From Candidatus Schekmanbacteria bacterium (GTDB lineage Bacteria > Schekmanbacteria > GWA2-38-11 > J061): a stretch of 64,000 nucleotides of DNA. The stretch spans positions 62,001-126,000 of the forward strand of contig JACRJM010000002.1 in the NCBI GenBank assembly GCA_016219965.1. Reading direction: 5' to 3'. The notes beneath the pieces were generated by a model. It was not told the origin of the DNA and ran no database searches. It was given only the letters and a program-made list of their open reading frames with translations. Positions 1 through 64,000 of the stretch are shown in pieces; position 1 is the stretch's first letter; each line of letters begins with the position of its first letter. The position numbers and the translations under genes are program-made.

Positions 1-98
1 TTATTCTTCTGGTCACTGCCGTAACAATCTGATACCCATTTATGCCAATTTATTGTCAACTTTGATCAAGTTTAAGTTACTATTTTAAACTTTCCTTC

Positions 99-128
99 TT
101 GACTGACTATCTGCGAGAGAGATATATA
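99..128 (+). promoter_or_regulatory. possible sigma-70 promoter of the nuclease-like gene
   Basis: TTGACT at 99-104 and TATATA at 123-128 are separated by 18 bp and lie about 95 bp upstream of the 224 start. The surrounding 1-223 stretch is very A+T-rich, so the -10 match is weak evidence. Nothing else is recognised between the window edge and 224. Confidence 0.3.
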
Positions 129-223
129 AGTATATGAAGTACAATATATATAAAAAAGAATATTACGTTTACCAATTTTATCCAAATTAGTATCTAAGTT
201 CAAAGCTTACAAGATAGAAGATT

Positions 224-1903
224 TTGAATAATTCTCCAACAAATATGTGGATTGTAATTGATGAAATGCCCCCCGGCTCAATGAATTTTGAGAAAATTGG
301 TGGTATAAAGATTTTTCGCCCTCGAGCATCTAATGAGGTAGCACTTTGTGTTGAGGCTGAAAATAATCTTCGATCTGAATTTGAGGTTGGAAAATATACT
401 GATAGGGAAACTATAAACAGGATTCTAAAACATCAGTTTAGTTTTTTTATTAATTTACTTAACCAGTTATTGCCCACCTTAGCATCTTTAGATTTTTTGA
501 GATTTCTTCTGACCGAATATGATAAGACCTCAGAAATTGATCGCTTGTATAAAAACAATCAGCTTAATGATGATAAGGAAAAATGGGCTGATTTAGGCCC
601 AACTATACGGCGAGCAATAAAATATCTCGCAGAGCGAGTAATTCTGTTTCGACCAGTAGAACTGCCTGATGTGTCAGATGAAATAATAATAGAAGCTACA
701 GAAAAAATATGGATTTGTGCAGAAGAATTGGTGAAGCACTACATTTTAAGCGACCAGACGTTTATGATCTTTCCTGATGATACAATTTTTGAAGTCAATC
801 CAGTAGGTAATCACAACTATTGGACGCTTAAGATAAATAATAATTATGCCACAGAAGTGCGAGAACGTATAAGAATTGATACAATGAATCGGGATAAATT
901 TATACATTCCCCGTCATTTGACCTGCAATCCAGTGAGCATGAAAAAATATTGGGGGATGCATTCAAAAATACTATGAGTTTATCATATCTGGAAGTTTTA
1001 GGGACTTTACGAACTTTCATTGATTTAGCTCAACCACCTCAAGAGGGTTTTCCTATTCCGTTTGTACACCGAGAACAAACTCTCAACTTGCTAGCAAGCT
1101 ACTTAAACTTCCCGCAACCAGCTATTGAGCAGGTTATTGCCGGTTTCTCCATTTCCCAATCCAATTTAGAAACCGAAGGTCGTGAGATATGGAAACCGAA
1201 ACAGGAGTATAGGGCTTTCAGAAGGGGTATTTTTGAAGCCCCTCATTCTACAGGAACTCATCTAATTTTTTCCAAAGCAATGGCAGAAGAGAGCGCACTT
1301 CAGCTTGTAGGGGGAATAGTATTTAAAGACATTCCACCAGAATGGCGCAGTGATGAAGTAAATGTGGCTCTGGAAACTTTGTCAAACGAAGCTGGAAAGT
1401 GGTTTGAGCAAGTAGTTTTAAAAAATTTTGAAATGGTTGGCGTTTTTGGCATAAAATCTATGAAGAATGGGATTGGACAGCAAAATAAGAGAATTACAAT
1501 TCCTCCAGATGTTGGCGAGATTGATTATCTTGGATATTCTCCATGTGAAAATCTATTGGTTTTGTGTGAGTGTAAAATGGTCAGAGCAGGCTTTGAACCA
1601 AAATATTTCCGCGATGAGATATATGAATTTGTGGGCAGCAACACATCTTATTTTAAGAAGTTTCAAAGGAAAATTGATTGGGTACGTCAGAACGTAAATG
1701 ATATATGTGATGCTCTATCATCTGTTCGGGTACATGATGTACCCATTACACCGACCCGTATTGCAACAGTAATTGTCACACTCTATCCGTCTATCGTTTC
1801 TTGTTTTACTACTGATTTTCCATGCGTCTCTATCACCGAAATCATGATGGGATACAAACAGAATGGGAATTGGCCCTATAAATTGGGAGTACTTATTTGC
1901 TGA
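224..1903 (+). CDS. unrecognised 559-residue protein with a C-terminal PD-(D/E)XK-like nuclease motif
   Basis: The first 400 residues match no family I recognise. Near the C terminus, GEID (D434) is followed by a hydrophobic strand and ECK (E449, K451). This D-x14-E-x-K pattern is the core of PD-(D/E)XK nucleases and related restriction-endonuclease-like domains. The start is TTG at 224, just after an in-frame stop and a GAAG-type ribosome site; ATG at 245 is the alternative. There is no signal peptide or membrane segment, so it is predicted cytosolic. It stands alone, next to a transposase remnant and three toxin-antitoxin loci, which suggests a defence role, but that is inference. The gene is visibly more A+T-rich than the 5-25 kb genes, consistent with transfer. 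Confidence 0.6.
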   Translation: MNNSPTNMWIVIDEMPPGSMNFEKIGGIKIFRPRASNEVALCVEAENNLRSEFEVGKYTDRETINRILKHQFSFFINLLNQLLPTLASLDFLRFLLTEYDKTSEIDRLYKNNQLNDDKEKWADLGPTIRRAIKYLAERVILFRPVELPDVSDEIIIEATEKIWICAEELVKHYILSDQTFMIFPDDTIFEVNPVGNHNYWTLKINNNYATEVRERIRIDTMNRDKFIHSPSFDLQSSEHEKILGDAFKNTMSLSYLEVLGTLRTFIDLAQPPQEGFPIPFVHREQTLNLLASYLNFPQPAIEQVIAGFSISQSNLETEGREIWKPKQEYRAFRRGIFEAPHSTGTHLIFSKAMAEESALQLVGGIVFKDIPPEWRSDEVNVALETLSNEAGKWFEQVVLKNFEMVGVFGIKSMKNGIGQQNKRITIPPDVGEIDYLGYSPCENLLVLCECKMVRAGFEPKYFRDEIYEFVGSNTSYFKKFQRKIDWVRQNVNDICDALSSVRVHDVPITPTRIATVIVTLYPSIVSCFTTDFPCVSITEIMMGYKQNGNWPYKLGVLIC

Positions 1904-2037
1904 GATTGAAGGTAAACCTAACAAGCGTTTGCAGCCACTATGTTTTTCAGCTTTGTTTTGTCAGCCAAGTTGTCGTAAACTGAAACTGCTTATCTTGCCC
2001 CGCAAAGGTTCAAAAGGGGTTAGGTCTTGAAAGATAA

Positions 2038-2145
2038 GTTTTGTTATGTAATCTGAAGACTGTAAAGCTTGGACATACAATGAAACAAATTGCTTCATAT
2101 TTACAAGTCCATTCTACAGATGCAAGCAAGTTAATAATACGTTAG
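2038..2145 (+). pseudogene. remnant of a transposase C-terminal helix-turn-helix (REP/Y1-type)
   Basis: An open frame after the stop at 2035-2037 ends at TAG 2143. It contains GHTMKQIASYLQVHSTDASK, which resembles the MKEIADYLGVHYSTVSR-type helix-turn-helix found at the C terminus of REP-associated (Y1) tyrosine transposases. No N-terminal catalytic HUH domain is present upstream. The rest of the gap between 1904 and 2269 shows no other gene. The match is short, so this could be chance similarity. Confidence 0.3.
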
Positions 2146-2214
2146 AAAAAAAGTGATAATTCAAGAAATGGCCCCTCTAATTTCCCTGCTTTTTGACTTA
2201 CTATTCAAACGAAC

Positions 2215-2243
2215 TTGACACGGGATTTTCTGATGGATATTCT
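2215..2243 (+). promoter_or_regulatory. sigma-70 promoter for mazE
   Basis: TTGACA (2215-2220) and TATTCT (2238-2243) have a 17-bp spacer and lie 26 bp before the mazE ATG at 2270. A strong AGGAGG ribosome site precedes that ATG. Confidence 0.6.
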
Positions 2244-2269
2244 TTGGATATACGCAGGAGGTAGCGTTA

Positions 2270-2518
2270 ATGGTTACGAAAATTCAAAAATGGGGAAACA
2301 GCCAGGGGCTGCGTATTGCCAGACAGGTTCTTGAGGACGCGCACATTTCGGTGGGCGACGAGGTTGACGTGACAATAAGGAAAGGCATGCTTATCATTGC
2401 TCCGATAAAATGCATTCGTGGTCTCAGGAGTCTGGAAGAACTGGTCTCACGCATACCCAAGAGCTACAAGCCCAAAGAGACTGATTGGGGCAAACCAGTG
2501 GGTAAAGAGGTCTGGTAG
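2270..2518 (+). CDS. mazE: MazE-type antitoxin (SpoVT/AbrB fold)
   Basis: This 82-residue protein opens with the AbrB-like DNA-binding signature: TKIQKWGNSQGLRIAR at 3-18, then a VGDEVDV loop and a short beta strand at about 28-46. The tail at about 47-82 would be the toxin-binding segment. MazE dimers bind their own promoter and neutralise the MazF endoribonuclease. The ATG follows AGGAGG by 8 bp, and a good promoter lies directly upstream. The cognate toxin frame begins immediately after the TAG stop but is broken, so this antitoxin may now act only as an autoregulator or may counter a MazF encoded elsewhere. Family assignment is secure; present function is uncertain. Confidence 0.85.
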   Translation: MVTKIQKWGNSQGLRIARQVLEDAHISVGDEVDVTIRKGMLIIAPIKCIRGLRSLEELVSRIPKSYKPKETDWGKPVGKEVW

Positions 2519-2626
2519 GTGAAAGAAGATATTCCTGAAAAGGGCGATTTTATTGCAGTCACATTCAATCCCCAGTCCGGGCATGAACAGAAAGGCCGCC
2601 GCGCGCGTGGGACCTGCGCATTATAA
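2519..2626 (+). pseudogene. mazF: truncated mazF toxin (first ~28 codons only)
   Basis: A GTG directly after the mazE stop opens a frame reading GDFIAVTFNPQSGHEQKGRR at residues 9-28. This is the canonical MazF/PemK N terminus (the loop before and through the catalytic arginine region). The frame then becomes ARGTCAL and stops at 2624-2626. Normal MazF has about 110 residues, so nearly all of the fold is missing. Another frame over 2604-2681 reads through to a peptide ending KKEIFTI and a stop. That tail is not MazF, which suggests a deletion or recombination joint near 2600 rather than a single frameshift. Confidence 0.75.
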
Positions 2627-2686
2627 AAGATACACCCCCGAAGTTAATCCTGCGACGAAAAAAGAGATTTTCACCATCTAAATTAA

Positions 2687-2744
2687 CATAGTATGTCGAA
2701 AAAATGTCGACATACTATGCTCAAATGTGCTATTTTATAGTATG
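2687..2744 (+). promoter_or_regulatory. AbiE operator and promoter
   Basis: CATAGTATGTCGA at 2687-2699 and its exact reverse complement at 2707-2719 form a perfect 13-bp inverted repeat with a 7-bp spacer. A further half-site ATAGTATG lies at 2737-2744. The right arm includes TCGACA (2707-2712), a possible -35, with 18 bp to TATTTT (2731-2736), which carries an extended TG. AbiEi antitoxins are known to bind inverted repeats upstream of their operon and repress it, and this layout fits. Confidence 0.7.
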
Positions 2745-2767
2745 GGATGTTTCAAGGAGACGGTAGA

Positions 2768-3409
2768 GTGACAATAAACATACTTCGTAAAAAGGTAAAG
2801 GGTGAGGAGTTTGATTATCAGATCCTCCTTGACTGTCTAAAGGGAGTGAAATGCCCGCGCGACAAGATTACAAACATGCTCAAGCGTGGTATGATAATTC
2901 GTATTAAGAAGGGCATCTATGTCTTTGGCAAGGATTATGCCCGAAGTCCTTTCTCAAGGGAAGTGCTTGCTAATATGATTTATGGACCTTCCTATATATC
3001 GCTTGAATATGCCCTTCATTATTATGGGTTTATTCCTGAGCGCGTCGAGGCATTGACATCAAGTACATGCGGACGCGGGCGGAAATTTTCAACGCCTGCC
3101 GGATTGTTTATTTATTGTTCGATACCGCGAAAGGCTTACAGCAAAGGGATAGACAGAGTAGAAATCTCGGGTGGAAGCTCCTTTCTGATAGCTGTACCGG
3201 AGAAGGCGCTTGCAGACAAGGTATTCCTTGACAGGGGGACAGGCATAAAGACACAAAGAGAAATGGAAAGATATCTGAGCGAGAACCTTCGTATTGACTT
3301 TAGTCAACTGGAACGTCTTAACCATAATTTGATTTGTGAGCTTGCATCTTGCTATGGCTCAAGGAAGATAAGGCTGTTAAGCGAGCTCATCCATAAGTCA
3401 GCAAAATAA
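2768..3409 (+). CDS. abiEi: AbiEi-type antitoxin / transcriptional repressor
   Basis: This is the type IV toxin-antitoxin antitoxin, a DNA-binding repressor that counters the AbiEii nucleotidyltransferase. The N-terminal 50 residues form a winged-helix-like region ending KRGMIIRIKKGIYVFG. The following segment SYISLEYALHYYGFIPE is typical of AbiEi. A C-terminal domain includes VPEKALADKVFLD. GTG at 2768 is preferred because AAGGAGA sits 7 bp upstream; an ATG at 2747 would add seven residues and overlap the ribosome site. The protein has 213 residues, in the usual family range. The toxin gene starts 15 bp downstream, and the 13-bp inverted repeat upstream is the probable autoregulatory site. 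Confidence 0.85.
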   Translation: MTINILRKKVKGEEFDYQILLDCLKGVKCPRDKITNMLKRGMIIRIKKGIYVFGKDYARSPFSREVLANMIYGPSYISLEYALHYYGFIPERVEALTSSTCGRGRKFSTPAGLFIYCSIPRKAYSKGIDRVEISGGSSFLIAVPEKALADKVFLDRGTGIKTQREMERYLSENLRIDFSQLERLNHNLICELASCYGSRKIRLLSELIHKSAK

Positions 3410-3424
3410 AAAAATGAATGATAT

Positions 3425-4291
3425 ATGAATGAAGTAATTTCAAAAATGATTTCTGCCTATGAGTGCAGGACGCTCGACGACTATGTAAAGGCACTTCGCG
3501 AGATTATGCAGGAAGTTGCCCTCCTCGGACTTTGGAGAAGCAAATTTTTCGAGCATTCTGCTTTTTACGGCGGAACAGCGCTGCGGCTTCTTTACGGATT
3601 GGACCGCTATTCGGAGGATCTTGATTTCTCGCTTCTTAAAGCTAACCCGGATTTTAACATTTCGCGGTATCTTAATGTCCTGAGAAATGAGCTGGTGTCA
3701 TATGGCTTTGATGTAAGCCTTGAGAAAAAGAAGAAAGGAGAAGGCACTGCAATCCAATCTGCTTTTCTAAAGGCTGATACATTGAAGCAGCTTATCGTAG
3801 TTGAAGCTCAGAAAAATATAGTAGCAGAACTGCCGCGAGGAAGAATAATAAAAATTAAACTCGAAATCGATACAAATCCACCGGCAGGATTTGAAACTGA
3901 AACAAAGTTCCTGCTTCAGCCTATCCCTTTTTCAGTCAAAGTCTTTTCATTGCCTGATCTTTTTGCGGGAAAGATGCACGCACTTCTCTGCAGAAACTGG
4001 AAAAGCAGGGTTAAGGGACGTGACTGGTATGACTTTGTCTGGTATGTTTCAAATCATCCGAATTTAAGGCTTTCACATCTTGAAAAAAGAATGCAGCAGA
4101 GTGGACATATAAGGGAAGAAGAACATCTTGAAGAAGATGAATTCCGCTCAATGTTGAGGGAAAAAATAAAAGCGGTTGACGTAGTACAAATTAAAAAAGA
4201 GGTAACTCCATTCCTAAAAAATCCGGATATGATTGCAATATGGTCTGAAAAGTTTTTCCTGAGCCTGATAGAGAAAATTAAAATTGTATAG
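3425..4291 (+). CDS. abiEii: AbiEii-type nucleotidyltransferase toxin
   Basis: This is the toxin of the AbiE abortive-infection system, a DNA polymerase beta-like nucleotidyltransferase that in studied relatives modifies tRNA ends. The catalytic signature is intact: GGTALRL at 49-55, then RYSEDLDFS at 61-69 with acidic pair D65/D67. The conserved GRDWYDF motif is near residue 200. At 288 residues it is full length. It starts 15 bp after abiEi and is presumably co-transcribed from the operator-controlled promoter at about 2710-2740. There is no sign of inactivation, so this module looks functional. The role in phage defence is from the family, not from this sequence. Confidence 0.87.
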   Translation: MNEVISKMISAYECRTLDDYVKALREIMQEVALLGLWRSKFFEHSAFYGGTALRLLYGLDRYSEDLDFSLLKANPDFNISRYLNVLRNELVSYGFDVSLEKKKKGEGTAIQSAFLKADTLKQLIVVEAQKNIVAELPRGRIIKIKLEIDTNPPAGFETETKFLLQPIPFSVKVFSLPDLFAGKMHALLCRNWKSRVKGRDWYDFVWYVSNHPNLRLSHLEKRMQQSGHIREEEHLEEDEFRSMLREKIKAVDVVQIKKEVTPFLKNPDMIAIWSEKFFLSLIEKIKIV

Positions 4292-4327
4292 AGAAGAAAA
4301 ACATTTCTTATCCTAAACAGGCTTTTT

Positions 4328-4540
4328 TTATGCGACTATAAGTTCAACAGGGAAAGGCTGGTCAATGCCGACGGTTTTGCTGACATAAAGTTTTTCAATC
4401 CCTATTACTTTGCCATTCTTATCTTTTTTAAGAATAACACCTTCCCCTACCTCTTCGCATAGAACCTCATCCTCGGGATTCCCAAACCAGATATCCATTG
4501 TGTCCGATTTCTTGTGATAATAAACAATTACCTTGTCCAT
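4328..4540 (-). CDS. DUF2283 small protein, probable antitoxin partner
   Basis: This 70-residue protein contains VYYHKKSDTMDIWF at 6-19 and EVGEGVILKKDKNGKVIGIE at 31-50, the typical beta-rich DUF2283 pattern. Its ATG has a strong ribosome site (AAGGAAGGAG, 8 bp upstream) and overlaps the end of the upstream gene by 13 bp, so the two are translationally coupled. DUF2283 genes very often sit beside small RelE/EndoU-like or DUF4258 genes, and the pairing is generally taken as toxin-antitoxin-like without strong biochemical proof. It converges on abiEii with only 36 bp between them. Confidence 0.7.
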   Translation of the reverse strand: MDKVIVYYHKKSDTMDIWFGNPEDEVLCEEVGEGVILKKDKNGKVIGIEKLYVSKTVGIDQPFPVELIVA

Positions 4541-4845
4541 ATCACATCTCCTTCCTTTACTTTCTCTGTTGGATAAGCTGTAATTATAAAACCTTTCATT
4601 CCCGAATTCTTAACTACTACACAATATAGTCTATCAATCAGTTTGTAGTAAAGGAAAACATTCCTGTCTGTCCTGCTCTGTTTGATTTCATCAGGAAATT
4701 TCAAAGTATTTTTTACAGCTTCTTTCTTCCCCTTCATAATCGGGTGCTTTATTGTGGTGATATAAAGCCAATAGTTTTTTGTTGTTCTTACCTCAATATT
4801 AAGAGGTGTCATTATTGAAAAAAATATTTTTTCCTCAAAATACAT
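4528..4845 (-). CDS. PBECR/DUF4258-like putative nuclease toxin
   Basis: The core KHPIMKGKKEAVKNTLKFPD at 33-52, followed by EIKQSRTDRNVFLYYK and KGFIITAYPTEKVKEG near the end, matches a common small family annotated as DUF4258 or phage-Barnase/EndoU/RelE-like nuclease. The His at about 34, the Arg/Asp stretch and the terminal Tyr/Thr would be the catalytic candidates, which is inference. The first ATG (4845) lacks a clear ribosome site; an internal ATG at residue 12 is possible. The DUF2283 gene overlaps its 3' end, making a two-gene module. I see no frameshift. Confidence 0.55.
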   Translation of the reverse strand: MYFEEKIFFSIMTPLNIEVRTTKNYWLYITTIKHPIMKGKKEAVKNTLKFPDEIKQSRTDRNVFLYYKLIDRLYCVVVKNSGMKGFIITAYPTEKVKEGDVIWTR

Positions 4846-4867
4846 AAGATGTTCTCAGACTTTATAC

Positions 4868-5596
4868 TTAGCTTTTCCTGAAACGGTAGCTTAGGAATAC
4901 CATTGCAAGACCTGCCGGAAATAGAAGGCCAGAGCTTGGTTCAGGCACCGGATTGACACATATCTGCTGGCCGTTGTTAAGTTTGCCCGGATTGCCGAAA
5001 CCTGTTCCCCAGGGGCTTATGGCTGATGCTGCAAATGATGATAAAAGGGTTTCGTCAGATGACGTTATAAAGAGTTTGTAGATTGAGTTGTTAATGGCAA
5101 TATCTGGGAAAATAAAATCCTGAAGCAATATGTCATTTCCGTTTCCTGCAATTCCGTCAATGCTGTCAATGAGCGAGATTTCCTCGCCGGTGTTAAGCAG
5201 GCTCATTGCCGAGGAAGTGACTCCTGCATAAATTGACGAATCCGTATAGAGGGAAGAAAAACTCACAGCGCCTGCCGGCTCGCTTATAACAGCAAATGTG
5301 CCGTCGGGTATTGAATGTATGTCAGCATATCCGGAAAGCTGTATGATGGATTTGTAGCTTGCCCCGCCATTGTCGCTAAACATGAGTCTTGAAAGGTTAA
5401 GGATATTTCCGGTGCCATTGTATATCTCGATCCATTCTCCGCCGGTATCAGAAACCGGATGGTCATACATTAGTTCGCTTATCTCAATACCGTCGCTGAT
5501 ATTAATTGGCGAAGCTACGGAGACAGAGGTGAGAGTGATGAGGCATACAAAAGATAAAACAGCACAGCAGATAAAACCAAAGTTACATTTTTTCAT
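4868..5596 (-). CDS. secreted lamin-tail-domain protein with PEP-CTERM sorting signal
   Basis: The ATG at 5596 is chosen because AAGGAGG lies 5 bp upstream; a longer frame to 5656 has no such site. The 242-residue product has a signal peptide (residues about 1-28, ending VSVASP). A lamin-tail domain follows with ISELMYD and GGEWIEIYNGTG at about 35-60. The C-terminal tripartite signal is VPEPSS, then a hydrophobic segment (GLLFPAGLAMVFLSY), then RFRKS. PEP-CTERM tails are recognised by exosortase, which moves the protein to the outer surface, usually with exopolysaccharide. No exosortase is in the window. The gene stands alone on the minus strand. Confidence 0.85.
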   Translation of the reverse strand: MKKCNFGFICCAVLSFVCLITLTSVSVASPINISDGIEISELMYDHPVSDTGGEWIEIYNGTGNILNLSRLMFSDNGGASYKSIIQLSGYADIHSIPDGTFAVISEPAGAVSFSSLYTDSSIYAGVTSSAMSLLNTGEEISLIDSIDGIAGNGNDILLQDFIFPDIAINNSIYKLFITSSDETLLSSFAASAISPWGTGFGNPGKLNNGQQICVNPVPEPSSGLLFPAGLAMVFLSYRFRKS

Positions 5597-5726
5597 ATTA
5601 TCCTCCTTGTTTGTTAAAATAATATAAAATAAACAAAAAAGAGCAAATAATGTCAATAGAAAAGTTTGTGGAAATTTTAAGGTTAAAAAGCAGAAGTTGA
5701 AAAAAGAGGTGAAGCTATTAGTAGTT

Positions 5727-6887
5727 TTAGCTTCTAAGCGCTGTCACTATATTAGTTCTTGAGGCTTTGAATGCAGGGAGCACGCCTCCGATAAAGCCCA
5801 TGATAACGGCAAAGAGCATGGACTGAAAAGCAATGCGCGGGGAAAGTTCGAACTTGAAGGCTATTTCCGAGAAGGTCTGAAAATTCATTGTAGAGACTGT
5901 TATAAGCTGCATGAAAGATGCAGCGGCAAGACCGATTATTCCACCTGATAATGATAAGAAAAGGCATTCAATCATAAATGCCATCAGTATGCTTCTCCTT
6001 CTAAACCCTATGGCGCGCAATGTCCCGATCTCTCCGGTCCTTGCACCTACCGATGCATACATCGTTATCATTGCTCCTATTGTGGCGCCAAGGCTGAAGA
6101 TAATAGTGATGGTAAGCCCCAGAAATTTTATGAATGTAGAGAATACTTCAGATTGTTCCGCGTAGTATACTCTTTCCCTCTTAATCTCTGCTGTGAGCCT
6201 CTGATCAGCCTCAATCCGTTCCTTTAGCGCTTCAAAATCTGAAACGGCTCTAAGTCTCATGGTGACAGATGAATAGACAGGTCTTCTGAAAGCGCTCATA
6301 ATCTGTTCCGAATCACCCCAAATCTCGGAATCAAAGCCGCTGTTCTGTGCATCGAAGATACCAACAACCTTCCAATCCTGCCCTGAAAATCTTATTGTCG
6401 CCCCGAGCTCAACTCCGAGGAAATTCTTGTGTATAGAGCTTCCCACAATTATTTCGCGAAGCCCTTTCTGCCATGCTCTTCCTGACTTTATCTTTACCTG
6501 TGGACGGAGGGACATACCGTTTTCTCCTGTCCCTCTTACGGTTACATTTGACATTGCCCCTGTTGACTTCTTGGGAAGAGTTATGAGGATGACTGTTTCT
6601 TTAGCTACCATAGGTTCGCCGCCTCTGCTAACTGCAATCTCAGGATTGTTTATAATCAGGTTTGCCTGTTCACGGGTAAGACTGCTCTGGATTTCTGTTT
6701 GTGATGACTTCCTGATGACAATTACATTATCATCTGAGCCTGTATCCACTAATGTTTTTTCAAGTCCATGCGAAAGCATGAGCACGTCTGCGAAGACAAA
6801 CACTACCAGCGCTATTCCAAGCGCAGTAAGAGTGCTTGTAAACCTCCTGGCAAGCACATTCTTGATATTGTAGCTGATGGGTATCAT
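5727..6887 (-). CDS. MacB/FtsX-type ABC transporter permease (second permease)
   Basis: This 386-residue integral membrane protein has the MacB/FtsX layout: one N-terminal transmembrane helix (about 20-40), a large periplasmic domain (about 45-255), then three helices starting at IKFLGLTITIIFSLGATIGA. The motif GEIGTLRAIGFRRRSI at about 285-300 is the typical cytoplasmic loop contacting the ATPase. Such mechanotransmission transporters push lipids, lipoproteins or small molecules outward rather than moving them through a channel. It is the last gene of a four-gene operon, 10 bp after the other permease. The substrate cannot be told from sequence. Confidence 0.85.
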   Translation of the reverse strand: MIPISYNIKNVLARRFTSTLTALGIALVVFVFADVLMLSHGLEKTLVDTGSDDNVIVIRKSSQTEIQSSLTREQANLIINNPEIAVSRGGEPMVAKETVILITLPKKSTGAMSNVTVRGTGENGMSLRPQVKIKSGRAWQKGLREIIVGSSIHKNFLGVELGATIRFSGQDWKVVGIFDAQNSGFDSEIWGDSEQIMSAFRRPVYSSVTMRLRAVSDFEALKERIEADQRLTAEIKRERVYYAEQSEVFSTFIKFLGLTITIIFSLGATIGAMITMYASVGARTGEIGTLRAIGFRRRSILMAFMIECLFLSLSGGIIGLAAASFMQLITVSTMNFQTFSEIAFKFELSPRIAFQSMLFAVIMGFIGGVLPAFKASRTNIVTALRS

Positions 6888-6897
6888 AATCCTGTCT

Positions 6898-8052
6898 TCA
6901 TCCTATTTTTCTCAAGCTTGTAGCTATTGGCGTATTGATTGCTCTCCATGCAGGAAAGAGTGATGCAAGAATACCTACTGCGAATGCAATCAGGAGTCCC
7001 ATCCATATGGTATCGTTTGATACGCTGATTACAGGAAGGTATGTTTCAATAGCCTTGCCGAATATTTTTACCAGCGGGAATGTAAGCGGGATCCCGATAG
7101 CTGCTCCGCCTGCGGCAATGGTGAGCGATTCCCCCAATATAAGCGAAAAGAGTTTTCTTCCGCCGAATCCCATCGCTTTTAAGGTTGCATATTCCGGTAT
7201 TCTTTCTCTTGCCGCCATTGCCATGGTGTTTAAAAGTATGACGAGTATTATGACTATTATTATGGCTGAGACAATTCTAAGAGCCTTTACAATCGCCTCC
7301 ACCATGGAAAGAAAGCCAAGCTGGAAGGCCTTTTCAGTCTCGGTGATTGTCTCTGATGAGGAGTTCTTGAACATAGCGTCAATCTCGTTGCTTATTTTTG
7401 CCGCATCATCAGGGTTCTCTATCCAGAAGAGAAACCATCCCACATGATCTACTTCTGAGGGCATAATGATTTTTTTTCTCTCATTGAGATAATCCCATCT
7501 GAAGAAGAACATGGTCTCATCCACGGATTTTTTCGATGCCTTGTAAAGACCTTCAATTACAAAATCCCATTCCCCGGCAAATATGTTCCCCGTAATTCTT
7601 ACGGTGTCCCCTTTTTTCCAGCCGAACCGGGCAGCAAGTTTTTTCCCCACTATGCAGCCATTGCGGTGAATCTCAAAGTTTCTTCTTTCCTCAGGGGTGA
7701 TCAGTATTTCCGGATAGAGCTTGAGATAGTTGGTGTCTATGGCAAAATTGGACATGAAGTTTTTTTCATCCTTGTAATAACCTCCAAACCAGTTTCCATA
7801 GCCTATGTTTTTTATTCCCTTAATCTTGGCAATTTTTTCTTTATAGGAAAGCGGGATCGGAGTGATTATAGAAATGGAATTTCTTGTCACCATGCGGTTA
7901 TCCGATGCCATCTCGACTCCAAAGTACCATGCAGAGATTACCGTCCTTATAAGGATGAAAGACATTATTGCTATGGCAAGTCCAAGGATGGTAAGCGCAG
8001 AGCGGAGCTTGTGCCGGGTAACGTTTCTTATCGCAAGTTTTGCAAGGTTCAT
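6898..8052 (-). CDS. MacB/FtsX-type ABC transporter permease (first permease)
   Basis: This 384-residue paralogue of its neighbour has an N-terminal helix at about 16-38, a periplasmic domain to about 260, and then three helices. The loop ERIPEYATLKAMGFGGRKLF at about 285-305 is the FtsX coupling signature. With the downstream permease it would form a heterodimer. The gene lies 15 bp after the ATPase gene. Full length and no broken motif are seen. Confidence 0.85.
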   Translation of the reverse strand: MNLAKLAIRNVTRHKLRSALTILGLAIAIMSFILIRTVISAWYFGVEMASDNRMVTRNSISIITPIPLSYKEKIAKIKGIKNIGYGNWFGGYYKDEKNFMSNFAIDTNYLKLYPEILITPEERRNFEIHRNGCIVGKKLAARFGWKKGDTVRITGNIFAGEWDFVIEGLYKASKKSVDETMFFFRWDYLNERKKIIMPSEVDHVGWFLFWIENPDDAAKISNEIDAMFKNSSSETITETEKAFQLGFLSMVEAIVKALRIVSAIIIVIILVILLNTMAMAARERIPEYATLKAMGFGGRKLFSLILGESLTIAAGGAAIGIPLTFPLVKIFGKAIETYLPVISVSNDTIWMGLLIAFAVGILASLFPAWRAINTPIATSLRKIG

Positions 8053-8067
8053 ATTTATTTAAAGATG

Positions 8068-8742
8068 CTAAACCAAAACACCTTTATCCAGATGCCTTAT
8101 GGTGTGTGCTTTTTCAGATGCACGCGGATCATGGGTGACCATGATTATGGTTTTTTTAAAGTCCTGGTTCATTTGACCAAGCAGTGCGAGGACCTCTTCT
8201 GCAGAGCGCTTGTCAAGTTCACCGGTCGGCTCATCTGCCACTATCAGGTTTGGATCGGCGACTATTGCACGCGCTATGGCAACCCTCTGTTCCTGCCCCC
8301 CAGAAAGCTGGCGTGGATAATGATCCATCCTGTTTGCAAGCCCCACCAGGTTTAACGCAGTGATGACATGTTCTTCCCGTTCCTTCTTTGAAAGGTTTGT
8401 AAGGAGCAAAGGGACCTCCACGTTGTCAAAAGCAGTGAGTACCGGGATTAAATTATATGACTGAAAGACAAAGCCCACGTTTCTTGCCCTCCATCTGGCA
8501 AGGTCCGTTTCATTGAGCGTGGTTATGTCAACACCGTCAATTATGATAGAGCCTCTGTCTGCTCTGTCTATGCCAGCTATGAGATTTAAAAGAGTAGTCT
8601 TTCCAGACCCTGATGGTCCCATGAGGGTAAGGAATTCTCCCTCCGGGATTGAAAGTGAGATATCTTCAAGCACTGGAATCTCTAAACTTTCCCTCCAGTA
8701 TGACTTGAAAACATCTTTGATCTCTACAAGAACCGCACTCAT
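8068..8742 (-). CDS. ABC transporter ATPase of the LolD/MacB class
   Basis: This 224-residue ATPase has a complete set of motifs: Walker A GPSGSGKT at 42-49, Q-loop [10 protein letters not shown] at 91-100, signature LSGGQ at 146-150, Walker [13 protein letters not shown] at 166-177 and the switch histidine in [12 protein letters not shown] near 205. The wording DEPTGELD and the length are characteristic of the LolD/MacB/FtsE group. Its ATG overlaps the stop of the adaptor gene by 4 bp (ATGA). It would energise the two permeases encoded just downstream. Confidence 0.92.
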
Positions 8743-9959
8743 TTTTCCGCTACCTCTATTTTAGCTCCGGATTTGAGAGAATCAGATGGATTAAGTACGA
8801 GCTTCTCTCCGGGGTTTACACCGCTTTTTATTTCAACGAGGTCTCCAAGTTGTCCACCAGTCTCAATCTGTTTTTCCGTTACGGTAGAGTCGGTTACAAC
8901 GAATACGACTTTCCTGCCGTCCCTTGTCGCGATTGCAGTTGAGGTAATGGCTGTTCGGGGATTTGATAACATGTCATCAGTTGCTTCTTCCGAAAGGAAT
9001 GATATCCTTGAGCTCATCTCAGGGAGGACCTTTGAATCAATGTCCGTGAATTTTACCTTGGTCATTATAGTCGCCTTGGCTCGCTCTGCGGTTGGTACTA
9101 TCATGTGGACCTTACCGCGGTATCTTTTGTCAGGATATGCATCGAGAGTAATGATGCAGGGCTGTCCTATTTTTACGAGATTTATATTTGACTCTGAAAC
9201 ATCAGCCTCTACAAGAAGCGATGACATATCAGCCATAGTGACAACTGCGGCACGCGAATTTACAGAAGATGCAAATGGAGCGACAATCTCGCCTACGTCT
9301 GCATTTTTTGTAAGAATCGTGCCGTCAAATGGAGCCCGGATGTATGTATAATCAAGCCCGACCCTTGCCTCAGAAACGCTTGCCTTTGCTGACAAAGCTA
9401 AAGCTTCCGCAGAGTCAAAACCTGCAACCGCTTTTTTGTATCTAGCCTCGGCAATATCGAAAGATGATTTTGATACCGTGCCGCTGTCTACGAGTTTCTT
9501 TTTCCGGTCGAGGTCAAGCTTGGAATCATCAAGCTCTGCCTTAGCCTGTTTGTGAAGGAAAAGGGCAGAATCAAGGTTAGCCTCGGCTCTCTTTAAAGCT
9601 GCTTCCGTATCCCTGTTTTCAAGCCTGCCGATTATTTCTCCCTTTTTTACCTGGTCACCCTCTTCAACGTTAAGGACCTCAAGTCGCCCTGTGCCTTTGG
9701 AAGCCACTGCGGCTTTGCGTTCAGCAACCACATATCCTGTGGCGTTGAGAGTTGTTTTTGCCTGGAATGGATATACGGAACTCACAGTAGTTATCTCGAC
9801 TTTTGCAGTTGGCGTGAATACTCCTTTTTGGTAAAGAAGAAAGGCGAGAAATATTAATACTACTGCTGTTATGGAACGCGTTATGTATCTGCGCCGTTTC
9901 TGTTTAGCATAAAACTGATTTTCTGATGTCCTGTTAATCTTTAATTTGTCAATTTCCAT
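8739..9959 (-). CDS. periplasmic adaptor (membrane fusion) protein of the exporter
   Basis: This is a MacA/HlyD-like adaptor linking an inner-membrane ABC exporter to an outer-membrane channel. One transmembrane helix (about 24-43, ITAVVLIFLAFLLYQ) is followed by a barrel/lipoyl half (GTGRLEVLNVEEGDQVKKGE), a coiled-coil hairpin rich in Ala/Lys/Asp (about 130-195), the second lipoyl half (YTYIRAPFDGTIL) and a beta-barrel region. ATG at 9959 has AGGGAA upstream and is preferred; a TTG at 10037 would add 26 residues without a ribosome site. First gene of the four-gene operon. No TolC gene is nearby, so it presumably uses one elsewhere. Confidence 0.88.
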   Translation of the reverse strand: MEIDKLKINRTSENQFYAKQKRRRYITRSITAVVLIFLAFLLYQKGVFTPTAKVEITTVSSVYPFQAKTTLNATGYVVAERKAAVASKGTGRLEVLNVEEGDQVKKGEIIGRLENRDTEAALKRAEANLDSALFLHKQAKAELDDSKLDLDRKKKLVDSGTVSKSSFDIAEARYKKAVAGFDSAEALALSAKASVSEARVGLDYTYIRAPFDGTILTKNADVGEIVAPFASSVNSRAAVVTMADMSSLLVEADVSESNINLVKIGQPCIITLDAYPDKRYRGKVHMIVPTAERAKATIMTKVKFTDIDSKVLPEMSSRISFLSEEATDDMLSNPRTAITSTAIATRDGRKVVFVVTDSTVTEKQIETGGQLGDLVEIKSGVNPGEKLVLNPSDSLKSGAKIEVAEK

Positions 9960-10301
9960 AAGTTCCCTCGCTGGCAGCAGTGAAATTTCTCTTCTCTTAA
10001 AATATCCTTCTTTATATGAAATAAAAGAGTTTTTCAATAAGTATGGGTTTCTGAAAAAGAATTTACATAAGCTGTAAATAAATGTTGATTAATATGTAAA
10101 ACTCTTTAATATTGCTTCTTAACAAAAAAACAAGTACTCGAACACTGATCCTGCGAAGTACGATTCCCCATCCACAATACCTGATCCAAAAGCCGATAGT
10201 CGCAATATTTTTTTTCTGGCTCTGATTTAGACTGACATTTTGGAAAAGAGAATTGTCTTTATTTCTAACTTTAAAACGGGGTATAGCTCTAAATTAACAC
10301 T
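9960..10301. other. divergent intergenic region, no gene seen
   Basis: About 340 A+T-rich bases separate the exporter operon from the FAD oxidoreductase. They must hold promoters for both directions, but no convincing -35/-10 pair was found. The possible TTG-extended N terminus of the adaptor gene occupies 9960-10037. Confidence 0.5.
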
Positions 10302-11627
10302 ATGAAAGATGATTCATTTACATTAAATGACGGCTCCAATATAGCTGTAATCGGAAGCGGTCCGGCAGGTTCTTTTTTCAGCATCTTTGCCTTAAAGATG
10401 GCTAAGCTTGTTGGAAAAGAAATCAATATCACCATATTCGAGCCTAAAGACTTCCAGAAGAAAGGACCCAGAGGATGCAACCATTGCGGCGGTGTCATTT
10501 CTGAGCGCTTAATCCAGATGCTTGCCGTTGAAGGAATAAATGTTCCACCTGAAGTAGTGCAGAGAGGAATAGATTCATATTATTTTTATACCAACTCCGG
10601 CGATGTCCATATTAAAACTCCTTCGGACGAGAAAAGAATAGCAGCCGTTTATCGCGGCATAGGACCAATAGATACTGAAGAGAGCATAAAAAGTTTTGAT
10701 CAGTTCCTGCTTGATATCGCAATTGAAGAAGGAGCTGTACATCAGCCTGTAAAGGTAGACCATGTTATTTGCGGAAAGAAGCCCATGCTTTTTTCAAAGC
10801 TTGATAAACTTATGGAGGCTGATCTTGTTGTGGGAGCTTTTGGAGTGAACAGCGTGTCATCGGCAATTTTTGAATCCGCCGGGTTCGGCTATAAAAAGCC
10901 TGAAACAACTACTGCATCTATTTCGGAATTCCATCTTGGCAAAGAAAAGGTGAGGGAGTATTTTGGAAGTTCAATACATCTCTTTTTATTGCCTATCAAG
11001 GATATAAAATTTGCAGCTATTATTCCCAAGGTGGAACATGTGACGGTCTGCATACTTGGCAGGGAAGTGAATAAGGAAACAGTTCAAAACTTTCTAAGCC
11101 ATCCATCGGTAAAAAAGGTGCTCCATGAAGAAGTGCTGACAGAGCAGTCGTGCATGTGTTTTCCCAAGATGAATGTAAGCGCCGCGAAGAATCCTTTTAC
11201 CGACAGGGTAGTCGTGATAGGGGATTCAGGGTCTGCAAGATTGTATAAGGATGGTATCGGGGCTGCATATACCACGGGGAAAGCAGCGGCAAAAACTGCT
11301 ATCCTTTACGGAGTGGGTAGGAATGATTTCAGGAAATATTTTTCTTCTGCCTGCAAAGGTATAAATACTGATAATCTGTATGGGAAATTCCTCTTTGGAG
11401 TGACGGATACTTTAAGGGAAAGATTAATTCTCTGCGAAGGAGTTATGGAAACACTCAGAAAAGAACAAGCTTTTAATGGTGAACCAAAAAGATTGAGTTC
11501 AATTTTATGGGATATGTTTACAGGGAACGAGCTTTATAAGAATATCTTTTTCAATTCTCTTCATCCTAAAATGAATGTAAGATTGTTATCAGATTTTGCA
11601 ACTACGGTGTGGAGGAGACTCAAATGA
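10302..11627 (+). CDS. FAD-dependent oxidoreductase, geranylgeranyl-reductase-like
   Basis: The 441-residue protein begins with a Rossmann nucleotide-binding motif IAVIGSGPAGSFFS at about 14-27. A cysteine-bearing segment GCNHCGGVISERL at about 57-69 follows. The second FAD-contact motif VVVIGDSGSARLYKDGIG is at about 305-322 and is followed by a helix with GAAYTTGKAAA. This arrangement resembles geranylgeranyl reductase/digeranylgeranylglycerophospholipid reductase relatives that hydrogenate isoprenoid chains. No signal or membrane helix is present. The next gene, a cNMP/GAF sensor, overlaps its stop by 4 bp (ATGA), so the two are coupled. The substrate is unknown. It has no obvious ribosome site. 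Confidence 0.7.
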   Translation: MKDDSFTLNDGSNIAVIGSGPAGSFFSIFALKMAKLVGKEINITIFEPKDFQKKGPRGCNHCGGVISERLIQMLAVEGINVPPEVVQRGIDSYYFYTNSGDVHIKTPSDEKRIAAVYRGIGPIDTEESIKSFDQFLLDIAIEEGAVHQPVKVDHVICGKKPMLFSKLDKLMEADLVVGAFGVNSVSSAIFESAGFGYKKPETTTASISEFHLGKEKVREYFGSSIHLFLLPIKDIKFAAIIPKVEHVTVCILGREVNKETVQNFLSHPSVKKVLHEEVLTEQSCMCFPKMNVSAAKNPFTDRVVVIGDSGSARLYKDGIGAAYTTGKAAAKTAILYGVGRNDFRKYFSSACKGINTDNLYGKFLFGVTDTLRERLILCEGVMETLRKEQAFNGEPKRLSSILWDMFTGNELYKNIFFNSLHPKMNVRLLSDFATTVWRRLK

Positions 11628-12493
11628 AAGATGGGGAACTTGGCAGAGTTTATAAGAATGATGAAATAATCTTCAGGGAGGGAGATCCGGGAGATGTGAT
11701 GTTTATTGTCCAAACTGGGAAGGTGAGGATTTCTAAGCAGACTCAGTCGGGGGATATTGACCTTGTGACACTCGGAAATGGAGAGATTTTCGGAGAGATG
11801 GCGCTTTTCGACCATCTTCCCCGTTCTGCAACAGCCAGGGTGGTTGGAGAAGCACGGATTATCAGCGTAGATAAGAAAAGTTTTTTTGCCCGCGCTGGTA
11901 AAGACCCTACTCTGGTTTTTAAGATACTTCAATCCATGAGCGAGAGAATGAGGAAGATGAATGAGGAATTATCAAAATTAAAAAAAGTTGAAAGGAATTT
12001 TCTTAATTCTTTTATAGATTCCGGAGAGATATGCCGGATTGTTTTAGAGGAGGCAAGGAATAACATTAAATCGGATAATGCTTCAATAATGCTTCTCGAT
12101 GAGAATGAAAAGACTCTTTCCATAATATCAGCGTTTGGTATTGAAGTTAACCCAAAAGTGAAACTCTCTGCTGGCAAAGGAATAGCAGGAAGTGTGCTGA
12201 ACAGCGGCAAGGCAGAACTGGTAAATAATGTTTCCATAGATAACAGATTCGTTGCCGGTGGCACCAATATCAAGTCAATGCTTTGTGCTCCTCTTAAATT
12301 GAAGGGGCGCGTATTCGGAGTTATAAATTTAAGCAGCAGTACAGAACAGCTTTTCACACTCGATGACCTGAAGCGTCTCCATCTTTTATCTATCTATGCA
12401 TCCATTGCAATTCAAAATGCCATCGAATGTTCTTCTGTAAAAAATGCGGTAGGAGATATCATAGAAAATGCAACCCTCATGGATGAGTGGTGA
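11624..12493 (+). CDS. cyclic-nucleotide-binding plus GAF domain sensor protein
   Basis: ATG at 11624 is chosen because GGAGGAG lies 6 bp upstream and it overlaps the previous stop as ATGA. Residues about 8-105 are a Crp-like cyclic-nucleotide-binding fold (EIIFREGDPGDVMFIVQTGK; GEIFGEMALFDHLPRSATAR). A short charged helix leads to a GAF domain at about 130-275 (DNASIMLLDENEKTLSIISA; GKGIAGSVLNSG; APLKLKGRVFGVINL). There is no C-terminal DNA-binding domain and no enzymatic output domain, so it would act by binding a partner, perhaps the upstream oxidoreductase. That link is inferred from the coupling only. Confidence 0.85.
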   Translation: MKDGELGRVYKNDEIIFREGDPGDVMFIVQTGKVRISKQTQSGDIDLVTLGNGEIFGEMALFDHLPRSATARVVGEARIISVDKKSFFARAGKDPTLVFKILQSMSERMRKMNEELSKLKKVERNFLNSFIDSGEICRIVLEEARNNIKSDNASIMLLDENEKTLSIISAFGIEVNPKVKLSAGKGIAGSVLNSGKAELVNNVSIDNRFVAGGTNIKSMLCAPLKLKGRVFGVINLSSSTEQLFTLDDLKRLHLLSIYASIAIQNAIECSSVKNAVGDIIENATLMDEW

Positions 12494-12629
12494 GCTGTTC
12501 AAACATTTATCATACCCGCTGTTTGAAAGAGAACAAATTGATCATCTTTTAAAAACACACCTCAGCCTATCAAGGCGTATCATTCTGATTATCAAGCCTT
12601 TTCAACATTAAAGCTGTTTTTTAAAATTC

Positions 12630-12645
12630 TGGCACATTGTTTGCA
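12630..12645 (+). promoter_or_regulatory. sigma-54 promoter for the ammonium transporter
   Basis: TGGCAC at 12630-12635, five bases, then TTGCA at 12641-12645 exactly matches the -24/-12 consensus TGGCAC-N5-TTGCW. It lies 35 bp before the amtB ATG. Nitrogen-regulated sigma-54/NtrC control of amt genes is well established. I did not find a clear NtrC-binding palindrome upstream. Confidence 0.85.
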
Positions 12646-12680
12646 CTGCTTATTGGTGTAAACAATTTGGAGGATAAAAT

Positions 12681-13889
12681 ATGTTAAACTCCTGCGATAC
12701 AGCTTTTGTGTTAATTTGTTCGGCTCTGGTTTTTATAATGACGCCGGGACTTGCCTTTTTTTACGGGGGGCTGGTGCGCAATAAGAATGTGCTTTCTTTA
12801 ATGATGCAGAATTTTATCGCCATGGGGATGGTGACGGTCATATGGGCTGTCATAGGATTCTCTCTTATCTTCGGGCATGATGTTGACGGCATAATTGGCG
12901 GGCTCGATTATCTGCTGATGAATAACATAGGAATCAATTCGATTTATCCCGGAACAGGAATCCCTGTCTGGACATTCTTTATATTCCAGCTGATGTTTGC
13001 GGTTATCACACCCGGTCTTATAACCGGCGCATTCGTTGACCGCTTCAAGTTCTCAAGCTACCTTATTTTTATGAGCCTCTGGAGCGTGCTTGTCTATTCA
13101 GTCATTGCGCATTGGATCTGGGGGGGAGGAATTCTTGCAAAGTTAGGTGCAATAGATTTTGCGGGTGGTACGGCAGTGCATATAAGCGCCGGCATGGCGG
13201 CACTCGCAACTGCAATGTTCATCGGCAAAAGACGTCTTGGCGAAGCCCAGCCTCACAATATCACCTACGTCGCCCTTGGAGCAGGACTCTTGTGGTTTGG
13301 ATGGTTTGGATTTAACGGCGGAAGCGCATTGTCCGCAAACTTCATCGCAAGCATCGCCTTTGTGAATACAACGCTTGCCGCCTCTGTGGCCATGCTTGTC
13401 TGGCTCTTTATCTCATGGACTCAAAAAGGAAAACCAAGCCTTATCGGTGCCTTAACTGGCGCTATTGCAGGGCTTGTGGCTATAACACCTGCCGCCGGAT
13501 ACGTTACTCCTAAAGCGGCCATGATAATAGGAATTGTTGCAGGAGTGGTCTGCTATTTTGCAATGGTGTTCAAGATTAAAAGGGAGTGGGATGATGCGCT
13601 CGATGTATGGGCATGTCACGGGGTAGGAGGAATTGTGGGCTCCATTCTTACCGGCGTCTTTGCATCGCCTGAAGTCAACTCATATACAGGACTGGTCTTT
13701 GGAGGCTACGAGCTTTTCAAGGCGAATCTCATTGCCACTGTTGTTGCCGCCGGATACAGCTTCGGAGTCACCTATCTTATCCTGTTTGTTCTTTCAAAAT
13801 TCATGGATATAAGGGTTGAAAAGGAAGTAGAAGAACAGGGACTTGATTTTCATCTCCACGGTGAGCAGGCATATAATCTGGATTGGTAG
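12681..13889 (+). CDS. amtB: ammonium transporter, Amt/MEP/Rh family
   Basis: This 402-residue, about eleven-helix channel conducts ammonium/ammonia across the inner membrane. Family marks include FFYGGLVRNKN at 26-36, GAGLLWFGWFGFNGGS at about 200-215, and the twin pore histidines H167 (AVHISAG) and H313 (ACHGVGG). GGAGG lies 7 bp before the ATG. A perfect sigma-54 promoter precedes it, indicating nitrogen-starvation control. Unusually for Amt operons, no glnK (PII) gene follows: the next gene, arfB, is convergent. The N terminus lacks a cleavable signal peptide. Confidence 0.94.
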   Translation: MLNSCDTAFVLICSALVFIMTPGLAFFYGGLVRNKNVLSLMMQNFIAMGMVTVIWAVIGFSLIFGHDVDGIIGGLDYLLMNNIGINSIYPGTGIPVWTFFIFQLMFAVITPGLITGAFVDRFKFSSYLIFMSLWSVLVYSVIAHWIWGGGILAKLGAIDFAGGTAVHISAGMAALATAMFIGKRRLGEAQPHNITYVALGAGLLWFGWFGFNGGSALSANFIASIAFVNTTLAASVAMLVWLFISWTQKGKPSLIGALTGAIAGLVAITPAAGYVTPKAAMIIGIVAGVVCYFAMVFKIKREWDDALDVWACHGVGGIVGSILTGVFASPEVNSYTGLVFGGYELFKANLIATVVAAGYSFGVTYLILFVLSKFMDIRVEKEVEEQGLDFHLHGEQAYNLDW

Positions 13890-13892
13890 TTT

Positions 13893-14318
13893 CTAATCAT
13901 CTGAAAATTTCGTTACACGCCGCGCGCGCTTCAATTCGCCGCGGCGTTTTTTTTCTTCAAGCCTTTTCTCTTTTAATATCCGTGGCGGTCTGGTTTTTCT
14001 CCTGATTACAGGCTTTACTGCGGCTTTGCGGATAAGTTCAATGAGACGGGCTAAAGCGTCTTCACGGTTTTTTTCCTGAGTCCTGTATCGGCGGGCATCG
14101 ATTACAAGAATGCCTTCAGATGTGATTCTCTTGCCGCACAGTTTAACAAGGCGTTCACGCACATCGCCGGGGAGCGAAGGAGAGCCTGCGGCATCAAAAC
14201 GGAGTTTCACGGCTGTCGAGACTTTGTTGACATTCTGTCCGCCTGCCCCTGATGCGCGGACAAACTCCATCTCTATCTCTGCTTCGCTTATTGCTATTTC
14301 ATCAGTTATCTTTATCAT
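13893..14318 (-). CDS. arfB: alternative ribosome-rescue factor / peptidyl-tRNA hydrolase ArfB
   Basis: This 141-residue protein carries the release-factor catalytic GGQ at 26-28 within RASGAGGQNVNKVSTAVKLR. The basic, flexible C-terminal tail (about 105-141, rich in Lys/Arg) is the ArfB feature that enters the empty mRNA channel of stalled ribosomes. It lacks the codon-recognition domains of RF1/RF2. It hydrolyses peptidyl-tRNA on non-stop ribosomes. Its stop lies 3 bp from the amtB stop (convergent genes). Length fits the family. Confidence 0.92.
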   Translation of the reverse strand: MIKITDEIAISEAEIEMEFVRASGAGGQNVNKVSTAVKLRFDAAGSPSLPGDVRERLVKLCGKRITSEGILVIDARRYRTQEKNREDALARLIELIRKAAVKPVIRRKTRPPRILKEKRLEEKKRRGELKRARRVTKFSDD

Positions 14319-14337
14319 TATTTTTTTGGTTCTAATG

Positions 14338-14457
14338 TTTGGTCTGGCAGTTCCCTACCTCTTCCTTTTTGTTGTGTTGAGAGCGTTAGTAATTGGTTTG
14401 GCAGTTCCGCGGCAGGCGCCTGAATTTTGAAGCCTAAGCGGGACTGCCAAACCAATT
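14338..14457. repeat. dispersed hairpin repeat, copy 1 (with a partial copy alongside)
   Basis: AATTGGTTTGGCAGTTCCGC at 14391-14410 pairs with 14438-14457 over 20 bp with one mismatch, around a 27-base loop containing GGCAGGCGCCTG. A partial copy of one arm, GGTCTGGCAGTTCCC, lies at 14341-14355. Related hairpins occur at 42681-42764 and 56464-56517. It sits between arfB and the DUF4139 gene, both on the minus strand. There is no T-run, so it does not look like an intrinsic terminator. Confidence 0.7.
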
Positions 14458-14473
14458 TGTAGCTTAATAATTA

Positions 14474-15922
14474 TTATTGTCTCACCCTTACCCTGTATAT
14501 CAGTTTTGCCTCACCATCATTCGGGACATTGATGTTAAACTCAGCAGTTGAAGCATCAGGTTTCTTGTACTCATGGGAAGACAGGATTATTGTCCAGTCC
14601 CCCGGAATTGGCTCGGTTACTTTGACTGTAATGTCCTCTTTCTTGTGATTTCTTAATGTTATCTCATAAGCTGACTCATATGTATCATTTGCGAGCTTCC
14701 TCCAGTCTGTCTGTTTTCTTTCACCTACGACATCAAAAGCCTCGCCGATCTTTATGGTTATCTTTTCATTTTCAGGGGTGTGATTTATGGAATCCTCGCC
14801 AATAAATTGCAGGCTTCCTTCAGTATCGCCTTTGTATGTCCTTATTATTCCTTTTGGCAATGGGATGCCGAGATTGTTTTCTTTCCTGTTTGCTATTTCA
14901 ATGAATACTTTTACTTTCTGCTCCCCTCCAAATCCGGGGTCACTGTCAAAGTAATTATAGTTGTTGGAAGAGAAACGGAATTCCTTTTTAACTTTTATTC
15001 CTTCGGCGGTAATAAGGTTTATCTGTTTTGTCTGATTGTCTTTTACTGTTGCAGGTCTCTGGAGTGTATAAATGTGATATTCGAAAAAACCCTCTTCTTT
15101 AAACTGCGGAGCAGCCTCTGCAATATCGGCTGCCATAAATACAGCGCCTTTCCTTCTTACTTTTCTTTCAACCTTGTTCACATCCCCTGCGACAAGCTTT
15201 AATTTCGCATTTTTATATGTCGTGCCGCTTTTGTTATCAATTGTAACCCAGCCGGAAAGGTCTGCTGCATCATCTTTCTCATTCAATATGAGCACATAGT
15301 CAGACTGCCAGTTAATCCCTTCCGTTAAATATGAGACTTCGACCTTTTGCTCATCTCTAAGGTTATTCTCTGCAAGCCAGACAAGTGTGGGCTTTGAGAT
15401 TAGATTCTCCGGCACACTTGGGAAGATTATTCTTCCCGGATGATTGAAGGTAATCTCATTGCCAATCTGAAATACGGGTTTCTCATTATTTGCAAGCAGG
15501 GTCGCAGTTACAACTTCTTCCCTCTCTGTGTAAGGGTTCTTCTGATAGAGTTTGATCTCCTTGCCCACAAATTTGTCCAGAAGCTTTCCGGGACTTAGTA
15601 GGTCATACTCATAGTTTTGTTCCAGAATATTGAGGCTATCAGGTTTAACGATGGATTTAATACTGACGCTTGCCGGTATTATATCTGCTGCCACGTCCAT
15701 GAACCTTATCTCCCCGATACCTTTCGGGATGCTCATACTCCTCTGGTCTTTAACAAGTCCCAGATTGTTGTTGTAAACAGTTAAGGCGATTCCTGTCTGA
15801 GTCTCATCTTCGCAGGTTATAAGCCAGTTTTTACCATCTTCTTTTTCGGCTGCTGCTATACTGGATAGCTGAAACAGGAAAATCATGAATAGAGCGAAAT
15901 AAAGATATTTTCCTTTTTTCAT
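14474..15922 (-). CDS. exported DUF4139-domain protein
   Basis: The 482-residue product has a signal peptide (about 1-25, cleavage after SIAAA). The N-terminal part TGIALTVYNNNLGLVKDQRS at about 43-62 and the SVSIKSI/LDKFVGKEIKLY region mark the DUF4139-associated N terminus. The DUF4139 beta-rich region follows (LVWLAENN, VSYLTEGINWQSDYVLIL, LSGWVTIDNKSGTTY at about 175-235), ending with beta strands such as DGEAKLIYRVRVRQ. Members are periplasmic or surface proteins of unknown function, sometimes linked to mucoidy. AAGGAGG precedes the ATG. A 7-bp inverted repeat (GCTTATT, 15964-15970 and 15976-15982) lies upstream. It is monocistronic. Confidence 0.8.
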   Translation of the reverse strand: MKKGKYLYFALFMIFLFQLSSIAAAEKEDGKNWLITCEDETQTGIALTVYNNNLGLVKDQRSMSIPKGIGEIRFMDVAADIIPASVSIKSIVKPDSLNILEQNYEYDLLSPGKLLDKFVGKEIKLYQKNPYTEREEVVTATLLANNEKPVFQIGNEITFNHPGRIIFPSVPENLISKPTLVWLAENNLRDEQKVEVSYLTEGINWQSDYVLILNEKDDAADLSGWVTIDNKSGTTYKNAKLKLVAGDVNKVERKVRRKGAVFMAADIAEAAPQFKEEGFFEYHIYTLQRPATVKDNQTKQINLITAEGIKVKKEFRFSSNNYNYFDSDPGFGGEQKVKVFIEIANRKENNLGIPLPKGIIRTYKGDTEGSLQFIGEDSINHTPENEKITIKIGEAFDVVGERKQTDWRKLANDTYESAYEITLRNHKKEDITVKVTEPIPGDWTIILSSHEYKKPDASTAEFNINVPNDGEAKLIYRVRVRQ

Positions 15923-16034
15923 TTAATGCCTCCTTTAATTTGAATAGAATAAATAAAAAAATTGCTTATTAATAAAATAAGCTTAGCACAGCTTTTGGGA
16001 AGTGAAATTTAAAAATTACTAAGGGATTTTTTTT

Positions 16035-17135
16035 ATGCTTGAAATAAGCATCTGCAATTCACTTGAAAGACTTATTCAGTTAGAGCGCGAATGGAATTCT
16101 CTGGAGACAGAGCAGAAGGGTTTCAATGTATTCATGTCATTCCCCTGGATTGCAGGATGGTTTAGGCATATCGGGAATGATGCAGTTCCTTTAATTATTA
16201 CAGCCAGATGCGATGGAAAGCTTGCAGGCCTTATCCCCCTTGCAGTAAAAACTGGAATGGTCATCCCTGCCGGTTATCCAGAGTCTGACTTTATTGATGT
16301 CCTTTGCGAAGATGAAGTCCGGGAGGAATTCCTGAGCGAGATATTTAAATTTCTATTTGCGAACTTTTCAACATCAAAACTGGTCTATATAAAATCTGTG
16401 CCGGAAGAATCAGGATTATACAAATGCTTTAGCAGGTTTCCTGCACCTTCAGGATTTGGCAGTTCTCTCACATATCTTTCATCATGCAATACGTCGGACA
16501 TAAGTTCAGGATGGGAGGATTATTTTAAGAGCTTTTCCACAAAGGTATGTGCTGATTTTCGCAGGCGCTGGAAAATCGCATCAGGTTACGGAGAGGTAGG
16601 ATTTCATGTTATTGCCGGAGACGAGATAACGGAAGAGGTAATCAATGATGCAGTATCAATCAATCTGGCAGGGAGAAAGGCTTTAAAAAAGACCGCATTT
16701 TTTCAGGATAACCGCCGCATTGAATTTTTCAAAGACCTTGTAAAGAGCAGTGTGATTAAGAAACAAATGCTCGTTGCATTCCTTAAAATTGGAGACAAGC
16801 CCGCTGCCTACAAGATATGTTTCATTAACGGCGATGAAGTCTGGGAATACAATACTGCATTCAGAGAAGAATACGCGAGCTGCTCTCCCGGAAAACTCCT
16901 TACTCTGCGGCTTTTGGAATATTTGGCTCAAAAAGGCTTTAAATCATACAATTTTTTAAAAGGGGATGAGCCTTACAAAAAAGATTTCGCAGTTCCAGGC
17001 AGAAGGTTGTTCATCATCTCTCTCTACAGGAAAAATCTTATCTCCATGCTTTCCTATTTCTATATGGTAAGGGGGAGAGAGATATTGAGAAGGTCGAAAT
17101 TTATCACAGACATCTATGACAGGTTTTTTTCATAG
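16035..17135 (+). CDS. CelD/FemAB-like acyltransferase (GNAT fold, BioF2-like)
   Basis: The 366-residue protein shows the Acetyltransf_6/CelD pattern. N-terminal LEREWNSLE and SFPWIAGWFRHIG are at about 15-50. A central domain has an arginine-rich helix (ADFRRRWKIA, about 175). C-terminal AYKICFINGDEVWEYNTAF and SPGKLLTLRLLEYLAQKGFK at about 258-305 form the acyl-CoA-binding half. Relatives acylate polysaccharides or take part in cellulose and capsule synthesis. It is soluble, probably acting at the inner face of the membrane. A flippase gene follows 29 bp downstream, supporting a surface-glycan role. Confidence 0.75.
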   Translation: MLEISICNSLERLIQLEREWNSLETEQKGFNVFMSFPWIAGWFRHIGNDAVPLIITARCDGKLAGLIPLAVKTGMVIPAGYPESDFIDVLCEDEVREEFLSEIFKFLFANFSTSKLVYIKSVPEESGLYKCFSRFPAPSGFGSSLTYLSSCNTSDISSGWEDYFKSFSTKVCADFRRRWKIASGYGEVGFHVIAGDEITEEVINDAVSINLAGRKALKKTAFFQDNRRIEFFKDLVKSSVIKKQMLVAFLKIGDKPAAYKICFINGDEVWEYNTAFREEYASCSPGKLLTLRLLEYLAQKGFKSYNFLKGDEPYKKDFAVPGRRLFIISLYRKNLISMLSYFYMVRGREILRRSKFITDIYDRFFS

Positions 17136-17164
17136 AAGAAGATTATATAGGAACTGAGAAGAGC

Positions 17165-18433
17165 ATGGCTTTTGAACGGAAAAAAATAATAAAGGAAAGC
17201 GGTCTCATACTTTCTGCAAACGGGGTAAAACTTTTCTCAGGTTTTATCACCTTCATGATTTTTTCCCGTACTCTTGGGAGCGAGGCGCTCGGGATTTTTG
17301 CGGTCACTGTCTCCTTTGCAGAAATAGTAAATGAACTATTCGAGTTTGGCTTTGATACTGCCTCGGTTTCAGTGGGGGCAAAATATGATGCCCCTAATAA
17401 TAAAATTGATAACAGTAATAAACTTTCATCAATAGTCAGTACAAATCTTATACTCAAGCTGATCACAGGGGTGGCATTGTTTGCTTTAGGAGGAGTCCTT
17501 TCAAGACCTTTTGCAGAACTTATATTCCAGAATCCTGAGATGAGCTCTTACCTCTTCATAGGTTTTTGCGCAATACCGGGACTGCTGATATTTGATGTGG
17601 CACTTTCTGTTTTCAGGATGGAACAGTCTTTCACAGCATATGCGATTTTAAGGGGAGGTGGTGCAATTCTCACCCTTTCCGTTTCAGCAGTTCTTGCATT
17701 TTACGGAATACTCACCCTTAAGTCAGCTCTCATAGTTTATCTTGTCGCCATTCCTGTTGTTACGGGATTTGCAGGGATAGCATATGGTTACAGAAGGTAC
17801 AGGCTTTCAGCCCCGGATATAAAAACAACATCTGCCGAGCTTTTCAGGTTCGGAAGATGGATTTATCTTGCCAATATAACAGAGGCATTAAGGCTTAAGA
17901 TGAATAATTTCCTTCTCGTAAAGTACTCGTCTCCAAAAAGTGCAGGGCTTTATTATACAGCGGACAGATTATCAGAGGCGCTGGTTCTTATTTCTTCAAC
18001 TATATCTACACTGCTTTTGCCAAAGGCTTCATCAATGACAGAAAAAGCGGAGCTTCGTTCTTTTACCATAAAAAGCGTAAAGGTGATTTCTCTTATCTCC
18101 ATTCCTGTTCTCATTGTGATCCCTTTTTCAGGGGATATTATCTCTCTTCTTTTCGGGGAAGGCTTTAAGGGTGCGGCTGCGGCGTTTATCCTGATCTTTC
18201 TAAGCCTGCTGGTTGAGATTATATGCAAGCCTTTCCTTTTTGCCCTCTTTTCTCTTGGCGATTCAAAGGTCATCTTCAGACAGAATGTTATAATCCTTCC
18301 GGTCCTTCTTTTAGCGGCTTATTTTATGATACCGGCATATGCTGAGAAAGGCGCAGCTCTCGCACTTTTAATTGCAAGATTTTTCGGAAATCTCTATCTC
18401 CTTCGCGAAGGGTATGTGAAGATTATTAAATAA
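17165..18433 (+). CDS. oligosaccharide flippase (Wzx/MOP family)
   Basis: This 422-residue polytopic membrane protein has about 12 helices. It begins with the family start pattern ANGVKLFSGFITFMIFSRTL and GSEALGIFAVTVSF at about 18-55. The mid-region LFRFGRWIYLANITEALRLK is the usual helix 7 entry of Wzx/PST proteins. It would flip undecaprenyl-linked glycan repeats to the periplasm. It lies just downstream of the CelD-like gene. Its last codons sit in a 15-bp tandem duplication. Confidence 0.85.
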   Translation: MAFERKKIIKESGLILSANGVKLFSGFITFMIFSRTLGSEALGIFAVTVSFAEIVNELFEFGFDTASVSVGAKYDAPNNKIDNSNKLSSIVSTNLILKLITGVALFALGGVLSRPFAELIFQNPEMSSYLFIGFCAIPGLLIFDVALSVFRMEQSFTAYAILRGGGAILTLSVSAVLAFYGILTLKSALIVYLVAIPVVTGFAGIAYGYRRYRLSAPDIKTTSAELFRFGRWIYLANITEALRLKMNNFLLVKYSSPKSAGLYYTADRLSEALVLISSTISTLLLPKASSMTEKAELRSFTIKSVKVISLISIPVLIVIPFSGDIISLLFGEGFKGAAAAFILIFLSLLVEIICKPFLFALFSLGDSKVIFRQNVIILPVLLLAAYFMIPAYAEKGAALALLIARFFGNLYLLREGYVKIIK

Positions 18434-18449
18434 AAGATTATTAAATAAA
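18420..18449 (+). repeat. 15-bp tandem duplication at the flippase stop codon
   Basis: AGATTATTAAATAAA occurs twice in tandem (18420-18434 and 18435-18449). The first copy contains the stop codon, so the duplication only lengthens the 3' region. Probably replication slippage. Confidence 0.8.
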
Positions 18450-18452
18450 CGT

Positions 18453-18480
18453 TTGACCCTGATTTCAGAAAACCTATAAT
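18453..18480 (+). promoter_or_regulatory. sigma-70 promoter
   Basis: TTGACC (18453-18458), a 16-bp spacer and consensus TATAAT (18475-18480) lie 46 bp upstream of the ATG at 18527. They would drive the FMN protein and the methyltransferase behind it. Confidence 0.65.
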
Positions 18481-18526
18481 CAGACAAATATAAAAAAAGG
18501 TATTTAAAAATTAAGGAGGGGCTAAC

Positions 18527-19045
18527 ATGACTATTAGCAAAGAAGATCTGGAAAAGAAAATAATAGATTTCCTTGATGGGGGCGGCTATCTTGCCCTTGG
18601 TACCTGCAAAGACAATATCCCGCGCGTGACTCCAGTGGCTTTCGAAGCAGATGGGATGACTATTTGGATAGTGGCAGATCCGGGCGGGAAGATGGAGAAT
18701 ATGAGGGCCAACCCAAATATTGCATGTGCAGTTTATTCAAGGATTGAAGATGATGTGGAGAATATAAGCCTTCAGATTCAGGCGAAAGCCAAGCTAATAA
18801 CCTATGATTCTGACAAAGACCAGTTCATGAAAATGGCGGAAAAAAGGGGTATGATTGGAAGGATTGAATCGCGGAAGAACAAGGAAACAGGCCTCATATA
18901 TTCCCCCTTTCTCAAGAAAGAAGTTGCGATGGAAGATATCCTGAGAAGGATTACTTTTCTTAGAATCGATCCTGATGAAGTCACTTATCTGAGTCTTGGC
19001 GGGGCTCAGGGGGGATTTAAAGCTAAATGGAAAAGGAACGAATAA
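18527..19045 (+). CDS. pyridoxamine-5'-phosphate-oxidase-like FMN/F420-binding protein
   Basis: This 172-residue split-barrel protein has the usual pattern: YLALGTCKDNIPRVTPVAF at about 20-38, TIWIVADPGGKMENMRANPN at about 43-62 and ACAVYSR. The region after 90 carries a longer insertion than PdxH and lacks the PdxH C-terminal substrate motif. It is therefore a general flavin- or F420-binding reductase, not a vitamin B6 enzyme. AAGGAGGGG lies 7 bp before the ATG, and a strong promoter sits upstream. The methyltransferase gene begins 16 bp after its stop. Confidence 0.8.
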   Translation: MTISKEDLEKKIIDFLDGGGYLALGTCKDNIPRVTPVAFEADGMTIWIVADPGGKMENMRANPNIACAVYSRIEDDVENISLQIQAKAKLITYDSDKDQFMKMAEKRGMIGRIESRKNKETGLIYSPFLKKEVAMEDILRRITFLRIDPDEVTYLSLGGAQGGFKAKWKRNE

Positions 19046-19061
19046 AACCGGAGGATATCTG

Positions 19062-19799
19062 ATGAGAAAACAATCTCTCGGCGGATACGGAAAAGTTTGG
19101 AACGAGGAGGTTGACGGCTACGAACAGTTTCAGAGCATTGTTATCCCTAAAAAAGATGAGATGCTTGCTACCATTGTTGAAATGGTTCCATTCGAAAGCG
19201 AAAGTCACATTCGCATCCTTGAAATAGGCGGTGGGAAAGGGGCTCTCACGGAAAAGACACTTGCGGCATTCCCGAAATCATCTTATGTTTTCTCTGATGC
19301 TTCGGAAGGGATGGTGAAGGCATCGGTAGAGAAATTTTCTGGAAGAAGTTATGATATCCACTTTGAAGAGGCTGACTTTAATAAACCGGGGTGGAACAAA
19401 CCATTAGGAAATAAAAAGTTCGATCTCATTTTATCTTCCCTTTGTTTTCATTACATAGCTACTAAACGCAGGGCTCCATTTTTTAAAGAGCTTGGCACAA
19501 TGCTCAAAAAGGTCGGAGTTCTTATGTATTCTACTGCTGTTCAGTCACCGTACGAGATAATCCAGAAAAAAATAGAGCGCAATCATAGAGCATATCTGAA
19601 ACATCGGTTCGCTGAAGTTATGGGCTTGGAAGTAACTGATGAAGACATGGACAAGATGTATAAAGAAAAACGAGGAAGGCTTGGCGTGAATTCCATGACT
19701 GTCAGTGAGCACCTTGGCTATCTGAAGAAATCCGGGTTTGCAAGATATGAGCTTATATGGCGCTACAGGCACTATGCAATATTCATGGCAGTGAAGTGA
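19062..19799 (+). CDS. class I SAM-dependent methyltransferase
   Basis: ATG at 19062 has GGAGG 7 bp upstream; the longer frame from 18996 would overlap the previous gene without a ribosome site. The 245-residue protein has SAM motif I ILEIGGGKGALTEKTL at about 49-64, motif II acidic strand SYVFSDASEGMV, and motif IV FDLILSSLCFHYI. The arrangement resembles BioC/malonyl-ACP or small-molecule methyltransferases, but the substrate is not evident. It is probably co-transcribed with the flavin-binding protein. Confidence 0.8.
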   Translation: MRKQSLGGYGKVWNEEVDGYEQFQSIVIPKKDEMLATIVEMVPFESESHIRILEIGGGKGALTEKTLAAFPKSSYVFSDASEGMVKASVEKFSGRSYDIHFEEADFNKPGWNKPLGNKKFDLILSSLCFHYIATKRRAPFFKELGTMLKKVGVLMYSTAVQSPYEIIQKKIERNHRAYLKHRFAEVMGLEVTDEDMDKMYKEKRGRLGVNSMTVSEHLGYLKKSGFARYELIWRYRHYAIFMAVK

Positions 19800-19814
19800 A
19801 ATAACTCTGCTGAC

Positions 19815-20978
19815 TTAAGCAACCCAGTAGGCATGCGTGAAGAGCAATGTGAAAAAGGTGAGCAGTACGATAGACAAGTAAACTGCTGTCTTGAACCATA
19901 TTTCTTTTTTAAGCATCAGGGCAAATGAAATAAAGAGCGGGAAGATTGTGGATGTATATCTTCCCATGCTTTTCCATCCCATAAAGGATAACAATACCAT
20001 CAATATTGCCCACGAAGCATAGGCTATGCCAAGTTTTTTCCACGAGATAATGCAAAAGATAAGGCAAAGAAAGAAAAGCAGGATGTAGAATAACCTAAGC
20101 ACCGGATAAAATCGCTCTACAAGAGTGCTTGCTGAAAGAAAAACACTGATGCTTTCCCTCGCTGTTTCAAGGGGAGTCCCGGCATTCCAGCCATGGGCAG
20201 TCTGATTTGTGGCAAATAGAAGCGGATTCCCGAATGTAATTGAGAGGTAGAGCATATAACTTCCAACTCCCAGTCCGGCAAGTGCTATCCATAGTATATC
20301 AGGGCGTATTTTTTTTCTGTCCCATCCGGACTTATCGAGATAGAGGACTAAGAGACCGGCAATCGTTAAAAATCCTACGATACGGGTTGCACCCGCTCCG
20401 GCAGCCATGATTGAGGCGAAAATCCACTTTTTCTTTTCGCCAAAATAAAAGGCGGAAACCACAAGGAGAATGAATAGGGATTCAGTGTACATTGCCCTAT
20501 AAAAAAGAGAAAAAGGATAAACCGAAATAAGTATGATCGCCTGTTTTGCAACCTTGATATCGTAGTTCATTCTTATGATGCGGAATAGCAGGATGAGGGC
20601 AGCGAGGAATGAAATGTTGGATATAAGAACTCCACAGAAATATACATTGGGAATGATTTTATTAAGCGCTCTTATGAACAGAGGATATAATGGGAAAAAA
20701 GCGGTATCTTTTTGACCTTCAATATTCTTTGCTATATTCGTATAGCCGGACTCTGCGATTCCCAGGTACCACCCTGCATCCCATCTCACCCAGCCTTCAA
20801 GGAAAATGTTTTGTGGGAAAATGCACCAGTTAAGGCTTGCGGCCCTCATGGGAAATAAATAAAGCATGGTGCATGACAGAAGATTGAGCCATAGCCATGT
20901 TAGGGAAAAAACGATAACAGGGAAGTTATTGTCATTCCACCATTGCCGCAAATATGAAGTTTTTTCGCTATAGTTCAC
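19815..20978 (-). CDS. PIG-V-like membrane mannosyltransferase (GT-C fold)
   Basis: The 387-residue protein has about ten membrane helices. It shows RWDAGWYLGIAESGY at 65-79 and FFPLYPLFIRAL at 94-105, the pattern of the PIG-V/GT-C group that uses polyprenyl-phosphate-mannose donors. Asp67 in the first periplasmic loop is the likely catalytic acid by analogy. It would add sugars to a lipid or protein acceptor on the periplasmic side. It stands alone, convergent with the methyltransferase and divergent from the acyl-CoA dehydrogenase. Confidence 0.75.
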   Translation of the reverse strand: MNYSEKTSYLRQWWNDNNFPVIVFSLTWLWLNLLSCTMLYLFPMRAASLNWCIFPQNIFLEGWVRWDAGWYLGIAESGYTNIAKNIEGQKDTAFFPLYPLFIRALNKIIPNVYFCGVLISNISFLAALILLFRIIRMNYDIKVAKQAIILISVYPFSLFYRAMYTESLFILLVVSAFYFGEKKKWIFASIMAAGAGATRIVGFLTIAGLLVLYLDKSGWDRKKIRPDILWIALAGLGVGSYMLYLSITFGNPLLFATNQTAHGWNAGTPLETARESISVFLSASTLVERFYPVLRLFYILLFFLCLIFCIISWKKLGIAYASWAILMVLLSFMGWKSMGRYTSTIFPLFISFALMLKKEIWFKTAVYLSIVLLTFFTLLFTHAYWVA

Positions 20979-20994
20979 AATTCACCTAATTTTC

Positions 20995-21023
20995 TTGACA
21001 TTATACTACAACCCCAATACATA
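20995..21023 (+). promoter_or_regulatory. probable promoter of the acyl-CoA dehydrogenase
   Basis: A consensus TTGACA at 20995-21000 is followed after 17 bp by TACATA (21018-21023), a weak -10; TATAAA lies slightly further on. The gene starts at 21080 with AAGGAGG upstream. Confidence 0.45.
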
Positions 21024-21079
21024 TAAAACCTTCATCTTAAACCCTTTGTTACATATTTTCCCATTTAAGGAGGTTTTGA

Positions 21080-22216
21080 ATGTATCAATTAACAGAAGAA
21101 CAGAAGATGATAAAAACTCTGGCAAGGAAGATTGCCGATGAAAAAATACTGCCCATAAGAGCAAAGCTCGATGAGTCGGAGGAATTTCCGCACGATGTAT
21201 TGAAGGCTCTTACAGAGGCTGGTCTTACCGGGCTTTATATCGACGAGGAATTCGGCGGCGCGGGGATGGGAACTTTCGAGATGTCTCTTGTCATGGAGGA
21301 ATTATCAAGAGCCTGTGCAGGTATAGCCATATCATACGGAGCCTGTGGTCTTGGCGCCTATCCTTTGATACTTTTTGGAAGCAAGGAACAGAACAAAAAA
21401 TACCTTTCCAGGATTGCATCTGGTGAATGTTATGCAGCCTTCGCTCTTACAGAGGCAGAGGCAGGAAGCGATGCCGGAAACGTAAAGACCCGCGCAGAGA
21501 AGAAAGGCAACAAATATATCCTCAACGGGACCAAGCAGTGGATAACCAATGGAAGCGTTGCAGAGATATATACGGTCATTGCCTCGACTAACCGCGCAAG
21601 GGGAGCGCGAGGGCTTTCAGCTTTTGTAGTTGAAAAGGGGACTCCGGGTTTCACATTCGGCAACAAGGCTGAAAAGATGGGAATAAGGGCATCGGTTACA
21701 TCAGAGCTTATTTTCGAGGACTGCGAAATACCTGCTGAAAACCTCATATATAAAGAAGGCGCGGGGTTTGCAGTTACTATGAAAACCCTCGACAGAGCGC
21801 GTCCCGGAGTTGCAGCACAGGCTTTAGGGATTGCACAGGGTGCATTTGATGAGGCGCTCCAGTATTCAAAGATAAGGGAGCAGTTCGGAAAACCCATATC
21901 AGCGAACCAGACCATACAGAACATGCTTGCCGACATGGCTACGGAGATAGAAGCGGCACGCTCTCTTCTTTATAATGTTGCAAAATACGTTGATTCAGGA
22001 GCTGCCGATATTTCCAAGGAATCTGCAATGTGCAAGCTTTACGCATCTGACGTTGCAATGAAGGTGACTGTTGATGCTGTCCAGATACTTGGCGGCTACG
22101 GCTACATGAGGGATTATCCTGTTGAGAAGATGATGCGTGATGCCAAGATTACGCAGATATACGAAGGCACAAACCAGATCCAGCGGCTCGTAATTGCAAA
22201 CAAACTGCTGAAGTAA
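21080..22216 (+). CDS. acyl-CoA dehydrogenase, short-chain type
   Basis: This 378-residue flavoenzyme oxidises the alpha-beta bond of acyl-CoA in beta-oxidation or amino-acid breakdown. It has both family signatures: CYAAFALTEAEAGSDAGNVK at about 114-133, and QILGGYGYMRDYPVEKMMRD near 335-354. The putative catalytic base is E362 in YEGTNQIQR. Length and motifs fit butyryl-CoA dehydrogenase-like enzymes. It is transcribed alone with a strong terminator behind it. No electron-transfer flavoprotein genes are adjacent, so its ETF partners are elsewhere. Confidence 0.93.
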   Translation: MYQLTEEQKMIKTLARKIADEKILPIRAKLDESEEFPHDVLKALTEAGLTGLYIDEEFGGAGMGTFEMSLVMEELSRACAGIAISYGACGLGAYPLILFGSKEQNKKYLSRIASGECYAAFALTEAEAGSDAGNVKTRAEKKGNKYILNGTKQWITNGSVAEIYTVIASTNRARGARGLSAFVVEKGTPGFTFGNKAEKMGIRASVTSELIFEDCEIPAENLIYKEGAGFAVTMKTLDRARPGVAAQALGIAQGAFDEALQYSKIREQFGKPISANQTIQNMLADMATEIEAARSLLYNVAKYVDSGAADISKESAMCKLYASDVAMKVTVDAVQILGGYGYMRDYPVEKMMRDAKITQIYEGTNQIQRLVIANKLLK

Positions 22217-22229
22217 ATTTTAATTTTAT

Positions 22230-22264
22230 GGCAGCCGCCGGATTTAGTCTGCGGCTGCCTTTTT
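22230..22264 (+). terminator. rho-independent terminator
   Basis: GGCAGCCGC (22230-22238) pairs perfectly with GCGGCTGCC (22251-22259), followed by TTTTT. It lies 14 bp after the acyl-CoA dehydrogenase stop. Confidence 0.85.
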
Positions 22265-22333
22265 AATTTAATTCCGTCTATGCCCGACATCTTTCCTTTT
22301 TTTTAACCATTGAAGTCTATTATAATATAAAAA

Positions 22334-23899
22334 ATGGAAAGCATGGAAAACAGAGAGAGCCTTACCGGCAGAATATCAGAGAAGATAATCGGCAATACCA
22401 TCTTCAACTATCTTGGCAACATCTGGCAGATTCTCATAAGCTTTTTTCTTACTCCCTATATTTTAAGACAACTTGGCATGGAGCGCTTTGGGATCTGGGC
22501 TGTAACCTTTGCAATTACAAGCTACTTTTCTCTTCTTGACCTTGGAGTCGGCGGGTCTTTTACAAAATTTATTGCCGAGTATGATGCTAAAAAAGATGTG
22601 CGGAGAATTAATAATGTCATAAGTCATGGTTTTCTTTTCTATCTCCCGCTTGGGGCATTGCAGTTTGCCATTGGGTTCCTGATCATTGAGCACATCACGG
22701 ATTTTATTAATATCAGTGCAGAGCTGCGCACCGAAGCTAAAGATGTTTTTCTTCTTGGTCTGATCGCATTCACTATCCAGAATATCGGAATACCGCTTCG
22801 CTCTCTTTTCGAGGGTTTTCAGAAGATGGGGTTGTTAAACTGGATAAGGGCTTTAAGCACTATACCGAGGATAGCCGGTACTGTTTTTTTCCTTCAAATG
22901 GGATACGGCATTATAGGGCTTGCCATCAATGAGATAATCCTTGCGGTTATTATAAATTTTATATCTCTTTTTTATTCCTACAGGATATTCCCGCAGATGA
23001 AGATGGTACCCAGAGAGCTTGACAGGGAGATTCTAAAGAATGTCTTTACTTTTGGCTATAAACTGCAGGTTAGCAAGATAGCCTACCTTATAAATTTTCA
23101 GACAGACAAGTTTATCATTGGCTATTTTCTCAATACTGTAATGGTTGGTTTCTACGACATAGGGGCGCGTGTGGCTTCACTTGTACGCTCATTTCCGGTT
23201 CTCATGGTTTCTGCCATTACTCCTGCCGCCTCTGAGCTTGATTCGAAAGGTTCTTCCGAGATGGTATGGAAACTTTATATCAAGTCTTCCCGCTATCTTC
23301 TGCTCTTTACAACACCGCTCTTTGTTTTCACTCTTTTTAATTCAAGTATAATCCTTGAGGTCTGGCTTGGCGCTGTTTATGCGCCTGCAGTTTTAGTCCT
23401 TCAGATACTCTGTGTGGCTTATTTTTTTAACCTCATATCAGGTGCGGCAAATGTGATTGCCATAGGTATAGGAAAGCCTGAGTTTGAAATGGAAACAAGC
23501 ATCTATGCGTCGATCATTAACATAGGGTTAAGCATTCTCCTCATCATGAAATACGGGCTTACGGGATGCGTTGGCGCTACTGCCGTATCTTTTGTTTTTT
23601 ATTCATTCTATCTTATATATAAATTTCATTCTTATTACGGAAAATCTCTAAGCATTTTTTTGAGGCTTATGGCTCTTCCCTTATTATCATCTCTTGTTTC
23701 GGCTTCATTGGCATTAGGATTTCAGCAACTGTTCATAAGCCAGTCTTATTTGATGAAGGTGATGGTCTTTGGAGGAGAATCCCTGATATTTGTAATCGTC
23801 TATGGCGCACTTATCTATTTACTAAAATTGGTTGGAAGCGAGGAGATGGAAATAGCACGCAACATGATAAAGAGATTTAACTATGGTAAGGACATATAA
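22334..23899 (+). CDS. oligosaccharide flippase (MOP/Wzx family)
   Basis: The 521-residue protein has about 14 hydrophobic segments. Its N terminus, TIFNYLGNIWQILISFFLTP and LGMERFGIWAVTFAITSYF, is characteristic of polysaccharide transporters of the MOP superfamily. FGYKLQVSKIAYLINFQTDK at about 240-259 is the middle-half repeat. It would move lipid-linked oligosaccharide across the inner membrane. Two GT4 genes follow in close succession, so the three likely make and flip one glycan. The first ATG is used; a second in-frame ATG is at codon 4. Confidence 0.87.
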   Translation: MESMENRESLTGRISEKIIGNTIFNYLGNIWQILISFFLTPYILRQLGMERFGIWAVTFAITSYFSLLDLGVGGSFTKFIAEYDAKKDVRRINNVISHGFLFYLPLGALQFAIGFLIIEHITDFINISAELRTEAKDVFLLGLIAFTIQNIGIPLRSLFEGFQKMGLLNWIRALSTIPRIAGTVFFLQMGYGIIGLAINEIILAVIINFISLFYSYRIFPQMKMVPRELDREILKNVFTFGYKLQVSKIAYLINFQTDKFIIGYFLNTVMVGFYDIGARVASLVRSFPVLMVSAITPAASELDSKGSSEMVWKLYIKSSRYLLLFTTPLFVFTLFNSSIILEVWLGAVYAPAVLVLQILCVAYFFNLISGAANVIAIGIGKPEFEMETSIYASIINIGLSILLIMKYGLTGCVGATAVSFVFYSFYLIYKFHSYYGKSLSIFLRLMALPLLSSLVSASLALGFQQLFISQSYLMKVMVFGGESLIFVIVYGALIYLLKLVGSEEMEIARNMIKRFNYGKDI

Positions 23900-23912
23900 G
23901 GAGGAATAAGCA

Positions 23913-25088
23913 ATAAAGATAAGTATAATCTGCTATCTCGATGTTGTGACGCTTAACGCCGAGAGCATACAGGTGATAAACTTCGCAAAGGGGTTTAAAG
24001 AGCTGGGGCATGACGTAGAGATAATTGCGCCTTTTATTAGGAGTGCTATTAGACATGACAAATCCATAAAACAGAGCAAATACAAAGAGGGAATAAATAT
24101 TAATTTTGTCCCGGTAATTAATCTCAAATATCTAAGGCCGCTCAGTTTTCTTTTTCTTTCCCCCATATACATCCTTTTTTATCTCTTTAAAAAAAGAACT
24201 GATGTTGTCATCTGTTTTGACCTTTGCAATGCGCCTTTTATTGTTCCCGTAGTGAAGGCCGCAGGCTTTCCTGTACTTTTGTATCTTAACAGCATTATTT
24301 CAGAGGACATGGAGATCGCGGGGAGAAACAGGCTTCTAATATGGCTTGTTGAACGCTGCTACAGGATGAATGTGCGGATCAGTAATTTAGTTGCTGTCGT
24401 GGCAGTGCCTATAAGGGAGTATATCATAGAGAAAAAATGTAAAACTCCGGATAAAGTGGAAGTCATAAGAGATGCTGTTGATACAGAGCATTTCAAAGTA
24501 ATGGATAAAGAGATAGCCTGCCGCGAGCTTGGACTGTCCCCCTCATTCATTTATATAGGTTTCGTAGGAAGCCTCTGCCCCTGGCATGGTGTTGACTATC
24601 TTATAAAAGCCGCGCCACTTATTTTGAAAGAAGACGAGCGTGTAAGGTTCATTATCGTAGGCGATGGAAGGATGAGAAAAGAGCTTTCCGAAATGGCAGA
24701 TAAGCGTGCCATATCGGATAAGATTATATGGACCGGCTTTGTACCATACGAAAAAGTTCCGCTATATATCGCAGCCTTTAATGCTGCCGTAGTATTTTTT
24801 AAGCCGCTGCGGAGAAACTATGGTTCTCCAATGAAGATATTTGAATACCTTGCATGCGGCAGAGCTGTCATTGCAAGCCCCGGACCGGAGTACGGGGATT
24901 TTGTGGAAGAGTTAGGGGCTGGTCTGTCAATAGACCCGGAGAATAGTGAAGACTTTGCGAAAAAAGTTATAAGTCTGATTAAAGACAAAGAAAGATTAAG
25001 GCAGATGGGAAACAATGGAAGAGAGGAAATGGTTAAAAAACATACATGGAAGACAAGAGCAAAAGAGATAGAAGAATTGTTAAAATAA
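23913..25088 (+). CDS. GT4-family glycosyltransferase, apparent ATA start
   Basis: The GT-B protein ends with a typical donor-binding half: IIVGDGRMRKELSEMA and FKPLRRNYGSPMKIFEYLACGR (E of the EX7E-type motif), then TWKTRAKEIEELL. The first standard start codon, GTG at 23946, would cut off the first beta strand, IKISIICYLDVV. That strand is encoded in frame upstream and begins at ATA (23913), exactly 8 bp after AAGGAGG. I therefore place the start there, giving 391 residues. A mutated ATG or a sequencing error are alternatives. It is presumed cytosolic, adding sugars in the flippase operon. Confidence 0.8.
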   Translation: MKISIICYLDVVTLNAESIQVINFAKGFKELGHDVEIIAPFIRSAIRHDKSIKQSKYKEGININFVPVINLKYLRPLSFLFLSPIYILFYLFKKRTDVVICFDLCNAPFIVPVVKAAGFPVLLYLNSIISEDMEIAGRNRLLIWLVERCYRMNVRISNLVAVVAVPIREYIIEKKCKTPDKVEVIRDAVDTEHFKVMDKEIACRELGLSPSFIYIGFVGSLCPWHGVDYLIKAAPLILKEDERVRFIIVGDGRMRKELSEMADKRAISDKIIWTGFVPYEKVPLYIAAFNAAVVFFKPLRRNYGSPMKIFEYLACGRAVIASPGPEYGDFVEELGAGLSIDPENSEDFAKKVISLIKDKERLRQMGNNGREEMVKKHTWKTRAKEIEELLK

Positions 25089-26221
25089 CACATATCATCT
25101 CTGCCGGTGGAGTTGGCGGCGGCGAAAGACAGCTCCTTATTTTCGCAAAGGGCTTTGCAAGAGATAGATACGAACTTGGCTTTATAGTTCCTGAAAGAGG
25201 TGCGCTTTCCTCTAAGCTCGAAGCTCTTGGGTTTAAGCCGGAGGTGATTGATATAAACAGAAGCCTTTTAAGCATTCCTGTTATGCATAAACTTATAAAA
25301 TATCTAATGGAAACAAGACCGGATATTGTCCACACCCATGGTGCAAGGGCGAACTTTTACGGAAGGATCGCAGCTTCACTTGCCGGCGTGCCTTTCTCTG
25401 TATCAACTATACATAATTCAATCTCTGATTATCCTGTAAGCAGTTTCAAAAAAAGGATTTACATAACAGCCGAGAAATTAACGGTACGAAAAGCCGCAAA
25501 GATTGTGACAGTTTCTAATTATCTTAAAAATGAACTTGTAAGTGAATATGGGATTTCTTCAAAAAAAATCATTACCATATATCCGGCAATTGATGAAATC
25601 GCTTTACAGGTGACAGATGACCGCTTTGCAACAAGAAAAAAACTCGGCGTAAATGATTCAGAACTTCTTATTTCCCAGATGGGGAGGATGACCCCTCAGA
25701 AGGGTTTCCATTATTTTATAGAGGCGGCAGGACTCCTCTCGAAAAAGCATGGCAATCTTAAATGGCTTTTTGTCGGAGATGGTCCTTTGCGCGGGGAGCT
25801 TGAAGCTCTATGCAGTAAAAAAGGAATAAGTGAGAGATGCATATTCACAGGCTTTAGAGAGGATGTTGGAAATCTTATCTCAGCCTCAGATATCTTTGTC
25901 TCTTCCTCACTCTCCGAAGGTTTCCCAATTACGTTAATAGAAGCCTCTTACATGGGAAAGCCTGTTGTGGCAACGCGTGTGTCCGGCGTGCCGGAGTTTA
26001 TAGAAGACAGTGTGAATGGGATTCTCGTCAAGCCGCAAAACAGTGAAGCTCTTGCTTTGGCAATAGAAAGATTGATAGTTAGCTCATTTCTTCGCGAACA
26101 ACTTGGCAATTCTGCGAAACAAAGCGTTTCAGAAAAATTCTCAGCAGAATATATGATTGGTAAGTTTAGCGACCTATACGAAACATTGCTTTTAAAACAC
26201 ACAATGATTAGTAGTTTTTAG
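25046..26221 (+). CDS. GT4-family glycosyltransferase
   Basis: This 391-residue GT-B enzyme has an N-terminal acceptor half beginning ITHIISAGGVGGGERQLL at about 14-31 and HTHGARANFYGRIAASLAGV near 95-115. The donor half has GRMTPQKGFHYFIEAAGLL at about 211-229, WLFVGDGPLRGELEAL and the FVSSSLSEGFPITLIEASYM segment (EX7E motif) at about 290-309. Its ATG overlaps the previous gene by 43 bp, indicating coupling. Donor sugar and acceptor are not predictable from sequence. Confidence 0.88.
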   Translation: MEDKSKRDRRIVKITHIISAGGVGGGERQLLIFAKGFARDRYELGFIVPERGALSSKLEALGFKPEVIDINRSLLSIPVMHKLIKYLMETRPDIVHTHGARANFYGRIAASLAGVPFSVSTIHNSISDYPVSSFKKRIYITAEKLTVRKAAKIVTVSNYLKNELVSEYGISSKKIITIYPAIDEIALQVTDDRFATRKKLGVNDSELLISQMGRMTPQKGFHYFIEAAGLLSKKHGNLKWLFVGDGPLRGELEALCSKKGISERCIFTGFREDVGNLISASDIFVSSSLSEGFPITLIEASYMGKPVVATRVSGVPEFIEDSVNGILVKPQNSEALALAIERLIVSSFLREQLGNSAKQSVSEKFSAEYMIGKFSDLYETLLLKHTMISSF

Positions 26222-26319
26222 TAATGTGCTACAGAATGTTCTCTTGAAAATGGTTGAGCTTCAGGATATTTTAAATTTTATAATAAGGTAATTGTTGCTA
26301 CAGCAAATTGAGGCAGCTT

Positions 26320-27369
26320 ATGGGATTTAAGCCAAAATACATTATAATTCCGAAGATTAATAAGTCGCTTGTAGAGATTGAACGGGTACGGGGCTTTTTA
26401 GATGCGGTTAAGCTAAAGGATGATTGGATTGCCGACATGCAGGAAAAGGCGCTTATCCTTGAGTCGCATCATTCCACGCATATCGAAGGTACGGCTCTAA
26501 GCCTTGAACAGGCAAAGAGCATCTTAGAAGGCAAAAAGGTTAAGGGTATCAACCGTGATGATGAAAAAGAGCTTTTAAATTATAAGAAGGCGATGGATTT
26601 TCTTTCAAGGTACCTTGGGAAGGACGATCCTGTTACTGAAGGTGTCATCCGCGAGCTACATAAGATCATTGTTAAAAATGTCCGTGGTGGTCAGGCAGAT
26701 CCGGGGAGTTACCGTAAGATTCAAAACTTTGTCGTTAATTCCCGCACGAGAGAAGTTATTTATACACCACCGACACCCATAGAGGTTCCGCACCTTATGC
26801 GTCAGCTTGTGGAATGGATAAATTCGGCTGAAGATGTGTCTCCTATAATTGTGGCTGGCATAGCGCAGTTTCAGTTTGTGCATGTTCACCCCTTTATTGA
26901 CGGTAATGGCAGGACGGCACGGCTTCTTTCAACACTTATCCTCTACAAGACCGGTTATGATTTTAAACGGCTTTTTACGATATCGGAGTATTACGACAAG
27001 AACCGTTCCGCCTATTATCAGGCAATACAATCTGTGAGAAACAGCAATATGGACATGACGGTGTGGCTTTCCTATTTCATCGATGGGCTGCAGTCACAGA
27101 TGAAAGAAATCCAGCAAAAGGGAGAACAATTAATTAAGCAGGATTCAATGTTGCAGAAGATTAAGAAAGTTGGCATAAGCACGCGGCAGGAAATGGCGCT
27201 TAAATACCTTTTAAGAAACGGCACTATCAGCGTGAATGAATACCAGTCTGTCATTTCCTGTATCAGACGTACTGCACAGAGGGATTTGGAAGACTTGGTT
27301 GAGAAAGGAATCATAAAAGCCGTGTCAAAAAGTGCTACCGATCCTACCAAACACTATCTTTTACTGTGA
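26320..27369 (+). CDS. Fic-domain AMPylator-type protein with C-terminal winged helix
   Basis: ATG at 26320 is favoured (GAGG 6 bp upstream); TTG at 26308 would add four residues. Of 349 residues, the active motif HPFIDGNGRTAR is at 190-201 with catalytic His190. An inhibitory helix motif STHIEG at 52-57 (pattern S/T-xxx-E-G/N) indicates a class II Fic protein that restrains itself. The C-terminal 70 residues look like a winged helix (MALKYLLRNGTISVNEYQ; RTAQRDLEDLVEKGIIKA). Fic proteins transfer AMP or other nucleotides to target proteins. There is no separate antitoxin gene. It lies alone after the glycan operon. Confidence 0.88.
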   Translation: MGFKPKYIIIPKINKSLVEIERVRGFLDAVKLKDDWIADMQEKALILESHHSTHIEGTALSLEQAKSILEGKKVKGINRDDEKELLNYKKAMDFLSRYLGKDDPVTEGVIRELHKIIVKNVRGGQADPGSYRKIQNFVVNSRTREVIYTPPTPIEVPHLMRQLVEWINSAEDVSPIIVAGIAQFQFVHVHPFIDGNGRTARLLSTLILYKTGYDFKRLFTISEYYDKNRSAYYQAIQSVRNSNMDMTVWLSYFIDGLQSQMKEIQQKGEQLIKQDSMLQKIKKVGISTRQEMALKYLLRNGTISVNEYQSVISCIRRTAQRDLEDLVEKGIIKAVSKSATDPTKHYLLL

Positions 27370-27409
27370 CAGGTTACTGTGACATACTGTGACAGGTTAC
27401 TGTGACAGG
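27361..27409 (+). repeat. four tandem copies of TTACTGTGACAGG-like units
   Basis: Units at 27361-27373, 27374-27384, 27385-27396 and 27397-27409 share TACTGTGACA; the second lacks the final GG. The fic stop codon TGA lies inside the first unit. Short head-to-tail units like this usually arise by slippage, but could also be protein-binding iterons. Confidence 0.85.
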
Positions 27410-27452
27410 GTTAGCTGAAACTATAAGGGATTTAGTAGAAAACAATATATGT

Positions 27453-28217
27453 TCAATTTTGCCTCAAAACAATCCTTCTCATTTTCCATACAGTATGACT
27501 CGCTTTATCCTCCGAGTTTGTGAGCTTAAAGAGAGCATTTGATATATTCTCGATTTCAGGGGGACTTAAACGTTTCTGTACAAACTCGCTTTGCCTCCAG
27601 GTTGTAGTAGTATTTGGTAAAAACCATGTCGCAGCCTGGCTGTCCGCAACCGGTAGAATAGCGCAATCATCGATAAGAATCTCTGCATCGTAATTTTTTC
27701 CCGCCAATTCCTGACCGACAAAAAGATGAGCGCCTTGCGTTGCCACGAGGGCTTCATTGGTAGAAAGATATAGCTTGAATACTTCGATTTCAGTTTCAAT
27801 AGCCTCAACTTCCTCGATCACTATGGTGCCGCCTGTCTTCAGTTGAGTGACCCAATTTTTAATAACTTCTACAGGGTTTGGCAGATGGGATAAGATAAAT
27901 CGCGCATACATGACATCCCCCATTACCGGGAAAGGTGCTACAGTGATATCATGCTCTATGAAATGGCAATGCGGGAACCTGCTCTTAGCTATGTCAAGAA
28001 AGACGGGTGAATTGTCCAGTCCATAAATCTCGTGCGGTTTTATGGCTTGATAAAGCATATCTGTCGTAAAGCCCGGACCGCATCCTATATCAAAAGCTAT
28101 GGCGGGAGATTTTTTAATGTACTGTGTGAGCAGCGCAGAAGCCAGGGGATTGAAGAATTTAGAGATTTCTTCCAGCCTGGAGGCAGCTTCGTTTCCTGTT
28201 CCGAATGTGTACTTCAT
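27453..28217 (-). CDS. class I SAM-dependent methyltransferase
   Basis: This 254-residue enzyme has motif I IAFDIGCGPGFTTDMLYQ at about 39-56, an acidic motif II (IYGLDNSP), and motif IV (VMYARFILSHLPNP) at about 103-116. The set is typical of Methyltransf_25/11 families acting on small molecules (a trans-aconitate-methyltransferase-like pattern). Cytosolic, monocistronic, convergent with fic. Immediately upstream of it is a 10-bp inverted repeat. Confidence 0.8.
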   Translation of the reverse strand: MKYTFGTGNEAASRLEEISKFFNPLASALLTQYIKKSPAIAFDIGCGPGFTTDMLYQAIKPHEIYGLDNSPVFLDIAKSRFPHCHFIEHDITVAPFPVMGDVMYARFILSHLPNPVEVIKNWVTQLKTGGTIVIEEVEAIETEIEVFKLYLSTNEALVATQGAHLFVGQELAGKNYDAEILIDDCAILPVADSQAATWFLPNTTTTWRQSEFVQKRLSPPEIENISNALFKLTNSEDKASHTVWKMRRIVLRQN

Positions 28218-28246
28218 ATAATATAGCTACTCTCCGGAAGGCGACC

Positions 28247-28277
28247 GGTCAAGAAGATTGTCTAAAGCAATCTTCTT
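28247..28277. repeat. 17-bp direct-repeat end, also forming a 10-bp inverted repeat
   Basis: GGTCAAGAAGATTGTCT at 28247-28263 recurs identically at 30008-30024. Locally AAGAAGATTG (28251-28260) pairs perfectly with CAATCTTCTT (28268-28277). The two copies bracket the HEPN-motif gene. Confidence 0.75.
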
Positions 28278-28381
28278 CTAAAAGGACGCTAAGTCAAAAT
28301 GGGATTATTGTTTTAATGTAGAGAGTTTACGTATTCTTCTGGTGGTTAAGAAAATTACAAGCATTTAATACTAAACTCTTA

Positions 28382-29740
28382 TCAGTTAATCTTGTGGGAT
28401 CTTGTGGATTTTCGTGGATGTCGCTTAAGTCGGTTGGAAGGCGGTGGTTCAATTTCTCTAACATCTTCCTCTTTGCTGGTAGTTTGCTCAAGTACAAAAG
28501 GTTCTCCGTAGCATTGTTGATACACTTCGGGGAATTCTTTCTGTTGTCTTAATTCCTTGAAGATTGGCCATTGCTTATAGTAGGCTTGGTGAAATTCTGC
28601 ATCATGCTTAAGCTTACCCATCAGCTTGTATGCTTTTAGATAGTCTCCTTTAAGTACAGCTACTGCCAACTTAAATTTATCTTCGCATGCACTCCAATCT
28701 TCCAAAGATATAATTTGCTCACATTGCTTATTGTCGCCAAGCCATTTATATGCTTGGGCTCTATTTAATATCATCATTCTTTTACTTGTCTCATCCGAAT
28801 GCTTCATTTGGTCTTGTGTAAATAAATCTAATATCCGAATTGCTAATGAATACTCTCCTTTGCGGATGAGTTCATATGTTATATCCACTATATTTGTATC
28901 TGAGTCTTCGAGACGGTCTGGACAAAGACGTCTCCAAATGACATGAGCTAACTTAACGCCAATTTCATAAATGCAATTATACGCTTCGGCGAAATATGAA
29001 ATTGGTGCTTCTAGTTGATCACCGATTTTGCACTGATCCGGGAGTGGACATTTGTGTTCAGAACAGACTCTCAGGTACTGAGAACATATTTTTCCGTCAC
29101 AATGTACAAATAAATTGCGTCTTTCTGTTAGTTCGATAAAAGTTGGCCAGCTTAATAGTTCCTTATTGAAGGAGGTCTTAAGTTTCTCCTTGAGCCATGC
29201 AAACTGATCAACATGACTCCTTCTAATAATTGATTCTACCTCTTTTTCAATAATATACTCCTTTACCGCTTCGATATTTTGAAATCGTATGAGGTCAGTG
29301 TACGGTATTGCCTTCTCTGAAGCATTCAGCATTTCCGGCTTTACAGCGAAGATAAACCTTATAACTTGCCCCAGAAAAGAGTCATATTGGGATACTAGAG
29401 AAATAACAAAATGGCGAGGAACTAGCCGACATGCAGTTCTTAAATTTCCATACTCTCTTTCTAACTGTGCTAACGGGCCAGAATGACCAGCGTCGACAGA
29501 ATATATAAATATTTTTCCTTCTTTCTTAATTTCGATGTGGTGCTTCTCTATATATAAATTCTTTTTTTTTCTAGCCTCGCTAAGAACATAGCCAGTGACA
29601 TTTGTTAATAATGGAAGAGTAGTCCACAGGCTCTCAATATCTTGGGTGAACTTACCAATTTCTCCGGCAAGAATTTCGGTAGGATGTTTACCTGTTGAGG
29701 TTTCTGAGTCCACATGTTTCCTCATCTGGTGGTTGAGCAA
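28382..29740 (-). CDS. HEPN-motif protein of unknown function
   Basis: No whole-protein family is recognised in these 452 residues. Around residue 208 the sequence TERRNLFVHCDGK holds R208-x4-H213 (RNLFVH), the catalytic Rx4-6H signature of HEPN ribonucleases. It sits at the end of a predicted helical region. A Cys/His cluster (CSEHKCPLPDQC, about 226-237) follows. The C-terminal third has repeated helices with spaced Leu/Ala/Tyr (KGEYSLAIRILDLF, NRAQAYKWLGDNKQCEQII), like TPR hairpins. HEPN proteins are common in toxin-antitoxin and antiphage systems. The gene is A+T-rich, isolated and bracketed by 17-bp direct repeats, suggesting acquisition. A partner gene is not seen. Confidence 0.6.
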   Translation of the reverse strand: MLNHQMRKHVDSETSTGKHPTEILAGEIGKFTQDIESLWTTLPLLTNVTGYVLSEARKKKNLYIEKHHIEIKKEGKIFIYSVDAGHSGPLAQLEREYGNLRTACRLVPRHFVISLVSQYDSFLGQVIRFIFAVKPEMLNASEKAIPYTDLIRFQNIEAVKEYIIEKEVESIIRRSHVDQFAWLKEKLKTSFNKELLSWPTFIELTERRNLFVHCDGKICSQYLRVCSEHKCPLPDQCKIGDQLEAPISYFAEAYNCIYEIGVKLAHVIWRRLCPDRLEDSDTNIVDITYELIRKGEYSLAIRILDLFTQDQMKHSDETSKRMMILNRAQAYKWLGDNKQCEQIISLEDWSACEDKFKLAVAVLKGDYLKAYKLMGKLKHDAEFHQAYYKQWPIFKELRQQKEFPEVYQQCYGEPFVLEQTTSKEEDVREIEPPPSNRLKRHPRKSTRSHKIN

Positions 29741-30140
29741 TCAATATATTAAGCTACTTTTGTAGTCTTATTATATTCTAAAATAATTTTATATAATTTT
29801 TAAAGGTATCTGGTCAAGATAATTACCTAAGACAAAAAGTAAATGGTAAAATATTTAGCTCTTTCTTTATTTCGTTTCCTTACAATTAACGCTATGTTAA
29901 TAAGTTATTAATAGAAGAGCAGAGAATTACCAAATAGAATCAAATTATTTGTAAAGCCTATTTCTAAAAAGCATACTATCCATTTTATATAATTCTGCAA
30001 AACTCCTGGTCAAGAAGATTGTCTTATTGAAAGGGCACTTTTCTCTTGAATTTTGTTCGTCAATGTGTCTTTAGATTTTATAATTGGAAGATGAGCTATG
30101 AGCTTTTAGCTGTTTAACTTCTCTTTGAGGGGGGATCCTG
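29741..30140. other. A+T-rich intergenic region with repeat copies
   Basis: No gene is seen. It contains the promoter side of the HEPN gene, an imperfect repeat copy (GGTCAAGATAATTACCT from 29812) and the second perfect copy of the 17-bp repeat at 30008-30024. Confidence 0.5.
30008..30024. repeat. second copy of the 17-bp direct repeat
   Basis: GGTCAAGAAGATTGTCT, identical to 28247-28263. Together the copies delimit about 1.76 kb containing only the HEPN gene. In this copy the neighbouring inverted arm CAATCTTCTT is absent. Confidence 0.75.
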
Positions 30141-31970
30141 ATGGAAACGCTCAATATTGCAAGGCCGGATTACAACCCAAAAGTATCAAAAATCCCGGAG
30201 TTAATAGGCAGGCACCCAGGAACGATTGCACCTGTTATCAAATGCAGGCCGCAGGCTGTACAGATCGTAACACCTGTAAGCGGCTCCCGCGTTTCAGGAA
30301 AAATTGAGATTAAAGTGAGAATCAGGGATGGTTATCCTGAGGTCTCCGACAACCTTAAGAAAATAGCCGTCACAGTGAACGGGGAGAAATTTGAGTTCAA
30401 TCAATCACCCTGTTCTGTTTTTTATGACACGGCACCGCTCGGTTTCCGCATTATGAAAATAAAAGCAGAGGCCATAGGGAAGGGTGAAGAAGGGGAAAAC
30501 GATGTCCTTTCATCATACTACATAAATGTTGCCGCAGAGAACGGCGCATTTGACAGGACAAAGCCCCTTATCCTTTTTACAGGCGTCATAGAGCCAAAGC
30601 TCACCAACATAGACAAGCCGTGGACTTCTCAAATGTACAAGGACTGTTATCTTTTTTCTAAGAACATAATGGACCATCTCATGCATTATGGGTTTGTTCC
30701 ATCATTTTTAAAAGAGGTCGATCAGTTGAGCGTGCTTATCGATCCCACTCAGCCTAAAAAAGGTTTTGAGGAATACACGCCTGTTAAACTTATTGATGTG
30801 CTTGGAAGGGAAAAGGGACCAGGACAGGAAAAGACATACACGGAGATGATTCCAGACTGTGTCTGGATGGAGCCTACCAAGACAAGGCTAGGAACTGTGC
30901 TTCGCGGCTATCATACTCCGAACTCCTTTACACCGAATGATATGGCGGATATTTACGAAGTCTTTGCCGCAAGGGTGTGCACATACTACAATCAATTTGA
31001 AAAGTTTTCCGGAATGAGGGGATGGGACCAGACCCAGATGCTTTTTAACGACGTAATGGAGAGGCTCGAAAAGGCGGGTTATAATTATCCCTGGGAACCA
31101 TATTCACTTCTCATTGGTGAAAAGCCGCATACCCTGAAGGAAAAGATAAAAAAACATGTTCTTCAAAACAACATCTCAAGCGTTCTTCTTTCAGACTATC
31201 TCACAGACCTTTCAGATTTTGAAGATGCCAAGTGCCTCTGGGAGGAAGCGCAGGAGGCTGTTGATCTTGTGGCGCAGGAAACTGGCAGGAAGCTTCAGCT
31301 CGCAGTCCTCTGGTCAACCGGGGGAAGACTGATGGGAATCCATCCGGGTTTTGCGGAGGCGGCGTTAAAAGTCACGCAAAATGAGATAGAGTCATCTGGC
31401 ATCCCTGAAAATGCAAAAATTGGTATGATCCTTGGCGAGCATGGCTATCCTCCGGGCAATGGCGACGAGGACGTGATCGGGATCAACATGGAGCGGGTTA
31501 GACAGAACATGAGAAGCCATTATGACAGGAAGCTTAAAGGGCTGAGAAAAGGATATACAGAGTACCATCTTGGCATGAATGAATTTAACAACAATCCGGA
31601 ATCATACCAGATTGGCTCAATGGAATGGATGGTTGACTATCTCCACAGGGGCTTTGACTGTATCATCTTCCAGCCCTACTACTTTACGAACGAGACCATA
31701 GACCTCTTTGAACATCTGCGCCACTGGGCATTTGAAGTGGATGGCGTTGATGGCCATGAATTCCACGGCGGCCATGAGGTGCTTGACAATTACAGGAGCG
31801 ATTTCAATTTCAGAGGGACAAGGATAATAATCACCGGCTCTATCGTCGGCAGGTATGAAAAAGACGGCGCAAAATCGCCGCTCCTAAAGGAAGGCTATAA
31901 TCTTTTCACAGGAGCGATTGCAGAGCAGATCGGGGAAAGGATAGAAGAGCTCGGTGTTCCTTCAATATGA
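30141..31970 (+). CDS. unrecognised 609-residue protein, Ig-like N terminus and possible chelatase-like C terminus
   Basis: A strong GAGGGGGG ribosome site precedes the ATG. There is no signal peptide. Residues about 40-125 look like a bacterial Ig-like domain (VQIVTPVSGSRVSGKIEIKV; DNLKKIAVTVNGEKFEF). A second part starts LILFTGVIEPKLTNIDKPW at about 146. The C-terminal part has IGMILGEHGYPPGNGDED with H434 and, later, CIIFQPYYFTNETIDLFEHL. These recall the ferrochelatase/CbiX fold strands (SAHGLP and the distal F/E-bearing strand), but the match is loose. The next gene, a GH18-like protein, overlaps by 4 bp, so the two act together. Function unknown. Confidence 0.6.
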   Translation: METLNIARPDYNPKVSKIPELIGRHPGTIAPVIKCRPQAVQIVTPVSGSRVSGKIEIKVRIRDGYPEVSDNLKKIAVTVNGEKFEFNQSPCSVFYDTAPLGFRIMKIKAEAIGKGEEGENDVLSSYYINVAAENGAFDRTKPLILFTGVIEPKLTNIDKPWTSQMYKDCYLFSKNIMDHLMHYGFVPSFLKEVDQLSVLIDPTQPKKGFEEYTPVKLIDVLGREKGPGQEKTYTEMIPDCVWMEPTKTRLGTVLRGYHTPNSFTPNDMADIYEVFAARVCTYYNQFEKFSGMRGWDQTQMLFNDVMERLEKAGYNYPWEPYSLLIGEKPHTLKEKIKKHVLQNNISSVLLSDYLTDLSDFEDAKCLWEEAQEAVDLVAQETGRKLQLAVLWSTGGRLMGIHPGFAEAALKVTQNEIESSGIPENAKIGMILGEHGYPPGNGDEDVIGINMERVRQNMRSHYDRKLKGLRKGYTEYHLGMNEFNNNPESYQIGSMEWMVDYLHRGFDCIIFQPYYFTNETIDLFEHLRHWAFEVDGVDGHEFHGGHEVLDNYRSDFNFRGTRIIITGSIVGRYEKDGAKSPLLKEGYNLFTGAIAEQIGERIEELGVPSI

Positions 31971-32992
31971 TGGATAAAGCAACTTTCAGGTACACGGTTT
32001 TCTTTATGATCCTTGCTGTCCTGCTGATGGTTTCCATTCTCTTTGGATATTCATTCTGGAAACCGGGGTTAGATGTCACAGACGGAAGATATGATGTAGG
32101 GAAAAACGGCATCTGGATCCAGCACGGCTGGATTGGCGGCGACGAATGGTTTGTTGAAAACGATAAAAAAGACAGGATCATTGATTTCAGGAATGCCGAA
32201 CGGGTTAAAGCGCTTGCAACGCAATTGAGGGAACACAATATCACATATGTGTTCCCTCACCTTTGTCCCACTTCTGTAAACGGTGTAATCCCGAACGTTG
32301 ATTCTGAACAGACCAAACTCTTTCTTAAGACTTTTGAAGGTTTAAATGTCATGCCCTGGGTTGGCGGAGTCAGAGGCATTCAGGCTTTCCCTGAAAAACC
32401 TGAATGGAGGAAAAACTTTGCCGGGTCTATCCGCAATCTGCTTACAACTTATCCGGAATTTTCAGGCATCCATATCAATATTGAACCATCCCCTGTTAGC
32501 TCAAGGGAATTCCTTGTTTTGCTCGATGAAGTGAAAAGTGCGTTTCCGGAAGATGGAAAAAAGAGGATACTGTCTGTTGCAATATCCTCGCCTCCAATGC
32601 TTTCGAATCCATTCTCCAAAGCAAACAGGAAGAAGGATTACTACCGCGAAGTTGCAAAGCATTGCGACCAGATGGTGGTCATGATGTATGATACGTCTAT
32701 CCAGTTTGAGAAGGTATATCAATATTTAATGGCTAAATGGACGCAGGAGATAATCTCCTGGTCAGGCGAGAGAGACGTTCTTCTGGGGATTCCTGCCTAC
32801 AAGGACGAAGGAGTTTATTATCATAATCCAAGGGTTGAGAACATTGAGAATGCACTTCTTGGAATTAATGCAGGGCTTAGCCATTACGCTACGCTTCCCA
32901 AAAACTATCAGGGAATATCTATATATTGCGAATGGGAGATGGAACCCGACGAATGGAAGTTATTGGAGGAGCACTTCCAGCAGTTAAAGTAA
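31967..32992 (+). CDS. GH18-like glycosidase-fold protein, membrane-anchored
   Basis: The 341-residue protein has an N-terminal transmembrane or uncleaved signal segment (about 8-29, YTVFFMILAVLLMVSILFGY). The rest reads like a TIM barrel: ITYVFPHLCP at about 89-98, MPWVGGVRG, then GIHINIEPSP at 167-176 with E173 at the place of the GH18 DxxDxDxE glutamate. VVMMYD near 240 and GISIYCEWEM near the end are the usual beta-6 and beta-8 strands. The canonical DxD aspartates are replaced (HIN), so hydrolysis is uncertain. It is coupled to the preceding gene by an ATGA overlap. Confidence 0.65.
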   Translation: MMDKATFRYTVFFMILAVLLMVSILFGYSFWKPGLDVTDGRYDVGKNGIWIQHGWIGGDEWFVENDKKDRIIDFRNAERVKALATQLREHNITYVFPHLCPTSVNGVIPNVDSEQTKLFLKTFEGLNVMPWVGGVRGIQAFPEKPEWRKNFAGSIRNLLTTYPEFSGIHINIEPSPVSSREFLVLLDEVKSAFPEDGKKRILSVAISSPPMLSNPFSKANRKKDYYREVAKHCDQMVVMMYDTSIQFEKVYQYLMAKWTQEIISWSGERDVLLGIPAYKDEGVYYHNPRVENIENALLGINAGLSHYATLPKNYQGISIYCEWEMEPDEWKLLEEHFQQLK

Positions 32993-33029
32993 ACTATCCA
33001 TATTTGTGAAGCTGGTTGAGTTTTAAACT

Positions 33030-33359
33030 TTATTGACTCAGCTTAGTGCTGGTAAGACGATTAAGGCTGACTCCTGCCTCAGCAGCCTGGATTGCAAGCT
33101 TCTGATGGACTTGCGGAGGAACGCGCACCATAAATTTACCGCTGTAATGTCTTGATGCAATTGGTTCTGGCACATCTTCTCCTTCGTTACGCATGTCTTT
33201 TACCACTTTTTCAACTAATTTACGGATTCCTTTTAATGCCCCCTCAGGAGTCTTTGCCAGCCAGCTTAGACTGTGGAATTCAGCGCACAACCCAGCATAT
33301 TCATTGTCGTCCTCGGACCATGTTATCCGGTACGTGTACTTATCTTTTTTCATAGTCAT
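33030..33359 (-). CDS. hicB: HicB-family antitoxin without a visible HicA
   Basis: ATG at 33359 has GGAGG 6 bp upstream and is preferred over an ATG at 33380. Of 109 residues, the N-terminal part is the partial RNase H-like HicB fold (YTYRITWSEDDNEYAGLCAE at about 7-26, with KTPEGALKGIRKLV). The end is a ribbon-helix-helix DNA-binding domain (GKFMVRVPPQVHQKLAIQAA, then GVSLNRLTSTKL). HicB normally neutralises HicA, an mRNA interferase of about 60-80 residues encoded next to it. No such frame is seen between the GH18-like gene and the IS30 element, which begins 190 bp upstream. Confidence 0.7.
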   Translation of the reverse strand: MTMKKDKYTYRITWSEDDNEYAGLCAEFHSLSWLAKTPEGALKGIRKLVEKVVKDMRNEGEDVPEPIASRHYSGKFMVRVPPQVHQKLAIQAAEAGVSLNRLTSTKLSQ

Positions 33360-33551
33360 GATATACCTCCAATCGTTCAAGAGCGAGAAGCACCTACTTT
33401 ACCTGATATACTTTTGCCTTTCCCTTGTTATTCTGAATATTTATTCTTGGGTATCCTTGCCATGGGGTTTTGTAAATTCGATGACTGCTCCCATGTTGAC
33501 GAGGGGAAGTTGTTAGAAAATCATTTTGTGCGGGGAAAATAAAATCACCAG

Positions 33552-34601
33552 TTCAATAATGAAGTGCAACACTTGGGAAAGCAGAAAGGAAGATGCTATC
33601 CTAAGTTGCTATGTCAAAAGAATACATTCATTTAAGTATATTTGAAAGAGATAAAATTACTATTATGCTTTCAGAGAAGAAAACACTTGGAGAGATAGGA
33701 AAAGAGCTTGGGCGAAGTAAAAGCACTATCTCGCGGGAGTTAAAGCGCAATTCTTCTCCAGAGTATAAGCTCTACTTGTCACACAGAGCTCATACTCGTT
33801 CTGTTTTGAGACGAGAGGCGGCAAGTTCACGCGCGAGGCTTAAAGACAAGCACATCAAGTTATATGTGCGCGACAAGCTCAAGGAAGGCTGGTCGCCTGA
33901 GCAGATATCAGGAAGAATAGGCATTGATTTTCCATGCCTCTCAATAAGCCATGAGGCGATTTATCAGTATGTTTACAGCTCTGAAACAGAGGGACGTCAG
34001 GATTTGATTCAGTGCCTGAGACGGTCACATCGTAAGCGCAAAAGCAAGGGGATCTCGAGGAAAGTGCGTAAAACAAAGATACCCAACAGGATATCTATAG
34101 AGCAAAGACCGGCAGCAGTGGAAGCACGTCTTGAGGCTGGACACTGGGAATCAGACAGCCTGGTATCCAGAAAAAGCCATGTTGCCCTTAACTCGCTGGT
34201 AGAACGAAAGAGCCGGTTGCTGAGGCTCACGAAACTGAACCGAAAAACAGCCGCATCTACATACGAGGTTATTGTTGAAAGGTTAAAAGACCTTCCTATT
34301 GAGGCGAGAAGGACGCTAACCATGGATAACGGCACTGAAAATGCAGAGCATCAGGAGATTACTGCTGCCATTGGAATAAAATGTTATTTTGCTCATCCAT
34401 ACGCCTCATGGGAGCGCGGAACTAATGAAAATATCAATGGTCTCATAAGGTGGTACTTACCAAAAGGTACTGACTTTAATACCATAACCAACGAACAAAT
34501 AGCTCGCATCGAATCATTGATTAACAATAGGCCAAAAAAGTGCCTTGACTATAAAACACCATTAGAAGTAGCTTCTCAATTTGTTGCACTTCGAGGTTGA
34601 A
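33552..34601 (+). mobile_element. IS30-family insertion sequence
   Basis: Imperfect terminal inverted repeats bracket the transposase: TTCAATAATGAAGTGCAACAC (33552-33572) and the complement of 34581-34601, sharing TTCAA and GAAGTGCAACA. The right repeat overlaps the transposase stop codon. The element is about 1.05 kb. No clear target-site duplication is visible, so the true ends may extend a few bases further. Confidence 0.7.
33611..34600 (+). CDS. IS30-family transposase
   Basis: The 329-residue protein begins with the IS30 helix-turn-helix (HLSIFERDKITIML; LGEIGKELGRSKSTISRELK at 26-45). Then follows KEGWSPEQISGRIGIDFP, common to the family. The DDE catalytic residues are D182 (GHWESDSLV), D239 (TMDNGTE) and E273 (RGTNENINGLIRWYLP). 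It is full length and intact, so the element could still be active. It separates the orphan hicB from the XRE/ImmA pair. Confidence 0.95.
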   Translation: MSKEYIHLSIFERDKITIMLSEKKTLGEIGKELGRSKSTISRELKRNSSPEYKLYLSHRAHTRSVLRREAASSRARLKDKHIKLYVRDKLKEGWSPEQISGRIGIDFPCLSISHEAIYQYVYSSETEGRQDLIQCLRRSHRKRKSKGISRKVRKTKIPNRISIEQRPAAVEARLEAGHWESDSLVSRKSHVALNSLVERKSRLLRLTKLNRKTAASTYEVIVERLKDLPIEARRTLTMDNGTENAEHQEITAAIGIKCYFAHPYASWERGTNENINGLIRWYLPKGTDFNTITNEQIARIESLINNRPKKCLDYKTPLEVASQFVALRG

Positions 34602-34649
34602 TGTAGGAATATATGTCTGTACCCAACGAAAAAAATTGCTGAAAAAAAA

Positions 34650-35285
34650 TTATTTTTTTCTTGGAGGCCATAGGGCTTCTTTTATTAATCTTTTTTCAAT
34701 AACTTGTTCAGAAACTCCAAAATATCGCGCTATCCCCGGTGAAATGTATTCTCGTGTAGATTCACCTGACGAGTCCCATGTATCAAAGCCTTTAGTTTGC
34801 GCTATTGATACAGAGTGATCGAGCCTTTCAACTAGTTTTTCTCTTGGGACAAGCAACCTCCCTGCAAATTCATAGGCATGTTGTTCAATCCATGTATATT
34901 CATCATCTGGTATTTCTTGAAAAAAATCTATCCATTCTTCAACTGAGGAATACTGAATTTTTGAAAAGATATCGGGATGAAGTACAAAGTGGCCTACTTC
35001 ATGAGCCATGGAGAATCTCAATCTGTTTTCTGCGCGTTCATTTAAGAAGTCTTTTTGATCAACGACAATTGTTTTAAGATCTCCAAGCAGAAGGGCATCA
35101 ACATCACCAGCTTCTCGCAAATTATTAATCGGGCGTATTTCTATTTCTAATTCAAATTCAATAAGCTCAAAAATATCAATAGGGATAATATTGGAAGGCC
35201 AATACTTGGAGCGAAATGCATCAGCTTTAGCTCTTATATCATCAATCTTTATAAAAGGTGCTTTAAATTTTTTTGGCTCTAACAC
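34650..35285 (-). CDS. ImmA/IrrE-family metallopeptidase
   Basis: The 211-residue protein has the zinc-protease motif HEVGH at 95-99 within RFSMAHEVGHFVLHPDIF, plus an EQHAYEFAGRLLVPREKLV segment at about 145-163 that supplies the third ligand. ImmA-like proteases cleave a partner XRE repressor to switch on genes, typically in mobile elements or as RES/Xre-like modules. Its partner is the upstream XRE gene, 6 bp away on the same strand. The gene starts next to the IS30 element but is intact. Confidence 0.88.
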   Translation of the reverse strand: MLEPKKFKAPFIKIDDIRAKADAFRSKYWPSNIIPIDIFELIEFELEIEIRPINNLREAGDVDALLLGDLKTIVVDQKDFLNERAENRLRFSMAHEVGHFVLHPDIFSKIQYSSVEEWIDFFQEIPDDEYTWIEQHAYEFAGRLLVPREKLVERLDHSVSIAQTKGFDTWDSSGESTREYISPGIARYFGVSEQVIEKRLIKEALWPPRKK

Positions 35286-35291
35286 GGAAGA

Positions 35292-35669
35292 TTAACTTTT
35301 CTTAATTTTATCTGCTAATTTACGCATTTCTTCTTTGGTTGGTTTTTGTCCTCGCAATGTTCGAAAAAACACCGGGAGCAAATTGACGACTTCTGCATCA
35401 GATATAAGGTCCTTAGGTATAATTCCCCGCGCTATGGAAGCAAGATCAACAAATGTGTACCAGTCATCACTGCCAACATCAATTCCAAGAGCTTTAGCGT
35501 ACCTTTCGAGAATATCCGGGTCCTGAGGAGGCGGCATAGTGTCGCGTTCAAGCCGGCTGATATTGGCTGGGTCTGCCAATGCCTTCAAACAAAATTCTCT
35601 TAAAGTTATCCTCTTTTTCTTGCGGAGACTCTTAAGGAATTCTCCAAAAGACTTATATTGGTTAGCCAT
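35292..35669 (-). CDS. XRE-family transcriptional regulator paired with ImmA
   Basis: ATG at 35669 is chosen (AGAGGGCAGG just upstream); the longer frame to 35780 would run through the promoter. The 125-residue protein has a lambda-repressor-like helix-turn-helix at about 7-63 (FGEFLKSLRKKKRITLREFC; ADPANISRLERDTMPPPQ). The C-terminal half (DDWYTFVDLASIARGIIPKD) is a short domain that the ImmA peptidase could recognise. It probably represses its own promoter, whose spacer contains an inverted repeat, until the peptidase removes it. Confidence 0.87.
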   Translation of the reverse strand: MANQYKSFGEFLKSLRKKKRITLREFCLKALADPANISRLERDTMPPPQDPDILERYAKALGIDVGSDDWYTFVDLASIARGIIPKDLISDAEVVNLLPVFFRTLRGQKPTKEEMRKLADKIKKS

Positions 35670-35706
35670 AACCTGCCCTCTTTTTGAATTTGTATTTATT
35701 GTACAA

Positions 35707-35734
35707 ATAATACAACATATTTTGTTGATGTCAA
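35707..35734 (-). promoter_or_regulatory. XRE/ImmA promoter with an operator between -10 and -35
   Basis: On the minus strand TTGACA (35734-35729), a 16-bp spacer and TATTAT (35712-35707) form a near-consensus promoter. The spacer contains the perfect 5-bp inverted repeat CAACA/TGTTG (35713-35717 and 35723-35727). A further CAACA half-site lies upstream of -35. A regulator bound here would block RNA polymerase, fitting XRE autorepression. Confidence 0.65.
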
Positions 35735-36011
35735 ATGATTTATAATTGTAAATTGTTGTAGTCTGGTCTTCAGCTATCAAATATTTATTTCAAACCGTTT
35801 TTATTTTCTTAAATTTTTCCATTTCTGGCAACAAGCCGTGAAGTTTACCCCCATCTCTTTTTAAATTGTCATTATTAATACATGGTGTCGGATTTCAGGA
35901 CATTTTATTTCTTTTTGAAAAAACAGAAAACCATCTGGGAATCTGTTATTGCAAAATATTATCTAAATATTTCAATTAGTAGCAGTTATCTTCAATAAAT
36001 TATCAAATAAG
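35735..36011. other. A+T-rich divergent intergenic region
   Basis: No gene is seen between the XRE promoter and the sigma-54 site of the next gene. The start-extended frame of the XRE gene reaches 35780 but is not supported by a ribosome site. Confidence 0.5.
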
Positions 36012-36027
36012 TGGCATGTGTCTTGCT
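36012..36027 (+). promoter_or_regulatory. sigma-54 promoter of a PEP-CTERM gene
   Basis: TGGCAT (36012-36017), five bases, and TTGCT (36023-36027) match the -24/-12 consensus at all key positions (GG and GC 10 bp apart). The site is 37 bp before the ATG at 36065. In other bacteria PEP-CTERM genes are controlled by the sigma-54-dependent PrsK/PrsR system. Confidence 0.75.
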
Positions 36028-36064
36028 ATATTTTTCTTTGAAATGTGAAAACGGGGGGTATGTC

Positions 36065-36619
36065 ATGAAGAAGTCTATTTCCTTTTCAATAATAGCATGT
36101 CTTTTTTTATGTTTATGCGCTCTCACAGAAGTGAACGCAATACAGGTTCCGGTTACACTTACAATAGATGAAATATTAACTGAAAGTAACCCTTATGAGG
36201 TAAACGTTGGAGATACATTTGACTGGCTTGTAAAATATGATGAAACTCAAATAGTCACATACGGTACAGATGAATGGCTGTTTCCCTATCTGGACCCTAC
36301 GTTTGACATAAATGGCGCAGTTGGAACATTCTCATTTGATATTAATGACGTCTTTGCCATGACTTTAATGTATCCTCTGCATTTCACCGGCGGGTCTCTT
36401 GACGGATTTTATATGCTCTATATTCTTGATCTGCCATCATACGTTAATTATGCAGGCGGCATGAATCAGTATCTATTGATGAATGCTGATGGTAACGAGC
36501 TTTATAGAGGATCATTTGTTTTTGGAGCAGTATCACCTGTCCCTGAACCATCCACCTTTATTCTTCTCCTTGCAGGCTTGGCAGGTATTGCCGGCTTTAA
36601 GATTATGAGAAGAAGATAG
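36065..36619 (+). CDS. secreted PEP-CTERM protein
   Basis: ATG at 36065 follows GGGGGT by 5 bp; an ATG at 36011 lies inside the sigma-54 promoter and is rejected. The 184-residue product has a signal peptide (MKKSISFSIIACLFLCLCA..., cleaved after VNA at about 25). A beta-rich middle with no recognised domain follows (VPVTLTIDEILTESNPYEVN). The C-terminal tail is VPEPSTFILLLAGLAGIAGF then KIMRRR. The tail predicts exosortase processing at the outer surface. It lies just downstream of the end of the exopolysaccharide operon, on the opposite strand. Confidence 0.87.
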   Translation: MKKSISFSIIACLFLCLCALTEVNAIQVPVTLTIDEILTESNPYEVNVGDTFDWLVKYDETQIVTYGTDEWLFPYLDPTFDINGAVGTFSFDINDVFAMTLMYPLHFTGGSLDGFYMLYILDLPSYVNYAGGMNQYLLMNADGNELYRGSFVFGAVSPVPEPSTFILLLAGLAGIAGFKIMRRR

Positions 36620-36733
36620 TTAAGCGGTATAGCAAAGCCAATATCGCGCTCAACATAACCTGTCACAATATTACATGTCGTGTTGCTTTTTGCCCCTATG
36701 TGAAGAAATAATTTGAACACACTATTTAGTGTT

Positions 36734-37681
36734 TCAATTCCTCTCCCTCAGGAAAACATATATCTCCGTAAAAAGAATATTCCTTCTGATTATGGTGAGA
36801 AGACTGCTTGCGAACGCACGTGGTGTTTTGAATGTGAGAAGGTGCGGGAGCTGAATTGTTAACGGCACTTTTACTTCTTCCATCCCTGCTGCTTCAGCCA
36901 TCTTGAGGACTGAGTTCCGTGTGAAACAGTTGATGTGCTCGAGAGGGCTTACTGGGTTGAGAGAGTTCTTAGTTCCCTTTGGTGCCTGCCAGTTTTCAAT
37001 GCGGAGTCTTCTTTTTATGTCAGAACCATCAGGAACGCTGATTTTTATGAGGCCAGCCTCTCTCAGACCTTTTTTTAGATATTTCAAAGTCTCAAGTGGA
37101 TTGGAGATATGCTCAAAGACCTGCTCTGTGGTTATAAAATCAAAATTGCCGCCGGGAATTTCATCCCATGAAATTGTTTTAACTCCCTGCGATTTTGCAT
37201 GAGAAATTCTTTCTTCTGAGAGTTCGGTGCCAAAACAATCACAGCCGGCTTTATTTGCCTCAATGCACCAGAGCCCCCATCCCATACCAAAATCAAGCAT
37301 CTTAATGTCAGATGGGTTTTCTCCCATAAAAGAGATAATCATCTCTATTTCACGCGCATATTTATAGGCAAAACTCTCTCCCTTTTCTTCCACCTCGGTT
37401 TTTCGCGCAAGCTCAGGGGATATCCATTCACAATAAATTTTTTTAGAAAGAAGATCATTGGGGACTTCTTTCTGATAGATGTTCCCGCAGAGAGTGCACT
37501 CCTCAAGTTGAAAAAGTGCATCTTCAAGATATTCGAATTCTATTTTCCCCTGAGGCGTGTAGAAAGATTGAAGGAATTCTTTTATTGGAGAGCTTAGATA
37601 GTTTTTAGAATATATTGTTTTCGAACTGCTGTTCCCGCATGCAGGGCAGGATTGCCTAAGAGAGAAGTATTTCCCGCTCAT
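36734..37681 (-). CDS. SAM-dependent methyltransferase with N-terminal zinc ribbon
   Basis: The 315-residue protein opens with a CxxC pair (CPACGNSS at 14-21) and a second (CTLCGN at about 57-62), which form a zinc ribbon. The methyltransferase domain follows, with IKMLDFGMGWGLWCIEANKA at about 122-141 and DFITTEQVFEHISNPLETLK near 180. Such proteins (Methyltransf_23 with a zinc ribbon) modify sugars of surface polysaccharides. It is the last gene of the 13-gene exopolysaccharide operon, 2 bp after the WecA-like gene. Confidence 0.8.
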   Translation of the reverse strand: MSGKYFSLRQSCPACGNSSSKTIYSKNYLSSPIKEFLQSFYTPQGKIEFEYLEDALFQLEECTLCGNIYQKEVPNDLLSKKIYCEWISPELARKTEVEEKGESFAYKYAREIEMIISFMGENPSDIKMLDFGMGWGLWCIEANKAGCDCFGTELSEERISHAKSQGVKTISWDEIPGGNFDFITTEQVFEHISNPLETLKYLKKGLREAGLIKISVPDGSDIKRRLRIENWQAPKGTKNSLNPVSPLEHINCFTRNSVLKMAEAAGMEEVKVPLTIQLPHLLTFKTPRAFASSLLTIIRRNILFTEIYVFLRERN

Positions 37682-37683
37682 CT

Positions 37684-38874
37684 TTAATCGTTATTTTCCG
37701 GATGTCTGTTTTTTTGTGACTCTCCATTCAGTCTTATTTTATTCCCGATCCTTTCAAGGATTGTCACGATTGTAAGAAAAACCACTGACTGCACTACAAG
37801 GATAATCGAGTCTACTGTGTCAGCATTTCGAAGTGCAAGGGCGGAACAGCCCAACCCTATATTTAGAAGAAAAATGAAATGAACGGTTTTTCTTTTTCCG
37901 TGAAGGAGAGCATCGAGTCTGTGATGGAGATGGTCGCGCCCGGTGTATTCAACCCATTCTGTGAAATTATGTATTTTTCCGGTCATGTACCTGTCTATGG
38001 TTATATAGAACATGTCATATATGAGGACGCTGAATATGAGTACAGGGGCAAGGGCTGAGACCACGATACTGTTTTCAGACCAGTCCCCGTTTATTGCCAT
38101 GCAGGCAAGGACAAAGCCCAAGAAATTCGAGCCGCTGTCTCCAAGAAAGATTGAAGCATCGCCCTTTAATTTCAGATTGTATGGAAGAAAGCCAAGGCAT
38201 CCTCCTACAATTGCTATGGCGGTCCAGCCGAGAAAGGGCTGATGGTTCTGATAGGCAAGGATGCCTATAAATGTTGAGATTATCACAGAGATTCCCGCAG
38301 CAAGCCCGTCCATCCCATCAAAGAAATTCATCGCATTTGTAAGCCCAAGTATCCAGAGGAACGTAAACGGAATATTGAGATACCAGAGCGGAGTATGGGA
38401 AGGAAAGATGGTGAGCACAGTTCCTGTGTATATAACGATTGCAGTAGCAGCTATCTGAACTAAAAGTCTGTATGCAGCCCTGAGATGGAATTTAACGTCC
38501 AGCAGTCCAATAATAATTATGAGAGAAACGGCTATTAATATCCCTACAAGCTCTTTTGAAAAAATATAATTCACAGCAAGTGAAACAATGAATGATACAA
38601 ATATGGAAAGCCCTCCCAAAAGCGGAGTTCCTTTCATGTGGAGCTTGCGCGCGTGGTCTGGCAGATCAAGGAACATCTCTTTTATAGCAACCAACTGTGC
38701 CAGAGGGACAAGGAGATAAGTCAGCAGTGATGAAAAAAGGAGAACATAAACCCACCTGTGCCCAACGCTGTTAAACCAGAATTTTGTTGCCGGCAATACA
38801 AGGATCAGGAAGGCGATTAAAGCCGGGATATATAGTGGATATGTTATATCTATCTGGCGGCTCTTCTTATCCAA
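37684..38874 (-). CDS. WecA/MraY-family polyprenyl-phosphate sugar-1-P transferase
   Basis: This 396-residue enzyme has about 11 membrane helices. It has the family motifs: LDLPDHARKLHMKGTPLLGG at about 54-73, NAMNFFDGMDGLAAG at about 190-204, FLGDSGSNFLGF at about 250-261 and the histidine box DHLHHRLDALLHG near 315. The pattern fits the initiation step that transfers GlcNAc-1-P or a related sugar phosphate to undecaprenyl phosphate. It thus starts the repeat unit of the operon's polysaccharide. It overlaps the DegT gene by 8 bp. Confidence 0.9.
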   Translation of the reverse strand: MDKKSRQIDITYPLYIPALIAFLILVLPATKFWFNSVGHRWVYVLLFSSLLTYLLVPLAQLVAIKEMFLDLPDHARKLHMKGTPLLGGLSIFVSFIVSLAVNYIFSKELVGILIAVSLIIIIGLLDVKFHLRAAYRLLVQIAATAIVIYTGTVLTIFPSHTPLWYLNIPFTFLWILGLTNAMNFFDGMDGLAAGISVIISTFIGILAYQNHQPFLGWTAIAIVGGCLGFLPYNLKLKGDASIFLGDSGSNFLGFVLACMAINGDWSENSIVVSALAPVLIFSVLIYDMFYITIDRYMTGKIHNFTEWVEYTGRDHLHHRLDALLHGKRKTVHFIFLLNIGLGCSALALRNADTVDSIILVVQSVVFLTIVTILERIGNKIRLNGESQKNRHPENND

Positions 38875-39934
38875 TAATTATCTCCTTTGCCGAGCTTGCG
38901 ACCTTATTCATTTCTATCTTTTTAAGAGCCGGATAGATGGGAATTGATAAAGCCTCGCGGTAAAGCTTTTCTGCTCCGAGGTAATTTTTATTGTCCAGTC
39001 CGAGGTATCTATGTAAAGGAAGATAAAGCGGAAGCTCAGTGTTTACACCCAATCTCTTAAACCGTGCAACAGTATTGATAGCGGTCATCTTGTTAAGCCT
39101 TATCACGTATCTGAAGAATACATGTCTTGTCCCGGATTTTTCTGCCGGATGGAATAAGTTATCAGATTTAATTTTTTGTCTGTAATAGTCTGCGATTGCT
39201 CTTCTGCTTTTTATAAAAGACTCTATTTTTAGAAGTTGGCATCTCCCTATTGCTGCGGCAATGTCAGTCATCTTATAATTAAAGCGTACTTTGTAGTCGT
39301 CCCTGTGATCATAGGAGCGAAGGTCATTTACTTTATCTATTAATTTTCTGTCATTGGAGAGGACCATTCCCCCTTCTGCGGTTGTCATCATCTTTGTTGC
39401 ATAAAAAGAGAAGATTGATATTTGCCCAATTCCCCCTGCCTTGCGGTTGCTCTGCTCAGCTCCTATAGCCTGTGCGCAGTCTTCAATCACAGGGACTCCC
39501 AATGATGCGATGCCCTTTATATCAGCAGGCGAGCCGAACATGTGCGGCACGATTATCGCCTTTGTCCTTCTTGTCAGTTTCTTTTTTACATCCTGAAGCA
39601 TGATATTCCCATCATCGGGAGAAACATCTGCTATGACCGGCGTTGCCCCTGTGTAGTTAACTGCATTTAAAAGTGCAGTGCATACAAATGTCGGGATTAT
39701 CACCTCGTCTCCTGCTTTGATGTTGAGAGCAAGCAGGGCGAGATGCAATGCCGAAGTCCCGCTGTTTACAGCAGATGCATATTTTACGCTTATGTATTTT
39801 TTGAATTCGCTTTCGAATTTTTGAACTTCTTCCCCTGAAGATAACATTCCGCTTTTTATTACACGGATTGCGGCAGATATCTCATCCTTCCCTAAACAGG
39901 GCTTTGAATGAGGAATGGGATTTTTAATTGTCAT
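38867..39934 (-). CDS. DegT/DnrJ/EryC1/StrS sugar aminotransferase
   Basis: This 355-residue PLP enzyme transfers an amino group to a nucleotide-linked keto sugar. The family pattern runs NSGTSALHLALLAL at 57-70, IEDCAQAIGAE at about 150-160, and the PLP lysine K181 in FSFYATKMMTTAEGG. The C terminus carries the ELPLYLPLHRYLG motif. It points to an amino sugar (for example a 4-amino-deoxy sugar) in the polysaccharide. Next to it is a PIG-L deacetylase, 2 bp upstream, which acts on related N-acetyl groups. Confidence 0.9.
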   Translation of the reverse strand: MTIKNPIPHSKPCLGKDEISAAIRVIKSGMLSSGEEVQKFESEFKKYISVKYASAVNSGTSALHLALLALNIKAGDEVIIPTFVCTALLNAVNYTGATPVIADVSPDDGNIMLQDVKKKLTRRTKAIIVPHMFGSPADIKGIASLGVPVIEDCAQAIGAEQSNRKAGGIGQISIFSFYATKMMTTAEGGMVLSNDRKLIDKVNDLRSYDHRDDYKVRFNYKMTDIAAAIGRCQLLKIESFIKSRRAIADYYRQKIKSDNLFHPAEKSGTRHVFFRYVIRLNKMTAINTVARFKRLGVNTELPLYLPLHRYLGLDNKNYLGAEKLYREALSIPIYPALKKIEMNKVASSAKEIIIG

Positions 39935-39936
39935 CG

Positions 39937-40557
39937 CTACTCGGTTATGTTTATGAACATCCTTACAGGTACAAAAGCTTCAGCATTTTTTACTCGTCCC
40001 TGAACTCCCCTGAAGTTTGCAGATGAAAGGACTATGTCAACTATTGAGAGCCCTGATATGTTTGTCCTTTCAACCTGCGATGCGTGGGCTTTTACAAGTG
40101 CTACCTTCTCTTCCAGCACTTCATTTATATCTATGAATATCGTTGGCTGGAAGCCGTGTGTTGTCGGACCTTCGTAGAAAAGGACATTCTTGGTATAGCG
40201 GGCGGCAGATGTCACGGCACTGCTTAAATGCCTGTGGTCCTGATGAGTGTCATCAGGGTAATGTGTAAAAATAAAAACAGGATTTATGGTTTTAATTATT
40301 TTTTCTATTGTCTGAATAGTTTCAAGGTTTGCATGAATCTCTGTGTCCTTTGATTTTCCCCAGAACAGTTTTTTTGCTTTAACCAGTTTTGCGGCTTTTT
40401 CCTGCTCGGTTTTCCTCAGTTTTTCCGTACCTCCCTGTTCTCCTTCGGTCATTACAAGAAGGTATATCTCATGTCCTTCTTTCGAGTATTTTGTAAGTGT
40501 GCCGCCGCATCCGACTTCAATGTCATCCGGATGCGACCCGATAGCAAGGATTCTCAT
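39937..40557 (-). CDS. PIG-L-family de-N-acetylase
   Basis: The 206-residue zinc enzyme shows IGSHPDDIEVGCGGTL at 6-21, with the metal-binding H9, D11 and D12, and FTHYPDDTHQDHRHLSSAV at about 98-116 with further ligands. PIG-L/LmbE proteins remove N-acetyl groups from GlcNAc-type sugars or thiol conjugates. In this operon it probably trims a sugar of the exopolysaccharide. Its ATG lies 4 bp inside the end of the WbqC gene. Confidence 0.9.
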   Translation of the reverse strand: MRILAIGSHPDDIEVGCGGTLTKYSKEGHEIYLLVMTEGEQGGTEKLRKTEQEKAAKLVKAKKLFWGKSKDTEIHANLETIQTIEKIIKTINPVFIFTHYPDDTHQDHRHLSSAVTSAARYTKNVLFYEGPTTHGFQPTIFIDINEVLEEKVALVKAHASQVERTNISGLSIVDIVLSSANFRGVQGRVKNAEAFVPVRMFINITE

Positions 40558-41243
40558 TTATTTCCTCCTGTCAGAATTGAAAGGCTTTCGCTGCCGCAGT
40601 TGAAGAGAAGGTCAACGGCTGAAAGATGGGAAAGAAAATCATCAAACTTCTGCTTGTAAACAGGGTGCCTGTATTCCTGAAAAATGACTTTTATTCCTGC
40701 GTCGCTGTATTTATTCAGGTCCATATAATTTTTCCCGCCTTCACCGGCAAGGTATGTGTCTGCTTCATACATCCTGCATAAGCTTATAAGCCTTTCATCC
40801 GGGTCTTCGGGAAACTCTCCAATTTTTGATGCTATCATAGTTCTTTTGAATATGCCAAGACAGCTCATCAGCTCTTCTATTAAAGCGATATTGAGAGCGC
40901 TTAAATATCCCCACCGGCTTTTTATTATTTTCTGTATGGAGGCAAAGTATTTTTTAAAAAATGATGTGTTTGAATAGTTAAGTTCCAAAGATGCGATATG
41001 TTTTTTCTGCCAATGAGAATTTTCATCAATTGTTACTTCCATAATCTTCTGGGGGAACCTGTAATGCACCGGCACTGTGAGCCATGCAGGACCGGTGTCT
41101 GTCTTTATGCGGTTGCGGTTTTGCCATTCATTTTTTTTATACTGGACATTGTCAAGAAAAACGAAGATGTCGCTTCTGTAAATCTTTTCAAAATAACCAA
41201 GCCAGGGGAGGTACTGAGGCTGGTGTGCTGCAAGTATCATCAA
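40554..41243 (-). CDS. WbqC-family protein
   Basis: The 229-residue protein begins ILAAHQPQYLPWLGYFEKIY at 3-22, followed by FVFLDNVQYKKNEWQNRNRI, the signature of the WbqC-like family found in polysaccharide and natural-product clusters. Its reaction is not firmly established; amidation or acyl transfer onto amino sugars has been suggested. It overlaps the PHP and PIG-L genes by 4 bp each, so it is translationally coupled within the operon. Confidence 0.88.
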   Translation of the reverse strand: MMILAAHQPQYLPWLGYFEKIYRSDIFVFLDNVQYKKNEWQNRNRIKTDTGPAWLTVPVHYRFPQKIMEVTIDENSHWQKKHIASLELNYSNTSFFKKYFASIQKIIKSRWGYLSALNIALIEELMSCLGIFKRTMIASKIGEFPEDPDERLISLCRMYEADTYLAGEGGKNYMDLNKYSDAGIKVIFQEYRHPVYKQKFDDFLSHLSAVDLLFNCGSESLSILTGGNK

Positions 41244-42814
41244 TTACCTCCGGTTGACCGGGCATAATCAAAAAAAATCGGATTAGACACAATATGGTCA
41301 CCTTTCCCAGTTTTAATAATGAGCCTGTAATATCCCTTTTCTTTTTTGTCGGGTTCGTCTGTAAATTTCTCTGAATATGGCGCCTCTCCTTTGATTTCCC
41401 TGATGCGTCTGCCGTTTCTAATCAGCTCAAGGTTAAACGGGAAAGTGTGCCCGCTTTTTTCGCCTATTTTTATTGATAGCTCGGGATTGCCGGTGAGTTT
41501 AACAAGCTCTCCCATCCCGTACCGGGTTTCGCTCTCCGTATTCCCGATAGTGAAATCTTGAAGGATAACCTTATTCTCCTTTCCATTTCTCCTTGCATAA
41601 CAATGTCCTTTTCTTATGGCATCAAGGACTGCGTTTTTGTTCAGAGTGTCCGCGGTATCAATGAGTAATACGGTTTCTACCTCGTCTATCCTTTCATCGC
41701 CATTGGCATGGTAGTCAATTCCCCCCACCCCCCAGACCGGATTTTTTCTTTCACCATTGCAATACTGAAGCAGTATTGTGTCCCATTCTTTTCCTGATTC
41801 TATCATTTTTGATTTGTCGCGGTAAAGCGCTTCAAATCCTGTGTAATCCTGAGATCTTACAAGATCTTCTGCATGCGACGGAGTGTAAATGTTAATGGAG
41901 TCAATTTTCCTTTCCTCATAATTTGACTCCGGATGCGCCCAGATTGATAGAGCGCCGCTTTTCTCTGCATAATCTATAAGCTCCTGATATGGAAAGAGCT
42001 CCGCATCACTGTCATACTGGGAAAACATGGAGCTTTTGAAAGGATGATAATTTATAGCAAAGAGGATAGAGATAATCATAAAGGCTAATGCAATTTTTCT
42101 GAGAGTTCCCTCTCCTTTTAAATATAGTACGAACGAAAGTATGAATGCAGCAATGAATGGGAGAAAGCCGGGAAGAAGTTCTTTTATGTAGGATGTTGAG
42201 AAACCGTTGTGTATGACCGGCAGTGCTGTATATTTTTCCAGTGTGTCAAGTCCAATGATGGTTATATGTTTATGCCAGTTATTTGAGACAAGGGTATCGT
42301 TAAAAAAACTTCCGGTCCAGAAATAGTGAGCTGTTGATTCAACCCCAGGAATGATAATCATGTCATCGTACTTTGAATTTACTCTTTTTATCTCAGAGAG
42401 ATATTTTGCAGGTCCAATGCTGTTTACGCTTTTTTGCTCTACGGTTTTTTTAAGTATGTTTCTAAAGGGGGGGATACCGTATTCCATTCTTATAACATCA
42501 TGGTCGGTAAGGAAGAGAATCTTGTCTCCGGTGTTTCTTGCTTTTGCAACTACTTCTTCAACTGTTCCATTGCCTGATGAATATACTGTGTGCAGATGAA
42601 GAAGGCTGTCAGCCTGAAACTTCTCTGCTGTTCCTACAGGTGGAAATACGAAAAAAAACAGGATAATAAGAACAACACTGATTAAAGGCTTGGCTGTTCC
42701 CTCGGCAGGCACCTGCTGTTCAGTGCCCCCTAGTGAAATATAGAGGGACTGCCAAGCCTTTAATAATCTATTGTAATTTTTTTTCTTTGAGCACTTCTTC
42801 ATATAACGATTCAA
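41240..42814 (-). CDS. membrane-bound PHP-domain phosphoesterase
   Basis: This 524-residue protein has an N-terminal membrane segment (about 44-62, PLISVVLIILFFFVFPPVG). A PHP metal-dependent domain follows (LLHLHTVYSSGNG at about 71-83; FLTDHD at about 100-105; IPGVESTAHYF). Two or three helices occur mid-protein (FLPFIAAFILSFVLYL; IALAFMIISILFAIN). PHP proteins cleave phosphoesters; this one could process a lipid-linked intermediate outside the membrane. The first ~46 codons span a hairpin repeat, and no ordinary start codon lies after it and before the PHP motif. The annotated start is TTG at 42814 (ATG at 42802), overlapping the GT4 gene by 47 bp. Confidence 0.8.
   Translation of the reverse strand: MNRYMKKCSKKKNYNRLLKAWQSLYISLGGTEQQVPAEGTAKPLISVVLIILFFFVFPPVGTAEKFQADSLLHLHTVYSSGNGTVEEVVAKARNTGDKILFLTDHDVIRMEYGIPPFRNILKKTVEQKSVNSIGPAKYLSEIKRVNSKYDDMIIIPGVESTAHYFWTGSFFNDTLVSNNWHKHITIIGLDTLEKYTALPVIHNGFSTSYIKELLPGFLPFIAAFILSFVLYLKGEGTLRKIALAFMIISILFAINYHPFKSSMFSQYDSDAELFPYQELIDYAEKSGALSIWAHPESNYEERKIDSINIYTPSHAEDLVRSQDYTGFEALYRDKSKMIESGKEWDTILLQYCNGERKNPVWGVGGIDYHANGDERIDEVETVLLIDTADTLNKNAVLDAIRKGHCYARRNGKENKVILQDFTIGNTESETRYGMGELVKLTGNPELSIKIGEKSGHTFPFNLELIRNGRRIREIKGEAPYSEKFTDEPDKKEKGYYRLIIKTGKGDHIVSNPIFFDYARSTGGN
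42681..42764. repeat. dispersed hairpin repeat, copy 2, inside a coding N terminus
   Basis: ATTAAAGGCTTGGCTGTTCC...CTC (42681-42703) pairs with 42743-42764 apart from one substitution and one indel. The inner sequence GGCAGGCACCTG repeats that of copy 1 (14391-14457). It lies directly after the stop of the GT4 gene and is read through as part of the PHP protein. Confidence 0.75.
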
Positions 42815-43958
42815 CCTTTCTTACCATGGAATGTGTGTCGTATAGCGCTGCTCTTTCTCTTCCCCTTTCTCCCATAGATGAGCGGAGATTTTTATCAAGA
42901 TAAAGCCTTTCTATCCTGTCAGCTATTGCTTCTGCGTTTCCGGGAGGTACTATAAATCCGGTTTCACCCTCAACTACTATTTCACTTATTCCTCCAACAT
43001 CGGTGCCAACCACGGGAAGGCCTGCTGCCATGGCTTCCACTATGGCTTTTCCCATTCCTTCATTAAGGGAAGAAAGAACAAAGATGTCTGCACCATTAAG
43101 AAAATTTCCTATATCTTCACGCCATCCTGCAAATTTAAATCTTTCAGCAGCTCCGGCATTTTTTATTATTTGTTCCAGATTTTCTCTCAGTTCCCCTTCT
43201 CCTGCAATAGCGAAGTAGATATCATCATATTTTTTAGAAAGTATAATACCTGCTTTTATGAAATATTCATAACCTTTAACTCTGCTTAACCTTCCCATAC
43301 TTGCCGCAACTATTGCGCCAGCAGGCATGGAAAGTGTTTCTCTCAATGATATATGGGATTTTGGGCATTGGCTGGTTTTATCAGCATCAGTTCTCTGTAT
43401 TAATCCAATATCCACACCGCTGTGGATCGGTATGAATTTATCAGGCTTGGCGACGCCGAAGCGGATATGTTCTTTTTTCCCCCGTTCTGTAAGTGTGATG
43501 ATCCTGTCTGTGATAAGAGCTGATATCTTTTCAGCCCATACGAACAACTTTGATACAAGAGGTACGTAATATCCATAAAAAACATGGCCGTGCGGTGTGT
43601 GAACTATAACTGGTACCCCAGCCAGCCAGCCAGCCCATCTCCCCAGTATCCCTGCCTTTGAGCTGTGAGTGTGAAGAATCTGGTAGTTCCCCTTTTTTAT
43701 GAATGAGTAAATCTGATAAAAAGCTTTTAAATCATGGAGAGGACTTATCTTTCTTACCAGATCCGGGATACATGAAAATTCCGATGCTGACTCCTTTGCC
43801 TTTTCAAAGTATTTAACGTCAGGAGAGAGCGTAAGCCCATAGAGAAGTGATGGGGTGTATTTACCCCTGTCAAGGTTCATGACCGTGATTAGCGTGTTCT
43901 CTGCTGAGCCTCCCCTGTCAAGCCTTGTTATGACATGAAGGACTTTTACCGGTTTCAT
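42768..43958 (-). CDS. GT4-family glycosyltransferase
   Basis: This 396-residue GT-B enzyme has VLHVITRLDRGGSAENTLIT at 5-24 and ILHTHSSKAGILGRWAGWLA at about 93-112 in the acceptor half. GRLSRVKGYEYFIKAGIILS and IFVLSSLNEGMGKAIVEAMA (EX7E-type donor motif) are in the C-terminal half, which ends with PPGNAEAIADRIERL. It elongates the lipid-linked repeat unit. Its 3' end overlaps the PHP start and abuts hairpin copy 2. The ATG overlaps the next gene's stop by 4 bp. Confidence 0.9.
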   Translation of the reverse strand: MKPVKVLHVITRLDRGGSAENTLITVMNLDRGKYTPSLLYGLTLSPDVKYFEKAKESASEFSCIPDLVRKISPLHDLKAFYQIYSFIKKGNYQILHTHSSKAGILGRWAGWLAGVPVIVHTPHGHVFYGYYVPLVSKLFVWAEKISALITDRIITLTERGKKEHIRFGVAKPDKFIPIHSGVDIGLIQRTDADKTSQCPKSHISLRETLSMPAGAIVAASMGRLSRVKGYEYFIKAGIILSKKYDDIYFAIAGEGELRENLEQIIKNAGAAERFKFAGWREDIGNFLNGADIFVLSSLNEGMGKAIVEAMAAGLPVVGTDVGGISEIVVEGETGFIVPPGNAEAIADRIERLYLDKNLRSSMGERGRERAALYDTHSMVRKVESLYEEVLKEKKLQ

Positions 43959-45181
43959 AAAAGCTCTCTATAAAGGTCTTCTAGCTCTGCGGCAGTGTTA
44001 TCCCAGCTATATTTTTCTTCCACCAGTTTTCTTCCCCGCTTTGCTGTTTCATCATAAACTGCTTTTTCATTTTTAAATATCGAGATCCATTTTACTATTC
44101 CCTTTGCCATATCAATACTTCCGGCTGATTCTAAAATAAGGTCATGGCTTAACTGTCCGAGGATCTCAGGTGTAGCGCCAACTGGAGTTCCGATGACGGG
44201 GGTGCCGCATGCGAGTGATTCAACGGTTACAAGACCGAAGCCTTCTTCAGATTTTGTGGGGAGGATGAAGAAATCAGATCCCCTGTAAAAGTCGGCAAGC
44301 GCTTCTTCTTTTACAAACCCTGTAAATCTGACATTTGAGGAGATCCCTTCCCCGATTGCTATTTTTTCAAGCTTTTCCCTTAATGGTCCTTCTCCGCCGA
44401 TTACAAGGAGGGTATCATTGTGGGTTTTCAATATCTCCTTCATGGAGTAAAGGAGGTTTTCAAGCCCCATCCGCGGTTCCATATTTCTCAGGGTTGATAT
44501 TATTACTTTGTTTTCAGGACAGGAGAATTTCTTTCTAATCTCTTTTTTATCTCCGGCGGGATTAAACCTTAAAGTGTCAACTCCTCCCGGCACTATTTTT
44601 ATTTTAGTTTCTGAGATTTTGCAGAAATCTCTTATAAGCTTTGATGTATAGGAGCTTAAGGTCCTGACCCTGTCACATCGCAAAAAGTTGAATATCTCAA
44701 TAAACTTTATAAAAGGAATTGTGACCGCTCTGTCTGATAATGAGAGGGGTTTATTGGATATGGTTTGGCGTGTCGCATATTCCATATGTCCCAAAGAAAG
44801 GCATGTATAAATTTTTGGTATTTTTTTTGCTGCTTGAAAAATGTTAAGCGCAAATGCAGAAAAAGGCTGATGGAAGTTTATTATGTCCACATCTTTTTTG
44901 ATTTTGCTAAAGATATCACGCGGTCCTGAAATGGTTCTGTAAAGGAAATCTAATGGAGAAGCAGGGTCTGCATAAAAGGTCCGGATTGCAATATCTTTCA
45001 GCTTGAATTTTTCTCCGGATTCTTTTTCTTTTCTTCTCGCAATAAGGGATATCTGGTTTCCTCTTCTTGCAAGGGCCTGTAGCTCTTCGAAGAGGACCCG
45101 TTCAGCGCCGCTAAAATGAAAGTCCGCGGAATTGTTTTCTAAAGACGGAATGTTTACATCTGAAACTATAAGGATATGCAT
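43955..45181 (-). CDS. GT4-family glycosyltransferase
   Basis: The 408-residue GT-B protein starts MHILIVSDVNIPS and has HFSGAERVLFEELQALARRG at about 22-41. The donor half includes NMEPRMGLENLLYSMKEIL, VIGGEGPLREKLEKI, and FILPTKSEEGFGLVTVESLA (EX7E motif) at about 307-326. The C-terminal helix YSWDNTAAELEDLYRELL closes the fold. It adds a sugar in the exopolysaccharide repeat. It follows the ligase/polymerase gene by 19 bp. Confidence 0.9.
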   Translation of the reverse strand: MHILIVSDVNIPSLENNSADFHFSGAERVLFEELQALARRGNQISLIARRKEKESGEKFKLKDIAIRTFYADPASPLDFLYRTISGPRDIFSKIKKDVDIINFHQPFSAFALNIFQAAKKIPKIYTCLSLGHMEYATRQTISNKPLSLSDRAVTIPFIKFIEIFNFLRCDRVRTLSSYTSKLIRDFCKISETKIKIVPGGVDTLRFNPAGDKKEIRKKFSCPENKVIISTLRNMEPRMGLENLLYSMKEILKTHNDTLLVIGGEGPLREKLEKIAIGEGISSNVRFTGFVKEEALADFYRGSDFFILPTKSEEGFGLVTVESLACGTPVIGTPVGATPEILGQLSHDLILESAGSIDMAKGIVKWISIFKNEKAVYDETAKRGRKLVEEKYSWDNTAAELEDLYRELL

Positions 45182-45200
45182 TTATTATATTTCCAAGTAC

Positions 45201-46583
45201 TCACATTATCCTGGTGTCTTCAGGAAGTTTGTTTTCTGTCTTTATGTGCCCGAGCGATATTATAAGACCTGTCACAAGCCAGAATGGCTCCATTATTCTG
45301 ATTATTATGAAGGTGTTCGCCCCGATGCTGTGGACTGTGAGTGCAGTCAATCCCGCGATATAGCCCAGCGTAAGTCCTTTATAGCTGTTTGAAGGAAGAT
45401 TCCTGTATATCCTTATGCTTTCCCTGAAAAGATTGAAAAGAAGATTAATGAAAGCTGCGAGACCTATAAGACCTGTTTCGAGCAATGCCCTCACATACTG
45501 GGCATCCCTGAATTTATAGCCTGTAATCCCAAAGCCAAGAAGAGGATGTTTGAGAAAATCGTCAGTGCTTTCTATCCATGTTTTAAGTCTTTCAGATGTC
45601 GAAGTATCAAGTTTAATGTTGCCTATCTTGTATTGTCCATGCTCCGGTTTCTGGTGAAAAGTGTATTCCAGCCTTTCTGTGACAGGTGTTGGAAGAAAGT
45701 AAGGGGTAACAATAATAACAAGAAGAACTGCTATGAGTACTATTACTCTTTTTCTTATGGAAATTATGAAAACTATCGCAGCCGGGATAAATGCAAGATA
45801 AGAAGTTCTCGAGAGAGTAAACAGAAATGGGAATACTATTATCAGTAAAAGACCGGCAGCAAGCACTCTCTCTCTCCTGTATCTTGAAAATAGAAAAACT
45901 CCTGCAGACAGAAAAAACATGATTAAAAGATAACCGCCAAGGGTATTGGGTTCACCGGTTTCACCTTCAAAGGGGGCACTGACTCTCTTCCCTCCCGGTA
46001 TCTGGTATATTCCGTAAATGCATATAACGGCGCATGTGATGAAAACAGCGTGTATGATATGGTTTATATGTTTTGGTTCGTCTATGTTGTTGACCACTAT
46101 GAAATAGAGAACAAAATATTCGAAATATTTCAGAACATAGAATACTCCGGTTAGAAACTTCACATCACCTGCAAAGACTCCAAAAAGAGTAGAAATGAAG
46201 CAGACGCCGATATAAATAAAAATAGGTTTATTCAAAGGTGTCCTTGTGATGAGCCCGAGTTCTTTGTGGATTGCAGTCTTGGTAAACCAGATGAGCCCCA
46301 GGAGAATAAGCAATATGTCTTCAGCCCTGATGGTTATGCTTCTGGCTGATTCGGTCTGCGGGCCAAGGGTTCCAAGTGTTATTTCAGGAGACAGTAACAT
46401 TGAAAATATAACGAGTATAAGTGCGACTTCGTTGCTGATAAAAGAAACAACAGCTATCAGGATTATCATGGCTATCAAAAAGGATTTTACCGGCACAAGG
46501 ACAGATATGCCTATGGCTGCGATGAGCGATATGGCTATTGTAAATGCTAATGTTATATTAGTGGAACTTATTGCCCGGTTCAT
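45201..46583 (-). CDS. O-antigen ligase/polymerase (Wzy/WaaL-like)
   Basis: This 460-residue protein has about 12 membrane helices. A large periplasmic loop near 340-385 carries the usual Wzy_C-type context (HPLLGFGITGYKFRDAQYVR then ALLETGLIGLAAFINLLF). An Arg-bearing helix (TLSRTSYLAFIPAAIVFII) lies near 258-276. Enzymes of this class polymerise undecaprenyl-linked repeats or ligate chains in the periplasm. Given the Wzc and Wza genes just upstream, polymerase is the better guess. Confidence 0.82.
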   Translation of the reverse strand: MNRAISSTNITLAFTIAISLIAAIGISVLVPVKSFLIAMIILIAVVSFISNEVALILVIFSMLLSPEITLGTLGPQTESARSITIRAEDILLILLGLIWFTKTAIHKELGLITRTPLNKPIFIYIGVCFISTLFGVFAGDVKFLTGVFYVLKYFEYFVLYFIVVNNIDEPKHINHIIHAVFITCAVICIYGIYQIPGGKRVSAPFEGETGEPNTLGGYLLIMFFLSAGVFLFSRYRRERVLAAGLLLIIVFPFLFTLSRTSYLAFIPAAIVFIISIRKRVIVLIAVLLVIIVTPYFLPTPVTERLEYTFHQKPEHGQYKIGNIKLDTSTSERLKTWIESTDDFLKHPLLGFGITGYKFRDAQYVRALLETGLIGLAAFINLLFNLFRESIRIYRNLPSNSYKGLTLGYIAGLTALTVHSIGANTFIIIRIMEPFWLVTGLIISLGHIKTENKLPEDTRIM

Positions 46584-46623
46584 ATTTTGAGCAAAGGATT
46601 TAATCTGTTAAACAGCATTTCTT

Positions 46624-49041
46624 TTATTTTTGCTGTTGTTGGAGGTATTCGTAAACCTTCCCCTTCGTCCGCACTGATGCACTGCTTATACCGCATCCTT
46701 TAAACTGCCAGAACCACCCGAATAGAAGGGAGAATATGATGAGAGCGAGAATAACGGACTTCCATAAATTTTTCCCGCTTAACTGAACTTTAAGTTTTGT
46801 CAGTCCATCTTTTGAGAAAAGATTTTCAACCTTGCGGGAAAGGTTTTCAAGTCTTGTTTGAAATCCCTTTCCATCTTTTTTATCTTTGTCCTCGGAATAC
46901 GTCCTGTAACCGAATTTAAAATACTCAGGGTTGATTTCCGGACGAAGCCCAAGAAGTACTATGCCTATGACGTTTGCCTTTACATTGTCCAGAATTGATT
47001 TTGCTCTCTTAAGCCCTGATCTTGCTATTTTCCCGGCACGGTAAACAAGGAGAACTGAATCTGCCTTTGACCCTAGGATTACTGCGTCAGTTACGGGAAG
47101 GACCGGAGGAACGTCGATTATTATAAGATCATAGTATTCTTTGACCTCCTTCAATAATTCTTCCAGCTTTTTGGAATTTAAAAACTCCGACGGATTCGGC
47201 GGAAGGCTTCCGCAGGTTATTATAGACAGGTTGTCCAGTCCCGGTGTCTTGAGAAGCTGTTCGAATTCAAGACTGCCGAGCATCATATCAGTCACTGTTT
47301 TTACCACGCTCTTCCATGGGCTGTTTCCTATTATTATCTCAGTAAGTCCCGGTTCCCTTTCGAGCCCGAACATATGATGAAGTCTGGGCTTTCTTAAATC
47401 ACCTTCTATGAGTAGTATCTTTTTTCCGAGCTGTGCCAGAGTTATCGAGAGATTGATAGCTACAGATGTTTTCCCCTCGCCCAGCGAGGCGCTTGTGACT
47501 ACGATATTCTTATACTCTTTTTCGAGCAGGAGGAACTGTATGTTTGTCCTCATTGCCCGGTAGCTTTCAGCCAATATTGAATTTGGTACAAAATGGGATA
47601 TGAGTTTTGAATATAAGTCCGCCGCTTCCTCGTCCACTGTCCCGCGTTTTACTCCGGCTTCAACTATCTCATCGATTATTGCCTCGTTTTTGACATCCGG
47701 TATAAGACCCATTACAGGGACATTGACATAATGCTCAAGGTCTTCAATGGTTCCTATTGATGTATCAAGAGTTTCAATAACAAGTGCAGCTACAAATCCA
47801 AGTGCAATCCCTATAAGTATTCCGACAAAGGTTTTTTGAAGTATATTAGACGGATTAATCTCTTCCGGTTCTTCATAGGCAGGCTTGACTATTGAGACCT
47901 CATCTACCTTTTCAGCCTCTTTGATCAACGCTTCCTGATGTTTGGTATTGAGCAGTGTGTAAAGTTCGGTGTTTACATCTACCTCTCTTTTTGCCCTCTG
48001 CACCTGCAGGATATCATCCGGTTTCCTCTGAAGAGACTCTGAAAGGACTTCCGTTCCGCTGAGAAGGACTTTTTTCTTTTCCTGCAGGGTGTATATTTTC
48101 TGCTTTATCTGTTTTTTCATCTCCATTATGATGCCGGTAAGCTGGGATTTTACCTCCATTACCGCAGGATAATCAGGATTGAACTGCTCTTTAAGGGATT
48201 TATATTTCAGGATTGTGGTAAGTAATTCTCTGTTAAGTTCATAGAGATGAGAATAGTAATCCGGCGTGTACACCCTTCCCAGTTCATCTTCTCCGCCGCC
48301 GCTCTTTTCAAGTATGGAAAGCTGGTTCCTGGAATCAGCAAGATCAGCATCAATCTTCTGTATCTCTTCATTGAAAAGGTATTTTTCTTTTACTATGTTA
48401 TCAAATGAAGTTGCGCCTTCATTTAAGATGCCGGTTTGCTGTTGAAGCCCTTTTAAGTTTTCCTCGGAGTCATGCAGTTTCTTCTCAACTATCTCTAGCT
48501 GGGATTCTATGAATTTCCTGGTCTCAATTACCTGAGAGTTCCTTTCCTTGCTGCTTTCTTCCCTGTAAACCTGCACAATAGTATTGGCTAAAAGTGTTGC
48601 CTCGGCAGGATCTATAGACTTCACAGATACATTGATGATGTTCGTGTCTTCACTCTGTTTTGCCTCTACGTTTTTCTGAAGTTCTGAAATGATGTTAACA
48701 AGTTTTGGGTTATTCCTTATCTGCTCGGAGTTTAAATTTTCAGGAATGCGGTTAAGCCTTTGCATTGTTTTTTCCATTATGGGATAACTCGTGATGACCA
48801 CTGACTGGGTTGCAATGTTGTCCCATGTTGACCATGAAACTACTTCGGTTAAAAGTCCGGTGAGGCTTGTTGACCTTTCGACTTTAACGCTTGCAACCGC
48901 CTTGTAGACCGGCGCCGGTTTCTGGATAAGGCTTATAAGAAATGTGAATATGGTTACAATGATTGCAATCGATGCGATTACGAATCTTCTTTTTCTTATG
49001 ACACGCCAGTAATCTCTAAGATCAAGTTCGTACTGAGGCAT
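46624..49041 (-). CDS. Wzc-type chain-length determinant fused to a BY-kinase
   Basis: In 805 residues, an N-terminal Wzz domain (YWRVIRKRRFVIASIAIIVT at 12-31, coiled coils at about 170-390) is followed by a second membrane helix (about 405-425). A bacterial tyrosine-kinase domain comes next: Walker A SLGEGKTSVAINLS at 519-532 with K524, Walker A' LIEGDLRKPRLHHMF near 545, Walker B LIIIDVPPVLPVTDAV near 645. An unusual third membrane helix (WKSVILALIIFSLLFGWFW) lies near the C terminus, after the kinase, instead of the usual Tyr-rich tail. It controls chain length and export of the polysaccharide. Confidence 0.9.
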   Translation of the reverse strand: MPQYELDLRDYWRVIRKRRFVIASIAIIVTIFTFLISLIQKPAPVYKAVASVKVERSTSLTGLLTEVVSWSTWDNIATQSVVITSYPIMEKTMQRLNRIPENLNSEQIRNNPKLVNIISELQKNVEAKQSEDTNIINVSVKSIDPAEATLLANTIVQVYREESSKERNSQVIETRKFIESQLEIVEKKLHDSEENLKGLQQQTGILNEGATSFDNIVKEKYLFNEEIQKIDADLADSRNQLSILEKSGGGEDELGRVYTPDYYSHLYELNRELLTTILKYKSLKEQFNPDYPAVMEVKSQLTGIIMEMKKQIKQKIYTLQEKKKVLLSGTEVLSESLQRKPDDILQVQRAKREVDVNTELYTLLNTKHQEALIKEAEKVDEVSIVKPAYEEPEEINPSNILQKTFVGILIGIALGFVAALVIETLDTSIGTIEDLEHYVNVPVMGLIPDVKNEAIIDEIVEAGVKRGTVDEEAADLYSKLISHFVPNSILAESYRAMRTNIQFLLLEKEYKNIVVTSASLGEGKTSVAINLSITLAQLGKKILLIEGDLRKPRLHHMFGLEREPGLTEIIIGNSPWKSVVKTVTDMMLGSLEFEQLLKTPGLDNLSIITCGSLPPNPSEFLNSKKLEELLKEVKEYYDLIIIDVPPVLPVTDAVILGSKADSVLLVYRAGKIARSGLKRAKSILDNVKANVIGIVLLGLRPEINPEYFKFGYRTYSEDKDKKDGKGFQTRLENLSRKVENLFSKDGLTKLKVQLSGKNLWKSVILALIIFSLLFGWFWQFKGCGISSASVRTKGKVYEYLQQQQK

Positions 49042-49053
49042 TAAGTTTCCCTG

Positions 49054-50127
49054 TTATTTGATGTTCTGGAAGAGTTTGTAGATATAGAAAGGCTGCAACC
49101 CTTCATTGATAGTCCTGAGTACGGGTGCAATCTTTTCAAGGATTTTATCAACTCTTCCAATTGCTGTGTCAGGAACATAAACAATATCGCCTGGCTCTAA
49201 TTCCACATTCTTGATCTCTAAGTTTTCTTCTACGTTCCTGAGATTTGACAGGTTTGCTGTTATTACCTCCGGGTTGCTAACTGCGCCTCTCAGAATCTTT
49301 ATATTGTCCTTGACTGCAAAGATAGTGAAGTCTCCTGAGGATGCTATTGCAGATATAAGATTAATCCTGTCATTAGTCATTTTTACTGCTCCGGGAGTTT
49401 TTACTTCTCCCAGAACATAGACTATCTTTTCATCCTTTTTGGGTATGAATATGAAGTCGTTCGTTGTTATCTCAATATTCATCCCCGTTGCTCCATTGTT
49501 TAAGAGCTTTTCAAAATCAACGGGGAGTATCTTGTTGTCCCTTATCACATAGGCTTTTTTAAGGTCAGATGTCTGTGTGATACCTCCTGCTATTGATATA
49601 GCCTGAAGCAGAGAAACTGGGTGTTTTATTTCATAAGTTCCGGAATTTTTCACTTCACCGAGAATATAGAAGTATTTGCTTCCATAATTCTGGATGCTTA
49701 CTATTACCTGCGGATTCTTTACATATTTTGCATAAGCTCTTGTTACAACTTCCCTTGCCTCTCCGAGTGTAAGGCCTGCAACTTTTATTTCTCCAACAAC
49801 GGGAAGAAATATGACTCCATTGTCTTCAACAGGCGTACCTCCTTTGTCAGCAAGAACTGCCGGGGTTCCCAGTTCAGGATGCTCCCACAGGGATATGAAC
49901 ATTCTGTCTCCTGCTCCGATCCGGTAATTTGTGTCTTTTACAAGCAACTCTGAGAGGTCATTGTCCGACTCAGGAGCAGCATTTTGGATTGAAGAAGATT
50001 CAGCAGTGTTTCCGGTAGCTTTCGCATTAACGGCAATATCCGGATTTGAAGTTCCGCACCCCGCCATGAATACAACTATTGCTGTGGCAAAATACATTAA
50101 GAATTTCATTTTCCGTAAAATAAACAT
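49054..50127 (-). CDS. polysaccharide export outer-membrane lipoprotein (Wza-like, SLBB)
   Basis: The 357-residue protein has a lipobox at VFMAGC (Cys24), so it is a lipoprotein. A poly-export domain follows (YRIGAGDRMFISLWEHPELG at about 67-86, GVIFLPVVGEIKVAGLTLGE). Two or more SLBB domains follow (FYILGEVKNSGTYEIKHPVS; IVYVLGEVKTPGAVKMTNDR), ending with LEPGDIVYVPD. It would form the outer-membrane export channel. Its ATG overlaps the upstream HD-GYP stop by one base (TGATG), with GAGGATC as ribosome site. Confidence 0.92.
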   Translation of the reverse strand: MFILRKMKFLMYFATAIVVFMAGCGTSNPDIAVNAKATGNTAESSSIQNAAPESDNDLSELLVKDTNYRIGAGDRMFISLWEHPELGTPAVLADKGGTPVEDNGVIFLPVVGEIKVAGLTLGEAREVVTRAYAKYVKNPQVIVSIQNYGSKYFYILGEVKNSGTYEIKHPVSLLQAISIAGGITQTSDLKKAYVIRDNKILPVDFEKLLNNGATGMNIEITTNDFIFIPKKDEKIVYVLGEVKTPGAVKMTNDRINLISAIASSGDFTIFAVKDNIKILRGAVSNPEVITANLSNLRNVEENLEIKNVELEPGDIVYVPDTAIGRVDKILEKIAPVLRTINEGLQPFYIYKLFQNIK

Positions 50128-51305
50128 CAGTGAAGATCCTCATAAAAAACTGGGCCTGTTATATTAAGCAGTGTATCCCTGTTAAGGTCAACTATCTCTT
50201 TTTTGGAAAGCTTCTCGCCGGAAGAATCGTATAGGATCTCAATTTTCGGTTTCAATGGACTTAACGGATTGATCTCAATTACCCTTCCTACCTTATTTGA
50301 ATTTAAAAGTACGTAACTGCCGACCGGGAAAGCTGAAAGTTCGCTTACCAGGGCTTTAAGTATCTCTCTCGGGAATGCTTTTTTAAAAGATGTGATTATT
50401 ATCTTAACCGCATCAAAAGGTGTCATCCTCCCTCTCTGGGGTCTTGGATGGGTAAGCGCTTCATATATATCACAGATGCCTATAATCTTTGCAAGCATAT
50501 CAATCTTATTTCCTTGAAGCCCGAAAGGATATCCGCTTCCATCTTCTTTCTCATGTTCTCCGCACACAAGTGAAGAAAGCCATGCATATTTATCACCGAG
50601 GGCATTCTGAATGATATCGCGGCTGATAAGAGGATGTTTTTTAATCTCTGTTTTTTCTTCGTTAGTCAAGTCGCCTGTTTTTGTGATGATAGACTCCGGT
50701 ATTTTTAAAAACCCTATGTCATGAAGAAGCGCTCCCATAATAAGCTTCTTTAGCCTGCCCTCATCGATTCCAAGGGACATCCCTATCTTAAGACAGAACA
50801 CGGCAACATCAACCTGATGCTGAATAAGGTTAAATTTTGCAGACATGAAAAAAAGTGCATTTACGAAAAGCGAGTTGTCTTCCCTGATACCCCTGATAAA
50901 ATCATCAGCAATGGATGCAATTCCATCAATATCTATTTTCCCGCTGGTCATATAGAGATTTAACGATGAACCAAGAACATCCATTGCCCTGTTATATAGA
51001 TCATCGTTGCTCGCAGGTTCCTTTTTTATTTTTTCAAGGTCGGACATTTCTATGGAGTGGGTATTAAGGTGAACTTCATCGATGTTAGACTGGTCGGGAT
51101 GGCCAGCAGGCTCCGTTGATTTTAGTTTTTTTATCACTAAAGGGTTTTCTTTTATCTTCGGAGGTGAGGCGGGGACTCTGTCGCATGATAAAAAAGAAGT
51201 ATATTTACTCTCTATATCAGTCAAAGAGAGTTCTTTTTCTTCTTTTTTATCAATTTCTTTTTTGTTTGTTTTATCTGTGCTTATAAGGTCGCTTATTCTA
51301 ACCAT
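50127..51305 (-). CDS. HD-GYP-domain c-di-GMP phosphodiesterase
   Basis: The 392-residue protein has a long, poorly ordered charged N terminus (about 1-110). An HD-GYP domain at about 150-325 follows, with GALLHDIGFLKIPESI (H195-D196) and HEKEDGSGYPFGL (residues 251-263, with the GYP triplet intact). A C-terminal segment (VGSYVLLNSNKVGRVIEINP) is a small beta domain often seen after HD-GYP. Such enzymes degrade cyclic di-GMP. Its place between the ATPase and Wza genes ties polysaccharide export to c-di-GMP signalling. Confidence 0.9.
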   Translation of the reverse strand: MVRISDLISTDKTNKKEIDKKEEKELSLTDIESKYTSFLSCDRVPASPPKIKENPLVIKKLKSTEPAGHPDQSNIDEVHLNTHSIEMSDLEKIKKEPASNDDLYNRAMDVLGSSLNLYMTSGKIDIDGIASIADDFIRGIREDNSLFVNALFFMSAKFNLIQHQVDVAVFCLKIGMSLGIDEGRLKKLIMGALLHDIGFLKIPESIITKTGDLTNEEKTEIKKHPLISRDIIQNALGDKYAWLSSLVCGEHEKEDGSGYPFGLQGNKIDMLAKIIGICDIYEALTHPRPQRGRMTPFDAVKIIITSFKKAFPREILKALVSELSAFPVGSYVLLNSNKVGRVIEINPLSPLKPKIEILYDSSGEKLSKKEIVDLNRDTLLNITGPVFYEDLH

Positions 51306-51320
51306 TTGACCTTCCCGGTT

Positions 51321-52112
51321 CTACAAATTAAGAATCTCGTTAATAATTGAGGAGCCAATTGTTTCCACCTTTTTTTCATAGCCCACCAGAAGAGCAAGAT
51401 CGCAGATATTGTTTATGAGCCGTGGCACGCCGCAGCTTCTTTCATAGATAATGTCAATTGCCTCTTCTGTAAAAATGCCTCGTTGGGCGCCGCTCTTTTT
51501 CAGCCTGTATGAAACATATGCTATTGCCTCTTCCTCTGTCAGAGGTTTAAGCTCGCATTTTATTGAAATTCTCTGATCAAGCTGCCAAATATTTTTTATC
51601 TTCTCCTTAAGCTCCGGCTGTCCCAGAAGAATAATGGTAAGGAGAAATCTTTCATTTAGCTGGAAGTTTAATAATAACCTTATTTCTTCGAATATGACAG
51701 AATCTTTTACTACATGTGCTTCATCAATGAATACAATCGTATCCTTTCCCATTTTGAAATTTTCGAGGAGATAATCATTGAGTGTGTGCAATATATCAAG
51801 TTTATTATCCGGTACATCATTTATCCCGAGCTGGTATAAAATCTCCCTGTGGAGCTCAACTCCTTCAAGCAAAGGATTGTTCACCATTCCTATTTCATAT
51901 TTTCCCCTGTCCAGAGCCTGTATTATTGTTCTTGCAAGGAGTGTTTTCCCGCAGCCAGGTTCGCCGGTAAGCATCGCAGCTCCCTTATGGCTTTCTATTG
52001 CATAAAGAATCCGCTTGGCAGCTTCTTCATGGCCGGGCAATGGGAAATAATAATAAGGGTCAGGCACATTATCAAAGGGTGTATTCTTAAGATGGAAGTA
52101 TTGTTCGTACAA
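51321..52112 (-). CDS. XrtA-associated-type AAA ATPase (ExeA-like)
   Basis: TTG at 52112 is the only start before the conserved opening MYEQYFHLKNTPFDNVPDP; AGAGGA lies 8 bp upstream. Of 263 residues, Walker A GEPGCGKT is at 50-57 and Walker B TIVFIDEAH at about 125-133. A sensor segment LLGQPELKEKI and a C-terminal NNICDLALLVGY follow. This is the ExeA/GspA-like ATPase form that sits beside exosortase-linked exopolysaccharide operons. It is the first gene of the 13-gene operon here, although no exosortase follows in the window. Confidence 0.85.
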   Translation of the reverse strand: MYEQYFHLKNTPFDNVPDPYYYFPLPGHEEAAKRILYAIESHKGAAMLTGEPGCGKTLLARTIIQALDRGKYEIGMVNNPLLEGVELHREILYQLGINDVPDNKLDILHTLNDYLLENFKMGKDTIVFIDEAHVVKDSVIFEEIRLLLNFQLNERFLLTIILLGQPELKEKIKNIWQLDQRISIKCELKPLTEEEAIAYVSYRLKKSGAQRGIFTEEAIDIIYERSCGVPRLINNICDLALLVGYEKKVETIGSSIINEILNL

Positions 52113-52409
52113 GAGCCCAATCCTCTTTTAAATATTTATCACGTATATTCTATTGTACTTTTTAAAATAAATTTTTTTGCTTTCCCGTATCTTAAGTTAC
52201 TAAGGCATTTGTTTGGCTTAAATCGTTTTATTTTTCAAAATGTTGATTACTTATGGCATTGATATCTCATTTATTGGTTGCCTCATAAATTGGATTATAC
52301 CGTTTAATGATTTTCACATGCAACATTTGTTTAAAAAATGAACATTTCAATTAATGTTGACTATCTCTGAGATTATTTCTAGATTTGCTTATTCGAAAAA
52401 TGTTTTTTA
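52113..52409. other. divergent intergenic region between the exopolysaccharide operon and moeA
   Basis: About 297 very A+T-rich bases without a gene. Promoters for both directions are expected. No sigma-54 site or confident sigma-70 pair was found on either strand, and no molybdenum-cofactor riboswitch structure was recognised. Confidence 0.5.
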
Positions 52410-53636
52410 ATGGTGCTAATTATGATTTCCGTAGAAGAAGCATTAAATCAGGTACTTGAGGAAGCACTGCCTCTTCCTTCAGAAGAAGTTTCACTTATGG
52501 AATCTCTTGGAAGGGTTTGCGCAGAAGATGTTGTGGCGTCGATAACCGTTCCTCCATGGGATAATTCAGCAATGGATGGTTTTGCAGTTCATTTGTCTGA
52601 TGTCCTGTCAGCCTCAGAGAAAGGTCCGGTAAAACTTAAAGTCATTGCGGATATTCCTGCAGGGAAACTCTACGGCGGTGCAGTAAAAGAGGGAGAATGC
52701 GTCCGTATTATGACAGGGGCGCCGGTACCTTCCGATTGCGATACAGTTATAATGAGAGAAGTAGCGGATGACAAAGGCGAATTTGTATTTATAAGGGAAA
52801 CAGCGGAGAAAGGTGAGAATATAAGGGAGAAGGGTGAGGATATTAATGTCGGCGACATAGTTGTGCATTCTGGAAAAAGGATTGAGCCTGCTGATATAGG
52901 GGTTATGGCTTCTGTTCAGGTCGTTCGCGTCAAAGTTTACCGGCAGCCTGTTGTGGCAATTCTTTCAACCGGGGATGAACTGGTAGATATTAATGAGAAG
53001 ATAACTCCGGGGAAAATTGTGACAAGCAATAACTATGCGCTTGAAGCACAGGTTTTAGAATCAGGGGCAGTCCCATTACAGATTGGCATAGTAAAAGACA
53101 AGAAAGATGACATTGAATCTGCCCTTAAAAAAGCAATGGAGGCTGATATTATTTTAACTACCGGTGGTGTCTCAGTCGGCGATTACGACTTTGTGAAGGA
53201 GGTTCTTGACCGCCTTGGGTTTAAAAAGAAATTCTGGCAGGTGGCCATGAAGCCCGGAAAACCGCTCACCTTTGGAACTCTCGGGAAATCAATAGTCTTT
53301 GGTCTGCCGGGAAATCCTACGGCCACTATGCTATGCTTTGATCTGATCGTCAGGCCTGCAATTTTAAAAATGATGGGGCATACATCCATATTCAGAAAAA
53401 AGGTGAAGGCGGAGAGTCTTGAAGATATAAAAAAGAAAGCAGGAAGAAGACATTTCCTCCGGGTCATAACAAGGTTTGAAAATGGCAGATATGTTTTCAT
53501 TACAACAGGCTCGCAGGGCTCGGGAGTGCTGACATCAATGACTAAAGCAAACAGCATAGCCATAATGGATGAAAAGGCGACATTGCTTAAAAAAGGGGAT
53601 GTGGCAGAAGTGATTTTATTAGATGAGAAAATATAA
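52410..53636 (+). CDS. moeA: molybdopterin molybdenumtransferase MoeA
   Basis: This 408-residue enzyme inserts molybdate into adenylylated molybdopterin. Family signatures include TVPPWDNSAMDGFAV at about 46-60, VRIMTGAPVPSDCDTVIM at about 98-115, LSTGDELVDI near 190 and TTGGVSVGDYDFVKEVLDRL at about 251-270. MKPGKPLTFG and FGLPGNPTA follow. ATG at 52410 or at 52422 may be used; neither has a strong ribosome site. It heads a moeA-mobB-mobA operon, implying that the cell makes molybdoenzymes with a guanine-dinucleotide cofactor. Confidence 0.94.
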   Translation: MVLIMISVEEALNQVLEEALPLPSEEVSLMESLGRVCAEDVVASITVPPWDNSAMDGFAVHLSDVLSASEKGPVKLKVIADIPAGKLYGGAVKEGECVRIMTGAPVPSDCDTVIMREVADDKGEFVFIRETAEKGENIREKGEDINVGDIVVHSGKRIEPADIGVMASVQVVRVKVYRQPVVAILSTGDELVDINEKITPGKIVTSNNYALEAQVLESGAVPLQIGIVKDKKDDIESALKKAMEADIILTTGGVSVGDYDFVKEVLDRLGFKKKFWQVAMKPGKPLTFGTLGKSIVFGLPGNPTATMLCFDLIVRPAILKMMGHTSIFRKKVKAESLEDIKKKAGRRHFLRVITRFENGRYVFITTGSQGSGVLTSMTKANSIAIMDEKATLLKKGDVAEVILLDEKI

Positions 53637-53661
53637 TTAACGGTCAGGGAGATATACATAA

Positions 53662-54333
53662 ATGTTACCACCTATTGTATCAATCGTAGGAAAATCGAAT
53701 TCCGGAAAGACAACCCTTGTTGAGAAACTCCTCCCTGAGCTTGTGCAGCGCGGCTATAAGGTGGGCACTATCAAACACCATTTCCATCCTGATTTTGATT
53801 TTGATATTGAAGGCAAAGACAGTTGGCGGCACAAGGAGGCCGGAGCATATCAGGTTATAGTTTCATCTCCCAACAAAATGGCGCTTGTACGTAATGCTGA
53901 ATATGATGCCCCGGTGTCAGAGATAAGGGAAAAATATGGCCGCGACCTGGACATCATCATGACTGAGGGGTACAAGAGGGAGAGCTTCCCAAAGATAGAA
54001 ATATTCAGGAAGGGTGTCCACGAGACCATGCTCTGTGAGAATGACGACAAGCTTGTCGCCCTTGTGACGGATGCAGATTTGAATGTTGATGTTCCGAAAT
54101 TCGGCCTTGATGATGCAAAGGAAATAATAGATTTCGTTGAAGAGAAATTTTTAAAGAAGAAAAAAACTTCTAAAGAGAGCTCTGTTAAACTCTATGTTGA
54201 CGGGAAAGATGTTACGTTGAAGCCTTTTATACAGAAGACGCTTAAAGGGATGATAAAGGGTTATCTTGAAGGGTTAAGAGACGTGGAAAATGCCGGTCAC
54301 ATCAAGGTTGAGATAACAGATGAAACTGATTAG
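53662..54333 (+). CDS. mobB: molybdopterin-guanine dinucleotide biosynthesis adaptor MobB
   Basis: The 223-residue GTP-binding protein has P-loop GKSNSGKT at 10-17, then VGTIKHHFHPDFDFDIEGKD at about 34-53 and the MobB-typical DSWRHKEAGAY. The C-terminal part (after about 160, KKKKTSKESSVKLYVDGKDV) is an extension with DxT-type strands beyond the usual 165-175 residues of E. coli MobB. It lies 25 bp after moeA. MobB assists MobA in adding GMP to the cofactor. Confidence 0.92.
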   Translation: MLPPIVSIVGKSNSGKTTLVEKLLPELVQRGYKVGTIKHHFHPDFDFDIEGKDSWRHKEAGAYQVIVSSPNKMALVRNAEYDAPVSEIREKYGRDLDIIMTEGYKRESFPKIEIFRKGVHETMLCENDDKLVALVTDADLNVDVPKFGLDDAKEIIDFVEEKFLKKKKTSKESSVKLYVDGKDVTLKPFIQKTLKGMIKGYLEGLRDVENAGHIKVEITDETD

Positions 54334-54370
54334 TCTTTAATGTAGATAATGAAATGAAAGGAAAGTAATT

Positions 54371-54994
54371 TTGGATTTTAAAATTCCAAGCGAATGGGAT
54401 TACAAGAATGTTTACTGTTTCATACTTGCAGGTGGGAAAAGCACAAGGCTTGGTTTTGACAAGGCAAGTGCCCGCATAGGAAATGAATCACTCATTGAAC
54501 TAGTGATAAGAAAAATAAGCCCTATTTTTGAAAATATAACTGTTATTACAAGGAAGGATAGCCAGATTCCTGATATGGGATATAAGGTTTTGTACGACCT
54601 CATGCCAGGTTCAGGTTCCCTTGGCGGCATCTATACAGGGCTTGTGAGATCTCCTTCATATTATAATTTTTTCTTCTCCTGTGATATGCCTTTCATTGAA
54701 CCTGAATTCATCAAAAGCATGCTTGATGAACCAAAGAATTATGACATACTCATGCCGCGCTCAGGGAAAAACTTCGAGCCTCTTCATGCAATATATGCAA
54801 AGGGATGTCTTCCTGTAGTAAGGCAGCTTCTCGCATCAGGGGTATTGCGGATAATAGACCTCTTCTCCAAAGTCAATGTAAAATACATAGAAGAGTCGCA
54901 GTGGAAGAAGTTTGATAAGAACGGGAAGATGTTCCATAACATCAACACACCTGACGACTTAAAACTCGCTCAGGAACAATGCCTCAGGAAATGA
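54371..54994 (+). CDS. mobA: molybdenum cofactor guanylyltransferase MobA
   Basis: This 207-residue nucleotidyltransferase has LAGGKSTRLGFDK at 19-31 (the consensus is LAGGxSxRMGxDK). SGSLGGIYTGL near 78 and FFSCDMPFIEPEFIKSM near 98-114 contain the metal-binding aspartate region. The start is TTG at 54371 with AAAGGAAAG upstream. It joins GMP to molybdopterin to make the MGD cofactor. The yidD-like gene overlaps its end by 16 bp. Confidence 0.92.
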   Translation: MDFKIPSEWDYKNVYCFILAGGKSTRLGFDKASARIGNESLIELVIRKISPIFENITVITRKDSQIPDMGYKVLYDLMPGSGSLGGIYTGLVRSPSYYNFFFSCDMPFIEPEFIKSMLDEPKNYDILMPRSGKNFEPLHAIYAKGCLPVVRQLLASGVLRIIDLFSKVNVKYIEESQWKKFDKNGKMFHNINTPDDLKLAQEQCLRK

Positions 54995-55455
54995 CCAGAA
55001 AACCATACTTTCTTTTTTGGGTAGCAGTTATTTCGCTTGTCCTGATTATCTTTTCCATAACTTCAACTTCAGCTCAGGCTTCGGGACTTAACAGCCCCGA
55101 TGAGTTTAATTCAAAAAGTAATGGATCAACAGCAAACAAAGATGATTTTACAATTTCAGAAATAGTAACATCTCCTCTTCGCTCCCTTTTTCTTGGAGGG
55201 CTGAAGATATACCAGTTAGGAGTTGCGGATATCGGTGGCTCGCGCTGCGGGATGTATCCTAGCTGTTCATCCTATGGAGTTCTGGCTGTTAAAAAGCATG
55301 GAGGGCTGATTGGACTTGCAATGACTGCTGACAGGCTTATCCATGAGGCAGAGGAACTTCAAACCGGAGCTCTTGTAAATAAGGGAGGAAAAGTTCTTGT
55401 CTATGACCCGCTGGAATATAATGATTTCTGGTGGCATAAAGGAAAAAATGAATGA
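54979..55455 (+). CDS. yidD: YidD-like protein with an export signal
   Basis: The 158-residue protein starts with a hydrophobic segment (about 10-32, FLFWVAVISLVLIIFSITST) and a possible cleavage site after AQA. After a short linker, SPLRSLFLGGLKIYQLGV and SRCGMYPSCSSYGVLAVKKH at 88-107 give the YidD pattern (the conserved two Cys in RCxxxPSCS). GGLIGLAMTADRLIHEAEEL follows. Classical YidD is about 85 residues and cytoplasm-facing, next to rnpA and yidC. This copy is longer, apparently exported, and coupled to a TPR gene, so its role may differ. Confidence 0.72.
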   Translation: MPQEMTRKPYFLFWVAVISLVLIIFSITSTSAQASGLNSPDEFNSKSNGSTANKDDFTISEIVTSPLRSLFLGGLKIYQLGVADIGGSRCGMYPSCSSYGVLAVKKHGGLIGLAMTADRLIHEAEELQTGALVNKGGKVLVYDPLEYNDFWWHKGKNE

Positions 55456-56390
55456 GAGTATTATTCCATTATAGAGTTCTGCTCATTGCACTTCTATTTT
55501 TTCTAAGTTCCTTCTCTGCATGGGCAGAAGATGTGCCGCCGGCAGATGAAGCTTCAAGACTGCTTAACTTTGCCGGTGAGCTTTCCAAATCAGGAGATTA
55601 TTACCGTGCTATCACAGAGTTTAAACGCTTCATTTCATATTATCCTGAAGATACCCGCATAAAAGATGCGAAGCTTGGAATTGGAAGCTCTTATTTCAAA
55701 GCAGAAAAATGGAATGAGGCAGTAGAGGCTTATCGGGACTTCCTGAAAAATTATCCTGATGGGAAAGAGGCTGACGATGCAATTTATAATATGGCTGTAT
55801 CTTTTATAAAGATGAAGCAGATGGAAAAAGTAAAAAAGCTTATTTCCGAGGTGGAAGAAAAATCCCCAGAAGGCGAGCTTTTAAACAGGCTTAAACTGCT
55901 AATGGGAAAGTCGCTTGTTCAGGAAGGGTATCTTGATGAGGCTGAGCGGGAACTTGCAAAGGTGGGAAGTGAAAGTGAATTGCGGGGTGAATCTGAAAGG
56001 CTTGCGGCAGGTATAAAGGGAGCAGAAAATCTAAAATTGAAATCACCTGTTCTTGCAGGAGTGATGTCAGCAGTTTTCCCGGGAGCAGGTCAGCTTTATG
56101 CCGGAAGAAAAAAAGATGCCGCATTCTCACTTATACTTAACGGGCTTTTCACATGGGGGGCAATAGAATCATTTAACCGCGATATTTATGTTGCAGGAGC
56201 AATCCTTTCATTTTTTGAGCTTGGCTGGTATTCAGGAAACATTTACAATGCCATATCTGATACTTACAAATACAATAACAATGTAAGAGAGAACTATTTC
56301 AAAGAGCTTTCCATGAAAGACCGTGAATCTTCCGTCACAAACTTTTCCCGCCTTGACACTTCTGGCATATTACTGCAGGTGAAATTTTAA
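55452..56390 (+). CDS. exported TPR protein with C-terminal membrane helices
   Basis: The 312-residue protein has a signal peptide (about 1-25, ending SAWAE). TPR repeats follow at about 30-190 (GDYYRAITEFKRFISYYPED; WNEAVEAYRDFLKNYPDGKE), in the style of BamD/YbgF. Its C-terminal half has two or three hydrophobic helices: GVMSAVFPGAGQLYAGRKKD at about 200-219 resembles the TM2/DUF5683 motif, and FSLILNGLFTWGAIESF follows. ATGA overlap with the yidD-like gene makes the two a unit, possibly at the cell envelope. The function is not known. Confidence 0.72.
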   Translation: MRVLFHYRVLLIALLFFLSSFSAWAEDVPPADEASRLLNFAGELSKSGDYYRAITEFKRFISYYPEDTRIKDAKLGIGSSYFKAEKWNEAVEAYRDFLKNYPDGKEADDAIYNMAVSFIKMKQMEKVKKLISEVEEKSPEGELLNRLKLLMGKSLVQEGYLDEAERELAKVGSESELRGESERLAAGIKGAENLKLKSPVLAGVMSAVFPGAGQLYAGRKKDAAFSLILNGLFTWGAIESFNRDIYVAGAILSFFELGWYSGNIYNAISDTYKYNNNVRENYFKELSMKDRESSVTNFSRLDTSGILLQVKF

Positions 56391-56463
56391 ATTTTGCAAT
56401 AATATTTGTCTAAGTTAAATTTCTTTTTCTGTTCTCCTGCAAAGTAATAAATTCGAATGCGGC

Positions 56464-56517
56464 TATGCAGTTCCGCTCAGGCTTAAAACTTTATGCGCCT
56501 TCTGCGGAATCTGCCAA
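56464..56517. repeat. dispersed hairpin repeat, copy 3 (inverted relative to copy 1)
   Basis: TATGCAGTTCCGCTCAGGCTT...GCGGAATCTGCCAA aligns along its whole ~53 bp with the reverse complement of copy 1 (14397-14450), by my count at roughly four of five positions. It is an intergenic hairpin about 100 bp upstream of the LVIVD gene. Confidence 0.6.
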
Positions 56518-56613
56518 GACGATTAAAAAAGACAAAAATAAATTGCGTTTTTTCCACTGCACCACTAATATCTAAAAAAATTATAGATAATAATCTAAAA
56601 TATAAATAACAAT

Positions 56614-59600
56614 ATGTTTCATTCCAATAATTTAAAAATAACAGCATTTCTTGCTATTGTTTTTTCATTTCTTCTTGCCTTCAATTTATCTGCTTTTGAT
56701 ATTAAGCCACTTGGTTCTTTTGGCGGGGAATTCTATGATGTTGCTGTAAGTGGAAAGTATGCCTATGTTGGCACTGCCAATGGGCTATTAGTATTTAATG
56801 TATCAGATCTCTCTTCTCCGGAATTAATCAGCTCCTATAAAACATCTCACAAAATACGGCATGTTCAGGTTTCAGGGAAAAGAGCCTATATCGCGGATGG
56901 AAAAATATTTAAAATAATAGATGTAAGTAAACCATCTTCTCCCAAACTGACCGTTTCATATGAGGCTTCAGGAAGAATAGCAGATTTTTCAGTGTCCGGT
57001 GAGAATGCCTATCTTGCCGTTAAGAAGAAAAAAGTTAGCTTAAAGATAGTAGATATCAGCAACCCATCAATGCCTCTGCTCCTTGGTTCCTATGATGATA
57101 TTAATATTAGAGGCGGTATTTCTGTTTCAGGAAATGAAGTTTATGCTGCAGATTATAAGAGTCTCAAGATAATAGATGTAAGCAATCCTGCTTTTCCAAA
57201 ACTTGCCGGTTCATATGATTCAGATTACTATTTCACTGCTCTCGCTGTTTCGGAAAATATTGTTTACGCAGGTACAAATATTGGTTTTGAAACCATAGAT
57301 GTAGAGGAGCCATCTTTACCCAAACTGCTCGGATCTTTTGATACATATGGAAAGGTGAGAGGGCTCCATATCTCTGGCAATAAGGTATGTGTTACTGATA
57401 AGGGAGGGCTTAAGGTAATAGATGTAACTGACCCTTCCTCACCTAAATCATTTTGCTCATATACTGAAATAACTTCTGCGCGCGGTGTTTATATGTCAGG
57501 CAATTCAATCTATATTGCTGATAGACAGGAAGGGTTAGTGTTGTTGGAAGTTGGAAACATTTTGTTCCCGTTGATTGGCTCTAATAAAATGTATTCAGAT
57601 GAATACGCTTTGGATCTGTTTGTCTCAGATTCTACAGCCTATGTATTAGTTGCTCCCTATGGTAAGGTTTCTCAGACAACTCTTGAAATAATAGATATAA
57701 GCGATCCATCAGCCCCTGCATTTCTTGGCTCATGTATTATAAATGGTAAGGCTGCAAAGGTTGTTGCATCTGACGGAAAAGCCTATGTATTGGTTAACAG
57801 CCTGGACTCTTATTCTACTGATTGTAATCCAGAAGGAGACTATTCCTGGAGTTTAACTATAATAGATGTAAGTGATCCTTCATCACTATTGCCTATTGGT
57901 AACTATGATTCTGGATGCCAAATAAATGATATATTTGTTGAAGGAGTAAATGTCTATCTTGCAGCAGATTACGCAGGACTTTTGATAGTTGATGTAAGCA
58001 CACCAGATTCACCTGTTCTTCTTGGCTCATACAATACTGGTGAGTATGTTTATGGAGTTTATTTATCAGATGGAAATGCGTATCTTACAGATGATGGCGG
58101 TCTAAAAATAGTAGATGTCAATAATCCTTCTTCGCCGGAGCTTCTGGGGTCTTATGATAATTATGGAGGATTCCAGGAAGTCTTTATTTCAGGAACGGCT
58201 GCGATTATTGGTTATTATAATGGTATGGCGATAATAAACGTAAGTGATCCATCATTGCCAAAACTGATTGGGTCATATAGTCCAAATACTGATATTAGCG
58301 ATATTCATGTTTCCGGAAATAGAGCGTATGTTATCAATAAGCGCTCTCTTTTAGTAATAGATTTAAGTGACAGTTCTTCTCCTGTTTCATTGGGTTCTTT
58401 TTACCAACCCGGAAGTATTAGAGAATCTTTTATTTCAGGTTCAACAGCCTATGCAGTCACCTATTTGGGAGATTTCCTGACAATAGATATTGCTAAAATT
58501 TCTTCTCCGACGTTGTCAGGAAGATATAAAACAATAAGCGAAATGTTGGAGTGTTATGTTTCAGATGATAAAGCATATATAGCTGCAGGCGGAAAAGGTT
58601 TACTAATACTTGATATTTCCAAACCGGTTTCACCGAAATTGCTTGGTTTGTATGATACAGACTCTGCGCGTGATGTTTATGTGTTAGATAATAAGGCATA
58701 TATTCTCTACAACAATGGACTAAAAATAATAGATGTGAGCAAGCCTTCTGCACCCAAGCTCATTGGTTCGTATGAATCTCCTGATTATTATTTTCGTAAA
58801 GTCCGCGTTATTAAAGAAATAGCTTATCTTGCTTATACTAATGGGGTTGCCATAATAGATGTGAAAGACCCTTCATCACCGAATTTCCTTTCAAGGGTTA
58901 ACACCCTTAATGGCGATGATGCTGACTACGATCTCCGTGATATTTATTTTTCAGACAATAAGATATTTGTAGCCCATTCTTTTATGGGAGTAAAAATAAT
59001 AGATGTATCAAACCCTGCATCACCGAAAAAAATAAATACATACCACACTTCATCCTATGTCTCAGATATTTATGTTGAAGGGAAAACAGCTTATGTTGCC
59101 AGTTCTGATGGACTTTCAATTATAGATGTCAGTAATCCATCCAAGCCTAAAAGCCTATCTGTATTTGAGCCTGAAAATTCTAGGGAATATAGTGAAATAT
59201 ATGTTTCAGGATCGACTGTATATGCCGGTGGAGCTACACGCATTAAAAATAGATGGAAACATATGGTTGATATAATAGATGTTAGTAATTCATTTACTCC
59301 GAAGTTGCTTGGTTCATATGATACAACTGACCATATTAGCTCTCTCTTTGTTTCCGGAAATAAAATGTATATTTCTGAAGGAGATAAAGGAATTCAAATC
59401 ATCAAAGTTCCCGCAGTGCCCGGGATAAAGTCTGTTCATCAGGCTGATGATTTATATAAAAACGAATTGCTTATAAAAGGGGAAGGCTTCGGAAATAAGA
59501 AGGGGGCTGTTTGGATAAACAAGAATGGTGCAGAATTTAAATGCGAAGTTATTTTCTGGAACAGTAAGAAAATAAAAGTGACTATACCTAACATGGTACT

Positions 59601-59682
59601 TTATGGCACTCAGGAAGTGATAGTTCAAAATAAAGATGGCTTAAAGTCAAACGGCTTCTCATTTAAGAGACGTTTTAATTAG
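56614..59682 (+). CDS. secreted giant LVIVD beta-propeller protein with a C-terminal IPT/TIG domain
   Basis: The 1022-residue product has a signal peptide (about 1-28, ending FNLSAF). Then about 20 repeats of some 45 residues occur, each with a consensus like GNKAYIADG...LKIIDVSNPSSPKLLGSYD. These are LVIVD repeats, which build beta-propeller blades; 20 blades would give about three propellers. The last 100 residues (LLIKGEGFGNKKGAVWINKN; KIKVTIPNMVLYGTQEVIVQ) are an IPT/TIG Ig-like fold. It is surface or extracellular with a likely binding role. A single-gene unit. Confidence 0.88.
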   Translation: MFHSNNLKITAFLAIVFSFLLAFNLSAFDIKPLGSFGGEFYDVAVSGKYAYVGTANGLLVFNVSDLSSPELISSYKTSHKIRHVQVSGKRAYIADGKIFKIIDVSKPSSPKLTVSYEASGRIADFSVSGENAYLAVKKKKVSLKIVDISNPSMPLLLGSYDDINIRGGISVSGNEVYAADYKSLKIIDVSNPAFPKLAGSYDSDYYFTALAVSENIVYAGTNIGFETIDVEEPSLPKLLGSFDTYGKVRGLHISGNKVCVTDKGGLKVIDVTDPSSPKSFCSYTEITSARGVYMSGNSIYIADRQEGLVLLEVGNILFPLIGSNKMYSDEYALDLFVSDSTAYVLVAPYGKVSQTTLEIIDISDPSAPAFLGSCIINGKAAKVVASDGKAYVLVNSLDSYSTDCNPEGDYSWSLTIIDVSDPSSLLPIGNYDSGCQINDIFVEGVNVYLAADYAGLLIVDVSTPDSPVLLGSYNTGEYVYGVYLSDGNAYLTDDGGLKIVDVNNPSSPELLGSYDNYGGFQEVFISGTAAIIGYYNGMAIINVSDPSLPKLIGSYSPNTDISDIHVSGNRAYVINKRSLLVIDLSDSSSPVSLGSFYQPGSIRESFISGSTAYAVTYLGDFLTIDIAKISSPTLSGRYKTISEMLECYVSDDKAYIAAGGKGLLILDISKPVSPKLLGLYDTDSARDVYVLDNKAYILYNNGLKIIDVSKPSAPKLIGSYESPDYYFRKVRVIKEIAYLAYTNGVAIIDVKDPSSPNFLSRVNTLNGDDADYDLRDIYFSDNKIFVAHSFMGVKIIDVSNPASPKKINTYHTSSYVSDIYVEGKTAYVASSDGLSIIDVSNPSKPKSLSVFEPENSREYSEIYVSGSTVYAGGATRIKNRWKHMVDIIDVSNSFTPKLLGSYDTTDHISSLFVSGNKMYISEGDKGIQIIKVPAVPGIKSVHQADDLYKNELLIKGEGFGNKKGAVWINKNGAEFKCEVIFWNSKKIKVTIPNMVLYGTQEVIVQNKDGLKSNGFSFKRRFN

Positions 59683-59711
59683 AAACTCTTCGTAGTTTCA
59701 TTCAGTTTTTT
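59682..59711 (+). terminator. weak terminator-like hairpin after the LVIVD gene
   Basis: GAAACT (59682-59687) and AGTTTC (59694-59699) pair perfectly around a 6-base loop, followed by ATTCAGTTTTTT. The stem is A+T-rich and short, so termination is uncertain. Confidence 0.3.
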
Positions 59712-59795
59712 ATTATCAGTTGTTCCTCTCATTCTTTCATGATAGATTTTTTTTAATAGATGTTAATGGTATTTATAATATTGGAGGAACTATGC

Positions 59796-61694
59796 ATGAA
59801 GGAGCTGGTAAAAGAGTATCTTGACGGCAAAGTGACAAGGCGCAGCTTCATGCAGGGGCTTCTTGCAGTAGGCTTCAGCTTTCAGGGGAGCAATGCTTTG
59901 CTCAATTCAGTTGCAAGTGCGGCTGAAACTCCTATCCAGAAAAAAAGCGTTACCGGCACAGGAGGTGAGATAGCTATTGAAACAGTTCTTGCCGGCGGGG
60001 TTGAGTATATGTTTGCATCAAATGGCACAGGGCTTTACCCGATTTATGATGCCCTTGTTGACCGGCTCAAGCCGCGCTTTATACTTGGCACGGAAGAGGG
60101 TCAGGTAGTTGCAATGGCTGAAGGTTATCACCTTGCCACAGGCAAAACTGCTTTCGTTAATATGTCACGCATCGGGCTTCCTCATGCTTCCAACAATCTC
60201 TACAATGCATGGAAAGACCAGTCATCTATTGTCGTAATAACCGATGCACCTGACAGCAGGTTTGACGGAAGGAATGGGTTCGAGGACGTTGATGACTGGC
60301 TTGAAGCCGTTGGGCAGTTCACGAAATGGCGATTCATGGTAAAACATCCTGAAAGGATTCCAGAGCTAGTGCGGCGCGCCTTCCAGCTTTCTTCGATGCC
60401 GCCCGGAGGTCCTTCCTATCTGATGATTCCCACTGATGTGCTTACGCGCGAGGGTTTGACCGCTGAAATTCCTGTTTCTCATTATCCTGAGTTTTCAACA
60501 AAAATAGAGCCTGATAAAAAAGAGATAGAGCGCGTTGCAAAGATGCTTCTTGAATCCAAATCACCGCTCCTCCATGTTGGGCACGAAGTTACAAGAGCCG
60601 GAGCAGTAAAAGACCTGATTGAACTTGCCGAACTTTTAAACATACCGGTAACACAGGGGTTGAGCTGCTACAAAGATTTTCCAACTAACCACTTTCTCTT
60701 TAATGGAGGATTCATCACAGGACTTACCTATGATGTGAACATAGACCTGTTCATGAATATTGGAGGGCAGATGCCTGACATGAGCCTTATGGCACGCGGG
60801 ATTCCGGGACCTTTGCCCTTTGGAGCGAAGATAATTCATGCACGTATAGACTCATCAGACATTGCACGGGTAAATCCTGTAGATGTGGGGATTGTGGCTG
60901 ATGTGGGAGAAACAATAAAAGGGATAAGGGATGCTGTAAAAAGCATGGCTACGGCTGAACAGCTTGAGAAAATAAAAAAGGGAAGGGAAGGAAAAATACT
61001 TTCATTTACCGCAAAGCTTAAGGCAATGAAAGAGCAGAGGATAAAGAAGAACTGGGACAAGTCAGTCATATCCTGGGAAAGGCTCACAGGCGAGATTAAC
61101 AGTATAATAGAGAATGATGCTGTAATAGTCCCTGAAGTTGAAAATCCCGCAGGCTCAACGGATATCATGGAATTTTCCCCAGACGGAAAAGCTTGCATCG
61201 GGTGGACTATGGGGTCTGCTCTTGGCTGGGGGCATGGTGCTGCAGCAGGTGTAAAGATTGCGATGCCTGACAGGCAGGTCATATCGCTAATCGGGGACGG
61301 TGGGCTTATGTTCTGCGGTTGTTCCGCTCTCTGGAGTATGGCAAGATATGAGATCCCTGTTATCACTGTTGTCTATAACAACCGCAGTTATGACGGACCA
61401 AGACACAGGATGTTCGGCATGGGAAGAAGGCAGGGGCAGGAAGGAAAAGATATGGCTTGTTATCTTGGCAACCCTGACGTTGACTATGCGGGGTTTGCGA
61501 AAAGTTTTGGTGTACAGGGGGAGAAGGTGGAAACACCAGCCCAGATAAAGCCTGCCCTGGAGCGTGCTGTGGCTGCGACAAAAAGAGGCGAGCCCTATCT
61601 TATTGATGCAGTAATCGAAAGACTTGGTCCGGGTGCTTCATCCACATGGTATCCTAAAACATCCATTAAAGATATGCGGACAAGGCAGGTTTAA
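59796..61694 (+). CDS. ThDP-dependent acetolactate-synthase-like enzyme with a Tat signal
   Basis: ATG at 59796 follows GGAGG by 8 bp. The first 43 residues are a twin-arginine signal: VTRRSFMQGLLAVGFSF (R15-R16) then a hydrophobic core and ASA cleavage. The 632-residue enzyme then shows three ThDP-enzyme domains. The N-terminal domain has the active glutamate in LGTEEGQVVAMAEGYH. A middle domain is near 230-360 (LLHVGHEVTRAGAVKDLIEL). The C-terminal domain has the ThDP motif GDGGLMFCGCSALW ending VYNNRSYDG. It looks like a decarboxylase or carboligase folded in the cytoplasm and exported by Tat. The substrate is unknown. Confidence 0.88.
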   Translation: MKELVKEYLDGKVTRRSFMQGLLAVGFSFQGSNALLNSVASAAETPIQKKSVTGTGGEIAIETVLAGGVEYMFASNGTGLYPIYDALVDRLKPRFILGTEEGQVVAMAEGYHLATGKTAFVNMSRIGLPHASNNLYNAWKDQSSIVVITDAPDSRFDGRNGFEDVDDWLEAVGQFTKWRFMVKHPERIPELVRRAFQLSSMPPGGPSYLMIPTDVLTREGLTAEIPVSHYPEFSTKIEPDKKEIERVAKMLLESKSPLLHVGHEVTRAGAVKDLIELAELLNIPVTQGLSCYKDFPTNHFLFNGGFITGLTYDVNIDLFMNIGGQMPDMSLMARGIPGPLPFGAKIIHARIDSSDIARVNPVDVGIVADVGETIKGIRDAVKSMATAEQLEKIKKGREGKILSFTAKLKAMKEQRIKKNWDKSVISWERLTGEINSIIENDAVIVPEVENPAGSTDIMEFSPDGKACIGWTMGSALGWGHGAAAGVKIAMPDRQVISLIGDGGLMFCGCSALWSMARYEIPVITVVYNNRSYDGPRHRMFGMGRRQGQEGKDMACYLGNPDVDYAGFAKSFGVQGEKVETPAQIKPALERAVAATKRGEPYLIDAVIERLGPGASSTWYPKTSIKDMRTRQV

Positions 61695-61713
61695 ATCAAA
61701 AGGTATTATTTAA

Positions 61714-62442
61714 ATGACCCTTTCATCCAATATCACTTTTCTCCTTGTTGAACCAAAGAGCGCAGGGAATGTCGGCTCTGCTGCGAGGGCAATCAACAAT
61801 ATGGGATTTAAGAATCTTGCATTGGTGAATTCAAAGGCACATCTGGAAAAGGAAGCTGAGATTTTTGCCTGCAGCGGTGCGGCGGTTCTTAAAAAAGTTC
61901 GCTCCTTTTCGGAAATCAGGGAAGCCATTGCTGATGCTGCCATTGTGGCAGGTACATCGAGGAGGAAAGGGAAAAAAAGAGGAAAGTTTATTGACTTCGA
62001 AGAAGGAATAAAGCTGATTAAAAAGACAGCAAAGAAGAACAAGGTTGTCATAGTCTTCGGAAGAGAGGATTCAGGCCTTTCAAATGAGGAAACTGAAGCC
62101 TGCTCTCTTCTTATGACAATCCCTACGGGGAAAAAGTCTTCGTCTTTAAACCTTGCGCAGGCAGTGATGCTTACTGCTTACGAGCTTGCAAGAGAGAATA
62201 AGAGCGCTCATAAAGAAGATACTTTAAAACTTTCAGATCAGGAAAGGATTGAGGTTATGTTCCGTGAGCTTTATAATGTCTTAACCCTTCTTGGTTATTC
62301 ATCTGCCGGCAATAGGGATCTCCGCAGAAGCATCCTTCGCACCATGAAGGATCTTTTTACCAGAAGCGGGCTTACGGCTTATGAAGTAAATATGTTCCTT
62401 GGTTTGTGCAGGCAGATAACTGAAAAGTTTGAAAGGAGATGA
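61714..62442 (+). CDS. trmJ: TrmJ-like RNA 2'-O-methyltransferase (SPOUT)
   Basis: The 242-residue protein opens FLLVEPKSAGNVGSAARAIN at 8-27, the motif 1 of the TrmJ/SpoU group. Then come IVFGREDSGLSNEE at about 109-122 (motif 2) and SSLNLAQAVMLTAYEL at about 139-154 (motif 3), which form the knot binding SAM. The C-terminal helical extension (about 165-242) fits TrmJ, which methylates tRNA position 32. It lies 20 bp after the ThDP gene and 4 bp before mscS. Confidence 0.88.
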   Translation: MTLSSNITFLLVEPKSAGNVGSAARAINNMGFKNLALVNSKAHLEKEAEIFACSGAAVLKKVRSFSEIREAIADAAIVAGTSRRKGKKRGKFIDFEEGIKLIKKTAKKNKVVIVFGREDSGLSNEETEACSLLMTIPTGKKSSSLNLAQAVMLTAYELARENKSAHKEDTLKLSDQERIEVMFRELYNVLTLLGYSSAGNRDLRRSILRTMKDLFTRSGLTAYEVNMFLGLCRQITEKFERR

Positions 62443-62445
62443 GAT

Positions 62446-63504
62446 ATGTTGTTAGACAGGATTTACTACGGTAACTCTCTCCAGGCATGGTTCATAGCCC
62501 TGCTTTTAGTCTTTGTCTCAATGGTGATGTTCCGGATATTCAGGGGTGTAATTTTATCCCGCCTTACAGCTTATGCAAAATCTACGGAAACTCAACTTGA
62601 TGATATGGCAGTAGATATCCTCAAGAAAACAAAGTTTTTCATATTCATCTTTATTTCCATATATATTGCATCACTTGTTGTTGTCCTCCCGCCAGGCGTG
62701 TCAAAGCTTATTAAAAGTATTGCTGTTACTGCATTTCTTATCCAGGTAGCCGTATGGGGTAATGCAGTCATTACTTATGGATTATCTCATTATCTAAAAA
62801 CCAAAATGGGTGATGATCCGGCGGTGATGACATCCTTTGGTGCCATAGGATTCATAGCGAGATTGTTCATGTGGGGAATCATTGTCCTTATGGTCCTTGA
62901 GAATCTGGGAGTTAATATTACTGCTCTTATTGCCGGTGTCGGAGTAGGCGGAATTGCCATAGCTCTGGCTGCTCAGAATATCCTGGCAGATCTTTTTGCC
63001 TCACTTTCCATAATGTTTGACCGTCCATTTTTAGTCGGTGATTCCATAATGGTTGGTGAACATACCGGAACAGTAGAACATGTGGGGCTTAAGACAACAA
63101 AAATAAGAAGCCTTTCAGGAGAGCAGATTATTATATCCAATACAGACCTTCTTAAAAGCCATATCAGGAATTACAAGAGGATGTTTGAGCGACGCATTAG
63201 TTTCCACCTAGGAGTTAAATATGAAACACCATACGAAAAGCTGGAAAAAATTCCATCATTAATAGAGGGGATTATTTCAAAATATGAAAACGCACGTTTT
63301 GACAGGGCGCATTTTAAAAGTTACGGCGATTATGCGCTTATATTTGAGATTGTATATTATGTGACAGACCCTGATTACAACAAATATATGGATGTTCAGC
63401 AAAACATCAACCTTGCAATTTTCAGTGTTTTCTCTCAGAACGGGATAGAGTTTGCCTATCCTACACAGACTATATATATGGAAGGAAAGAAAAAAGAGGT
63501 TTGA
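62446..63504 (+). CDS. MscS-family mechanosensitive channel
   Basis: The 352-residue protein has four membrane helices. The pore helix region GVGVGGIAIALAAQNILADL at about 165-184 leads into FASLSIMFDRPFLVGDSIMV at about 185-204. The beta domain (EHTGTVEHVGLKTTKIRSLS; ISNTDLLKSHIRN) and the C-terminal alpha/beta vestibule follow. It opens on osmotic downshock to release solutes. AAGGAGATGAGAT precedes the ATG. Confidence 0.92.
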   Translation: MLLDRIYYGNSLQAWFIALLLVFVSMVMFRIFRGVILSRLTAYAKSTETQLDDMAVDILKKTKFFIFIFISIYIASLVVVLPPGVSKLIKSIAVTAFLIQVAVWGNAVITYGLSHYLKTKMGDDPAVMTSFGAIGFIARLFMWGIIVLMVLENLGVNITALIAGVGVGGIAIALAAQNILADLFASLSIMFDRPFLVGDSIMVGEHTGTVEHVGLKTTKIRSLSGEQIIISNTDLLKSHIRNYKRMFERRISFHLGVKYETPYEKLEKIPSLIEGIISKYENARFDRAHFKSYGDYALIFEIVYYVTDPDYNKYMDVQQNINLAIFSVFSQNGIEFAYPTQTIYMEGKKKEV

Positions 63505-63519
63505 AAAAAGTGATGTATT

Positions 63520-64000
63520 CTATTTCACATCAAGTATCGCTCTCACCTTTAATGCAAGACTAGCTGTTGTAAATGGCTTTTGTATGAATGGGATATTCCC
63601 TTTTATTATTCCATTTCTGATAATTCCTTTGTCTGTGTATCCTGACATCAATATTTTTTTCAATGATGGTTTTTGGGCTTTTAATTTTTCATAAAGCTCT
63701 TCACCGTTACATCCCGGCATTATCATATCTGTGAGTAACAGCTTTATTTGATCCTTGTTTTCTTTAAAAATATTTTCTGCTTCTGAAGGATCTGATGCAC
63801 ATAAAACATTATATCCAAGCTCTGAGAGAATCATTTTGACAAGGTTTCTTACGGCATCGTCATCTTCAGCAACAAGTATGGTCTCATTCCCACGCGGTAG
63901 TTCCATCTCGTCATTTTTTGTTTTAGTTTCTTTTACCGCTTCCTCTACTCTTGGAATGTATATTTTAAATGTTGTTCCTTTGTTTTTCTCGCTGTAAACA
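63520..64000 (-). CDS. C-terminal part of a hybrid sensor histidine kinase (cut by window edge)
   Basis: The frame runs off the right edge without a start codon. From the edge it reads VYSEKNKGTTFKIYIPRVEE, the typical end of a HATPase_c domain (G2-box KGTTF and final strand). A linker and a response-regulator receiver domain follow: ILVAEDDDAVRNLVKMILSE with phosphoacceptor LLLTDMIMPGCNG, then SGYTD and KPFTT. An ATG at 63906 would give a stand-alone receiver, but the frame clearly continues upstream. Which signal it senses is outside the window. Confidence 0.88.
   Translation of the reverse strand, partial: VYSEKNKGTTFKIYIPRVEEAVKETKTKNDEMELPRGNETILVAEDDDAVRNLVKMILSELGYNVLCASDPSEAENIFKENKDQIKLLLTDMIMPGCNGEELYEKLKAQKPSLKKILMSGYTDKGIIRNGIIKGNIPFIQKPFTTASLALKVRAILDVK

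Follow-up and report, generated by a model that had tools for sequence, protein, structure and literature searches.

The window analysed here, a stretch of 64,000 nucleotides from Candidatus Schekmanbacteria bacterium, contains two genes for PEP-CTERM proteins and an exopolysaccharide operon (Table 1). The first of these genes encodes a protein of 184 residues with a C-terminal PEP motif, a hydrophobic stretch and a basic tail, as expected of a PEP-CTERM protein, and is recognized by both PF07589 (31 bits, cut-off 20.7) and TIGR02595 (24.2, cut-off 16). Its ATG at 36065 lies 37 bp beyond the end of TGGCATGTGTCTTGCT (36012-36027, plus strand), which agrees with the sigma-54 consensus at 10 of 11 positions and has the correct GG/GC spacing. 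The preliminary description, which had placed TGGCAT-N5-TTGCT 37 bp before a PEP-CTERM gene, is confirmed in this respect; of the span that it gave, 36012-36619, the last position is indeed the end of the gene, but the first is that of the promoter, the gene starting at 36065. A plus-strand sigma-70-like site was sought in the stretch upstream of this gene and none was found. Directly upstream of the locus, an IS30-like transposase lies beside an ImmA/IrrE-like peptidase and Xre-type regulator pair (33611-35780), which suggests a mobile insertion adjoining the PEP-CTERM locus.

Downstream, the exopolysaccharide operon converges on the PEP-CTERM gene. No terminator-like hairpin was found between the two (36620-36733), and read-through from the PEP-CTERM gene could be antisense to the end of the operon. 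The operon includes a gene for an HD-domain protein resembling cyclic-di-GMP phosphodiesterases (50127-51305). Elsewhere in the window, an AbiEii-type toxin gene occupies 2747-4291, with a small upstream gene in the position of the antitoxin.

Table 1. Features of the window discussed in the text (positions counted from the first nucleotide of the 64,000)
Feature	Positions	Strand	Basis or remark
Second PEP-CTERM gene of the window (lamin-tail domain, ATG start), outside the predicted regulon	4868..5596	-	Without box and sigma-54 site
Enhancer box (UAS) TGTCGGATTTCAGGACA, predicted PrsR-binding site	35886..35902	+	Imperfect palindrome common to the sigma-54/PEP-CTERM genes of the genome; 2 mismatches to TGTCGGAWWTTTGRACA
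Sigma-54 -24/-12 promoter TGGCAT-GTGTC-TTGCT	36012..36027	+	10/11 consensus positions; 126 bp from box start to -24 start
Predicted transcription start	36037..36038	+	Inferred from usual sigma-54 geometry
GGGGGG ribosome-binding-site-like run	36053..36058	+	Sequence
PEP-CTERM protein gene, 184 aa, N-terminal signal-like segment, C-terminal VPEPSTFILLLAGLAGIAGFKIMRRR	36065..36619	+	PF07589, TIGR02595
Exopolysaccharide operon, convergent, outside the predicted regulon (Wzc-like kinase, export protein, glycosyltransferases, O-antigen-ligase-like protein, PEP-CTERM-associated-like ATPase)	36734..52112	-	Upstream without box or sigma-54 site

Comparison of the regions upstream of the PEP-CTERM genes of the genome reveals a shared imperfect palindrome of 17 bp, with a consensus of approximately TGTCGGAwwTyTGrACA. 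The window contains a single such box within two mismatches, at 35886. It was overlooked in the preliminary description and starts 126 bp before the start of the -24 element, leaving a spacer of 109 nt between box and promoter. Taken alone, the sigma-54 motif is close to chance, with 3 matches of at most one mismatch in the window against 1.9 expected in shuffles; it is the pairing with the box that makes the match at 36012-36027 significant. The real window has one such pair at lenient and at strict thresholds alike, whereas simulated sequence gives 0.015 per 64 kb at the lenient thresholds and none in 25.6 Mb at the strict. The second PEP-CTERM gene had been described as having no equivalent site and as possibly being under different control. 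Its lack of a sigma-54 site stands and the box is absent as well, so that different control of the two genes is supported.

The pair recurs throughout the genome, as judged from a background of about 0.69 Mb of genome stretches, genome-wide pattern searches and simulations. Nineteen PEP-CTERM genes are present, one of them cut by a contig end; box and sigma-54 site precede 13 of the 18 with complete upstream DNA, and of the five without a pair of their own, one is second in tandem behind a pair-bearing gene. A search for the -24/-12 motif before other PEP-CTERM genes, proposed at the outset, finds strong enrichment when the box is included (Fisher p ~1e-23 against other genes, a rough value that assumes a total of about 3,300 genes). 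The 0.69 Mb contain 171 sigma-54-like sites. A box lies 40-240 bp upstream of 34 of them, whereas for none of the 171 does the mirrored window downstream contain one; because the stretches were picked around candidate sites, 34/171 is not an unbiased rate and the meaningful control is the mirrored window. One further box promoter (C3:391585) brings the total to at least 35. Genome-wide, there are 53 exact sigma-54 sites against 1 for the reversed pattern, and 39 boxes within two mismatches against 10 for the control. About half of the exact sites have a box score above 17, the remainder scoring 13.4 or less. The exact sites that lack a box lie in front of flagellar-type genes, amtB and other genes, indicating that the box marks a subset of sigma-54 sites. 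Ammonium transporter genes are classical sigma-54 targets, and in the window a perfect consensus, TGGCACATTGTTTGCA (12630-12645), one of the two other matches counted above, lies 35 bp before such a gene (amt, at 12681), with no PrsR-like box.

The predicted regulon extends beyond PEP-CTERM proteins, 22 of its promoters preceding other genes. Since the box matrix was trained on the PEP-CTERM promoters of this genome, its success at these promoters constitutes an out-of-sample test. Most of the 22 targets have signal-peptide-like N-termini, and their domains include DUF7948/SBBP propellers, RCC1 and thrombospondin type 3 repeats, FG-GAP and an SdrD-B domain; a multicopper oxidase, a small cytochrome-like protein, an AraC-type regulator and a PocR-GAF-GGDEF protein are also found. 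The latter (L202:396-2378, promoter at G000 C15:41138) is a possible link of the predicted regulon to cyclic-di-GMP. Large exported repeat proteins share a C-terminal YKLEDID...KK module, over which no Pfam or NCBIfam model was found in the proteins scanned. The module has 24 genomic copies, at G000 C3:43428-58330 and in clusters on C6, C7, C14, C15 and C2 (L249, L250, L199, L204, L257, L211). A box-promoter stands at the head of the single genes or clusters that hold 18 of them, among these the seven consecutive genes at C3:43428-58330; copies outside box-headed clusters are mostly the most diverged. Gene order suggests that the first promoter serves the whole of each cluster.

The distances between the elements are also patterned. 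Across the genome, the proximal box starts 81-127 bp from the -24 element, with groups near 125, 115, 102 and 93 bp, and the spacer to the sigma-54 motif measures approximately 64-110 nt. These distances are helically phased at 10.5 bp (R 0.56, p 0.0002 by jitter), one of three periods tried, 11.0 bp fitting slightly better. Often there is a second box another 62-68 bp upstream, a distance of roughly six helical turns. Looping by an enhancer-binding protein would favor such an arrangement of phased distances and paired boxes.

The proteins that such a switch requires are encoded in the genome. The presence of rpoN and prsR had been set beforehand as a check, and both are found above their cut-offs (439.9 bits against 277.35 for RpoN; 544.6-544.9 against 502.6 for PrsR), as are PrsK (417.7, cut-off 300) and PrsT (562.5, cut-off 312.2). 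The exosortase, PrsK, PrsR and PrsT genes form a cluster within glycosyltransferase genes (C15:66466-75931), where the exosortase (C15:66466-67305) scores 196.4 with TIGR02602 (cut-off 105.55) and falls slightly under the XrtA cut-off (188.7 against 208). No box and sigma-54 site were found before the prsK/prsR operon. A PrsR scan of named genome contigs gave, apart from one weak match, only an Omnitrophota relative (49% identity).

A homologue search with the 184-residue protein in 60 genomes matched only itself; footprinting of orthologous promoters is therefore impossible, and the other PEP-CTERM genes of relatives were used instead. Only three of the genomes compared are nearer than domain level. 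All three (G001, G002 and G003, of the same order or family) contain PrsR and have the pair before several PEP-CTERM genes, as scanned with the matrix built on the present genome and with many G001 upstream regions cut by contig ends. The strict pair is present in 7 of 386 genomes, PrsR over the cut-off in 23 and both in 5 (p 9e-6), with 3/5 outside the own phylum (p 1e-3). The pattern matches in PrsR-bearing genomes of other phyla include some that stand before PEP-CTERM genes, in G139 (2/3), G361, G299 and G311 (1/3), one example of their boxes being TGTTGGAATACTTTACA, and several that are not before a PEP-CTERM gene; in PrsR-negative genomes outside the own phylum, no match precedes one.

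The computations thus show that the two elements are paired, that the pair recurs in the genome and is conserved in other genera and phyla, and that rpoN, prsK, prsR, prsT and an exosortase are all present. In all probability, the site is a genuine switch, in which a sigma-54 promoter and a matching enhancer box turn on a sorted surface protein, and the earlier assignment to sigma-54 gains support from both the box pairing and its recurrence before other PEP-CTERM genes. It is highly probable that this enhancer-dependent promoter belongs to the PEP-CTERM regulatory system, the PrsK/PrsR circuit, as one target of a broad surface-protein regulon. RNA polymerase with RpoN would sit at 36012-36027, the membrane kinase PrsK would phosphorylate the response regulator PrsR, and PrsR, bound to the palindromic box at 35886-35902, would reach the polymerase via DNA looping. 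Transcription would then start near 36037 and give rise to a secreted protein, which the exosortase would sort. The same pair is predicted to drive most PEP-CTERM genes of the genome and further exported repeat proteins, which would make the locus one target among many. In this scheme we infer PrsR as the box-binding protein, the signal and the sorting step.

PrsR was picked as the box binder by co-occurrence, and another NtrC-type regulator could take its place: about 19 proteins of the genome have the sigma-54-contacting central AAA+ part of the PrsR model. That promoter and box are real but that a different NtrC-family activator binds the box and runs the regulon would also fit the many non-PEP-CTERM genes among the targets. 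This is nevertheless unlikely, because the pair tracks PrsR across phyla, also outside the own phylum, it precedes PEP-CTERM genes in PrsR-bearing genomes, and prsR itself sits with the exosortase and prsT. The proposal that PrsK/PrsR is the regulator is supported by the presence of both genes and by the same tracking.

The preliminary description had further predicted co-regulation with the adjacent exopolysaccharide operon. This part is not upheld, since the operon (36734-52112, minus strand) is convergent and a search of its upstream region found neither enhancer box nor sigma-54 site, leaving direct co-regulation without support. Control by the same switch through a degenerate or distant site would be in keeping with the position of the operon next to the PEP-CTERM gene, its PEP-CTERM-system-like components and the second glycosyltransferase cluster that encloses prsK-prsR; adjacency alone is no proof of common control, and against the orientation of the operon and the absence of both elements this appears rather improbable. 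Finally, it is hardly conceivable that TGGCAT-N5-TTGCT is a chance match in AT-rich intergenic DNA and that the gene uses another promoter: although the motif alone is no commoner in the window than in shuffles, box and motif together have a chance of about 0.015 per window or less, the pair recurs before 13 PEP-CTERM genes and is conserved in relatives, and no sigma-70-like site was found on the plus strand in the stretch before the gene.

Whether the PrsK/PrsR box in this phylum governs a general surface-exoprotein regulon reaching beyond PEP-CTERM genes is evenly balanced. Such a regulon would comprise YKLEDID...KK exported repeat proteins, single or up to seven in a row, a GAF-GGDEF signaling protein and an AraC-type regulator, tuned by helically phased and often paired boxes. 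It predicts that surface proteins with and without a PEP-CTERM signal are turned on and off jointly.

The -24/-12 element is of the class seen at sigma-54/NtrC-family enhancer promoters in general, for example at amtB (12630 in the window). In contrast to 36012-36027, the amtB and flagellar-type sites have no PrsR-like box. A closer parallel is pepA of Aquincola tertiaricarbonis, a PEP-CTERM gene whose -24/-12 promoter (TGGCAC, CTGCTT) has been mapped, with an enhancer predicted upstream and transcription that needs rpoN (PMC9850573). There, experiments demonstrate dependence on RpoN1, with dependence on PrsR not among the results (PMC9850573), whereas sigma-54 control of the present gene is predicted.

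The locus belongs to a circuit already known, the PrsK/PrsR system of Haft et al. (2006, PMC1569441). According to that article, PEP-CTERM genes are preceded by a 17-nt motif 1, the predicted activator site, and, downstream of it, a sigma-54 motif 2, the scheme being predicted for 99 of 167 such genes in Proteobacteria (Haft et al., 2006, PMC1569441). The order of the motifs, the occasional repetition of motif 1, the co-occurrence with PrsR, PrsK and PrsT, and the single genes with long upstream regions are alike in both systems. The 3′ ends differ: motif 1 ends in TTTACA, against GGACA in the window and GRACA in the genome, and no shared site with the literal TTTACA end was found in the upstream DNA of the PEP-CTERM genes. 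In other PrsR genomes, however, the boxes that precede PEP-CTERM genes have TTTACA, TTACA or TAACA at this end and thereby link the GRACA box to motif 1 (PMC1569441). The published spacer of 62.8 ± 10.6 bp (range 32-92 nt) is a reported statistic and not a requirement (Haft et al., 2006, PMC1569441); the 109 nt of the window lie outside this range, which the genome-wide values partly overlap. In that account, the system is described in Proteobacteria only and additional sites are few (Haft et al., 2006, PMC1569441), in contrast to the separate, little-sampled phylum, the frequent second boxes 62-68 bp upstream and the majority of non-PEP-CTERM targets found here. What appears to be new is thus the non-proteobacterial phylum, the longer spacer, the pairing and helical phasing of boxes, and the wide scope of the predicted regulon, the latter as judged from limited open-access literature. 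The results give a searchable box consensus and a spacing rule; with independent genomes, they support a 20-year-old computational prediction, that motif 1 is the PrsR box, and extend it beyond Proteobacteria.
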